Shown here: positions 1 to 41,684 of the stretch, piece after piece
Numbering within the stretch: the first letter of the stretch is position 1
Layout of the letters: the number at the start of each line of letters is the position of its first letter
NCBI GenBank assembly: GCA_015657675.1
Contig: JACDQI010000185.1
Span: 1-41,684 of the forward strand
Source of the DNA: Devosia sp.
Lineage (GTDB): Bacteria; Pseudomonadota; Alphaproteobacteria; Rhizobiales; Devosiaceae
DNA length: 41,684 bases
Direction of reading: 5' to 3'
Notes under the pieces: model-generated
The model's database searches: none
What the model was told of the DNA's origin: nothing
What the model saw: the letters and a program-made list of their open reading frames with translations, nothing else
Made by a program: the position numbers and the translations under genes

Positions 1-576
1 CATTCTGGCCCATGTCGCGCCGACAACGTCAAGGGTGGCGAAGCCGAGGCCCAGGCCCTGGTCGACGCCTTCCCGAACGGCGCCAAGATTTTCCACCTGC
101 AGGGTCAGCCCGGCGCCGGTCCGGCCATCGATCGCAACAAGGGCGTGCATAACGTCCTCGACCCGGTCAAGGACAAGTACCAGATCATCTTCGAGCAGAC
201 CGCCAACTTCGCTCGCGATCAGGGCCTGTCGGTGACGGAAGCCGGCCTTGCCGCCAACGGCAAGCCCGACGCCATCATCTGCGCCAATGACGACATGGCG
301 CTCGGCGCCATGGAAGCCTGCGCCGCCCGTGGCTTTACCGATGTGAAGATCTACGGCTTCGACGCCCTGCCCGAAGCCCTCGTCGCCGTGCGCGACGGCA
401 AGCTGGCCGGTACCGTCGAGCAGTTCCCGGGCGAGCAGTCGCGCACCGCGGTTCGTATCGCGGTCGCCTATGCCAAGGACAAGACCGAGCCGGCTGAAAA
501 GCTGGTGCTGCTCACGCCCATCGTGATCGGCAAGGATAATCTGGACAAGGCCGAACGCCTCGGCGAAGCCCAGTAA
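1..576 (+). CDS. Sugar ABC transporter substrate-binding protein, C-terminal part (5' end outside window)
   Basis: The frame is open from base 1, so only the last ~190 residues of a periplasmic binding protein are present. Motifs such as the AxLVDAFPNGAKIFHLQG stretch (residues 18-35), ICANDDMALGAMEA and IYGFDALPEALVAVRDGKLAGT are typical of the RbsB/XylF-like periplasmic_binding family that captures pentoses and related sugars. The gene sits directly upstream of a CUT2-type ABC ATPase and permease, so it most likely supplies substrate to them. The first ~6 codons do not read well in this frame, whereas frame 2 gives ILAHVA, which would join the downstream ADN. One base is therefore probably missing near position 17-19. 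The exact sugar cannot be told. Confidence 0.9.
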   Translation, partial: HSGPCRADNVKGGEAEAQALVDAFPNGAKIFHLQGQPGAGPAIDRNKGVHNVLDPVKDKYQIIFEQTANFARDQGLSVTEAGLAANGKPDAIICANDDMALGAMEACAARGFTDVKIYGFDALPEALVAVRDGKLAGTVEQFPGEQSRTAVRIAVAYAKDKTEPAEKLVLLTPIVIGKDNLDKAERLGEAQ

Positions 577-590
577 GCTTCCTCCTGCCG

Positions 591-624
591 CCGGCGCGTC
601 ACCGTTGCTATGGTGACGTGCCGG
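591..624 (+). promoter_or_regulatory. Intercistronic stem-loop between binding-protein and ATPase genes
   Basis: Bases 591-603 and 612-624 form a 13-pair stem in RNA (12 Watson-Crick pairs plus one G-U) around the 8-base loop at 604-611. It starts 14 bases after the binding-protein stop and ends 33 bases before the ATPase start. Such hairpins commonly protect the 3' end of the abundant binding-protein mRNA or partly terminate transcription. That role here is inference. There is no U-tract, so a stabilising or attenuating role fits better than full termination. Confidence 0.6.
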
Positions 625-657
625 TCGGAAGCTATCGTCTCAAATCGGGAGGGACCG

Positions 658-2229
658 ATGGCTGCGCTTGCCGCCACCGCTGACCAATCTGCGCCGCTGC
701 TCGAAGTCGTCGGCGTCTCCAAACATTTTTCCGGTGTGACAGCGCTCAATGACGTCTCGCTCGACGTACGGGCCGGGGAAATCCTTGGGCTGCTGGGCGA
801 AAACGGCGCGGGCAAATCCACCCTGCTCAAGATTTTGTCCGGAGCGCAGCCGCCCTCAAGCGGCCGCATCAATTTTGCCGGCGCCGATTATCGGCCTGCG
901 AGCCCGGACGCTGCCAAGCGCGCCGGCATTGTGACGATCTACCAGGAACTGAGCCTGATCCCGACGCTCTCGATTGCCGAGAACATCTTCATTGGTCGCG
1001 CCCCGACCGGCGCCTTCGGCCTGATCGACTGGCGCCGCATGCGCGCCGAAACGCGCGGCATCATCGCTCGCGTCGGCTTGACCATCGATCCCGACACGCC
1101 GGTCTCGGCGCTCTCGGTCGCCGAACAGCAGCTGGTCGAGATCGCCCGCGCGCTCTCGCTCGAAAGCCGTCTCATCATCATGGACGAGCCGACCTCGGCG
1201 CTCACCGAAACCGAGGTGAGCCAGTTGCTCGGCATCATGAACCGGCTGCGCAGCGAAGGCGTCGCCATCATGTTCGTCACCCACCGGCTGGAGGAGGCCT
1301 CCACCATCTGCGACCGCATGACCGTGCTGCGCGATGGCCGGCTGGCCGGCCACCTGCACCGCGAAGGCGGTCCGGTGGCGATCCCGCTGATCATCGAAAA
1401 GATGGTCGGCCGCGCCGCCTCCGAACTCTACGCGCGCCCGACCCAGCGCAACGCCGCGGGCGCCGTGCGCCTCTCGGTCCGCGGCCTCCGCACCATGCGC
1501 GACCCCGATGCGCCGCACGCCATCGTGCTCGATGGTGTCGATGTCGACCTCAAGGCCGGCGAAATACTGGGCGTGGCCGGTCTGGTCGGCTCGGGCCGTA
1601 CCGAACTGGCCCGCGCCATCTTTGGCGCCGACCGCATCGCATCAGGCACCATTACCCTCGATGGTTCACCGATCAGTCCGGCTTCGCCGGCCGACGCGAT
1701 CGAGCTGGGCATCGGCCTCGTGCCCGAGGACCGCAAGCATCAGGCGATCTTTGCCATGCTGGCGATCCAGCACAACTTTTCCGTCGCCGCGCTCGACCGC
1801 TATTCCAATGCGCTCGGCATCATGGAGGAGGGACGCGAACGCACGGCGCTCGCCGACTACAAGAAGGCGCTGTCGATCCGCATGGCCTCACCCGAACAGG
1901 CCATCGAGGGCCTCTCGGGCGGCAACCAGCAGAAGGTGATCCTCGCCCGCTGGCTGGCCCGCGACCCGAAAGTGCTGATCGTCGACGAACCGACGCGCGG
2001 CGTCGATGTCGGCGCCAAGGCCGAAGTGCATCAGATCCTGGTGCAGCTCGCGGCCCGCGGCATTGCCGTCATGGTGATCTCATCTGAATTGCCGGAAATC
2101 CTGGCCGTCAGCGACCGCATCGTCACCATGCGGCAGGGCCGCATGACCGGCGAGATGTCAGGCGCCGACGCCACCGAAGAAAAACTCATGGCGCTTATGG
2201 CGCTCGATCAGCGGCGGGGAGACGCCTGA
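658..2229 (+). CDS. Sugar ABC transporter ATP-binding protein (RbsA/XylG/MglA-like, CUT2)
   Basis: A 523-residue protein with two nucleotide-binding domains in tandem, the hallmark of CUT2 sugar importers. The first domain has Walker A GENGAGKST at residues 47-55, a weak signature (LSVAEQQ) and Walker B with IIMDEPTSAL. The second has a degenerate P-loop (GLVGSGRTE), a normal LSGGNQQK signature and IVDEPTRGVDVG. A degenerate second site is usual for this family. The start is ATG 658, with GGGAGGGA six bases upstream. An in-frame ATG at 610 lies within the intercistronic hairpin and lacks a ribosome site. The stop overlaps the permease start (TGATG), so the two are translationally coupled. It powers import of the sugar caught by the upstream binding protein. 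Confidence 0.95.
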   Translation: MAALAATADQSAPLLEVVGVSKHFSGVTALNDVSLDVRAGEILGLLGENGAGKSTLLKILSGAQPPSSGRINFAGADYRPASPDAAKRAGIVTIYQELSLIPTLSIAENIFIGRAPTGAFGLIDWRRMRAETRGIIARVGLTIDPDTPVSALSVAEQQLVEIARALSLESRLIIMDEPTSALTETEVSQLLGIMNRLRSEGVAIMFVTHRLEEASTICDRMTVLRDGRLAGHLHREGGPVAIPLIIEKMVGRAASELYARPTQRNAAGAVRLSVRGLRTMRDPDAPHAIVLDGVDVDLKAGEILGVAGLVGSGRTELARAIFGADRIASGTITLDGSPISPASPADAIELGIGLVPEDRKHQAIFAMLAIQHNFSVAALDRYSNALGIMEEGRERTALADYKKALSIRMASPEQAIEGLSGGNQQKVILARWLARDPKVLIVDEPTRGVDVGAKAEVHQILVQLAARGIAVMVISSELPEILAVSDRIVTMRQGRMTGEMSGADATEEKLMALMALDQRRGDA

Positions 2230-3242
2230 TGTCCACAACCGAAACCACCCAGAAACGCGGCCCCAACATCTTCCGCATCCTCAAGCAGTTCGGCCCGTTG
2301 CTGTTCCTGATCGTGCTGATGGCGGTGTTCACGGCGCTCAAGCCGAGCTTTATCGACCCCATCAACGTCTTCAACATCATGCGGCAGATCTCGATCACCG
2401 GGCTGATCGCACTGGGCATGACTTTTGTCATTCTGACTGCTGGCATTGATCTGAGCGTCGGTTCGCTGCTGGCGCTCTGCGGCATGGTCGCCGCCATTGT
2501 GGCCAAGGGTGGCGCTGCCAATACGCTGTCGCTGTCGGCCACCGCAGGCGCCGGCTTCGGCTGGTTTGCGGCGCTGCTGGCCGCGGTCGCGGTTGGCTCG
2601 ATCGCGGGCGGCGTGCAGGGCGTTGCCATCACCCGCCTCAAGGTGCCGCCCTTCGTGGTAACGCTGGGTGGATTGACCATCTTCCGCGGATTGACGCTGA
2701 CGCTCTCCAATGGCGGCCCGATCTCCGGCTTTACCCCGGACATGCGCTGGTTCGGCACAGGCCTGGTTGGCCCTGTGCCGGTGCCGGTGATCATCTTTGC
2801 GGTCGCCGCCATCCTCTGCCACATCGTGCTGCGCTATACGCGCTACGGCCGTGCCGTTTACGCGGTGGGCGGTAATGCCGAGGCAGCGCGCCTCTCCGGC
2901 CTGCGGGTCGATCGCATCCTGATTTCGGTCTACGTGATCGTCGGCTTTTTCGCCGGACTTGCCGCCTTCGTGCTGGCCGCCCGCCTCAATTCAGCCGAGG
3001 CCGTCGCGGGCGTTGGCTATGAGCTGACGGTGATTTCCGCTGTGGTGATCGGCGGCACGTCGCTCTTTGGCGGCATCGGCAGTGTCGGCGGCACCGTGGT
3101 GGGTGCGGCGCTGATCGGCGTGCTGCAAAACGGACTCCAGTTCAACAACGTCTCGTCCTATACGCAGTCCATCGTTATCGGTTTGATCCTGATCGTTGCT
3201 GTGGCCTTCGATCGCTGGCTGAAGTCGCGAGCGAGGTCCTAG
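2229..3242 (+). CDS. Sugar ABC transporter permease (RbsC/XylH family)
   Basis: A 337-residue, strongly hydrophobic inner-membrane protein. It carries the family signature TAGIDLSVGSLLAL near residues 70-83 and the conserved VYAVGGNAEAARLSGL and VIGGTSLFGGIGSVGGT loops that contact the ATPase. About eight to ten membrane segments can be picked out by hydrophobicity. It starts on the last base of the ATPase stop codon and is the last transporter gene before the LacI regulator. Together with the preceding two genes it forms one CUT2 importer. The substrate is unknown. Confidence 0.95.
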   Translation: MSTTETTQKRGPNIFRILKQFGPLLFLIVLMAVFTALKPSFIDPINVFNIMRQISITGLIALGMTFVILTAGIDLSVGSLLALCGMVAAIVAKGGAANTLSLSATAGAGFGWFAALLAAVAVGSIAGGVQGVAITRLKVPPFVVTLGGLTIFRGLTLTLSNGGPISGFTPDMRWFGTGLVGPVPVPVIIFAVAAILCHIVLRYTRYGRAVYAVGGNAEAARLSGLRVDRILISVYVIVGFFAGLAAFVLAARLNSAEAVAGVGYELTVISAVVIGGTSLFGGIGSVGGTVVGAALIGVLQNGLQFNNVSSYTQSIVIGLILIVAVAFDRWLKSRARS

Positions 3243-3264
3243 CGGCGGTCGTAGCGGAGCACAG

Positions 3265-4266
3265 ATGGTCACCATCAAGGACGTGGCAAGGCGGGCAAAC
3301 GTCTCCTTCACCACGGTCTCGCATGTCATCAACAATACCCGGCCGGTGAGTGCCGAAGCCGCCAGCCGGGTCAATGCCGCCATCGCCGACCTGGCCTACT
3401 ACCCCTCCGACGTGGCGCGGGCGCTGCAGTCCAAGCGCACCCGCACCATAGGGATGATCGTCACCACCACCTCGAACCCGTTCTTCGGCGAGGTGATCCG
3501 CGGCGTCGAGAAGGCCTCGTTCGACCAGGGCTATACGCTGGTGATCTGCAATACCGACGACGTCGCCCAGCACTTGGTCGCCTATATGCGCATGCTGTTT
3601 GCCAAGCGCGTCGATGCAGTGGTGGTGATGACCACCAATGCCAGCCCGGAATTCTTCCGCCGCCTCGGCCAGATCAAGCGCGTCCCGGTGGTTGCGATCG
3701 ATGCACCGGCCAACACCGTGCCGTCAGTGTTTTCCGACGACTCGCTGCGCGGTGGCGAGCAGGTTGGACACTATCTGCTCGACCGGGGCTTTGAGCGCAT
3801 CGCCATCGTTTCCGGTCCGGAAAGCCACCCACGCATGCGCGAACGGCAGAAGGGCCTTGAGATGGCGCTGCGCGCGCGTGGTCATGACCTTCCGCCGCAG
3901 AGCGTGGTGCGGACCGCACTGACCATGGATGGCGGGCTTGCCGCCGGCCGCGAACTCGCGGCCCGTCCCAAAGGCGAGCGACCCGACGCCGTGTTTGCGC
4001 TCAGCGACGTGCTCGCCATCGGGCTGATGCATGGCCTGCACGAAGCCGGCATCGCCATACCTGGCGACGTCTCGGTGATCGGCTACGACGACATCGAGAT
4101 GGCCGCGCACACCTTTCCGCCGCTGACCACCGTGCGCCAGCCCGCTGCCGAGATTGGCGCAGCGGCGGCGCGCGCCGTCATCGAGTTTCTCGACACCGGC
4201 GCGCCCCTGCCGCGCAGCGTCATGCTGGAATCGCACCTGGTGCTGCGCGGATCAGTCCGCGGCTAG
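3265..4266 (+). CDS. LacI-family transcriptional regulator
   Basis: A 333-residue LacI/GalR-type repressor. The N-terminal helix-turn-helix is clear (VTIKDVARRANVSFTTVSHV, residues 2-21), followed by the hinge helix around YYPSDVARALQSK and a periplasmic-binding-like effector domain (IGMIVTTTSNPFFGEV; later VIGYDDIEMAAHTFPPLTTV). It starts 22 bases after the permease and probably belongs to the same transcript, so it likely controls the transporter in response to the imported sugar or a derivative. Its TAG stop overlaps, on the opposite strand, the stop of the convergent FGGY kinase, the two coding ends sharing 4263-4266. Confidence 0.93.
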   Translation: MVTIKDVARRANVSFTTVSHVINNTRPVSAEAASRVNAAIADLAYYPSDVARALQSKRTRTIGMIVTTTSNPFFGEVIRGVEKASFDQGYTLVICNTDDVAQHLVAYMRMLFAKRVDAVVVMTTNASPEFFRRLGQIKRVPVVAIDAPANTVPSVFSDDSLRGGEQVGHYLLDRGFERIAIVSGPESHPRMRERQKGLEMALRARGHDLPPQSVVRTALTMDGGLAAGRELAARPKGERPDAVFALSDVLAIGLMHGLHEAGIAIPGDVSVIGYDDIEMAAHTFPPLTTVRQPAAEIGAAAARAVIEFLDTGAPLPRSVMLESHLVLRGSVRG

Positions 4267-5765
4267 GGCTTTAGCGCGCTTCCCGTCGGCAATACCCGCT
4301 GCACGGCATCGCGCCAGCCATGCAGCTTGCGCTGCCGCATCGTGGCATCGAGCTGTGGCCCAAACTGCCGGTCGGTGACGCGGCGCGTCGCAAAGCCGGC
4401 CTTGTCGGGCCAGAGCCCGGCCTTCCAGCCGGCGAGCCAGGCCGCGCCCAGCGAAGTGACGTCGACCATCGGCGAACGCTCCACCAGGGCCTGGGTGATG
4501 TCGGCGAGGAACTGCATGGTCCAGTTCGACGACACCATGCTGCCATCGACCCGGATGCTGATCTCGGTGTCGCGGCCCCAGTCCTTGCGCATGGTCTCGA
4601 TCAGGTCGTTGGACTGATAGCCGATGGCCTCGAGCGCCGCCCGCACCAGGTCGGGCCGCCGCGTACCGCGATTGACCCCGAAGAGACCGCCGCGCGCCTG
4701 CTGCTCCCACCAGTCGGACCCGGCGCCGACAAAAGCCGGCACCAGAAACAGCGGCTGCGGACCGTTGGCCGCCTTCGCGAGCTTGTCCATCTCGTCCCAC
4801 TCGAACAGCTCGAGGTCGTCATGCAGCCAGTTGAGCGAGCCACCGACCGACACCACCGCGCCTTCTATGGCGTAGGTCGCTTGCCCATCGATGCGATAGG
4901 CAATGGTCGAGAGCAGCCGGTGGCGCGAGCGGACGATGTCGCTGCCGGTGTTGAGCAGGATGAAGCAGTGGTCGTCATAGGTGGCCTTGAGCATGCCGGG
5001 CGTAAAGCAGGCGTGCCCGATCAGCGCCGCCTGCTGGTTGCCGACGACGCCGAGGATCGGCACTGCGCTACCGAGGATGCCTGGATCGCTGAGCCCATAG
5101 TCATCGGCGCTGTCCTTGACCTCGGGCAGCAGCGCCGCCGGCACATCGAACAACGCCAGCAGGTCGTCGTCCCACCGGCTGCGGGCGATATCGAAGAGCG
5201 TCGTCTGGCTGGCATTGGTGGCGTCAGTGGCATGCACCCGCCCGCCCGTCAGCTTGGCGATGAGGAAGCTGTCGACCGTGCCGAAGGCCAGTTCGCCGGC
5301 TGCGGCGCGCTGCCGCAGCCCAGGGGTGGTATCTAGCAGCCAGGCGATCTTGCTGGCCGAAAAAAACGGATGGATGAGCAGACCCGTCCGCTCGCTCACC
5401 AGCGTTCCATGGCCGGCCGCATTGAGCTGGTCGCAAGCTGCCTCGGTGCGCTGATCGCGCCAGACGATGGCATTGGCCACGGCACGGCCCGTCGCCCGTT
5501 CCCAGATGATGGTCGTCGCGCGCTGGTTGGCGATGCCGATGCCGCCGAGCTCCGCGGCGGTGATCCCGGCCTTGCGCAACGCCGCCTTGCAGGCCCAGAG
5601 GCAGGTCGCCCAGATTTCCTCGGCCACCTGTTCGACCCATGCCACCTGCGGATAATGCTGCGTGACGTCCATCCGCGCCGTGCCGACAATGCGCTGGTTG
5701 GTATCGAACACATAGGCCCGGCTCGACGTCGTGCTCTGGTCGATGACCAGGATATAGGGCCCCAT
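4263..5765 (-). CDS. FGGY-family carbohydrate kinase, glycerol-kinase-like with altered active site
   Basis: About 500 residues, colinear with glycerol kinase GlpK: DQSTTSSRA at residues 9-17, NQRATTIIW, IVWRDQRT, FGTVDSFLI, a VVGNQQAAL block, VDGSMVSSNW and SLGAAWLAG. Several positions that define glycerol kinase are changed. The catalytic Asp of the GDQQ motif is Asn243, the Glu after Arg82 (NQRE) is Ala83, the Tyr of DPYF is Phe134, and the YGTG loop reads YDDH. Trp102 and Phe268 are kept. The codons were read directly (AAC for Asn243). It may act on another polyol or sugar, or be catalytically impaired. The start is taken as ATG 5765 (GGAG six bases upstream); GTG 5777 is an alternative with a similar ribosome site. 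Confidence 0.88.
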   Translation of the reverse strand: MGPYILVIDQSTTSSRAYVFDTNQRIVGTARMDVTQHYPQVAWVEQVAEEIWATCLWACKAALRKAGITAAELGGIGIANQRATTIIWERATGRAVANAIVWRDQRTEAACDQLNAAGHGTLVSERTGLLIHPFFSASKIAWLLDTTPGLRQRAAAGELAFGTVDSFLIAKLTGGRVHATDATNASQTTLFDIARSRWDDDLLALFDVPAALLPEVKDSADDYGLSDPGILGSAVPILGVVGNQQAALIGHACFTPGMLKATYDDHCFILLNTGSDIVRSRHRLLSTIAYRIDGQATYAIEGAVVSVGGSLNWLHDDLELFEWDEMDKLAKAANGPQPLFLVPAFVGAGSDWWEQQARGGLFGVNRGTRRPDLVRAALEAIGYQSNDLIETMRKDWGRDTEISIRVDGSMVSSNWTMQFLADITQALVERSPMVDVTSLGAAWLAGWKAGLWPDKAGFATRRVTDRQFGPQLDATMRQRKLHGWRDAVQRVLPTGSALKP

Positions 5766-5841
5766 GACGCGCTCCACGCCTTGCTCCGCCGCATCGCACT
5801 ACCGGCTCGCGTAGCGCGAGGCAACGGCCTCGACCGGAAGA

Positions 5842-5870
5842 CACCTACACTCAGGTAGTGCTTTTACCTG
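5842..5870. promoter_or_regulatory. Candidate operator with repeated ACCT/AGGT arms between divergent genes
   Basis: The 140-base gap between the kinase and the amidohydrolase contains CAGGTA (5852-5857) and TACCTG (5865-5870), an inverted repeat with a 7-base spacer. A further ACCTA lies at 5843-5847, so AGGT/ACCT boxes occur three times in 28 bases. The position in a divergent promoter region suggests a repressor or activator site, possibly for the LacI regulator. Nothing in the sequence identifies the protein. Confidence 0.35.
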
Positions 5871-5917
5871 CCCCGCCAACGCGCTAGGAAGTCTCATCCG
5901 CTTCAGGGAGACTTTCG

Positions 5918-7117
5918 ATGTCGTCGGCCGTAACCCCATATGATCTCGTCCTCAAGGGCGGCCGCGTCATCGACGAACGCAATGGCGTGGATGGCATCTT
6001 CGATGTCGCCATCAAGGCCGGCAAGATCGCGGCGGTCGCGCCCTCGATCGATGCGGCTGGTGCCAAGGTGCGGGATGTTTCGGGGGCTATCGTCGCGCCG
6101 GGGCTGATCGATATCCATACCCACGTCTACCACAAGGCGACTTCGCTCAGCGTCGACCCGGGCTTCATCGCCCGCCGCTCGGCCTGCACCACGCTGGTCG
6201 ATGCCGGCAGCGCCGGCGCCGGCAACTACGATGGGTTCCGCGACTACGTGATGATCCAGTCGCCCTACCGCATCTTTGCCTATCTCAACATTTCCTTCCC
6301 GGGCATTTTCGGCTTCGACAAGGACGTCTCGATCGGCGAAGCGACAGCCCGCGCCATGCTGCCGGTGCATCGCTGCGTCGAAAAGATCGAGGCCAACCGC
6401 GACCGCATCATCGGGGTGAAGGTGCGCATCGGCGGCATCGTCACCGGCGACTTCGGGCTCGGCGCCCTCGAACTGGCGCTGGAGGCGGCCAACGCCGTCG
6501 ACCTGCCGCTGATGACCCATATCGGCCATCCGCCCCCGAGCTATTCGGACGTTGTCGACATGCTGCGGCCGGGCGACATCCTCACCCATTGCTACCGCCC
6601 CGAGCCCAACTCGGCCATCGGCCCGGATGGACGGGTGCTCGATGCGGTGTGGCAGGCGCGTGAGCGCGGCGTCCTCTTCGACATTGCCCACGGCATGGGC
6701 GCCTTCGGCTACGACACCGCCGAAGCAGCGCTCCGCGACGGCTTCAAGCCCGATCTGATCTCCTCGGACGTCCACGTCATCGCGGTCGAAGGCCCGGGCT
6801 ACGACATGCTCCACACGATGAGCAAGTTGCTCAACTGCGGGCTCACTGTCGCCGAGGTCATCGGCATGTCGACCAGCCGCCCGGCCCTCGCCATCCAGCG
6901 CCCCGAACTCGGCCAGCTCGGCGTCGGGTCTCCGGCCGACGTCACCATCCTCCGCCAGTATGCCAGCGATTATGTCTTTACCGACGTGGTCGGCACGCAG
7001 CGTGCCGGCTCCACCCTGCTGCAGCCGGTCGCGGTCTATCTCGACGGCAAGGAAATGGAAGTCAGCCGCCGCCCCTTCGAGGAAAGCTTCCTCAAGGGAC
7101 ATCACCACGGTCATTGA
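5918..7117 (+). CDS. Amidohydrolase/deacetylase-family metallohydrolase
   Basis: A 399-residue member of the amidohydrolase superfamily, of the group often labelled dihydroorotase-like or amidohydrolase/deacetylase. Metal-ligand motifs are in the expected order: HTH at residues 67-69, a Lys (168) that could be carboxylated in the VKVRI strand, His201/204 in THIGHPP, His224 in THCYR and Asp284 in SSDVH. The start ATG 5918 has an AGGGAGA ribosome site. It is divergent from the FGGY kinase and 24 bases upstream of the SDR gene, so it probably forms a two-gene catabolic operon. The C-terminus ends in a His-rich GHHHGH tail. It would hydrolyse a cyclic or acyl amide; the substrate is not evident. 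Confidence 0.88.
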   Translation: MSSAVTPYDLVLKGGRVIDERNGVDGIFDVAIKAGKIAAVAPSIDAAGAKVRDVSGAIVAPGLIDIHTHVYHKATSLSVDPGFIARRSACTTLVDAGSAGAGNYDGFRDYVMIQSPYRIFAYLNISFPGIFGFDKDVSIGEATARAMLPVHRCVEKIEANRDRIIGVKVRIGGIVTGDFGLGALELALEAANAVDLPLMTHIGHPPPSYSDVVDMLRPGDILTHCYRPEPNSAIGPDGRVLDAVWQARERGVLFDIAHGMGAFGYDTAEAALRDGFKPDLISSDVHVIAVEGPGYDMLHTMSKLLNCGLTVAEVIGMSTSRPALAIQRPELGQLGVGSPADVTILRQYASDYVFTDVVGTQRAGSTLLQPVAVYLDGKEMEVSRRPFEESFLKGHHHGH

Positions 7118-7141
7118 GGCCAGTTTGTTGGAGAGCGCCGC

Positions 7142-7921
7142 ATGAGCGGATCGTTTGCAGGCAAGACCATCGCCATCACCGGCGCCGCGGGCGGCATCGG
7201 CCAGTGGCTCTGCCGCTTCTTCGGTGAGGAAGGCGCGACCATTGCCGCCCTCGACCGCTCCGAGGCAGTGCTCGATCTCAAGGACAAGCTCGGCAAGGAC
7301 GGCATCACCGTCAAGCCGGCGGTGGTCGAGGTTTCCGACGCCGCGGCGGTCAAGGAGGCCTTTGCCGGCTTTGGCGATGTGCATGTGCTGATCAACAATG
7401 CCGGCGGCGCGATCCGTGCAACGCTCGCGACCACCGACCCGACCGACTGGTCGGCCGACATGGATTCGAACCTCAACGGCGCCTATGCCTGCGCCCATGC
7501 GGTGCTGCCCGGCATGGTGGCGCGCCGGGCCGGCAACATCGTCAATGTCGGATCGGTGAACGGTCTGGCCGCCTTGGGACATCCGGCCTACAGCGCCGCC
7601 AAGGCGGGGCTGATTTCGATGACCCGCTCGCTGGCGCAGGAATATGGCCGTTATGGCATCCGCGCCAACATCGTGCTCCCCGGCACCGTGCGCACGCCGG
7701 TCTGGGATGACCGCAAGGCCAAGGATCCCAATGTGCTCAAGGTCCTGGAACGCTGGTATCCGATGGGGCGCATCGTCGAGCCCGAGGAGGTGGCCCGCGT
7801 CATTGCCTTCCTCGCCTCCGACCATGCCAGCGCCGTCACCGGCGCCGCCATCCCGGTCGACTGCGGGCTGATGTCGGGCAATATCGTCATGGCCCGCGAA
7901 CTGACGCTCGAGGATTTCTGA
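7142..7921 (+). CDS. SDR-family NAD(P)-dependent oxidoreductase
   Basis: A 259-residue classical short-chain dehydrogenase. It has the cofactor motif TGAAGGIG at residues 13-20, NNAG at 85-88, Ser138, and the catalytic pair Tyr150 and Lys154 in YSAAK. The PGTVRTP segment follows in the usual place, and the C-terminus (ITGAAIPVDCGL-like) is typical of 3-ketoacyl-reductase or sugar-alcohol dehydrogenase relatives. Asp38 after the second beta strand (ALDRS) suggests NAD rather than NADP preference. It lies 24 bases after the amidohydrolase with the ribosome site GGAGAG upstream, so both likely act in one pathway with the neighbouring importer. Substrate unknown. Confidence 0.93.
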   Translation: MSGSFAGKTIAITGAAGGIGQWLCRFFGEEGATIAALDRSEAVLDLKDKLGKDGITVKPAVVEVSDAAAVKEAFAGFGDVHVLINNAGGAIRATLATTDPTDWSADMDSNLNGAYACAHAVLPGMVARRAGNIVNVGSVNGLAALGHPAYSAAKAGLISMTRSLAQEYGRYGIRANIVLPGTVRTPVWDDRKAKDPNVLKVLERWYPMGRIVEPEEVARVIAFLASDHASAVTGAAIPVDCGLMSGNIVMARELTLEDF

Positions 7922-8062
7922 CCTCGCCGCATGTGGACCGCTGGCAGCGCATCACCTCCCCCCTTGCGGGACCTGACTGAGAGTCCGTTCCCGAATGTGA
8001 AGTGACTTGACCGTTCGGCGGTCGGGCGCAACATGGCGCGGTAGGAAACACCACAGGCGCCA

Positions 8063-9241
8063 ATGCATTCTCCTGGAAATACGCTGCTCCTTGTTGGCGC
8101 TGGCCTCGCCTCGGCCATCATCGCGCAACGGCTGGTAACGGCCGATCCGGGCATTGCCATCACCATGGTCGAAGGCGCCGCAGTGCCCTTCGGCGAACAT
8201 ACCTGGTCGTTCCACCACGCGGATGTGACGCCGGCCGACCACGCCTGGCTCGACCCCCTGGTCGCGCATAAGTGGTCCGGACAGTCGGTACGGTTCCAGA
8301 AATACACCCGCCACCTGAGCTCGGGCTATGCCAGCCTCACCAGCGACTCGGTAGCCGCAAAGATCGCCGCGATCCCCAATGTGACGATGCTGACTGGCGC
8401 CCGCGTCAAGTCCATCGACCCGGCCGGCGCCACCCTGGAAGATGGCCGCCGGCTGGAGGCAAACTGCGTCATCGATGCGCGCGGATTTATCCCGACGCCC
8501 AGCATGGTGCTGGGTTTCCAGAAGTTCGTTGGACTCGAAATCGAGACCGAGACCCCGCACGGCATCACCGACCCGGTGATCATGGATGCGTCGGTGGACC
8601 AGCTCGACGGCTATCGCTTCGTCTACCTGCTCCCGTTTTCGCCTACCCGGATCCTGATCGAAGACACCCGCTATTCCGATGGCGAAGCGCTCGACCTGCA
8701 GGCGCTGGCGGCCGACATCAGCGCCTATGCACAGGCGCAGGGCTGGTCAATCAAGAGCGTTGTGCGAGAGGAGCATGGCGTGCTGCCGATCTGCCTTGCC
8801 TATGACGCCGAGCGCTTCTGGTCCAGGCAACCCGCCGACGTGCCGGTTGCAGGCATGCGAGCGGGCCTCTTTCACCCCACCACCGGCTACAGCGTGCCAG
8901 AGGCGGTGCGGCTCGCCAACCTCGTGGCCGAGCACTGGCCGATCCGGAGCGCCGCGCTGGCGCCGCTGGTCAAGGCGCACGCCCTCGGACGCGCCCGCAA
9001 TCAGGGCTTTTACCGCCTGCTCAACCGTATGCTGTTCCGCGCCGCCGAACCAACCCGGCGGCATCTTGTCCTGCAGCGCTTCTACCGGTTGCCACAGCCG
9101 CTCATAGAGCGCTTTTATGCCGGCCGAACCACCCTGTGGGATATCGCCCGCATCCTTGTCGGCAAACCGCCCGTACCGGTCAGCCGAGCCCTTCCCTGCC
9201 TCATGGAGCAATCCCTGTTGAACCCGAAAGTCGCGCAATGA
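8063..9241 (+). CDS. crtY: Lycopene beta-cyclase
   Basis: A 392-residue CrtY-type cyclase that closes both ends of lycopene to give beta-carotene. An N-terminal dinucleotide-binding segment (LLLVGAGLASAIIAQRL, residues 8-24), the HTWSFH motif near residue 52, the VIDARGF motif and LPFSPTRILIEDTRYSDG all match bacterial lycopene cyclases. The end overlaps the crtI start by four bases (ATGA), so crtY-crtI-crtB form one coupled operon. The upstream 140 bases contain TTGACC at 8007-8012 as a possible -35 box, with only a weak -10 partner. Start ATG 8063 has a weak ribosome site. Confidence 0.95.
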   Translation: MHSPGNTLLLVGAGLASAIIAQRLVTADPGIAITMVEGAAVPFGEHTWSFHHADVTPADHAWLDPLVAHKWSGQSVRFQKYTRHLSSGYASLTSDSVAAKIAAIPNVTMLTGARVKSIDPAGATLEDGRRLEANCVIDARGFIPTPSMVLGFQKFVGLEIETETPHGITDPVIMDASVDQLDGYRFVYLLPFSPTRILIEDTRYSDGEALDLQALAADISAYAQAQGWSIKSVVREEHGVLPICLAYDAERFWSRQPADVPVAGMRAGLFHPTTGYSVPEAVRLANLVAEHWPIRSAALAPLVKAHALGRARNQGFYRLLNRMLFRAAEPTRRHLVLQRFYRLPQPLIERFYAGRTTLWDIARILVGKPPVPVSRALPCLMEQSLLNPKVAQ

Positions 9242-10725
9242 GCCAGAAAACCGCAGCAGTGATCGGCGCCGGTTTCGGCGGATTGGCGCTGGCCATCCGG
9301 CTGCAGAGCGCCGGCATTTCCACCACCGTCTACGAAAAGCGCGACAAGCCGGGTGGGCGCGCCTACGTCTACGAGCAGGACGGCTTCAAATTCGACGGCG
9401 GCCCGACGGTGATCACCGACCCCGATTGCCTCGACCAGCTCTGGGCGCTGAGCGGCCGGCGCCGCGAGGACTATGTCGAGTTTCTGCCGGTGGCGCCCTT
9501 TTACCAGCTCTGCTGGGAGGACGGGCATCGCTTCGACTATGCCAACAATCAGGACGAGATCGACGCCCAGATCCGGGCGCGCTCGCCCGAGGATGTCGAA
9601 GGCTATCGGAAGTTCCTCGAATACTCCGAAGACCTCTTCCATGAGGGCTACGAAAAGCTCGGCACTGTTCCGTTCCTCAACTTCTGGTCGATGATCAAGG
9701 CGGCGCCGCAGCTGATGCGGCTCGAAAGCCACCGCTCGGTCTATTCAAAGGTCTCGCAGTTCATCAAGGACGACCACCTGCGCCAGGCCTTCAGCTTCCA
9801 CTCGCTGCTGGTGGGCGGCAATCCGTTCGAGACCTCATCGATCTATGCGCTGATCCACGCGCTGGAGCGCCGCGGCGGCGTCTGGTTCGCCAAGGGCGGC
9901 ACCGGCGCGCTGATCCGCGCCATGGTCAAACTGCTCGAAGATCTCGGCGGCAAGGTTCACCTGAGCGCCGAGATCGATCGTATCGAGACCGAAGGCGACC
10001 GCGCCAAGGCCATCGTGCTACGCGATGGCACCCGGCAGGCTTTTGACCAGATCGCCTCGAACGCGGACGTGGTGCACACCTACAAGAAGCTGCTGCGCGG
10101 CACCCAGCGCGGCGACCAGAACGGCAAGTCGCTGGAAAAGCGGCGCTTTTCCATGTCGCTGTTCGTGATCTACTTCGGCCTCAAGAAGCTCAACCCGGAA
10201 CTGCGGCACCATATGGTGCTGTTCGGACCGCGCTATCGCGAGCTGATCCACGACATCTTCCATGCCGACGGACTGGCCGACGATTTCTCGCTTTACCTGC
10301 ATACGCCGTCGGTCACTGACGACAGCCTCGCCCCGCCGGGCCAGAGCGCGCACTACGTGCTCTCGCCAGTGCCGCATCTGGGCACGGCCGATATCGACTG
10401 GGCGGTTGAAGGGCCGAAATACCGCGACCGCATCCTCAAATATCTCAACGATCACTACATCCCGGGACTGCTCGAAGATCTGGTGAGCGTCCACCACATC
10501 ACCCCGTTCGAGTTCCGCGACGACCTCAACTCGCATCTGGGCTCGGCCTTCTCGATCGAACCGATCCTGACCCAGAGCGCCTGGTTCCGGCCGCATAATC
10601 GTGACGATGTCATCCCGAACCTCTATATTGTCGGGGCGGGCACCCATCCGGGCGCCGGCATCCCGGGCGTAGTAGGCTCGGCCAAGGCCACCGCCGGCCT
10701 GATGATCGAGGACGCCCGCCTGTGA
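9238..10725 (+). CDS. crtI: Phytoene desaturase
   Basis: A 495-residue CrtI-type FAD-dependent desaturase that introduces four double bonds into phytoene to make lycopene. It has the N-terminal Rossmann motif VIGAGFGGLALAIRL, the KPGGRAYVYEQDGFKFDGGPT block, and the C-terminal bacterial phytoene dehydrogenase signature around NLYIVGAGTHPGAGIPGVVG. ATG 9238 overlaps the crtY stop and the frame ends in a GTGA overlap with crtB. The open frame continues upstream to 9136, but that stretch lies inside crtY. The product is probably peripheral on the inner membrane. Confidence 0.97.
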   Translation: MSQKTAAVIGAGFGGLALAIRLQSAGISTTVYEKRDKPGGRAYVYEQDGFKFDGGPTVITDPDCLDQLWALSGRRREDYVEFLPVAPFYQLCWEDGHRFDYANNQDEIDAQIRARSPEDVEGYRKFLEYSEDLFHEGYEKLGTVPFLNFWSMIKAAPQLMRLESHRSVYSKVSQFIKDDHLRQAFSFHSLLVGGNPFETSSIYALIHALERRGGVWFAKGGTGALIRAMVKLLEDLGGKVHLSAEIDRIETEGDRAKAIVLRDGTRQAFDQIASNADVVHTYKKLLRGTQRGDQNGKSLEKRRFSMSLFVIYFGLKKLNPELRHHMVLFGPRYRELIHDIFHADGLADDFSLYLHTPSVTDDSLAPPGQSAHYVLSPVPHLGTADIDWAVEGPKYRDRILKYLNDHYIPGLLEDLVSVHHITPFEFRDDLNSHLGSAFSIEPILTQSAWFRPHNRDDVIPNLYIVGAGTHPGAGIPGVVGSAKATAGLMIEDARL

Positions 10726-11651
10726 CCGATACCGTCGTCGCTCTCTCCGAACAGTCGATCCGCCAGGGCTCCAAGAGCTTTGCCGCGGCGGCCCGGCTGT
10801 TCGACCGCGAGACGCGCGACGACTGCGTCATGCTCTATGCCTGGTGCCGCCACTGCGATGACGTCATCGACGGCCAGACGCTCGGCCACGACCAGCAGCG
10901 CGACTTCCGCGTCGGCCAGTTGGAGCGGCTCGACCTGTTGCGCCGCCAGACCGCCGAAGCGCTGGAAACCGGCGGCGCCACCGATCCGATCTTCGTTGCC
11001 CTGAGCCGCGTTGCCGAACGGCGCACCATTCCGGCCCTATACCCGCAGCAATTGCTGCGCGGCTTCGAGATGGATGTCGAGGAGCGGACTTACGAGACGG
11101 TCGAGGACACGCTCGACTACGGCTATCATGTCGCCGGAGTCGTGGGCGTGATGATGGCCATGATCATGGGGGCGCGTGATGCGGCGGTGCTCGATCGTGC
11201 GTCCGACCTCGGCATTGCCTTTCAGCTCACCAATATCGCCCGCGACGTCATCGACGATGCCGGTGCCGGCCGGGTCTACCTGCCGGCCGAACTGCTGCAC
11301 GAGCAAGGGATCGACAAGATCGACGCCGAAGACAAGGCGCAATGGCCGCTGCTGCACGCCGCGGCGCTGCGGCTGCTCGACATTGCCGAGCCCTATTACG
11401 ACTCGGCCCGCATCGGCATGTCGGCCCTGCCGACCCGCTCGGCCTGGGCAATTGGCGCCGCGCGCCGGGTCTACCGCGCCATCGGCGAAAAACTGCGGCG
11501 CGGTGGTCCCTCAGCGTGGGAGCAGCGCGTCTCCACCCGCCGCCGCGAAAAGCTGGCGCTGCTGGTGGCGGGCCTCGGAGATGCAGCGGTCACCCGCCTG
11601 CCGGTCGATGCACCGCCGCGTCAGGGGCTCTACCAGCGGCCCGTCGCGTAA
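10722..11651 (+). CDS. crtB: Phytoene synthase
   Basis: A 309-residue trans-isoprenyl diphosphate synthase of the phytoene/squalene synthase family. It joins two geranylgeranyl diphosphates head to head to make phytoene. The two Asp-rich motifs are present: CDDVID at residues 45-50 and NIARDVIDDAGAGRVYLP at about 170-187. The start is GTG 10722 in a four-base GTGA overlap with crtI. It is the last gene of the crtYIB transcript and is followed by REP-like palindromes before the convergent crtZ. Confidence 0.97.
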   Translation: MTDTVVALSEQSIRQGSKSFAAAARLFDRETRDDCVMLYAWCRHCDDVIDGQTLGHDQQRDFRVGQLERLDLLRRQTAEALETGGATDPIFVALSRVAERRTIPALYPQQLLRGFEMDVEERTYETVEDTLDYGYHVAGVVGVMMAMIMGARDAAVLDRASDLGIAFQLTNIARDVIDDAGAGRVYLPAELLHEQGIDKIDAEDKAQWPLLHAAALRLLDIAEPYYDSARIGMSALPTRSAWAIGAARRVYRAIGEKLRRGGPSAWEQRVSTRRREKLALLVAGLGDAAVTRLPVDAPPRQGLYQRPVA

Positions 11652-11661
11652 GGCCCTATGG

Positions 11662-11740
11662 GACCTCATGGTGAGCCTGTCGAACCACGAGGTCGGGGGA
11701 GCGCGGTGCCACGCCCTCGCCCTTCGACAAGCTCAGGATG
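11662..11740. repeat. REP-like palindromic elements between crtB and crtZ
   Basis: Bases 11662-11694 form a 33-base palindrome with 11-base arms (GACCTCATGGT and ACCACGAGGTC, one mismatch). An exact reverse-complement copy occurs at 19168-19200 and a compensated variant at 19220-19252. A related stretch CTTCGACAAGCTCAGGATGAG at 11720-11740 resembles a second motif common in intergenic regions of alphaproteobacteria. Placed between two convergent operons it could stop transcription or stabilise mRNA ends; that role is inference. Confidence 0.75.
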
Positions 11741-11775
11741 AGTGCTACTGAGGCCAGGGCTTGTGAGGCAGGCTT

Positions 11776-12300
11776 TTAGTTCGGCGCGCCCAGCCCCGTA
11801 TCCCGGCGGTTGGGGTCGTAGGCCTTCTTGCCGCGGTCGAGTTCCTTGACCAGCGTGTCCACCGGCGGCGCGTAGATGAAGCCGAAGCTGACGCAGCCAT
11901 CCTTGCCTTCCACCGCGTGGTGCAGGCGGTGCGCCTGGTAAAGGCGCTTCAGGTAGCCCTTGCGCGGGATGTACTTGAACGGCCAGCGCTGATGCACCAG
12001 CCCGTCATGGGCGACGAAATAGAGCAGGCCATAGACGGTGATGCCGAGCGCCACCCACCAGAGCGGCTGCCAGAAATTGCCGCCGATCCAGAACAGGCCA
12101 ATCGCGAACAGCGCGAAGACCACGGCGTAGAGATCGTTCTTTTCAAAGCCCGGCGGATGCGCCTCGTGATGCGACTGGTGCCAGCCCCAGCCCAGTTCGC
12201 CATGCATGATGTACTTGTGGGCCCACCAGGCGAAGAACTCCATAAAGGCCACTGTGCCGACCACGATGAGCAGCGGCACGACGAATGCGAGAAAGTCCAT
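11776..12300 (-). CDS. crtZ: Beta-carotene hydroxylase
   Basis: A 174-residue integral-membrane di-iron hydroxylase of the CrtZ type. It adds hydroxyl groups at C3/C3' of beta-ionone rings, giving zeaxanthin or, after ketolation, astaxanthin. The His clusters are all present: HKYIMH (28-33), HQSHH (41-45), HDGLVH (98-103) and HRLHH (124-128), with hydrophobic helices around them. It follows crtW by 12 bases and is the last gene of the minus-strand crtE operon. Confidence 0.96.
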   Translation of the reverse strand: MDFLAFVVPLLIVVGTVAFMEFFAWWAHKYIMHGELGWGWHQSHHEAHPPGFEKNDLYAVVFALFAIGLFWIGGNFWQPLWWVALGITVYGLLYFVAHDGLVHQRWPFKYIPRKGYLKRLYQAHRLHHAVEGKDGCVSFGFIYAPPVDTLVKELDRGKKAYDPNRRDTGLGAPN

Positions 12301-12312
12301 TCAGATGTTTCC

Positions 12313-13086
12313 TCAGACGGCAGCAGGTCGTTTCGACGTCAGGCTATCCCTGAACGCCGGCAGTTTCCACCACGGCACCCAGGGGCGTTCGTGATGTTCG
12401 TGATGATAGCCAAAGTGAAAGCAGGTCAGCAGCGACAGGAGCCACGGAAAGTCGTTGCTGCGCGAGCGATGCTGGTCGGTGAAAGGCGGTTCGCCCTGCC
12501 GGTGCGGCAGGAAGGTGCCGAAGTAAAAGAGCTGGAAGGATGAAAGGATCGCCGGCAGCGCCCAGAACAGCAGGATGTTGGGCCAGCGCTGCCAGAGCAG
12601 CAGCATGTAAACCAGAACGACGACCGTAAGCACGCCGAATTCGCGCCAGCCGAAATAGGTACGGAAGAATTTCATGTACCAAGGCCAGAAGGCAGTGGGA
12701 TGGTTGGCATCGAAGTCCGGGTCGCGATCCGTCCCGGCGTAACGGTGATGCTCATGATGGCTGCCGTAGAGCCGGTTGTAGGAAAAGCCGGCATAGAGCG
12801 CCACGCAGATGCGGCCGATCCAGGCGTTGATCCGCTCGTCGGCGGGATAGAGCGAGCCATGCATGCTGTCATGGGCGACGATGAACAAACCCACCGAAAG
12901 CCAGGTCTGCAGCGCGATAACCAGCGGCGCCACGATCCAGAGGCCGGGCTGGCTCCAGTCGACGAAAAAGATCGCCCCGATATGCACCACCAGCCAGGCG
13001 GCGACCACGAGACCGGCCAGAACGAGGCCAGTCACAATCTCGCCCCGGGTCAGGTTGACGGCTGCCTTGGGATTAGCCACTGCCAT
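12313..13086 (-). CDS. crtW: Beta-carotene ketolase
   Basis: A 257-residue membrane ketolase of the CrtW (fatty-acid-desaturase-like) family that puts keto groups at C4/C4' of beta-ionone rings. Histidine boxes HDSMH (72-76) and HHEHH (110-114) and a third HHEHH near residue 230 bind the di-iron centre. The start ATG 13086 has CGGAGG seven bases upstream. An upstream in-frame start at 13131 lacks a ribosome site and would add a non-conserved leader. With crtZ just downstream, the predicted end product is astaxanthin or its mono-hydroxy/keto intermediates. Confidence 0.95.
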   Translation of the reverse strand: MAVANPKAAVNLTRGEIVTGLVLAGLVVAAWLVVHIGAIFFVDWSQPGLWIVAPLVIALQTWLSVGLFIVAHDSMHGSLYPADERINAWIGRICVALYAGFSYNRLYGSHHEHHRYAGTDRDPDFDANHPTAFWPWYMKFFRTYFGWREFGVLTVVVLVYMLLLWQRWPNILLFWALPAILSSFQLFYFGTFLPHRQGEPPFTDQHRSRSNDFPWLLSLLTCFHFGYHHEHHERPWVPWWKLPAFRDSLTSKRPAAV

Positions 13087-13150
13087 GTTCGCCTCCGATA
13101 GATCCTCTAGCGCTTCGGTGGAAACGCCCAAATGATCTAGGTCATTGTCT

Positions 13151-14353
13151 CTAGAGGCGCAGCCGCCACCGGGAGACCAGAACCGCTACCAGCACACCCA
13201 CCAGGGCAAGCCCGGCGAGCGGCAGGAACGAAGCGGTGAGGTCGGTCAGGGTTTCGTCGCGCCAGAGCACTCCGTGGTAGGCCTCGATAGCCCACGCATT
13301 GGGAGTATACCACCCGATATCCTGCAACCAAGGCGGCATCATGAAGCGGGGCACCATCGAGCCCCCGATGGCGGAAAACACCAGGACCACGAAGGTCGAG
13401 ACCGTCTGCGCCTGTTGCTTGGTGGTGCAGGCCGAGGCGACGGCGAGCCCGAGGCCCGCCGCAGCGGCCGACGAGAGCACGGTGATCAGCAGCCACACCG
13501 GCAGCCGCCCAAGCACATCGACCTTGTAGGCCAGCGCCGCGACGACAAAGATCAGCGCCACCTGCAGCGTGCCCTGCAGGGTGAGGAACAGGAACTTGCC
13601 GATCACCACCACATCGGTGCCGGACGGCCCGACGGCGAGGCGGTCGACAATGCCCGAATTGCGCTCCTCGATCAGCGTCGCGGCGCCCTGCATGGCTGAA
13701 AACAGCAGAAAGAGGATTGCGACGGCGCCGGCATAGTAGGTGACGGTCGCGCCAGAGCCGCTGCGGCCCTGCAGCGTTTCCTGCGCAACCACGCCACTGC
13801 TTTCATCTGTGCTGGCCGGATCTTCAGCCATTTGCGTCAGCGCTGCATCGAGCTGGGCGTTCTGCTGTGGCGTGAATCCGCCCACCAGCGCCTCGATCGA
13901 GGGCGCCATGCGCTTGACCCCGACATCGGCCAGTGTGCCGGCAAGGATGCGCTGCACCTGGCCGGCAACGATCGCGCCGCCCATCAGCTTGCCCGGATCG
14001 ACCAGTACCAGCACCGGCGAGTCGCCCGTCCCCGCCAGATCGTCGCGCAGCACCAGCCCGACATCGGCCTCGCCTTGCTGCACGCGTTCCCGCACGGCCT
14101 CTACAGAATTGGAGGTTTCCGGCAGCACCCGCAGCGATGGTTCGGCCCGGATGGCGGTCTCGAACCGCGTGGCGACATCGGAGGCGACGGCGCTGCCATA
14201 GGCGAGTTTCAGCCGCAGTTCGTCGCCACTGGTGCCCGAAAAAATGGCCGCAAAGATCACGAAGATCGTCGGCGGCAAGAGGAACGCCATGGCCAATGCG
14301 CCGCGGTCGCGGATGAGGCTGAGCGCCATCACCTTGAGCATGGCCAGGATCAC
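13151..14353 (-). CDS. ABC-2 type transporter permease inside the carotenoid operon
   Basis: A 400-residue ABC-2 membrane protein. One N-terminal membrane helix (residues 21-38) is followed by a large extracytoplasmic domain (about 40-205), then five or so helices. Motifs such as [19 protein letters not shown] and [18 protein letters not shown] are typical of ABC-2 exporters of the YhgE/DrrB-like kind. It overlaps the ATPase gene by four bases (ATGA) and lies 64 bases upstream of crtW. With the ATPase it would form a half-size exporter. Its place between crtE and crtW suggests a role linked to carotenoid or isoprenoid handling, but sequence alone cannot show the substrate. Confidence 0.9.
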
Positions 14354-15315
14354 GACACGCCCTCGCCCGGCTTGCGCGTCAGATGCAGGAAGAGCGTATC
14401 GAGTCCGGGCTTGCGGTGCCGGATTTCGCGCGTCGCGATGCCCAGCCTGTCGAGCCGCACCGATAGCGCCGAGGACGTCGAATCGTTGGTTTCGCCCAGG
14501 ATCGACCAGGTCATGTCGCCATTGCTGGCGATGAACCCGGCCTTCTGCAGCGCGCTGCGCTGCTGGGCATTGAGCGGCTTTCGCAACTCGATGATCACCA
14601 CGGTGCGGCCGCCGAACTCCTGGTCGATCAGCGCCTGCGGTGCACCAGCGGTGACAATTGTGCCGCCCAGAAGGAACCCCACGCTCGAGCAGATGGTCTC
14701 GGCCTGGTCGAGGTCGTGCGTCGCAATCAGCACCGCCATGCCCGCATGGGTGAGATCGCGGATCACTTCATGCAGTTCGTTGCGCGCATCGACATCAACG
14801 CCCACGGTCGGTTCGTCGAGGATGAGCAGGGCCGGGTGATGGAGGATCGCCGCAGCGATGTTCACCCGCCGCTTCCAGCCGCCCGAAAGAATGTCGAGCC
14901 GTTCGTTGTGCCGCTGCGACAGGCGCGTCACATCGGCCGCCCAGGCCACCGCATCGCGCGTTTCGGAACCCGAAAGCCCGGATAACCGGCCGAAGGCCTC
15001 GAGATTTTCCTGCACCGTCAGATGCGAATAAAGCCCGATTTCCTGCGGCACGAGGCCGATGCGCCTGAGCGTCGACTTCTTGCGGTTCGACCGCCCCTCG
15101 ATCGACACCGTCCCCGATTGCGGCACGATGCGCCCGCAGATGGTGCGGATCAGCGTGGTCTTGCCAGCGCCATTCGGCCCGAGCAGGCCATAGATGCTGC
15201 CCGGCTCGATCTGCAGGTTGAGGTGGTTGAGCACCTGACGGCGCCCGTAGCTGACGGTCAGCTGGTTGATGTCGAGCGCATGCGGCTCGGCGGCCGCGCG
15301 CAAGGGCACAGGCAT
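14350..15315 (-). CDS. ABC transporter ATP-binding protein, partner of the ABC-2 permease
   Basis: A 321-residue ATPase with Walker [10 protein letters not shown] (46-54), Q-loop VPQEIGLY, signature [12 protein letters not shown] and Walker [13 protein letters not shown] with the switch His in ATHDLD. The signature departs from the usual LSGGQ at the last position (W). The C-terminal ~90 residues are a DrrA-like extension. The start is taken as ATG 15315, 14 bases after the crtE stop. The frame is open further upstream but runs inside crtE. It overlaps the permease by ATGA. Confidence 0.92.
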
Positions 15316-15329
15316 GGCGGCCGAAGCGA

Positions 15330-16238
15330 TCAAGCGGTGCCGCTCAGCTTGAACAGCCGAGCCATCAGCGAGCGGATCGGCCCCGGATCGATGCCGCTCT
15401 GCACCAGCGCCGCATCGGCCCGCGCCAGATGCTCGATGCATGCCTGGCGAGACGCTTCAATGCCGAGGAGGTTCACCACATTGGTCTTGTTGCGGTCCTT
15501 GCCGACATCCTTGCCGGCATCTTGTGCGGTTGCCGTCCGGTCGATCAGGTCGTCCGCCATCTGGAACGCCAGCCCCAGTTCGCGGGCAAATTCGCGGATA
15601 TGGCCGAGCTTGTCGGCTTCCATGCCGCGCAGAATGCCGCCCATCTCGGCGGCCGCGCAGAAGAGGACGCCGGTTTTCAGCCAGTTGAGATGCTCGGCCG
15701 AGGCCCGGTCACCATCGACATTGCCGAGGATATCGAGTTCCTGCCCGGCCACGAGGCCGTTCCACCCAACCGCATTCTCCAGCGTCTCGATAAGCCGTAG
15801 CTTGGTCGCCGCGTCTTCGATCTCCAGCGCCGCAAGGATGCCGAAGGCGCGGTTGAGCAGCGCGATGGACGCCAGGATCGCCGTGGCTTCGCCGTAGACC
15901 TTGTGGGTCGCCGGGCGCTGCCGGCGCGTCGCCGCATCGTCCATGCAGGGCAGATCATCGAGCACCAGCGAGGCGGTATGCACCATTTCAACCGCTGCGC
16001 CGACCTGCAGCGCCACCGGGTCGATGCGCGAAAGGTTGGACGCGATCAGGTGCACGATCACCGGCCGCACGCGCTTGCTCGGCCCGAGCAGCGCGTGGCT
16101 TACGGCATTGCGCAGCGAGGCCGGCACGGGCGCGCCGAGATTGACGGCGGCCGTGAGGCAATCCTCGACCGCGCCACGAAGCGCTACGAGCGCATCGTCG
16201 CTGTTGAGGTTTGGCGATGTCATTCCCTGAGCTGACAT
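15330..16238 (-). CDS. crtE: Geranylgeranyl diphosphate synthase (polyprenyl synthetase)
   Basis: A 302-residue trans-prenyltransferase. The first Asp-rich motif is DDLPCMDD (94-101), with the two-residue insertion seen in bacterial type II FPP/GGPP synthases. The second is DDLID (229-233). KRVRPV (55-60) and the RRQRPATHKVYGEA segment bind IPP. It opens the minus-strand operon crtE-ABC-ABC-crtW-crtZ and lies divergent to the IPP isomerase gene, so its product GGPP would feed CrtB. A farnesyl diphosphate synthase role is possible, but the context favours GGPP. Start ATG 16238; ATG 16223 is a weaker alternative. Confidence 0.93.
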   Translation of the reverse strand: MSAQGMTSPNLNSDDALVALRGAVEDCLTAAVNLGAPVPASLRNAVSHALLGPSKRVRPVIVHLIASNLSRIDPVALQVGAAVEMVHTASLVLDDLPCMDDAATRRQRPATHKVYGEATAILASIALLNRAFGILAALEIEDAATKLRLIETLENAVGWNGLVAGQELDILGNVDGDRASAEHLNWLKTGVLFCAAAEMGGILRGMEADKLGHIREFARELGLAFQMADDLIDRTATAQDAGKDVGKDRNKTNVVNLLGIEASRQACIEHLARADAALVQSGIDPGPIRSLMARLFKLSGTA

Positions 16239-16247
16239 GTGCCTAGA

Positions 16248-16276
16248 TTGACCAAAGGTTGATGCGTATGTCTATT
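16248..16276 (+). promoter_or_regulatory. Candidate promoter for the IPP isomerase gene
   Basis: TTGACC at 16248-16253 and TCTATT at 16271-16276 are spaced by 17 bases, a fair sigma-70 match. If used, transcription would start near 16283. That excludes the in-frame ATGs at 16262 and 16268 and favours the TTG start at 16337. The same few bases must also hold the crtE promoter on the other strand. Confidence 0.35.
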
Positions 16277-16336
16277 CATTCTCGCTCGGAACGGCCATTG
16301 TTATCGGCACTGTTGCCTAAGAGGGAGTGCCGGCTG

Positions 16337-17359
16337 TTGCTGACAGACCGCAAAAACCAGCATCTGGACGTCATTCTGAGCGGCAAAGGTGGCAGTCGGA
16401 CCACAACCACCGGCTTTGAGCGCCTTGCATTCGAGCACCAGGCGCTGCCGGAGCTGCATCTCGACGAAGTCGACATTTCGACTCGATTCCTCGGCAAATC
16501 CCTGCGCGCGCCACTTCTGGTCAGCTCCATGACCGGCGGCCCGGCCCGCGCTGCCGACATCAACCGCCACCTCGCCATCGCCTGTGCGGAACTGGGGATT
16601 GCGCTTGCCGTCGGCTCGCAGCGCGTCGCCATCGAAGGCAACGATGCCGGCGGCCTCGGCAAGGAATTGCGCCGCCTGGCGCCCAACATCCCGCTGCTCG
16701 GCAATTTCGGCGCCGCCCAGCTCAACAAGGGTTTTGGGCTCACGGAAGCGCAGCGCGCCGTAGAAATGATCGAGGCCGATGCGCTCATCATCCATCTCAA
16801 CCCGCTGCAGGAAGCCGTGCAGCCCGAAGGCGACCGCGACTGGCGCGGCCTGCTCGGCAAGATCGGTGAGCTGGCGCGCAGCCTCAAAACCCCGATCGTG
16901 GTCAAGGAAGTCGGCGCCGGCATTTCCGGAGCACTGGCCAAGCAGCTGATCGAGGCGGGCGTTGCCGCTATCGACGTCGCCGGTGCCGGGGGCACCAGCT
17001 GGGCCGCCGTGGAAGCCGCCCGCATCACCGATCCGGTGCGCGCCGCCATTGCGTCCGGCTTTGCCGACTGGGGTCGGCCAACCTCTGAGGCCATTGCCGA
17101 CGTCCGCGCCGCCTGCCCGACAGCCGTGGTGATTGGCTCGGGTGGCATTCGCGACGGCATCGACTGCGCCAAGGCCATCGCCTTAGGCGCCGATATTGTC
17201 GGCCAGGCCGCCGGCGCGCTGACCGCCGCCGTGCAGTCGCCCGAAGCCGTCATCGCCCACTTTACCGTGCTCATCGAGCAGTTGCGCATCAGTTGCTTCT
17301 GCACTGGCTCAGCCAACCTCGCCGCGCTGCGGCAGGCCCGCCTGCTCGAACGGCGCTAA
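16337..17359 (+). CDS. fni: Type 2 isopentenyl-diphosphate delta-isomerase (FMN-dependent)
   Basis: A 340-residue TIM-barrel flavoprotein of the Idi-2/Fni family that interconverts IPP and DMAPP, supplying the primer for GGPP synthesis. Diagnostic segments are [10 protein letters not shown] at the N-terminus, [37 protein letters not shown] and [10 protein letters not shown]. The start is placed at TTG 16337 for three reasons. GAGGGAG lies at 16321-16327. The stretch 16268-16336 uses codons rare here (TTA, AGG, CCT). The resulting length fits the family. Longer versions from ATG 16268, ATG 16262 or TTG 16259 remain possible. It is divergent from crtE. Confidence 0.93.
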
Positions 17360-17362
17360 GTC

Positions 17363-18097
17363 TTGAGCTGGGATGCCCTCGCAAACTGGGGGCCGGACGC
17401 CACACGGCTCGAACGCCTCACCGGTGGGACCGTCAACGACATCTGGAGCGTCCGGATCGGCGGTCGGCTGGCCGTGGGCCGACTTGGGACGCGCAGCGAT
17501 GCGGATCTGAGCTGGGAAGCCGAGCTGCTACAGCACCTCGATCAGTCCGGAGTCGCCGTGCCGGTGCCGATCCCCACCACCGATGGCCGGCTGTTCGTCG
17601 GCGGTCTCACGGTGATGGCGTATATGGAAGGCGGGCCTCCACGGACTGCGGCCGACTGGCGCCGCGTGGCGGAAACGCTGCGTGACGTGCATCGCCACAC
17701 GGCCGGCTGGCCACAGCGCCCGGGCTGGAGATCGTCTACCGACCTGCTGCAGACCGACACCGGCACGCGCATCAACCTCAATGTCATGCCGGTCGAAGCC
17801 GTCGCCCGTTGCCGCGCCGCCTGGGCACGCCTCGCCGGTCGCCCCACCAGCGTCGTTCATGGCAACCCCGCCAATGGCGGCAATATCCGCATGACCGGCG
17901 ACCGGGTGGCCCTGATCGACTGGGACGAGGCGCATGTCGATGTGCCCGAACTCGACCTCGTGCTGCCGCACAATGCCGGCGATCTCGATCCCGCCACCCT
18001 CGATATTGTCGGGCAGGCCTCGTCCGCCTGGGAGGCCGCCATCTGCTGGAAGGACGACTACGCCGTCCGTCGGCTGGCCGAAGTCCGGCCCATCTGA
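17363..18097 (+). CDS. Phosphotransferase (APH/choline-kinase-like) with altered catalytic motif
   Basis: A 244-residue protein with the layout of aminoglycoside-phosphotransferase-fold kinases: an N-lobe (LTGGTVNDIWSVRIGG, resembling a nucleotide loop) and a C-lobe with the catalytic loop VVHGNPANGGNI near residues 163-174 and metal motif LIDWDEA near 183-189. The usual catalytic Asp of HGD is Asn (codon AAC), so activity may be lost or modified. The start is TTG 17363, four bases after the IPP isomerase stop. No better start is seen, and the gene probably shares that transcript. The substrate is unknown; a prenol or small metabolite kinase is only a guess from position. Confidence 0.75.
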   Translation: MSWDALANWGPDATRLERLTGGTVNDIWSVRIGGRLAVGRLGTRSDADLSWEAELLQHLDQSGVAVPVPIPTTDGRLFVGGLTVMAYMEGGPPRTAADWRRVAETLRDVHRHTAGWPQRPGWRSSTDLLQTDTGTRINLNVMPVEAVARCRAAWARLAGRPTSVVHGNPANGGNIRMTGDRVALIDWDEAHVDVPELDLVLPHNAGDLDPATLDIVGQASSAWEAAICWKDDYAVRRLAEVRPI

Positions 18098-18228
18098 GCC
18101 GCACCTACGACCATTGGCGCAGCATCTGACGCGCCACACCCCCTTCCCAACGCCGCGCCGCTGTGCCCTGATTGGGTCGTTCCGGGGAACGGCCGCCACA
18201 AGGTCGATCCGGCGCACAGGGAGAGGCT

Positions 18229-19161
18229 ATGAGCTTGGATCGCACCAGCTTTCGCGGCATTTTCGTCATCGTGACGACGCCGTTTACCGACGATTTCGCA
18301 CTCGATGAGACGGGCCTTAGCCGCACCATGGAGTTTTGCCTGGCGGCAGGGGTGCACGGCGTCGTTGCCAATGCCCTGGCCAGTGAAGGCGGCTACCTCA
18401 GCGAAGCCGAACGCCGCCGCGCTGCCGAGATCATTGTCGGCGCCGCCAGGGGCAAGGTACCGGCCATCGTCGCGGTGTCGGCCCCGCATTACCGCATTGC
18501 CAGCGACTATGCCCGGCACGCCGAAAGCATCGGCGCCGACGCCGTCATGGCGCTGCCGCCGACGCTCCACCCCTCCACCGTCGCCGACCTCAAGACCTAT
18601 TACCGCGCCGTTGCCGCCGCGACATCGCTGCCGCTGGTGGTGCAGAACGTCATCGGCCAAGGCGCGACCACCATGGGCGCGCCGCTGATTGCCGAACTGA
18701 TCGCCGAGATCCCCACCGCCCGCTTCGTCAAGGAAGAGTCGGGCTACCCCGCCCAGACCGCCGGCGAAATCATCCGGCTCTGCGGCGACAAGCTCGAAGG
18801 CGTCATGGGCGGGCGCGCCGGCAAGACCCTGCTCGAGGAACTGCGCCATGGCGTTGTCGGCACCATGCCGGCCTGCGAGATCGCCGACGTGCACGTTGCG
18901 CTGTGGAACGCCGTTGAAGCCAAAGACGATAAGCGCGTCCGCGCCATCTTCCAGCGCCTGCTGCCGCTGCTCGACATGGAGAGCAATTACGGCATGCCGC
19001 TGATGAAGGAGGTACTGAAGATGCGCGGCGTTATCGGCAGCAGCGCCGTCCGCCAATCTGGCTTCCGATCACTCGACGCTGCCGCACGCGCAGAAGCCGC
19101 GGCGATACTCGATGATCTCTCCGACCTGATGCTCCCCGCCTACGCGCCCCGCCGAACTTAG
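18229..19161 (+). CDS. Dihydrodipicolinate synthase/KDG-aldolase family protein
   Basis: A 310-residue class I aldolase-fold protein. The Schiff-base Lys168 lies in FVKEESG, and the TIM-barrel pattern GIFVIVTTPF at the N-terminus fits the DHDPS/NAL family. Two signature sites of true DapA are missing: the GTTGE motif reads ALASE (50-54 region), and the PYYNxP tyrosine is replaced in PPTLHP (110-115). It is therefore unlikely to make dihydrodipicolinate and more likely acts on a sugar acid. Start ATG 18229 has AGGGAGAGG just upstream. An enolase-superfamily gene follows after a REP pair; dehydratase plus aldolase is a common sugar-acid pairing. Confidence 0.85.
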   Translation: MSLDRTSFRGIFVIVTTPFTDDFALDETGLSRTMEFCLAAGVHGVVANALASEGGYLSEAERRRAAEIIVGAARGKVPAIVAVSAPHYRIASDYARHAESIGADAVMALPPTLHPSTVADLKTYYRAVAAATSLPLVVQNVIGQGATTMGAPLIAELIAEIPTARFVKEESGYPAQTAGEIIRLCGDKLEGVMGGRAGKTLLEELRHGVVGTMPACEIADVHVALWNAVEAKDDKRVRAIFQRLLPLLDMESNYGMPLMKEVLKMRGVIGSSAVRQSGFRSLDAAARAEAAAILDDLSDLMLPAYAPRRT

Positions 19162-19167
19162 TGCCCG

Positions 19168-19252
19168 GACCTCGTGGTTCGACAGGCTCACCATGAGGTC
19201 CTCATCAGATGTTTCCAAAGCCCTCATGGTGAGCGTGTCGAACCACGAGGGC
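19168..19252. repeat. Pair of REP-like palindromes in opposite orientation
   Basis: Copy one (19168-19200) is the exact reverse complement of 11662-11694. Copy two (19220-19252) matches 11662-11694 except at three positions. Two of these are paired changes, the second base (A to C) and the second-last base (T to G), which keep the stem intact. Such compensation supports selection for the folded structure. The two copies face each other across 19 bases, as in BIME units, between the aldolase and racemase-type genes. Confidence 0.8.
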
Positions 19253-19281
19253 GTCACACCACCGCTTGAGGGACCCCGACT

Positions 19282-20591
19282 ATGACGACCAGCACGATAG
19301 AGAACGCCATCAACCGCAACTCGCAACCCTCGCAGCTGCGCATTACCGACATGCGGCTGGCTGTGGTGGCGGCCAATTACGACTACCCGATCCTCAAGAT
19401 CGACACCAACCAGGGCGTCTATGGCCTTGGCGAAGTGCGCGACGCCGGCCACGCCGAGAACGCGCTGCAGTTCAAATCGATCATCGTCGGGCAGAACCCC
19501 TGCAACGTCGACATGATCTTCCGGGCACTCCGGCGCTTTGGTAACTGGGGCCGCGAAGGCGGCGGCGTCTCGGGCATCGAGATTGCCCTGATGGACCTGA
19601 TCGGCAAGGTCTATGGCGTGCCCTGCTACCAGCTGCTGGGCGGCAAGTATCGCGACAAGGTCCGCCTCTATGGCGACACCCCGACCCCCGACGATCCGAC
19701 GCCGGAGGACTTCGTCGCGGCCATAAAGGGCCGCCACGCCCGCGGCCTCACCTGGATCAAGTTCGACCTGCGTCCGAGCCTGTTCGAGACTGGCGACAGC
19801 CCGTTGGTGGGCCATGACGCACCGCACGAAACCCCCTTCGACATGGGCAAGTGGTTCAAGACCCCGATGGCCGGTCGCGGCGTCAAGCTGACCGATGCCA
19901 CCATCGAGCGCGCCGCCCATGTGGTGGGTGAAGTGCGCGCTGCCGTCGGCCCGGACGTGCAGCTCTGCGTCGACCACTCGGCGAAGGCTATCTGACTGCC
20001 GACGAGGTGATCCGGCTCGGCAAGGCGCTGGAAAGGTACGATCTCGCCTGGATGGAAGATCCGGTGTCGCGCTTCGACATTCCGGGTCACAAGCACGTCT
20101 CCGACGCGCTGCTGACGCCAATTGCGGCCGGCGAAGACTGGTACCTGCGCGACGGCTTCCGCGAAGCCATTCGGACTCGCGCCGTCGACATCGTCCACCC
20201 GGACCTCCTGACCTCCGGCGGCCTGATGGAAACCAAGCGCATCTCCGATGACGCCGAAGAAGAGGGTATCCCGACGGCGCTGCACTGCGCCGGCTCGCCC
20301 ATTGGGTTCATGGCCAATATCCACACTGCCGCGGCGATCTCGAGCTTCCTCGCCTGCGAGCATCATGGCCTCGACCTGCCGTTCTGGGAGAGCCTCGTCA
20401 CCGGCCTGCCCAAGAACTACATGGCGGATGGCTATGTCACCGTGCCGGAAACGCCGGGCCTCGGCGTCGACATCAACCTCGATGCCATCGAAGCCAACCT
20501 GCGCACCCCCGGCACCATGTTCCTGCCCACCGATCAATGGAACACGCCGAAGCTGGGCTTCTGGCGCCCCGACAACCGCTGGCCGGAATAG
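19282..20591 (+). pseudogene. Mandelate racemase/muconate-lactonizing (enolase superfamily) enzyme, frameshifted
   Basis: Two ORFs make one ~435-residue enolase-superfamily dehydratase or racemase. Part one (19282-19995) holds the capping domain and the start of the barrel (RITDMRLAVV, GVSGIEIALMDLIGK, LTWIKFDL). Part two, open from about 19980 in another frame, continues with GEGYLTADEVIRLG, WMEDP, AGED, IVHPDLLTSGG and ALHCAGSPIG. The break is at 19978, where GAC CAC TC GGC lacks one base; inserting a T after 19978 gives VDHFGEGYLTAD. Everything else is intact, so this is either a very recent mutation or a sequencing error. If functional it would dehydrate a sugar acid and pair with the upstream aldolase. 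Confidence 0.88.
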
Positions 20592-20600
20592 CTCGAAGGT

Positions 20601-21320
20601 TTAGGCGCTGGCCTGCACGCGGCGGCGGGAGGCAGCTTCCGTCGCCGACTTCTCCACATGCGCGGCGCGGTTGATCACCTGCAGGTTCGGCAATCCCCAG
20701 AAACCGAGCAAGGTGGGCCAGTCGGTATCGCGATGCTCGCGCCAGACGCGGAACAGTGGCGTGCGATGATCGACCTCCGAGGTCTTCCAGAGGCGCGCGC
20801 CGCTCGTGGCGCAGCGCCGCCCCTGCAGGCGGCGCAACAGCTGCGCGTGGTCGCTGGGCGCGTTCCACAACTGCCAGGCGGTGACGCAGGCCGTGTGCCA
20901 GACGGCATTCTTGTTCGGCCCGCGATCCCAGAGATCGATATGCCAGCCGAGCCGGTAGACCGGCTGGCCGCAGACCACGCAATGGCCCGGCCCGAGGGAG
21001 AACGCCGCTTCCTTGTAGGGCGCCGGCGGCGCCCGAAAGCTGACCGGCAACTCGCTCTCCGCCCCTGATTTGAGCCGCCAGGTCCAGCCGGCCGGCGCGC
21101 CGCTTTTGGCCGCCAGCGCCCGCGCCAGCCGATCGGCCCGCAGCGGATGTGCCCGCCAATAGCTGTCGATCGCCAGCCGCGGCGTCGGCGGCGTCCACCG
21201 CCGCGCCAGTGCATGCGTCAACACCGCGGCCGGAAACACCTCCGGCCGCGCCTTGTTCAATCGCACCAGCGCCTGCGCATTCCGCCGCGCCAAAGTCTCG
21301 GCCATCTTCATGGCCGCCAT
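20601..21320 (-). CDS. HNH-like nuclease-fold protein
   Basis: A 239-residue protein with a zinc-finger-like CVVCG (near residue 115), a H-x2-W/WHTACV segment, and a C-terminal HNH-type pattern: GRRCATSG, then SEVDHRTPLFRVW, then LPNLQVINRAAHVEKS. The order Cys-pair, DH, N, H fits a beta-beta-alpha metal (HNH) domain. It is convergent with the enolase-superfamily gene, with only nine bases between stops. Similar proteins occur as chromosomal housekeeping hypotheticals, so a nuclease role in defence is not implied. Start ATG 21320 has no strong ribosome site; the ATGs at 21311 and 21305 are alternatives. Confidence 0.72.
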   Translation of the reverse strand: MAAMKMAETLARRNAQALVRLNKARPEVFPAAVLTHALARRWTPPTPRLAIDSYWRAHPLRADRLARALAAKSGAPAGWTWRLKSGAESELPVSFRAPPAPYKEAAFSLGPGHCVVCGQPVYRLGWHIDLWDRGPNKNAVWHTACVTAWQLWNAPSDHAQLLRRLQGRRCATSGARLWKTSEVDHRTPLFRVWREHRDTDWPTLLGFWGLPNLQVINRAAHVEKSATEAASRRRVQASA

Positions 21321-21458
21321 TCTGCGACGCCAACAGTAAACAATCGAAAACCACCGAGCGGCCCGTCGTCGGTGAGCAGCTCCTGCAGCAAGCGGGCACG
21401 TGGAACCACGACGTCAGGCGCCATGGATGCTTAGGTCTTCAGGGATATCGAGAAGAAT

Positions 21459-21473
21459 ATGGCGGAGAGGGAG
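21459..21473. other. Candidate attL (tRNA-Ser 3'-end-like core)
   Basis: A 15-base exact match to 38489-38503. A repeat of this length could arise by chance in 41 kb, so the case rests on its position 147 bases before the integrase start, its likeness to the tRNA-Ser acceptor end including CCA, and the shared arm-type repeats. No complete tRNA gene is visible at either junction, which is unusual and suggests rearrangement or a secondary site. Confidence 0.55.
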
Positions 21474-21481
21474 TCCGCCTA

Positions 21482-21613
21482 ACCTTTGTTCGCCTTCATT
21501 CGCCAGAGGCCAGTTCAAGGCCAACAATCTCAGCCTTCATGGTCAATCTGTCTATCCGCATTCGCCGTTGTTCGCTACAATCCAGAAAATTGGTTAGGGC
21601 GGAATTTAGGGCG
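21482..21613. promoter_or_regulatory. Integrase upstream region with putative arm-type sites
   Basis: Between the att core and the integrase are two TTCGCC-rich pairs (about 21488-21503 and 21560-21575) and the tandem TTAGGGCG at 21594-21601 and 21606-21613. The TTAGGGCG pair, with the same four-base gap, recurs at 38416-38435 near the other end. This arrangement is what is expected for integrase or excisionase arm-binding sites. It probably also overlaps the integrase promoter. Confidence 0.5.
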
Positions 21614-21620
21614 GGCGTGA

Positions 21621-22877
21621 ATGGCAAGACTTTCGAAACGGCTCACAGCGAAGACGGTGGAGAGCATAGCCACGCCCGGCCTTCACGCCGATGGCGACGG
21701 CCTCTATCTGCGGGTTGATGCCGCTGGCGCCAAACGGTGGGTCTTCCTGTTCCGAGGCCCTGATCCGAAGAACCCCGGAAAGCTCAAACGCACTGAGATG
21801 GGATTGGGCAGGCTCAAAGATGTCGGCCTAGTCGATGCCAGAGCGAAGGTCGTAGAGGCCCGCCTAAAGACGAAAGACGGACTCAATCCCATTGAGCATC
21901 GAGCCGCACTAATCGCCGCCGCGCGCGCCGAACCCAAGGCTGTCGATACATTTGGCAAGGTCGCTACAGACTACATCGATGCACAGAAGAGCGGCTTTCG
22001 AAATGAGAAACATATCGCACAGTGGCGAATGACCCTGGGTAGCGCCTATTGCGGCGACCTCATCGACATGCCGGTAGATGAAGTCGATACCGCTGACGTG
22101 CTGGCCGTCCTGCAACCCATTTGGCAAGCGAAGAACGAAACGGCTTCACGCCTTCGTGGCCGGATCGAGCGTGTCCTGGACGCGGCGCGCGCCAAGGGTC
22201 TTCGCTCGGGGGAGAACCCTGCTCGGTGGAAAGGCCACCTCGATAAGCTGCTGGCCAAGCGTCAGAAGCTCGCTCGCGGCCACCACTCAGCGATGCCCTA
22301 CGCCGCCGTTCCCGCCTTCGTTGCTAAATTGCGCGTGTCCGGGGGGGTTGGAGCGCGGGCGCTTGAGTTCCTGATCCTAACCGCAGGCCGAACAGGGGAA
22401 GTGATCGGGGCGAGGGTTGAGGAGTTCGACCTCGCCAAGTCCCTATGGACCGTACCCGGTAGTCGAATGAAGTCTGGTAGGGAGCACCGCGTGGCACTCT
22501 CCGCACGCGCCGCAGACATTGTTCGAGAGCTGCGGGACACTAGTATCTCTCCCTTCGTCTTCGGCGCCACAGCGCACCGGCCAATCTCTAACATGACTAT
22601 GACGAAGGCGCTGGCGACGGCGGGTGGTTCGGAATTCACCGTTCACGGCTTCAGGTCGAGCTTCCGCGATTGGGTTTCGGAGGAGACCAGCTTTCCCGAC
22701 CGACTGGCGGAGGGGGCCCTAGCCCACATTGTCGGGGACCAGACCGAGCTGGCATATAAGCGCGGCGACGTGTTGGCCAAGCGCCGCGTGCTGATGGATG
22801 CGTGGGCGAACTATTGTGGGGGGCGATCAAACGCGAAGGCCCCCAGAACAAGGACCAAGAAAACCGTGCCTGCTTAA
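21621..22877 (+). CDS. int: P4-type tyrosine recombinase/integrase
   Basis: A 418-residue integrase with the N-terminal DUF4102-like arm-binding domain (GLHADGDGLYLRVDAAGAKR), a core-binding domain and a C-terminal catalytic domain. Catalytic residues are Arg at about 256 (AGRTGE), the HGFR motif near 341, His of ALAH near 370 and Tyr of AYKRGD near 378. The last block (KRRVLMDAWANYC) is also typical. It would recombine the attL/attR repeats to insert or excise the element. ATG 21621 follows the tandem TTAGGGCG sites closely, so the protein may repress its own expression. Confidence 0.95.
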   Translation: MARLSKRLTAKTVESIATPGLHADGDGLYLRVDAAGAKRWVFLFRGPDPKNPGKLKRTEMGLGRLKDVGLVDARAKVVEARLKTKDGLNPIEHRAALIAAARAEPKAVDTFGKVATDYIDAQKSGFRNEKHIAQWRMTLGSAYCGDLIDMPVDEVDTADVLAVLQPIWQAKNETASRLRGRIERVLDAARAKGLRSGENPARWKGHLDKLLAKRQKLARGHHSAMPYAAVPAFVAKLRVSGGVGARALEFLILTAGRTGEVIGARVEEFDLAKSLWTVPGSRMKSGREHRVALSARAADIVRELRDTSISPFVFGATAHRPISNMTMTKALATAGGSEFTVHGFRSSFRDWVSEETSFPDRLAEGALAHIVGDQTELAYKRGDVLAKRRVLMDAWANYCGGRSNAKAPRTRTKKTVPA

Positions 22878-22878
22878 G

Positions 22879-23133
22879 TTACTTGCGCTGGCTGAGCGGG
22901 CGCCGCAACAGTACCCCGACCGACCCGCCACCCTCATCAATGAAACTAACTCCAGCCTTCAGCATGCCGTCAATAATGGCATCGCGTGTTGACGGCCTCC
23001 CTCCGATTAGACCGTCTTCGGCGGCCTCAAGCCGAGCAATCGTAGGTTCAGATATGCCAGAGGCGATGGCCAGGTCGCCTTGCGACCAACCCAACAGCGA
23101 ACGGGCCGCCTTCAGTTGCCGGATCGATACCAT
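22879..23133 (-). CDS. Xre-family helix-turn-helix regulator
   Basis: An 84-residue small repressor. A helix-turn-helix occupies most of the N-terminal half: IRQLKAARSLLGWSQGDLA then ISEPTIARLEAAEDGL. It ends two bases from the integrase stop and is divergent to a small plus-strand gene. The 91-base divergent gap holds two near-identical palindromes that probably bind this protein, so it is the likely immunity or lysogeny-type switch of the element. The C-terminal part (GVSFIDEGGGSVGVLLR) is common in this family. Confidence 0.85.
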   Translation of the reverse strand: MVSIRQLKAARSLLGWSQGDLAIASGISEPTIARLEAAEDGLIGGRPSTRDAIIDGMLKAGVSFIDEGGGSVGVLLRRPLSQRK

Positions 23134-23147
23134 CGCATCACCTATTG

Positions 23148-23197
23148 ATAGAATTTCTATTGAATGTCGCGTGACACTCGTTTAATAGATTTTCTAT
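23148..23197. promoter_or_regulatory. Two palindromic operators in the Xre divergent promoter
   Basis: ATAGAATTTCTAT (23148-23160) is a perfect palindrome around its centre. ATAGATTTTCTAT (23185-23197) differs at one base. Their centres are 37 bases apart, in AT-rich DNA between the Xre gene and the divergent small ORF, and each lies next to one start. The arrangement fits a repressor that controls both directions. Confidence 0.65.
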
Positions 23198-23224
23198 CAG
23201 AAGCGAACCTTCGGAGCAATCGAC

Positions 23225-23488
23225 ATGGCAAGGCACTTTTCCCTGGATGGCACTCACATTGACGACGAGCTGATAGTTTTGGGCGCTAGGCTCAAGGCCG
23301 CCATCGGGCGTGAGCAGCGGAAGATTGCCGCCATACCCGTTCACTACAGCGTGTGGGATGAAATGGCGGCGATAGAGCGCGCATTGCGCCGTAGCACTCG
23401 GATCGTGTCAATGATCGCAGCGTCGGTTGCTCGGTCGGAAGCCGGCAGACGTGTCAAGGAATTCGCCCTTGCCTACATGGCAACCTGA
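23225..23488 (+). CDS. Small hypothetical protein, first gene of the rightward early operon
   Basis: An 87-residue protein, MARHFSLDGTHIDDELIVLG onward, mostly helical by composition with the segment YSVWDEMAAIERALRR. I do not recognise the family. A ribosome site GGAGCAATCGAC precedes ATG 23225. It is the first gene transcribed rightward from the operator region and is followed six bases later by a second small ORF, so it is placed like an early gene of a phage or satellite. Confidence 0.65.
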   Translation: MARHFSLDGTHIDDELIVLGARLKAAIGREQRKIAAIPVHYSVWDEMAAIERALRRSTRIVSMIAASVARSEAGRRVKEFALAYMAT

Positions 23489-23494
23489 GCAGAT

Positions 23495-23599
23495 ATGCCA
23501 ACGAGAAGGGGGCACGTTCCAATCAGCCCTCTTCATGATTTCCGTCAGTCGCCACTCTTGGGCCGTCGCTTGCGGCAGGTAGATTTCGAGGCCGCGTGA
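23495..23599 (+). CDS. Very small ORF, possibly coupled
   Basis: A 34-residue ORF (MPTRRGHVPISPLHDFRQ...) starting six bases after the previous stop and ending in a GTGA overlap with the next small ORF. Overlap at both sides suggests it is translated, but there is no homology to support it and the ribosome site (GAGCAG) is weak. Confidence 0.35.
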   Translation: MPTRRGHVPISPLHDFRQSPLLGRRLRQVDFEAA

Positions 23600-23775
23600 C
23601 CGACCTTGCCGCGCTCACTCTGCAATTCTGGAACGCTGCGCAATTCCATCGCCGCGCGCCCGAGAGAGACCAGACCAACGTCCGCCCGGTGCTCGGCAAC
23701 GTGGCAATCCACGCAGCCGGCAAACTGCATGATCGCGCCGTTGAACTGCTCAATGAGATCGACAGGCTCAAGTAG
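23596..23775 (+). CDS. Small helical protein whose 3' end lies in the 103-bp repeat
   Basis: A 59-residue ORF starting at GTG 23596 inside the previous stop (GTGA). The sequence (VTDLAALTLQFWNAAQF... AAGKLHDRAVELLNEIDRLK) looks like a real amphipathic helical protein, unlike the opposite strand. Its last 23 codons and stop lie within the direct repeat 23706-23808. The second copy of the repeat (35157-35259) carries the same 3' end, but there the frame is cut by a TGA just before the repeat. The repeat therefore appears to derive from this gene's 3' end. Confidence 0.5.
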   Translation: MTDLAALTLQFWNAAQFHRRAPERDQTNVRPVLGNVAIHAAGKLHDRAVELLNEIDRLK

Positions 23776-23808
23776 CGCCCTGTCCACCTCAACGGCTGTG
23801 GCGCTTCG
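23706..23808 (+). repeat. 103-bp perfect direct repeat, left copy
   Basis: Identical over all 103 bases to 35157-35259, in direct orientation, offset 11451 bases. The match ends abruptly on both sides. It marks the left boundary of the glycosyltransferase block. Confidence 0.97.
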
Positions 23809-23922
23809 GCTACGCTTCGCATCAATGGCAACAAATAACACAACACATTCAATTACTTAGGTATTAATCTAGGCGACGACTCAACCTCTCCTGAGTGTCA
23901 CCCAAAGACATGAGGCACGCAG

Positions 23923-24265
23923 ATGAAAACCGCATTCCTCCTGATGGCCCAGTATGACGGGATGGCTGTCATCCCCGCCGAGCTGGTCTGCCGTGACTCT
24001 TCCGGCACCTGGACCCTCTTAAGTTCGTGGCCAAGCTTCCAAGGGCGAAATCCGCCTGCCCGTGGTTCGCATGGAGGGCAGCAACAAGGCCGCCCGTGGC
24101 GTCCACCTGAACGACTTGGCGGCCTACATCGACAACGCTGCTGACACCGCTCGCAAGGAGCTGGCGCAGATCACCAAAGGCGTCCCACTGCGTGGGGGTC
24201 AGGATGCGGGGATACTGATGGGACCGTTTGTCATGGACGAAGACGGCACCATCCGGCAGAAGTGA
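23923..24265 (+). pseudogene. PrtN-family (pyocin activator) regulator, two frameshifts
   Basis: Read across frames this gives MKTAFLLMAQYDGMAVIPAE, CRD-x-F-x-HLDPLKFVAK, and then VVRMEGSNKAARGVHLNDLA. This is the conserved core of PrtN-type proteins, which in Pseudomonas switch on bacteriocin (pyocin) genes after DNA damage. One base is missing near 23998 and another near 24033, after which the frame 24062-24265 continues to a normal end. Such regulators are often linked to prophages and tailocins. Whether it is dead or mis-sequenced cannot be decided here. Confidence 0.8.
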
Positions 24266-24289
24266 ACCGGCTGGCCGCGCGGGGATGGG

Positions 24290-24706
24290 TTATCGATACC
24301 CCGTCTGCTGGAGCTTGCTGTTCTGGTACGAGGTCGGCATGAAATTGTTGTTCTCACCCGACGCACTGTAGGTCGGTTGTGTAGACGCACGGTTTGCGTC
24401 ACCAATGGCTTTTCCCTGAGCCGCATAAGTCGCCGCAGCCTGAGCCGCAGCCGCCGCAGTAGCAGCCGCCTTGGCCGTAGCCGGAGCCGCTGAGGTCAGT
24501 ACCGTCTTGCCGGCTACCGTGGTGGTCTTCGCCGGGGTGATCTGCTTGGCGGGCGTCACGAGGACGCGCTTCTGGATGAACCGGGCAGCGGCGGCGCCAG
24601 CGTTCGGCGCGCCGGATGCCAGCTTGGTAATCGATGCCTCATCGCGCTCATCGGGAGACTTGTCGCCAGTGAGCGGGTCGGCTCCGCCTCCTCCGCCAGG
24701 CCACAT
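24290..24706 (-). CDS. Ala-rich hypothetical protein
   Basis: About 138 residues. A Gly-rich start (MWPGGGGGADPLTG) is followed by a Thr/Ala low-complexity stretch around residues 55-95 with repeated AAA runs, then a polar tail with Asn and Gln (SASGENNNFMPTSY). No family is recognised. The composition is like flexible linkers in phage virion or surface proteins. It ends 24 bases from the convergent prtN-like gene. The opposite strand also has an open frame, but its product looks less natural. Ribosome site is weak (AGAGG, far upstream). Confidence 0.4.
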   Translation of the reverse strand: MWPGGGGGADPLTGDKSPDERDEASITKLASGAPNAGAAAARFIQKRVLVTPAKQITPAKTTTVAGKTVLTSAAPATAKAAATAAAAAQAAATYAAQGKAIGDANRASTQPTYSASGENNNFMPTSYQNSKLQQTGYR

Positions 24707-24724
24707 CACGGAGATGAACCTCTG

Positions 24725-25936
24725 CTACGCCGATGATGAAACTACGGGGTCCGGTCGATAGTGCGCTTCCCAGAAGAGCCGGCCGGACTCGGCCACCGCG
24801 CTGCCGTCGATGCTGCCGTTTGCCAAATCGACGATTGTCGACGCGAATTCCTCAGCGCTGTTGGCCGCCAGATAGTGCTGCAACGGTTCGACCGAAAGCC
24901 CGCGCACCCCCTCGTTCGTGGCGATGACGATGCGGGTGTGCGCGAAAGACTCGAGGACTTTGATCTTGGTGCCTCCGCCTGACCACAGGGGAACGAGGAC
25001 GATGTCGGATTGCTCGTAAGACGGAGCAAGCTCCAGCGCATCCGTGCAGCAGTGGATCTCCGGGTATCGCGCCAGCAAATCGAGGAGCGACGGAGGAGCT
25101 CCTCGTCCGACGATGGTGATCCGAAAGGGAAGGGTGAGCCGTTCCCTCAGTATCGGCACCAGGCGCCGGGCAATGAACCTCGCCGCGGCTTCATTGGGGA
25201 AATAATCGAGCGATCCGACAAACAGCAGGGAGAGGCGGTTTCCGATCGCCCGCGCTTTGGCTGCTCCAGGGTCTGGAACCCAGTTCAACCTGCAGGCAGT
25301 CGGGCGCCGCGTGCGCCTGCCGAGCCTTTCTGCATCTTCGGGACTGGCGAGGAACGTCGTCGAATAGGCTCGGCAAAGGCGTGCCTCGATGAGACGATAT
25401 TGCAGGGACGATGCAAGCAATCGCAGCGCGACCGCAGGTCGACCGGCCCAAAGCAGGGCGGAGGCGACACTGGCTCGCGTCTGCGATTCCAGATCATCCA
25501 TATCGAGGATGCGCTCCGCATCGGGATGCCGCGCAAACAGCCGACTGGCAAAATCGTGCAGATAGATTCGGAAGACGACAATTTTCCGAGTGTTCCCAGG
25601 GGTCGCGATGCCCGCCAGCAGATCGTCGACTGGCTCCCTCCAATCAGCAATGACACGCGGCAACCCGAGGACCAGCGGTGGAAACACGATTCCCGCCAGC
25701 TTCTCGTGCCGGCTCGGCGTCTTCACGGCCCGCGCAAAGGAGCGGATCGAAGCTGCCGGGTGACCTTGAGGACGTTCAAAACCCGCGGGCAGTGGATCGG
25801 CGACCAGCACGTGGACACTATGCTCCTTCGCCAATTCAGTGAGCCATCCCCAGGCGCGCATGGCGCGGCCCGAGTGGCTTGGCTGGGGCAACACCGGTGT
25901 CACGAGCAACGCAACTGGTCGCTCACTGTCAGACAT
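24725..25936 (-). CDS. Glycosyltransferase family 4-like protein
   Basis: A 403-residue GT-B fold glycosyltransferase. The C-terminal donor-binding region has LLFVGSLDYFPNEAAARF, ITIVGRGAP and PLWSGGGTKIKVLESFAH, close to GT4 enzymes of exopolysaccharide and lipopolysaccharide synthesis. The N-terminal half (LLVTPVLPQPSHSGRAMRAW) binds the acceptor. ATG 25936 overlaps the stop of the upstream GT2 gene by eight bases and has GAAGG upstream, so ATG 25936 is preferred over the start at 25951. The sugar is unknown. Probably cytoplasmic or membrane-associated. Confidence 0.88.
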   Translation of the reverse strand: MSDSERPVALLVTPVLPQPSHSGRAMRAWGWLTELAKEHSVHVLVADPLPAGFERPQGHPAASIRSFARAVKTPSRHEKLAGIVFPPLVLGLPRVIADWREPVDDLLAGIATPGNTRKIVVFRIYLHDFASRLFARHPDAERILDMDDLESQTRASVASALLWAGRPAVALRLLASSLQYRLIEARLCRAYSTTFLASPEDAERLGRRTRRPTACRLNWVPDPGAAKARAIGNRLSLLFVGSLDYFPNEAAARFIARRLVPILRERLTLPFRITIVGRGAPPSLLDLLARYPEIHCCTDALELAPSYEQSDIVLVPLWSGGGTKIKVLESFAHTRIVIATNEGVRGLSVEPLQHYLAANSAEEFASTIVDLANGSIDGSAVAESGRLFWEAHYRPDPVVSSSA

Positions 25937-26843
25937 CCTCAGCCTTCGCACTCTCAGAGTTCTTCCGGCTCAGGGTGCGAAACGCGGCCCAGCCGCGCCA
26001 CAAGCCGCCGAACCGCGAAAGATAAGCGGCGCGGCGCCAGCCGGGCAGGAACCAGATCGCCCGTGCTCCTGAGAGAAGCGTGCGAAGCCCCCAGTGCAGC
26101 ATGTGCGGGTGTGGGCACTTCGCAATGGCGGCACCGGCGCCAACTGCATAGTCGTGGAACCGCGCCGCCGCCCAACGGTTCGACGGCGGGATCTTGGTGG
26201 GGTGTTGCAGCATCACGCGCGGCTCGTAAACCGCAGCCCCTGCGCCGGTCCTGGGGAGCAACCGGTTCATCAGGTCTATCCCCTCCGCTGCCGGGAAGGT
26301 TGAGCCTGGGCCGAACCGTTGGTCGAAGCCTCCGCTGGACAAAAAGAGGTCCCGGTCGACAAATAGTGTCGCCTCGGTGAAGCGGCCGAACATGCTCCAC
26401 AGGTCGATCGGCTGGCTTGCCTTCGGCCACCGCGCGAGGTTTGGCCTACCATCGGAATCCACGGTCCGACCGGTGACTAGAGAGATCTTTGGGTCCCGAG
26501 CCAGTCTCGCGACCTGCTCAAGGGTGTCAGGCAAGAACTGGCAGTCGTCGTCGGGAAACCCGAGCCAGGCGCCCCGGGCCTCGCGCGCTCCCAGATTGCG
26601 GGCCCTCGATGCACCGCGAAACGACACCCGCATGTGCAGGATCTGCACCGCGTCGACGAACTCCGCCACGACCGCTCGCAGCTGCTCGCCACCGCCCTGG
26701 TCTACCAGTATCACCTCGAATTCGGGCGCGGTTCGCTGCCCAGCAAGACTGGCAAGCAGTGCCCTTACCAACTCGGGGTCACCCAACGTGGCGACGACCA
26801 GAGAAAGCACAACCTGGCGCTCCTCTGAAAGCGACGCAATCAT
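25929..26843 (-). CDS. Glycosyltransferase family 2
   Basis: A ~304-residue GT-A enzyme. It begins VLSLVVATLGDPELVRALLASL, has FEVILVDQGGGEQL, the DxD-type metal site FPDDDCQFLPDT, and TGRTVDSDG. The C-terminal part ends in a hydrophobic, basic segment (GARAIWFLPGWRRAAYLSRF) that could touch the membrane. The start is uncertain: ATG 26843 gives a normal N-terminus, while ATG 26894 and an open frame to 27002 would overlap the promoter or start of the divergent gene. It leads a two-gene leftward operon with the GT4 gene. Confidence 0.85.
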   Translation of the reverse strand: MIASLSEERQVVLSLVVATLGDPELVRALLASLAGQRTAPEFEVILVDQGGGEQLRAVVAEFVDAVQILHMRVSFRGASRARNLGAREARGAWLGFPDDDCQFLPDTLEQVARLARDPKISLVTGRTVDSDGRPNLARWPKASQPIDLWSMFGRFTEATLFVDRDLFLSSGGFDQRFGPGSTFPAAEGIDLMNRLLPRTGAGAAVYEPRVMLQHPTKIPPSNRWAAARFHDYAVGAGAAIAKCPHPHMLHWGLRTLLSGARAIWFLPGWRRAAYLSRFGGLWRGWAAFRTLSRKNSESAKAEDV

Positions 26844-26910
26844 TCCGTTGACAACCCCCAACCTCTCCCGACTGATACTTGGATTGCTCCGCATCCGATA
26901 GTACCGTAGC

Positions 26911-28668
26911 TTGCGACCTGTGCAAACACCGAGGACGACGCGCATTGACGAAGGTGGCCGTGCGGGAACTCCTTTGCTGAGCGATCCCAACCCTTTGCCC
27001 AAACCAATTGGTCAACGGCGATTTCCGCGCGCTTTCCACCTGCTGAAGCGCACGCTTCTGGCGCTTCGGCGTGAGGGTCTGGAGGCAACGGCGGGGCGCA
27101 TCTGGCGGTTCTTGCAGCGCCGCCCGCCGGCAGCGGTCGTTGCCGCGCTGCTTGCCCACCCCAGCTATCCTGGAAAGGCCCTCGGGGGTTCGGCGCTGAA
27201 GCCCCGCGTACTCATCATCGGTGAGATGGGCGTGCCCCAGTGCCGCAAGTACAGGGTGGAGCAGAAGCAGGAGTTGTTGGCGAGCCTCGGTATCGCGAGC
27301 CTGGCAGTGAGCTGGCATGACGTGGCAGCGGCGCGCGACGCCCTGCAATTGGTGACGCATGTCGTCTTCTACCGTGTCAAAGCAGAGCCCGAAATCATCG
27401 CCCTGATCGAGGAGGCGCGCCGGCTCGGCCTTACTACGAGCTGGGAGGCCGATGACCTGGTCTTCGATGGCGAAGCCACGGCGGCAAATCCCAACCTGCT
27501 GACGCTGCCGCCCCGGCATCGGGCCGCCATGATCGCCGACGCAGAAAAGTTTCGCTCTGCGCTGCTTCGCTGCGACCAGGCGATTGCCTCGACCGATACC
27601 CTTGCGGCCGCCATGCGCCGGGTGACAGGCGGTGAGGCGGTGGTTATCGAGAATGCACTCGACGCCGAGACGGTCGCTCTGGCCAGAAAGCTGCGTCAGC
27701 GGGCAAGGCCTGGGGACGGCCTCATCCGCATCGTCTACGGGTCGGGCTGCGACACGCACGATGCTGACCTCGAACTGGCGAGCGACGCGCTCTGCGGCCT
27801 GCTGAGCCGATCGCCTGACCTGAGGCTGCGCCTCATCGGCCCGCTGCAACTGCCCGCCCGGCTGGCCGAGATGACTTTGCAGATCGAGCGCTTCCCCCTC
27901 GTCCCCTATTCCGATTATCTGGCGCTCGTCGCCGCCTGCGACATAGCCATCGCGCCCCTCCAAGATACCGTCTTCAACGCCGCCAAGAGCAACATAAAGT
28001 ACATCGAGGCTGCCATGCTAGACCTGCCGGTGATCGCATCGCCCTCGCCAAGTTTCGCGGCGGTGATCGCGCACGGCGTCGATGGCCTTCTAGCCGCCGA
28101 TGGCGAATGGTCGACGCAACTGACGGCCTTGGTCACCGACCCGGTCTATCGCCGCCGCATCGGCCTCCTCGGTCGGCGCAACGTCATGCGCCGCTATCGC
28201 CCCGCGCTGATTGCGAGGCACCAATACGCCGGCCGTTTCGCCCCGGAGGTCGAACCGCCGCCCAACAGGCATGCGCTCATTGTCGACCTTGATCCGCGCC
28301 GTGTCGCTGGACCGAGCCTGCTGCCGGCTGGCGAACACAGACAGGATTGGCGGATCGCACGGCTGACGCGCCTCATCGGCATCGACGCTCCGATCGGGAC
28401 CATGGTCAGGTCTTCGATCGGCGACGTCGACTGCTTCGCCGTCCGGCTGCCTCGCGGCGGGCCGGCCCTGCAGCAATATCTGCGTGACACCTTCCGCGCC
28501 GTGTTCAACACCTATCGGCCAGAACTGGTGGTGCTGGTCGGGCCAAGCGTCGTCGGCGACTGGCTGCGGCAGCTTTGCGCCGAGGCCGAGGCGGTGCTTC
28601 ACTCCGTTCCTGCGAGCGATGCCGACGATGCGGAGTCCGGCCTTAAACTGACGTTGGCGGCGGGCTGA
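26911..28668 (+). CDS. Large glycosyltransferase with GT4-like domain
   Basis: Up to 585 residues. The middle (RVLIIGEMGVPQCRKYRVEQ to SNIKYIEAAMLDLPVIASPS) is a GT-B glycosyltransferase with the typical donor-site Glu region. The last ~160 residues form an additional domain I do not recognise. The N-terminal 60 residues are basic and poorly defined, and the true start could be TTG 26911, GTG 26920 or TTG 26977. It heads a rightward operon of six glycosyltransferase-type genes and is divergent from the GT2 gene at 25929-26843. Confidence 0.8.
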   Translation: MRPVQTPRTTRIDEGGRAGTPLLSDPNPLPKPIGQRRFPRAFHLLKRTLLALRREGLEATAGRIWRFLQRRPPAAVVAALLAHPSYPGKALGGSALKPRVLIIGEMGVPQCRKYRVEQKQELLASLGIASLAVSWHDVAAARDALQLVTHVVFYRVKAEPEIIALIEEARRLGLTTSWEADDLVFDGEATAANPNLLTLPPRHRAAMIADAEKFRSALLRCDQAIASTDTLAAAMRRVTGGEAVVIENALDAETVALARKLRQRARPGDGLIRIVYGSGCDTHDADLELASDALCGLLSRSPDLRLRLIGPLQLPARLAEMTLQIERFPLVPYSDYLALVAACDIAIAPLQDTVFNAAKSNIKYIEAAMLDLPVIASPSPSFAAVIAHGVDGLLAADGEWSTQLTALVTDPVYRRRIGLLGRRNVMRRYRPALIARHQYAGRFAPEVEPPPNRHALIVDLDPRRVAGPSLLPAGEHRQDWRIARLTRLIGIDAPIGTMVRSSIGDVDCFAVRLPRGGPALQQYLRDTFRAVFNTYRPELVVLVGPSVVGDWLRQLCAEAEAVLHSVPASDADDAESGLKLTLAAG

Positions 28669-28686
28669 CGGGGTAGTGAGAACAGC

Positions 28687-30333
28687 ATGACAGCCGTCGC
28701 CATTCTGGCAATGGGAAAGATCGGATATCTGCTGGCCGCGCGACAGGCGATCCAGTCGCTCCTCGCGCATAGCGACTTCCATATCCACGTCACCACCGAT
28801 GCCGCAGGTCGCCAAATGCTGCCGAACTCGCCACGGGTGCATCTGCACGTCGCCGACATCAGCACAGACTACAGGGCCGATCTGTTCATCGGCAAGTTCG
28901 TCGCTCTCGAGAACTGTCTGGCACATAGCAACGACGACATCGCGATGCTGCTCGACGCCGATGCCGTGCTCGTCGACACGATCCATGAGGCCGATCTTGT
29001 CGGCGCCCTCTCCGATGGCGGCCTCGGCATGGCGGAGCAACCGACCATTCTCGGTTCGCCCATGGACCGAAAGGAGTTCCTCGCGCATTACACGGCCTAC
29101 TCGCTGGCCTTCCTGATGCCTGGTGCAGCTCCGCCAACAGAGGCGGAGTTCCGCTTCTTCAACAGTGGCGTGGTCATCGGCCGTCGTGAGGCCTTCCGAG
29201 ACTTTCTGGACTGGGCGGCGGCAATCCGGAAAGCCCGCCCGCGCGACCATAGCGTCGGCAAGCACATGATCGCCGACCAGGACTATTTCCAGGTCTGGGC
29301 GAACAATGTGCGGCCTGGAGGCACGCTGCAGTTGCCCTGGAACTGGAACCATTGCGACAAGTGGGATCAGGGGTTTCCGCGTGCGGGTGCGCGCATCGCC
29401 CATTTCAGCAATTTCAGCAAAGGGCCAGAGATTGCGACGATCAACGACATGCGACGCCTCGCGGGCGTTGCGGCGAGCCGCGGCGCGACCCCGTCTGATG
29501 GTGGCGAGCTCAGCATCGTCATGGTCACGCACAACTCCGCCGAGCCGCTCGCCATCTGCCTCGAGTTTGCCACCGCGCTCGGCTGCCGCGTGCTGGTCGT
29601 GGACAACGGCTCGAGCGACGATAGCATTGCCATCTGCCGGGAGGCCGGCGTCGACCTGGTGGTCAATACCGCCAATCTCGGCTTCGGTGCCGCCGCCAAC
29701 CAGGGGCTCGCACTGACGGACAGCGAGTCGGTCTGTATCCTCAATCCGGACTGCCTCCTCACCTCCCCTGTTGTTGCCGCCGCCCTCGCCGTATTGCGCC
29801 ACAAACCCGACAGCCTGATCGTTCCGGAATTCATCGACTGGGATGGCAACCAGCAACCGGGACGGCAGCCGGCCTATACCGCAACGCGGCTCATCGCCGA
29901 CATCTTTGACGGCCATGGTCTTGCGCTATTTGCAGAGCCGCTGCATCGCTGGGCCGAGCAAGGCAGCGTGGCGTGGCACTGGCCGATCGGTGCCTGCATC
30001 TTCGTTCGCCGCAAGGCCTTCCTCGGGCTCGGCGGCTTCGATCCAAAATACTTCTGCTACATGGAAGACGTCCAGTTGGGTCGCGACGCCCAGCGCAATG
30101 GACAAGAGATACTGCTGCTGCCGCTGCTGGTTCCGCATTTTGGCGCCCGCGGTTCCAAGATCGCGACCGACCGGCGCCAGAAACTGCTGAACGAGGCGCG
30201 GCTTACCTATGCCAAGGCGAACTACCCGGCCCCTTTCGCTCTCGGCTTGTGGCTGCTCGATCGAAGCCTCGCGGCTGCTCATGCCCTGCGGCGCCGGCTG
30301 CGCGCGCCGATCGAAGCGGCGGGCAAGCCATGA
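28687..30333 (+). CDS. Two-domain glycosyltransferase (GT8-like plus GT2)
   Basis: A 548-residue fusion. Residues 1-270 look like a GT-A nucleotide-diphospho-sugar domain with the DxD motif in MLLDADAVLVD and FFNSGVVIGRREAF. Residues 277 onward are a separate GT2 rhamnosyltransferase-like domain (LSIVMVTHNSAEPLAI, VLVVDNGSSDDS, NLGFGAAANQGL, CILNPDCLL, FCYMEDVQLG). Two complete catalytic domains suggest that one protein adds two successive sugars. It begins 18 bases after the previous gene and ends in an ATGA overlap with the next. Confidence 0.88.
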   Translation: MTAVAILAMGKIGYLLAARQAIQSLLAHSDFHIHVTTDAAGRQMLPNSPRVHLHVADISTDYRADLFIGKFVALENCLAHSNDDIAMLLDADAVLVDTIHEADLVGALSDGGLGMAEQPTILGSPMDRKEFLAHYTAYSLAFLMPGAAPPTEAEFRFFNSGVVIGRREAFRDFLDWAAAIRKARPRDHSVGKHMIADQDYFQVWANNVRPGGTLQLPWNWNHCDKWDQGFPRAGARIAHFSNFSKGPEIATINDMRRLAGVAASRGATPSDGGELSIVMVTHNSAEPLAICLEFATALGCRVLVVDNGSSDDSIAICREAGVDLVVNTANLGFGAAANQGLALTDSESVCILNPDCLLTSPVVAAALAVLRHKPDSLIVPEFIDWDGNQQPGRQPAYTATRLIADIFDGHGLALFAEPLHRWAEQGSVAWHWPIGACIFVRRKAFLGLGGFDPKYFCYMEDVQLGRDAQRNGQEILLLPLLVPHFGARGSKIATDRRQKLLNEARLTYAKANYPAPFALGLWLLDRSLAAAHALRRRLRAPIEAAGKP

Positions 30334-31220
30334 ATTACTATTTCCTTCCAGGCACCGGCATCCATGGCGGTATCAAGGTAGGATTTCAGTTCGCCCAGAT
30401 GCTGGCCGAGCATGGCGCCCCGATGGTGGTGGTCACACCCGATGGCCGGGCCCCCCACTGGTTCGATGCAGCGGTCGCCGTGATCTCGCGACCGGCCGCC
30501 CTGGCGGCCATCCGGCCCAGCGACGTCATCCTCTTCTCCCTGCCGCACGACTATGCCGAAATCCGTTCGACCGGGGCGCGGATGATCTTTCACTGCCAGG
30601 GGACCGATCCGCTGATCGACCCGATTCTTGCCGACCGGGACGTCGCGCTACTGTCCTGCTGGGAACAGGCCGACAGCTACATGCGCGAGCGGTCAGGCCG
30701 TCCGCCCATCGCGGTCGGTATCGCGATTTCGGACTGCTTCATTTACGATGGCCGGCCCAAAATCGCGGATCAGCTTGCCTACATGCCGCGACGCGGGGTC
30801 GAGATCGCCGACGCCGCCCGTCTTGCCTGCCCGGGTTTGCGGTTTGTGGCCATCGCCGGCGCGAGCGAAGTCGAAACGGCAGCCGCCATGCAACAGAGCG
30901 CCTATTTTCTCGCGACGTCGGTCGGCGAGTGGCTGGGGCTGCCGGCTCTCGAGGCAATGGCGGCGGGTTGTGTCGTCGTCAGCGTCCCGGTGCTTGGCGG
31001 CATGGAGTTCTTGCGTGACGGGGAAACCGCGCTGGTTGTTCCGGCGGATCGGATTGGCGGGGCGCTCGCAGACCTGGCGCAGCCAAACGCAGCGTCCTTG
31101 CGGAGCCGCATCCGCGACAATGCGGCGGCGATCACCCATCAATACCGCCTCAACAAACAGTTCCGCCGCCTCAAGACCCTGCTCGGCGACACTCTGGGTG
31201 AGGCGCTGTCATGGACCTGA
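30330..31220 (+). CDS. Glycosyltransferase family 4
   Basis: A 296-residue GT-B protein starting at ATG 30330 in a four-base overlap with the previous stop (the open frame extends further upstream inside that gene). It shows FLPGTGIHGGIKVGFQFAQM at the N-terminus and the GT4 donor motif VGEWLGLPALEAMAAGCVVV, with the two Glu residues of the E-x7-E pattern. It is shorter than usual GT4 enzymes (about 350-380 residues). It overlaps the next gene by ten bases. Confidence 0.87.
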   Translation: MNYYFLPGTGIHGGIKVGFQFAQMLAEHGAPMVVVTPDGRAPHWFDAAVAVISRPAALAAIRPSDVILFSLPHDYAEIRSTGARMIFHCQGTDPLIDPILADRDVALLSCWEQADSYMRERSGRPPIAVGIAISDCFIYDGRPKIADQLAYMPRRGVEIADAARLACPGLRFVAIAGASEVETAAAMQQSAYFLATSVGEWLGLPALEAMAAGCVVVSVPVLGGMEFLRDGETALVVPADRIGGALADLAQPNAASLRSRIRDNAAAITHQYRLNKQFRRLKTLLGDTLGEALSWT

Positions 31221-31954
31221 CCGTCGTCATTCCTTCAGTTGGCCTTGCCGCCTTGCTGCGCACCTGCATTGCCCATGCTCAGTCCGCATTGGCGAGCGTC
31301 AACGAGATGACCTCGGCCGTCGTGGTGGTCGACAACGGGTCCGACCCACCGTATCGGGCCGCGGCGCTGGGATCCGGCATCGCACTTGTGCGCTTCGACC
31401 TGCCGCGTTCCTTTGCGAAGGCCTGCAACGAGGCGGCGCGGCATCGCCCCGCGGCGCGCTATCTGTTCCTCAACAACGACGTGTTGCTCGAGCCGGGGAC
31501 CCTGATCGATATGCTGTCGCTCCTCGACAACTATGGGCCCGGAATTTGTGGGGCCCGCCTCGTGCTCGCCGATGACACCGTGCAGCATTGCGGGGTTCGG
31601 TTCGACGGTGGTCCTCGGGGCCCGTTTCATATTCACCACGGCCGACCCTCCAGCATCGTGCCGAGATCTCCCGTGCGCTTCCAGGCCGTCACCGGCGCCG
31701 CGATGCTGATCGATGGCGCAGCCTTCGACCGGCTCGGCGGGTTTGATGAAGCCTATCCCTTCGGCTACGAGGACATCGATCTCTGCCTCCGGGCGGGCCA
31801 GCTGGGCATGCCGGTCCTCTGCGCGCAGGCTCACGATACGCTGCACTTCGAGTCGACGTCGAACCGCAAGCCGAACCGGCACGCCGCGTCACGCCGTCTC
31901 TTCTTCGAGCGTTGGCAGGGACGCTTCACCATTGACGGGGACACCAGCCAATGA
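31211..31954 (+). CDS. Glycosyltransferase family 2
   Basis: A 247-residue GT-A enzyme: LTVVIPSVGLAALLRTC, VVVVDNGSDPP, FAKACNEAARHR, the metal site FLNNDVLLEPG and the acceptor-side motif GGFDEAYPFGYEDIDLCLR. This pattern is close to WbbL/rhamnosyltransferase-like O-antigen enzymes. ATG 31211 lies in the end of the previous gene, and its own end overlaps the next gene (ATGA). Confidence 0.9.
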   Translation: MDLTVVIPSVGLAALLRTCIAHAQSALASVNEMTSAVVVVDNGSDPPYRAAALGSGIALVRFDLPRSFAKACNEAARHRPAARYLFLNNDVLLEPGTLIDMLSLLDNYGPGICGARLVLADDTVQHCGVRFDGGPRGPFHIHHGRPSSIVPRSPVRFQAVTGAAMLIDGAAFDRLGGFDEAYPFGYEDIDLCLRAGQLGMPVLCAQAHDTLHFESTSNRKPNRHAASRRLFFERWQGRFTIDGDTSQ

Positions 31955-32892
31955 CGGCCGCCCCAGCCCTCTCGCTGATCGTCCACACCAGGGATTCCGC
32001 CGCAACGCTGCCGGCTTTGCTCGACTCCACCAGCTGGATTCCGGAACGCATCGTCGTCGACATGCAGAGCACCGACGCGACGATCGCTCTCTGCCGCGCA
32101 GCCGGCTTCCGCGTGATCGAGGCACCCGTCACAGCGATGGTCGATGCGATCCGCAACGACTATCTCGATGCGGCGACCAACCCTTGGATACTGGTGCTCG
32201 ACTCCGACGAGCATCTCAGCGCCGACGCCCCGGAGGCGATTGCGCAACTTCTCGACACACAGGGCAGCGCGTATGACGCCTTCGGCATCCCACGCTTCAA
32301 CACGATCGCCGGCCAGGTGATGCAGGGCTCGCTGTTTTACCCCGACCATCAGATACGCCTCTTTCGCCGGGGCCATGTCGAGTGGCAGGACGGTCACCAC
32401 CATCCGCCGAAGGTTCACGGTGGGCGATTGCTGTTGCTAGCGCCGCCCTGCCTGCACATTCACCACCAGAACTACCCTAGCCTCGAAAGCTTCATCGCCC
32501 GGCAGTTGCGCTACACCCTCAGCGACAGCTATTCGACCGACCCTGCGAGCTTCGACTTCGCCGACTATATCGGGGACGCCTACGCCGCCTTCGCCAAGCG
32601 CCATGACACGGCCAGCGATGGTGACCTGTCGACCGCGCTGGCAACAGTCCTCGCCTGGGACCGTGTGATGCGTGGCCTGATCCATTGGGAACGTACCGGC
32701 CGCAGCAAACCGCTCGGCGAGGCCTTCTCGCTGCCGGTGGTGGTGCAGCCCGGGGCGACTGCTGCCGGCCAAAGCGGTCGCGCCGGACAGCTCCGCAGAT
32801 GGTTCGCGAGGCTCCCCGCGCCGGTCAAGGCCCGGGCGCGCCGGCTGCGCAGCAGGCTCAGCGACCTCGCCGGCCGGCTCCGCCGATGGTAA
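31951..32892 (+). CDS. Glycosyltransferase family 2 (WaaE/KdtX-like)
   Basis: A 313-residue GT2 with the short-motif style of WaaE/KdtX-type enzymes: LSLIVHTRDSAATL, RIVVDMQSTDATI, WILVLDSDEHLS as DxD and FGIPRFNTIAGQ, then the acceptor region DHQIRLFRRGHVEWQDGHHH. The C-terminal 40 residues are very basic (ARARRLRSRL), which suits contact with acidic membrane lipid. It overlaps both neighbours. Confidence 0.87.
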   Translation: MTAAPALSLIVHTRDSAATLPALLDSTSWIPERIVVDMQSTDATIALCRAAGFRVIEAPVTAMVDAIRNDYLDAATNPWILVLDSDEHLSADAPEAIAQLLDTQGSAYDAFGIPRFNTIAGQVMQGSLFYPDHQIRLFRRGHVEWQDGHHHPPKVHGGRLLLLAPPCLHIHHQNYPSLESFIARQLRYTLSDSYSTDPASFDFADYIGDAYAAFAKRHDTASDGDLSTALATVLAWDRVMRGLIHWERTGRSKPLGEAFSLPVVVQPGATAAGQSGRAGQLRRWFARLPAPVKARARRLRSRLSDLAGRLRRW

Positions 32893-33668
32893 CCGTCGCG
32901 CTGCAGACCAATTGCTGGCATCGCGACTGGCGCAGGGCGCTGAGCGGACCGCGTCTCGCCCAGCTTACCGAGCGCAGCGTGTTCCCCTTCGCCGAGAGAA
33001 CGCTGCTGATCAACGCTCTGAGCAACTACGACGGCGCGCTGCAGCTTGCCGGCAACGCCATCGACCGCGGCCTGCTCACGCAGGCGGTGGTTGTCGAACA
33101 GCATGCGGACGCTGCCCTCGCCGCGGTCGGCCTGTCACGCGCCGACCTCGCGGGCTCCTACGGCTACTCGATCGCCGAGCTGGTCGGCCTGAACCTCACC
33201 CGCTGCGACTACATCCTATATTTCATGAGCGACTGCCTGCCTGAGACGATAACCGACTGGATCCCCGGGGCGCTGGCGCTCATGCAGACAGAGCCGCGCA
33301 TCAAGGTGTCGAACCTGCTCTGGAATGGCAACACAGACGAGGCCCGGGCCGAGTCGGATTGGGAAACGGAGGACTTCTTCATCGGCTCCGGTTTCTCCGA
33401 CCAGTGCTACCTCGTACGGGCCGAGGAATTTCGCGCCCCCATTTATGGCTTCAGCCACCCTGGCTCCGAGCGCTATCCAGACTATGGGCAGCAGGGGTTC
33501 GAGCGCCGGATCGATTCCTGGATGCGACAGCACGGCTATCTGCGCGCCACCTTCAAGCACGCTTCCTATCGCCACTCCAATCTACCGCGACCGTTGCGCA
33601 GCCGTGTAGCGGGACGCCTCAGGGCACTGGCGGGAGGTTGGTCGCTGCATCCGAAAGGGCAGCCGTGA
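32886..33668 (+). CDS. Glycosyltransferase-like hypothetical protein
   Basis: A 260-residue protein that starts at ATG 32886, seven bases inside the previous gene. The N-terminus VTVALQTNCWHRDW, an acidic YFMSDCLPE near residue 118 and a late FERRIDSWM resemble a compact GT-A-like enzyme, but I cannot assign a family with certainty. It is the last gene of the rightward operon and its end overlaps the convergent GT2 gene by 50 bases (33619-33668), an unusually long convergent overlap. Confidence 0.6.
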   Translation: MVTVALQTNCWHRDWRRALSGPRLAQLTERSVFPFAERTLLINALSNYDGALQLAGNAIDRGLLTQAVVVEQHADAALAAVGLSRADLAGSYGYSIAELVGLNLTRCDYILYFMSDCLPETITDWIPGALALMQTEPRIKVSNLLWNGNTDEARAESDWETEDFFIGSGFSDQCYLVRAEEFRAPIYGFSHPGSERYPDYGQQGFERRIDSWMRQHGYLRATFKHASYRHSNLPRPLRSRVAGRLRALAGGWSLHPKGQP

Positions 33669-35042
33669 GGCGCTGCTCCTTATCGGCGTCGGTTCTGCGC
33701 AATTGCGCAATGCGAAAATCGTTGGGTTCGCCGTTGGGCTGGAATTCGGAATGGGCGTAGCGCTTGATCACTGCGCCATAGCCGGGCGAGTGCGCCGCCT
33801 CGCCGATCGCCACCGCGAAGTCTAGCGCGGCATGATGTTGCTTGAGCCAACGCCCGAGCCGCTCTTCGGTGTTGGCCGATATGATCTCGATTCCGGCGGC
33901 ACCCCATTGATCGACAAGCCTCGTCGCCGCAGTGCGATCGTCGATCCACAGTTTGACCACGAATGCACCGGCGAGCCGCTCGAGCATCGCATAGTCGGGG
34001 CGGGCAGCTGACAAGACTAGTACCGCGCCCCGTTTGGCGGCCCGGTCGCGCGGCGCAAAACTCTCGTCTCCCGCGATGCCGTGGCCGGCAAGTTCGGTCC
34101 GCCATTTGGCGAGAAACCTGCTGCGATTGGCCCGCAGCAACTGTCGCGAAGCGATTGAGCCGTAGGAGCCGCCGCCAACATGCACCACCTCGGAGGCCGG
34201 TTGCAGGACGACGCGACCGCCCTGCGCCCGGAGCGTGAACGCCAGGTCGGTGTCTTCGTAATAGGCCGGTGAAAACGCTTCGTCGTAGCCGCCTGCGGCG
34301 GAGAAATCGGTAGTACGCAACATCAGCGACGCGGCCGAGCAATAGTCCACGTCGTGCATGTACCGCGTCGTCGCATCGGACCGGTCACTGCCTGCGCCGA
34401 CATTGGCAGCTCGACCGTCACGCCAGACGATACCTCCTGCCTCCTGCACCGTCCCGTCCGTGTTCAGCAGTCGCGACCCGGCCGCGACGCAGCCCGGCAC
34501 CCGGCGCAGGGCGTCGAGCAGGGCATTCGCCGCACCGGCGGTAACGAGCGTGTCATCGTTGAGCAGCCAGAGGAATTCGCCACGCGCCGACCTGCTGGCC
34601 CGGTTGACCGTCCTAAGGTAGCCAAGGTTCGTGTCATTGGGGAGGAATCGCAGCCCCACCACGCTGGCGAGTTGAGCCATTGCCGGCACACCGGAGGCAT
34701 CGTCTGCCACAATGACTTCGAATTCCGTGTCCGGAGGGTGGTCGGCAATCGAGCGCAAACACCCGGCAACATGGGCGAAATTGCCGTAGCTTGTGATGAG
34801 AATGCTGAGTTGCGGCGCGTCAGACGTCCCCAACCTCAGCGCGCTCAGCTGGGCGGCCGGGTCGCCGGCAACTGGGCGCCGGCGACAGGGCTGGGCGGCG
34901 ACACCCTTCTCCGTCGCTGCCACTGCCGGTGGCGCTCCGAGCCTTCAAGCATCGGGCCGGCGAGCCCGAACAGCAAGTCGACCAGCCATCGCTTTGCCCG
35001 GCGCACTGCCTCCGACCGCGGCCAAGACGTCCCACCAAGCAT
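33619..35042 (-). CDS. Glycosyltransferase family 2, probably frameshifted near its N-terminus
   Basis: The main frame (33619-34923) encodes a GT2 domain: LSILITSYGNFAHVAGCLRS, FEVIVADDASG, FLWLLNDDTLV, GGYDEAFSPAYYEDTDLAF, then a ~160-residue C-terminal domain. Upstream, ATG 35042 with GGGAG nearby opens a different frame (MLGGTSWPRSEAVRRAKRWL, then VDLLFGLAGPM) that reads like a natural N-terminus. One extra base near 34924 would join them (RHRQ-VAATEKG). Either the protein starts at GTG 34923 or the full gene is 33619-35042 with a one-base deletion. GT activity of the main domain is well supported; the N-terminus is not. Confidence 0.78.
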
Positions 35043-35118
35043 TCTGTCTCCCGAGCGATAAGCGCAGTCGGCGATCAATGACATTGAACAGCCGCATATC
35101 GCTTTGGCCTGTATACCA

Positions 35119-35814
35119 TCATCGCCAGGAGTGTGTGGCGGTGCAATCATGGCGTGAATCCACGCAGCCGGCAAACTGCATGATCGCGCCGTTGAACTGC
35201 TCAATGAGATCGACAGGCTCAAGTAGCGCCCTGTCCACCTCAACGGCTGTGGCGCTTCGCGGAGAAACGTCCCGAACCATTCGCGCAGCAGCGGCGGCGA
35301 TACCCCGTTCCTTGGCACGCTGGACGCGATCAGCGAGGCCATCCGTCACCGAGACATCGACCACATCCTTGAACGCCTGAACGCCCACATGGCGGCCGAT
35401 CAGTTCGAGCCGCTTGATCCGATCCGATTGCTTGACCTTGCGGACGATACCGACCTTGACGCCATCGACTGAGATTTCTTCGGTCTCAATGCCGACCATC
35501 AGGCCGGTGCGCCAGATCAGAGGCCATTCGGCCACGGGCAGGAGGGCGCTGCTTTCGTCGTACAGATCGGCCATGTCCGCTTCAACCTCATCCCGAAGCC
35601 GCGACAGCACCCAGGCCGCGTCGATCCCGATGCGCGTTGCGCGATCAGTCTTGGCAAGGTCCACCGCTTCTTGCACGTCAGCATTCGTCAGCAATCGAGC
35701 AGCCTCCGTGCGCGCGCCAGACGGAGCATAGCCAGCCCTGATAGCAGCCTGAGTTCCATTCAGGTCGATCAGGTATTCTTCGACAAATCGATGCTGTTTC
35801 GGTGTGAGCGCCAT
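35119..35814 (-). CDS. Terminase small subunit
   Basis: A 231-residue TerS-type protein from ATG 35814. The N-terminus MALTPKQHRFVEEYLIDLNG, then TQAAIRAGY and ARLLTNADVQEAV, is the hallmark of phage terminase small subunits that bind the packaging site. A helical oligomerisation region follows. The last ~47 residues are read from the 103-bp repeat and beyond, so the natural C-terminus was probably altered by the rearrangement. No large terminase subunit is present, as in phage satellites that redirect helper packaging with their own TerS. The open frame upstream to 35997 lacks a ribosome site. Confidence 0.85.
   Translation of the reverse strand: MALTPKQHRFVEEYLIDLNGTQAAIRAGYAPSGARTEAARLLTNADVQEAVDLAKTDRATRIGIDAAWVLSRLRDEVEADMADLYDESSALLPVAEWPLIWRTGLMVGIETEEISVDGVKVGIVRKVKQSDRIKRLELIGRHVGVQAFKDVVDVSVTDGLADRVQRAKERGIAAAAARMVRDVSPRSATAVEVDRALLEPVDLIEQFNGAIMQFAGCVDSRHDCTATHSWR
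35157..35259 (+). repeat. 103-bp perfect direct repeat, right copy
   Basis: Identical to 23706-23808. On its left is the end of the glycosyltransferase block; on its right the terminase small subunit gene runs leftward into it. In this copy the plus-strand small ORF is cut off by a TGA at 35154-35156. Confidence 0.97.
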
Positions 35815-36103
35815 CGCAAGTGATCCGGTTGCCAGTTGTGAGCTGGAACGTAGGGGCTGATGGTTTGTTTTCAGACACGATGGCCGAACGATGTACCCGT
35901 GTCGCAGCGCCGTCACTATTTTATTCAACGGGATCAGAGACTTATCATCAGGTGACGCAGTGTAGGCTAAACTTCCCATATGTGTGTATGTGTGCACATA
36001 TACGGAACTTTTGGGGTAAAGTGCTACACCTGATGATAACCCACTGAAATTGTTGACTAAAATAGTGAAAACTGTGCGTCATTGGTGCTACACTATGCGT
36101 CAT
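35815..36103. promoter_or_regulatory. Repeat-rich AT-leaning gap: inverted repeat and iteron-like motifs
   Basis: TTATCATCAGGTG (35942-35954) and CACCTGATGATAA (36027-36039) are a perfect 13-base inverted repeat 72 bases apart. GTGCTACAC occurs at 36021-36029 and 36085-36093, TGCGTCATT at about 36075 and 36096, and the same TACACT/GCGTCA words appear in reverse near 35955. An alternating ATATGTGTGTATGTGTGCAC tract lies between. The region could be the satellite's replication origin or a controlled promoter for the terminase gene. No gene is seen from 35815 to 36049. Confidence 0.45.
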
Positions 36104-36541
36104 TTGCGGATCACGAGCGCCGACATCGTGGCATTCGCCACCGAGCTATCGGACGGGCGACAGCCGCAGACGGTCGGGAACTACATCAGCCACCTAGCGG
36201 CCATCTTCGCCATTGCCGGCCCCGCATGGGGCATCCGGCTTGATCCAGCGGCTATGGCAAGCGCTCAGAAGGTCATGCGCAGGCTTGGCACCACGTCGAA
36301 GAGTGCCAGCAGGGACCGGAGACCCACCCTAGACGAGCTGGAGCGGATCATGGGGCACTACGCCCAGCGCCAGACCCAGCGGCCGGCTATGGCCCCTATG
36401 ACGCGCCTCATCGCGTTCGCGATCTACTCCACCAGGCGCCAGGCGGAGATCACCCGGCTTCAGTGGTCGGACCTGGACGAGGCAGAGCTAAGCGCCATCC
36501 ACCCGGCCGCAAGATATCCCCTTCGCCACCGTACCGCTTGA
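36050..36541 (+). pseudogene. Internal fragment of a second tyrosine recombinase
   Basis: A region beginning RITSADIVAFATELSDG, then RQPQTVGNYISHLAAIFAIA, and RRPTLDELERIM to FAIYSTRRQAEITRLQWSDLD matches the core-binding domain and first catalytic Arg region of a phage-type integrase. Both the N-terminal part and the remaining catalytic motifs (HxxR, Tyr) are missing. After about 36480 the frame runs antisense to the helicase end, so the fragment was joined to the helicase gene by a rearrangement. It has no expected function. Confidence 0.75.
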
Positions 36542-37960
36542 TCGCCGGAACATTACAACGCCCGGCATCGACTTGAGCCGCTGAGAGAAGTTGTTGACCA
36601 AGGGCAAGTTGCGTTCGGCATGCCCTTGATCCACCGCCCACGCCTTGAAGTCGCGATACAGCTCACGAATAGCCGGCCACCCAGTGTCGGGTTCTTCATC
36701 GCAGGGCCAAGTTCGCGCCTCGAACCACTCATGCACCGGATCGAGGATAAGCCAAGAACGCAGGGAAACTTCAGAAGACGAGGGGATGGTGTAACTCTGC
36801 CTGCGCATCAGACGGATCGCGCCGGCAATCGCGAAGCTGAGCAAGAGGTCAAGCTCATCTCGGCAAATTCGATCGGCAATATCAACGATCACCTCTGACA
36901 GCGGAATGGGCCGGTTGAATGTCAGCACCACAAGGCGACGCTGAAGCCCTCGATCCAATCCGCCGTGGAAAGTTGGCAGGCTATTCGTCGTGAAGACGTG
37001 AAGTGCGCGAGGCACGAACGTTACGGCTGAGCGGTAGAGATCGCGGGCTTCCATCGGGTTTCCGGTGACCGCCGCCTTGAATGCCTCGCCAGCCACGGCG
37101 CCCGAGATTTCATCGGCCACGTTCGCAGCCTTGCCGGCCAGGTTCACGATGCGGGCGGGATCGGCGAAGTCGGCGGGCTTGATCGAGGACACAGAGCCGG
37201 CAGGCAGCAGACAAGACAGCAGGCTGGCGATTGTTGACTTGCCGTTGTTCGCCGACTCGCCAAGGAAAATGAACGCCTTGGGCGAGGGCATGCGGGTCGC
37301 CATACCGAAGGCAGCGGCGCCAAGGATTTCGGCAATCAGCCACATCTTGTCCGCCGCATCGGGATCGTCTCGGAAAGCCCCTTCGAGCAGAGTGTGGAGC
37401 ATCGAATTGGGAGGCGGGATCGCATCAGTGTTGATCGTGAAATCGGCCGGAATGGTAAAGCGAAACCGGTCGTCAGGATCATGGGGACGGGTATTGACGA
37501 CGCCGGCAGGATCGATGGTGATAACGGCGTTGCCAGCGTTGAGCGCAACGGTAGGATGATCGAAGAACCCTGGTGCGCGCAGGATGGTGGCGGTTTCGTG
37601 AATGATGCCGTCGATCTTGAGTGATGAAATGGCGAGTAACCCCTTTCGCTCGATCATTTCCGCACTGGAAAACCCATGGCACGCCATCCGCATGTCGCGA
37701 TCCTCCACCCGCCGCCAGTCGGTCGGTCCCCACGCCCAGAAGCCGCCACTGTCGTAAACAACCTGCCCCTCGCATGCGTGTTCCAGGCGGATCGCCAATA
37801 TCTTTGCCAGCTCCACATCATCGCCGCGTTGGACAGTAGCGCATCGCCCAATTGTACTCACGCCGTCGGCGCCGACGCGCCGGCCCCCTTGGGCGTTCAA
37901 AGCCGTTTCCGAAATGGCGGGCATTGGATTGCCAAGATTGGGGGGCGGGGTGCGGTTCAT
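36488..37960 (-). CDS. Phage/plasmid primase-helicase (D5/P4 family, SF3 helicase)
   Basis: A 490-residue protein with a D5_N-like domain (residues about 60-200) and an SF3 helicase core. Walker A is GESANNGKST near residue 235, followed by NVADEI as Walker B, HVFTTNSLPTFHG as the sensor motif and GLQRRLVVLTFNR as the Arg-finger region. A P4-type C-terminal winged helix ends the protein. No archaeo-eukaryotic primase domain with its DxD motif is visible, so it may be helicase only. It would start replication of the excised satellite. It overlaps the upstream AlpA-like gene by four bases, so the two are co-translated. Confidence 0.9.
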   Translation of the reverse strand: MNRTPPPNLGNPMPAISETALNAQGGRRVGADGVSTIGRCATVQRGDDVELAKILAIRLEHACEGQVVYDSGGFWAWGPTDWRRVEDRDMRMACHGFSSAEMIERKGLLAISSLKIDGIIHETATILRAPGFFDHPTVALNAGNAVITIDPAGVVNTRPHDPDDRFRFTIPADFTINTDAIPPPNSMLHTLLEGAFRDDPDAADKMWLIAEILGAAAFGMATRMPSPKAFIFLGESANNGKSTIASLLSCLLPAGSVSSIKPADFADPARIVNLAGKAANVADEISGAVAGEAFKAAVTGNPMEARDLYRSAVTFVPRALHVFTTNSLPTFHGGLDRGLQRRLVVLTFNRPIPLSEVIVDIADRICRDELDLLLSFAIAGAIRLMRRQSYTIPSSSEVSLRSWLILDPVHEWFEARTWPCDEEPDTGWPAIRELYRDFKAWAVDQGHAERNLPLVNNFSQRLKSMPGVVMFRRSSGTVAKGISCGRVDGA

Positions 37961-38160
37961 CGGATCACCGGGAGGTTGCGAAGAAACGCCTGGACATCCT
38001 CATGAAGAACAAGTGTGCGGCGGCCAACCTTGCGCGCCGGCAGAGCCCCTGAGTTGATCTGGCAGTAAAGGTGCGTACGACCGACGCCGAGAATTTTGAG
38101 CAGGTCGGGGATGGTGTATGCGAGGGCAAAGGCCTCTTTCGCAGTATCTAAATCAGCCAT
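37957..38160 (-). CDS. AlpA/excisionase-like helix-turn-helix protein
   Basis: A 67-residue protein with a MerR/AlpA-type DNA-binding fold: YTIPDLLKILGVGRTHLYCQ, then GALPARKVGRRTLVLHEDVQAFL. In P4-like satellites and PICIs such proteins act as excisionase or activator and lie next to the primase-helicase gene, as here (ATGA overlap). An 8-base inverted repeat, CGGTTTCT (38174-38181) and AGAAACCG (38225-38232), lies just upstream and might be its site. Confidence 0.85.
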   Translation of the reverse strand: MADLDTAKEAFALAYTIPDLLKILGVGRTHLYCQINSGALPARKVGRRTLVLHEDVQAFLRNLPVIR

Positions 38161-38488
38161 TGTGGGTGGTCTCCGGTTTCTGAGACACCTGACCTACGCT
38201 GGCAAAAGTTTGGCCGACGAACAGAGAAACCGAATGGTGGCGACTCAGACCGAACCGGAGCGACGACTCCAACTCGCCTAGGCTGTTCAAACGGATTGGG
38301 TGGCGAGAGTGTCAGGGGGCCGAAAACCCATCAACCGCTTTCAGTCTGCTCACACGCCGCAGATTGGACGCGGGGATTGTTCGCGACAGTTCATAGCTGT
38401 TCGAGATCGACTTGTTAGGGCGAAAGTTAGGGCGCCAACAAGTGCCAGATAAAAATACTGTTCGAAAGCAAATACATAGGAGGAGAGA
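38161..38488. other. Right-end non-coding region of the element with arm-type sites
   Basis: No convincing gene is seen. It contains the inverted repeat upstream of the AlpA-like gene and, at 38416-38423 and 38428-38435, the tandem TTAGGGCG pair that mirrors the left end. A purine-rich AGGAGGAGAG stretch precedes the right att core. Confidence 0.55.
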
Positions 38489-38503
38489 ATGGCGGAGAGG
38501 GAG
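38489..38503. other. Candidate attR (tRNA-Ser 3'-end-like core)
   Basis: Same 15 bases as the left core. The match to a tRNA-Ser 3' end goes on to 38509 (TGGCGGAGAGGGAGGGATTC read on plus), then stops. The rest of the tRNA is absent, so the original target gene was lost, moved, or never complete here. Confidence 0.55.
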
Positions 38504-38623
38504 GGATTCCATCGCCACCCGCCAAAAGTCCAGTATTGCCGGGCTTTTTCACGCCTCGGATCAAGTTTCACTGTACCAGTTCTCTGGACCGAAGAACATT
38601 GAAATGTTTGGCATCGTCGGCCG

Positions 38624-38994
38624 ATGGCGCGCGACGTGGCGGCCATGGAGATCCTCAGGCCTAACCCGAACGGCACGATCGAGTGGATCCGGCAGATGGT
38701 GCTCAAGGACGGCGCCGATCGCCTGTTGAAAATCCGACCGGCAAGGCAACAGAGAAGGCGCACGAGCGGGCCGAGCGGATCTCGGAAGTATGGGGCACCA
38801 TTTTGGCGTGCCGGTCAACGCCTTGGGCGCCCGGGCCTCACGCTGCTGCGCCCGCGCGAGATCGCCGAGATCGACCCCCCAGCTCGCCAGCCGCTACCTG
38901 GGCATGGTGCATCCCCGTTACATAGGACCGGCTTCTTGAGCTGGCCAAAGCCGCGCGCGATCTCGCACTGCAGCGTGCCCGGCCTGGTGGTTGA
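38624..38994 (+). pseudogene. Heavily frameshifted gene remnant
   Basis: Pieces in shifting frames look like one old protein: MEILRPNPNGTIEWIRQMVL, then NPTGKATEKAHERAERISEV, HHFGVPVNALGARA, LLRPREIAEID, QLASRYLGMVHPRY and DRLLELAKAARDLALQRARP before a TGA at 38992. At least four indels are needed. I do not recognise the family. It lies just outside the right att core. Confidence 0.4.
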
Positions 38995-38996
38995 AC

Positions 38997-39140
38997 CGTC
39001 ACCTCCCAGGCGCCGGCAGCGTTCTTGGCCATGCGCGTTACCTCGCCCCGGAGGATGACGTTGTCGCCAACCTCGAGAGCGTCAGCGGGAATGCTGATGG
39101 TTGGTTTTCGTGCGATGACTGAACTCTGCCTCGGGGTAAA
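38997..39140 (-). pseudogene. Small conserved-looking remnant
   Basis: The minus strand encodes MFTPRQSSVIARKPTISIPA followed by DALEVGDNVILRGEVTRMAK and AWEVTV, which reads like a small beta-rich domain (KOW or S1-like in feel, not assigned). The frame then runs on into the antisense of the plus-strand remnant, so its natural end is lost. Possibly a functional small gene with a changed C-terminus. Confidence 0.35.
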
Positions 39141-39254
39141 CATTCCCCAGAGGTGCAAGCGGGACCGGCCAAATCACCACTGGAAGCGGGTATAATCGCG
39201 CTTGATTGTTGACCTATCCCCGCGAATCGCAGCCCAGATAATCTTAGTCGGCAG

Positions 39255-39276
39255 CCATTGAAGATTTTTTCAATGG
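39255..39276. promoter_or_regulatory. Palindrome overlapping a ribosome-binding site
   Basis: CCATTGAA (39255-39262) and TTCAATGG (39269-39276) are perfect 8-base arms around GATTTT. The right arm runs into the GGAAAGGA ribosome site (39275-39282) of the next small ORF. It could be an operator or an RNA hairpin that affects translation. Confidence 0.5.
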
Positions 39277-39290
39277 AAAGGACCGACCAG

Positions 39291-39419
39291 ATGACCAGCT
39301 CTAGCAAGAAAACGCACCGTTCATTCCTCACAAAGTGGAATAGGTTGCTGAAGCGTCTGGAACCCAGCTTTAGTGTCGCCACGCGAATAGCCGCCGTTGT
39401 CGTGCTTTGGCTTAGATGA
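39291..39419 (+). CDS. Small basic/hydrophobic ORF coupled to the next gene
   Basis: A 42-residue ORF with a strong ribosome site (GGAAAGGA, spacing eight) and an ATGA overlap with the following membrane-protein gene. The product (MTSSSKKTHRSFLTKWNRLL then KRLEPSF and a hydrophobic RIAAVVVLWLR end) is basic and then hydrophobic, so it may sit at the membrane or serve as a leader for coupled translation. No homology is known to me. Confidence 0.5.
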   Translation: MTSSSKKTHRSFLTKWNRLLKRLEPSFSVATRIAAVVVLWLR

Positions 39420-40339
39420 TGCCAATTTCGTCAGCGATGCGCAGATCTGTCCCCTCCTGGCTACTTTTCACGATCGTCACCTGCGGTGCCTCACTAGTTC
39501 TTGCTGGTGGAGTCTGTTGGGCAGAGTTCAATCGCTATCGGAGCGATCAACTGGACGGCCTGTCTGCAGTCGCCGAACAAGCCTTTGCGTCCCGCCAAGA
39601 TACATTCTCTAGGTGTATTGCTGCTGCAGCGGACATACCTGCCACACAAAGGTGCGAGGCGGAGGCATCAGCGACTGCGGCGCAAGACTTCACCTCGCAG
39701 TCCGATCTTAGGTCTCAGCTCGATATGTCGGCCTGGTCCTATGCGCTTTTGCTGCTAACCATCGTCAGCACCACGGTCAGCGTCTTCGGATTAGCAGCAC
39801 TTCTCGTTTCACTCCGGCAGACCTGGACCGCAATCAGAAACAGTCGCGAGATTGGTGAGGCGCAGATCAGGGCGTACCTACATTGCTCGTCAGCGAGATA
39901 TGAACTCGGAGAGTCCTGGATCCAGGTCACTGTAGAGCTAGCGAACACCGGTCAATCGCCTGCGTCCGATATTCAAGTGTCTGGAAAGGCCACGATTTCA
40001 GCGGTCGGTGGCAGCCCGGATCACACGCGGGTGTTATTCTGGCGACAGTCGGACAAGTCGGAAGCGTATGGGGAGCCTGTTGTCACTGGCGCGACGAAAT
40101 CAATTTCTCTTACGTTCTTCGCCTCAGACTTCCGCCACGCCGACAACGCTGATCCGTTGGAGTTGGACTGGGATACCTTTAACCGGGTGTGGTGTGAGCT
40201 ACTTGTGGGCTGGCAGGACGTATTCGGAAACGTGCAGCAATTCCCCCTCTCGCTGGAGGCCGATTGGCTCAGTTTCGTTGGCCCGCGCACACGAAAGAAA
40301 CGCACCAAAGGTGACCTGGCCATTCGTGTTGGTGACTAG
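39416..40339 (+). CDS. Two-TM hypothetical membrane protein
   Basis: A 307-residue protein with a TM helix at about residues 15-35 (WLLFTIVTCGASLVLAGGVC), a ~70-residue outer loop with two Cys, a second TM at about 105-130 (YALLLLTIVSTTVSVFGLAA), and a cytoplasmic C-terminal domain that looks beta-rich (WIQVTVELANTGQSPASDIQ). This layout is common among hypothetical proteins on mobile elements; the role is unknown. The start ATG 39416 is coupled to the small upstream ORF; ATG 39419 and ATG 39437 are also possible. GC is lower than in the chromosomal part. Confidence 0.72.
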   Translation: MMPISSAMRRSVPSWLLFTIVTCGASLVLAGGVCWAEFNRYRSDQLDGLSAVAEQAFASRQDTFSRCIAAAADIPATQRCEAEASATAAQDFTSQSDLRSQLDMSAWSYALLLLTIVSTTVSVFGLAALLVSLRQTWTAIRNSREIGEAQIRAYLHCSSARYELGESWIQVTVELANTGQSPASDIQVSGKATISAVGGSPDHTRVLFWRQSDKSEAYGEPVVTGATKSISLTFFASDFRHADNADPLELDWDTFNRVWCELLVGWQDVFGNVQQFPLSLEADWLSFVGPRTRKKRTKGDLAIRVGD

Positions 40340-40657
40340 AATTGGATCGTCGCTGTTAGTTGACGTGACCGACTGGGGACCATCCTGCTCACCATGAGCA
40401 CAGCATTCCCCGCCAATGACACCGCACGTTTCTCGATCGCGACCGCTACGGCCGGGGCAGTCAGCTTTCTGTATCCCCTTCGCCTTTCTCGCCTACGAGG
40501 ACATAGGAGCTGCACGCCATGCTGTGTGCTATCCGCGACGCGGCATTGCTTGATAGTGCAAACAAAGACGTAGACAGCGTTCAGTAGGACGCCCTACGCC
40601 AAGCCCGCGCAGTCCGAAGGTTCCTCATTATCGTGTCAGTGCGTGATAATATAAGGG
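40340..40657. other. Intergenic stretch, possibly a decayed small gene
   Basis: No intact gene. ATG 40394 opens MSTAFPANDTARFSIATATA and a change of frame near 40470 continues FAFLAYEDIGAARHAVCYPR, so a small broken gene is possible. At 40629-40650 TTATC and GATAA flank a short spacer and lie just beyond the 3' end of the KfrA-like gene. Confidence 0.3.
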
Positions 40658-41383
40658 TTATCGCGCCATCACCCGCGACAGCGCGAGCTGGGCGACCGGG
40701 ATGCTCCAGCTGGAGTCAGTCGCACGCATCCGCTTGCAGATATCGTTCCTGCTCGGCGGATAATCGTCAAACCTCCCCGCACGCAGCACTGCCTCCAACT
40801 CGCGATCGCTCGGAGCGACCGCCTTCGCTGTTGGTTTGATGCCGGCAGCCAACGATCCAAACGCTTCGACCAAATCCTCATAGGTCCGTGTCATGCTCGC
40901 GAGCTGCTGTTCAGCCGCGATCGCTTGTTGCTCAGCTATGGTTGCCCGCTCGCGATCGACCAGCATCGTCTCGGATTGCCGGGCAAAAGCCTCGTTGAGT
41001 TCTTCATGGCTGGCAGCCAGGCGAGCATGCTGCTCTTCGGCCTTGCTGGCCCGCTCTTCGGCACCGAAAGCCTGGGCGACATCAGCGTTGAGCGTTTGAA
41101 TCTGGGCCCTGAGCAAAGCGATCTCGCCGGCATATTCCTTTTCGATCCGCAGTGTTGCGAGCTCCAGCACTTTGCGGAGCATCGGCTCGGCGGCCGATTG
41201 AAGCCCAGCCATTGGGTCCGTCGGCTTGCCCTCAGCGCGGAGTCGCGCGTAGGCCTCGTCTCGAAGAGCCAGGACACGGGTCTTGCTACCGCCTAGCCGT
41301 GCCACGATCGCGTCGGCCGAGGGCAAGCGCCCATCGCCGATAAAGCTGGCAACAAGGTCATACACTTCGTCTGCTGTTGGCAC
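40658..41383 (-). CDS. KfrA-like DNA-binding coiled-coil protein
   Basis: A 241-residue protein. The N-terminal ~50 residues (DEVYDLVASFIGDGRLPSAD, AIVARLGGSKTRVLALRDEA) match the KfrA_N DNA-binding domain. Residues about 70-185 form a long alpha-helical coiled coil rich in Ala, Glu and Gln (ELATLRIEKEYAGEIALLRA and on). The C-terminal 50 residues are basic. KfrA of plasmid RK2 represses its own gene and helps plasmid maintenance; chromosomal relatives occur on integrative elements. A palindromic operator sits directly upstream. Confidence 0.85.
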   Translation of the reverse strand: MPTADEVYDLVASFIGDGRLPSADAIVARLGGSKTRVLALRDEAYARLRAEGKPTDPMAGLQSAAEPMLRKVLELATLRIEKEYAGEIALLRAQIQTLNADVAQAFGAEERASKAEEQHARLAASHEELNEAFARQSETMLVDRERATIAEQQAIAAEQQLASMTRTYEDLVEAFGSLAAGIKPTAKAVAPSDRELEAVLRAGRFDDYPPSRNDICKRMRATDSSWSIPVAQLALSRVMAR

Positions 41384-41396
41384 CTGCGCCTCCGAG

Positions 41397-41439
41397 TACC
41401 GATACCGAGTCCCGCATCCACGGTATCGGTATCCGGTAT
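41397..41439. promoter_or_regulatory. Palindromic operator upstream of the KfrA-like gene
   Basis: TACCGATACCG (41397-41407) and CGGTATCGGTA (41421-41431) are perfect 11-base arms with a 13-base spacer. Each arm itself contains a repeated ACCGATACC/GGTATCGGT word, and a further CGGTAT is at 41434-41439. Starting 14 bases before the gene, it is well placed for autoregulation. Confidence 0.7.
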
Positions 41440-41478
41440 TGTGAATTGGTTGAGTTGGTCGGTCGCATTTGAGCGACG

Positions 41479-41684
41479 CTAGTCGAGCTCGTAGCGGGGG
41501 ATCTTCATGACCTCCCGAAAGAGAGCCGTCGCCGGGTAGTCGCCATACTTGGATGCCTCGTCTTCTGGGGTATGTCCCTGCAGGTACCTGCGGATCTCAG
41601 GATCCATGCCGACGGCGCGCGCAACCGTCGTGAAGCGATGCCGCCAGCCATGATCGGGCTGGTCGACGAGCAACTGCAGCCCAA
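41479..41684 (-). CDS. Tyrosine recombinase, C-terminal end (5' part outside window)
   Basis: The frame is open to the window edge. It reads LLVDQPDHGWRHRFTTVARA, then GMDPEIRRYLQGH and ASKYGDYP, which are the HxxR, H/GH and active-site Tyr blocks of a phage-type integrase catalytic domain. The protein ends VMKIPRYELD. It is unrelated in detail to the P4-type integrase at 21621 and closer in type to the fragment at 36050. It suggests another integrated element at the right edge. Confidence 0.85.
   Translation of the reverse strand, partial: GLQLLVDQPDHGWRHRFTTVARAVGMDPEIRRYLQGHTPEDEASKYGDYPATALFREVMKIPRYELD

Follow-up and report, generated by a model that had tools for sequence, protein, structure and literature searches.

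Gene content of the locus

The window analysed here, a 41,684-nt stretch of DNA from a Devosia sp. genome bin (317 contigs, 85.25 % complete, 4.87 % contaminated), carries two direct copies of a 103-nt sequence. A cluster of glycosyltransferase genes lies between the copies and phage-type genes lie on either side of them (Table 1). The repeat and the gene arrangement are real in the assembled sequence.

Table 1. Features of the locus, with positions in the window
Feature	Position	Strand	Remarks
Probable left attachment core	21460–21473	+	TGGCGGAGAGGGAG; 14 nt; ~150 nt before integrase start
Tyrosine integrase, 418 aa	21621–22877	+	PF22022, PF13356, PF00589; phrog_1
HTH repressor-like protein, 84 aa	22879–23133	-	PF01381, just above cut-off
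Small coding-like ORF, 59 aa	23596–23775	+	0.343 bits/codon; GC by codon position 0.73/0.39/0.75
Direct repeat copy 1	23706–23808	+	Identity search, string equality; 3' end of ORF 23596–23775 lies inside
PrtN-like phage gene, broken into two frames	23923–24265	+	Homolog L056:7242–7583 = PF11112; two-frame match 23923–24175
ORF, 139 aa	24290–24709	-	Inside repeat-bounded segment; alanine-rich
Glycosyltransferase cluster, nine genes	24725–34923	mixed	Pfam 8/9; same gene order in relatives
Glycosyltransferase gene	24725–25951	-	Above Pfam cut-off
Glycosyltransferase gene	25929–27002	-	Above Pfam cut-off
Glycosyltransferase gene	26911–28668	+	Above Pfam cut-off
Glycosyltransferase gene	28687–30333	+	Above Pfam cut-off
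Glycosyltransferase gene	30336–31220	+	Above Pfam cut-off
Glycosyltransferase gene	31211–31954	+	Above Pfam cut-off
Glycosyltransferase gene	31951–32892	+	Above Pfam cut-off
Cluster gene	32907–33668	+	No Pfam match; homolog in same order in G012, G018, G001
Glycosyltransferase gene	33619–34923	-	Above Pfam cut-off
Direct repeat copy 2	35157–35259	+	Within 3' end of terminase small subunit ORF
Terminase small subunit (TerS)	35119–35997	-	PF03592, phrog_51; domain ~35362–35808
Truncated second tyrosine integrase	36050–36487	+	phrog_22184, phrog_1; ORF to 36541, homology limit 36483
Phage primase/helicase	36488–37960	-	PF19263 (DUF5906/primase), phrog_864
AlpA/excisionase-like protein, 67 aa	37957–38160	-	phrog_66, weak, E 1.2e-05
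Probable right attachment core	38490–38509	+	20 nt identical to L045 tRNA-Ser 3' end

The initial annotation had reported nine glycosyltransferase-type genes between the copies, and this was confirmed: eight of the nine carry GT1/GT2-type Pfam domains, and the ninth, for which the longer ORF 32685–33668 served as query in the homolog search, is conserved in order. The Pfam scan, which covered the cluster genes themselves, found no flippase family. Two further features lie between the copies, namely the split PrtN-like gene and the ORF at 24290–24709. The latter has no relative in PHROGs or phage records even at E 10, but as it is alanine-rich, the BLAST low-complexity filter may hide relatives. 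Among the ORFs scanned between the copies, which were the longer ones, there is no transposase or integrase family, in support of the claim that the block has neither of its own.

Outside the copies, the genes listed earlier as a satellite core were recovered as an integrase and an HTH gene on the left and a Terminase_2 gene, a primase gene and an AlpA-like gene on the right; their attribution to a satellite was not upheld. The truncated second integrase lies between the TerS and primase genes and adjoins the latter, and the intact integrase and the AlpA-like gene stand at opposite ends of the element. No virion, structural or lytic gene was found among the ORFs scanned in 21460–38490, a set that takes in some of the short and overlapping ORFs. 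Decay is visible in the PrtN-like gene, which runs over two frames, and in the second integrase, which is cut at 36483. The PrtN and second integrase pieces match Burkholderia phages. In Lessievirus-type phages such as Burkholderia phage BcepMigl, PrtN-like DNA lies beside a tyrosine recombinase gene, whereas the matching pieces of the window, both damaged, are ~12 kb apart.

A 14-nt core is common to positions 21460 and 38490 and to the tRNA-Ser 3' ends of relatives. The 20 nt at the right are also identical to a tRNA-Ser-like sequence on another contig of the same bin (L150) and match L046–L049 at 19 of 20 positions. The left core was not found by a 19-nt tRNA pattern with up to three mismatches, only the 14 nt being shared. 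ARAGORN detected no tRNA in the window, and we rejected the right end as an intact tRNA site because no tRNA body follows; past 38510 there may be a second, tandem element. In G008 (contig C13), the 14-nt core plus TCCG precedes a homolog of the integrase, in an element whose genes include one for a major head protein and one for a DnaB-like helicase; the head protein marks the integration site and integrase as being of prophage kind. On the strength of this 14-nt core, phage-derived DNA is likely bounded at ~21460–38490; the lack of a tRNA in the window and the tRNA-Ser-like sequence elsewhere in the bin count against these boundaries. The distance between the cores is 17.0 kb, or ~5.6 kb after subtraction of the block and one repeat copy.

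The direct repeat

String equality confirmed the previously reported perfect identity of the two 103-nt copies (spacing 11451), as well as the abrupt loss of identity on both sides: without gaps, the adjoining 100 nt agree at 23 % on the left and 20 % on the right. The contig is continuous through both copies. A search of the 317-contig bin listed these two copies and no third, and among the matches listed for 18 other genomes of the genus, where the repeat was searched within longer queries, there was none to it. A 44-nt piece of the repeat had no exact match in viral contigs, and folding of the repeat as RNA gave a z of -0.41. We also took a census of exact repeats in 1.21 Mb of the bin (107 contigs or stretches, among them the window and part of C27, after exclusion of 15 mostly-N ones from the 122 examined). 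Besides the 103-bp pair, it contained one repeat exceeding 83 nt, namely a prefix of 104 nt common to two contig starts.

Copy 1 forms the 3' end of the coding-like ORF 23596–23775, and copy 2 lacks the 5' part of this ORF. The small ORF has no relatives in 135 other genomes of the family nor in phage and plasmid collections, and is therefore only presumed to be a phage gene. Since the TerS frame is open and coding-like through copy 2 (0.275 bits/codon), either copy may be the original. The idea that the block interrupted TerS is weakened, because the frame is not coding-like to the left of copy 1 and the TerS domain ends before the repeat. The best reading of the repeat is that of a duplicated gene end supplying homology, rather than an attachment site.

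Relatives and composition

Long DNA matches to the glycosyltransferase block occur in three of the 18 other genomes of the genus (G001, G012 and G018), in the same gene order and with ~66–70 % DNA identity over long stretches. In G012, eight of the nine cluster genes lie in conserved order on one contig, and no phage family was found in five flanking ORFs (Pfam; one also PHROGs). A gene of G012 matching the left-edge neighbour is on a different contig of 15.45 kb, on which no cluster gene was matched. When one glycosyltransferase protein was used as query, none of 77 candidate stretches from viral contigs encoded a relative, while 12 of the 61 from bacterial genome contigs did. Against a chromosomal origin stands G018, where the same genes lie near phage recombination genes; phages could thus carry this cluster.

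For the flanks, TerS matches G013 and the primase matches G007, in which PrtN adjoins virion-type genes. The primase had no relative in viral contigs in a single-protein query, which reaches close relatives only. With regard to composition, the block is host-like (GC 0.649 compared with 0.640 in a genome sample), and the phage flanks are lower, at 0.601 and 0.591; values as low or lower occur in 1.4 % of 553 windows for the former and in 0.4 % of 558 for the latter. The locus is composite. By tetranucleotides the block is somewhat unusual, 6.5 % of 77 windows being equally far from the mean, and for the phage flanks the figure is 1.6 %. No empty site or excised form was seen in the bin or among the matches listed in the 18 other genomes, and we found no sign of an actively moving module.

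Origin of the arrangement

Our best explanation, to which we give about an even chance, is that a glycosyltransferase cluster of surface-glycan type and chromosomal origin was brought into a decaying phage-derived element at a tRNA-Ser-like site. A cluster of ordinary bacterial origin would have entered the phage remnant at ~21460–38490, and the repeat would derive from a small gene, whose 3' end it forms; this gene would be whole at copy 1 and reduced to a fragment at copy 2. Entry may have taken place through homology to the repeat by general (RecA-type) recombination, a route that we infer; alternatively, the repeat may have been left by duplication during rearrangement. Because the copies are identical, entry was probably recent. 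Recombination between them could remove the block, with a single copy remaining.

An unlikely alternative is that two separate phage remnants, identical to each other over a short stretch, lie on either side of the glycosyltransferase locus, with no insertion into one element. The two different integrases, the position of the integrase and the AlpA-like gene at opposite ends, and the mixed affinities of the phage genes (Burkholderia phages for PrtN and the second integrase, G013 for TerS, G007 for the primase) are consistent with this. However, both remnants would need to have obtained the 103 identical bases from one source not long ago, the two outer cores are consistent with a single unit, and in G012 the left-edge neighbour gene and the cluster are on separate contigs.

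Somewhat less probable still, in our view, is a working phage satellite that carries the block as cargo in a repeat-bounded bay. In its favour, the DNA between the attachment cores combines an integrase, HTH, TerS, primase and AlpA-like gene, and the ORFs scanned there include no virion gene. Gram-negative phage-inducible chromosomal islands, according to PMC6092414, share the integrase, AlpA-like regulator, primase, TerS and accessory genes, the last being known in satellites. They are without phage structural or lytic genes, of which none turned up among the ORFs scanned here. The islands keep integrase, replication module and master regulator in a conserved organisation; genes of all three kinds are present here. 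Several points argue against a satellite: the integrase and AlpA-like gene stand at opposite ends, TerS and primase are separated by a cut integrase, PrtN is also broken and in G007 has virion-type genes next to it, and no helper phage, of the kind that induces and packages such islands, is known. Moreover, the islands use a site not used by prophages, whereas the core here is shared, together with a homologous integrase, with the G008 element that encodes a major head protein; and they typically measure ~12–15 kb, in contrast to both sizes given above. The earlier proposal of a block inserted in a phage satellite holds for its position inside phage-derived DNA; the satellite is not supported, and a decayed mosaic prophage fits equally.

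Other phage-borne cargo offers partial parallels. Serotype-converting prophages carry a small gtr operon with a flippase gene (gtrA), gtrB and a specific gtrC. Like those of P22 and Shigella SfI, as far as the excerpts of PMC10883804 and PMC3636060 describe them, the glycosyltransferases here are phage-borne and could change surface sugars, but they number nine, have chromosomal relatives and a host-like GC. A change in the receptors of competing phages, as the initial annotation suggested, would be a conceivable consequence. In P2 phages and P4 satellites, cargo hotspots similarly gather genes that vary at a single point of a phage-type element; according to PMC9122126 these are antiviral systems, and no second cargo is known at the site in the window. 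Satellites with glycosyltransferase cargo did not appear among the open-access literature matches listed, judged by title and the start of the abstract.

We regard it as improbable that the assembly is wrong at a repeat close to the length that the assembler could still resolve. The longest exact repeats in the 1.21 Mb are 103 and 104 nt, which suggests a word size of about 105; contig ends in the bin share stretches of 37–104 nt, and dgoD, a gene conserved across the genus, shows a gap of one base. On the other hand, single reads would bridge a repeat below the word size thus deduced, the contig passes through both copies, and the longest other exact repeat that has its two copies in contig interiors measures 68 nt. 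It is very improbable that an independent mobile element, with the block as cargo, has the repeats as its attachment sites: an attachment-site duplication can include the 3' end of a gene, and perfect identity and length would fit one, but the ORFs scanned between the copies contain no recombinase family, and the repeat was unmatched in the genus genomes (among the matches listed) and its 44-nt piece in viral contigs.

As it stands, this single case from one fragmented bin mainly illustrates the mixing of glycan genes and phage remnants. A further reading, which we consider a long shot, is that Devosia phages or satellites take up and trade entire chromosomal glycan loci, recombining by homology at short shared gene ends, and thus swap the surface sugar coat in one event; the window and the cluster near phage genes in G018 would then be two examples. 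If the block moves with phage-derived DNA, a cell could exchange much of its machinery for surface glycans in a single event, and phage remnants would be linked to the spread of surface loci.

Direct repeat and probable origin of the arrangement

The initial annotation had placed two identical copies of a 103-bp repeat, ending abruptly on both sides, around the glycosyltransferase block, and both features were borne out: copy 1 (23706-23808) and copy 2 (35157-35259) match at 103/103 positions, and their flanks are unrelated (ungapped identity over 100 nt: 23% on the left, 20% on the right). Two occurrences of the repeat were found in the bin. In a sample of 1.21 Mb (107 contigs or stretches of the bin, window included, 15 masked ones excluded), one exact repeat exceeded 103 nt, a 104-nt start common to two contigs; the next in length measured 83, 74, 69 and 68 nt.

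Copy 1 is the end of a small, coding-like ORF with an intact 5' part. Copy 2 has the last 22 codons alone of that ORF, with the glycosyltransferase side to its left and the terminase small subunit gene (TerS) to its right. We propose a junction formed through shared homology, which would explain why no recognisable site marks the ends of the repeat. This is more likely than a recombinase site, because the repeat was not seen elsewhere and no recombinase family was found among the ORFs scanned between the copies, in agreement with the earlier view that the block has no transposase or integrase of its own. That the two copies do not differ points to a recent event or to gene conversion. The contig runs through both copies, which, given an assembler word size inferred from contig ends, suggests that alternative arrangements are rare in the sample.

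The phage-derived element and its setting

Phage-type features of the element
Feature	Coordinates	Location
Integrase	21621-22877	left part
HTH protein		left part, with the integrase
PrtN-like gene, in two frames		after copy 1
Terminase small subunit	35119-35997 (-)	right of copy 2
Second integrase	cut at 36483	right of copy 2
Primase		right of copy 2
AlpA-like protein		right of copy 2

The 14-nt core TGGCGGAGAGGGAG occurs at both 21460 and 38490. At 38490 it grows to 20 nt identical to the tRNA-Ser 3' end of locus L045 (19/20 nt in L046-L049), and the left site has the core alone in common with the right. ARAGORN assigned a tRNA-Ser to six of the seven loci given (L044 to L049) and a tRNA-Thr to the seventh, and found no tRNA in the window. 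A 19-nt tRNA pattern with up to three mismatches allowed found 38491 as its sole site. By sequence likeness, a stretch resembling tRNA-Ser and ending in the same 3' sequence lies on another contig of the bin (L150). In the genus genome G008 the core, again with TCCG after it as in the window, precedes an integrase 54% identical to the window's. The element thus likely spans 21460-38490.

Between TerS and the cut integrase, 156 nt (35913-36068) match their own reverse complement at 71%, and a portion of them is common to the TerS region of genome G013. ORF 41479-41684 (-), without a Pfam match, resembles a tyrosine recombinase C-terminus by eye and may be part of a second element past 38510.

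The G008 element encodes a DnaB-like helicase and a major head protein; in G007, PrtN comes after genes with matches to internal virion and lysis families and before primase and terminase small subunit genes; and PrtN and the second integrase of the window have matches in BcepMigl-type Burkholderia phages. Judged by these likenesses, several parts of the element are of prophage kind. Virion genes were absent from the ORFs scanned in it, a result compatible with a satellite as well as with a gutted prophage. The criteria that PMC6092414 gives for Gram-negative phage-inducible chromosomal islands include a private attachment site and a typical size, but the window element departs from both. As to two others, a conserved gene organisation and the absence of structural or lytic genes, it carries an integrase, a primase and an AlpA-like gene, the first and last at opposite ends and a second, cut integrase between TerS and primase, and the ORFs scanned showed no structural or lytic gene. 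The initial reading of a satellite with a cargo bay is possible, but not the best supported.

The window is one entire contig of a bin of 3.94 Mb (317 contigs, 85.25% complete). Its first 21.4 kb look chromosomal, with an ABC transporter, carotenoid-type genes, a polyprenyl synthase and a dgoD-like gene in two pieces, and reach at most 87% DNA identity within the genus. Aligned with a genus relative of 87% identity, the dgoD-like gene (19282-20591) shows a one-base gap that splits it, reflecting either a pseudogene or a sequencing error. A CCTCATGGTGAGCCTGTCGAACCACGAGG-type repeat of 29-38 nt is present in three copies (11661-11698, 19164-19201 and 19222-19253), two in one orientation and one in the opposite, and has many further matches on other contigs of the bin and in the genus.

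The glycosyltransferase block and its relatives

Nine glycosyltransferase-type genes had been annotated between the copies, and eight of them exceed Pfam cut-offs with GT1- or GT2-type domains. PHROGs places six of the nine in glycosyltransferase families, with E 2.6e-21 for 26911-28668 and weak matches for the other five. DNA matches to the block occur in 7/19 genus genomes, own genome counted; they are long in the own genome, G001, G012 and G018 only, and 34-49 nt in the other three.

G012 retains the order of eight of the nine genes across 24782-34851, the counterpart of 26911-28668 being absent. Its five flanking ORFs gave DUF2306, an epimerase-like protein, another GT2 protein and two without a family in Pfam; one of these two, searched in PHROGs, had no match. 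In G018 the right part of the cluster is followed by ~1.4 kb common to G001 and then by genes for an exonuclease, RecT, NinB and a Dda-like helicase. The contigs of G001 are too short to show the surroundings. By gene content, the three relatives thus present surroundings without phage sign in G012 and a position near phage genes in G018. The sequence common to G018 and G001 ends within a 569-aa ORF of G001, and a phage recombination module (4552-10178 of L052, a G018 contig) lies close to the same glycosyltransferase genes.

The GC content of the block is host-like and that of both phage flanks is low. Tetranucleotide composition sets the block moderately apart, with 6.5% of 77 windows lying as far from the mean (1.6% for the flanks).

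In two Mesorhizobium qingshengii loci (L062, L068), relatives of the glycosyltransferase genes lie at most 5 kb from DNA related to the ABC transporter genes at 691-3155, whereas in the window these stand more than 20 kb from the glycosyltransferase genes. The G013 contig with the TerS relative (L055) also encodes a TIR-domain protein (3272-4789) and, from ~10500, ORFs with a short peptide repeat, CRISPR-array-like by eye.

The arrangement is real and slightly odd. A benefit of the block to the host, or an action against competing phages, is speculation.
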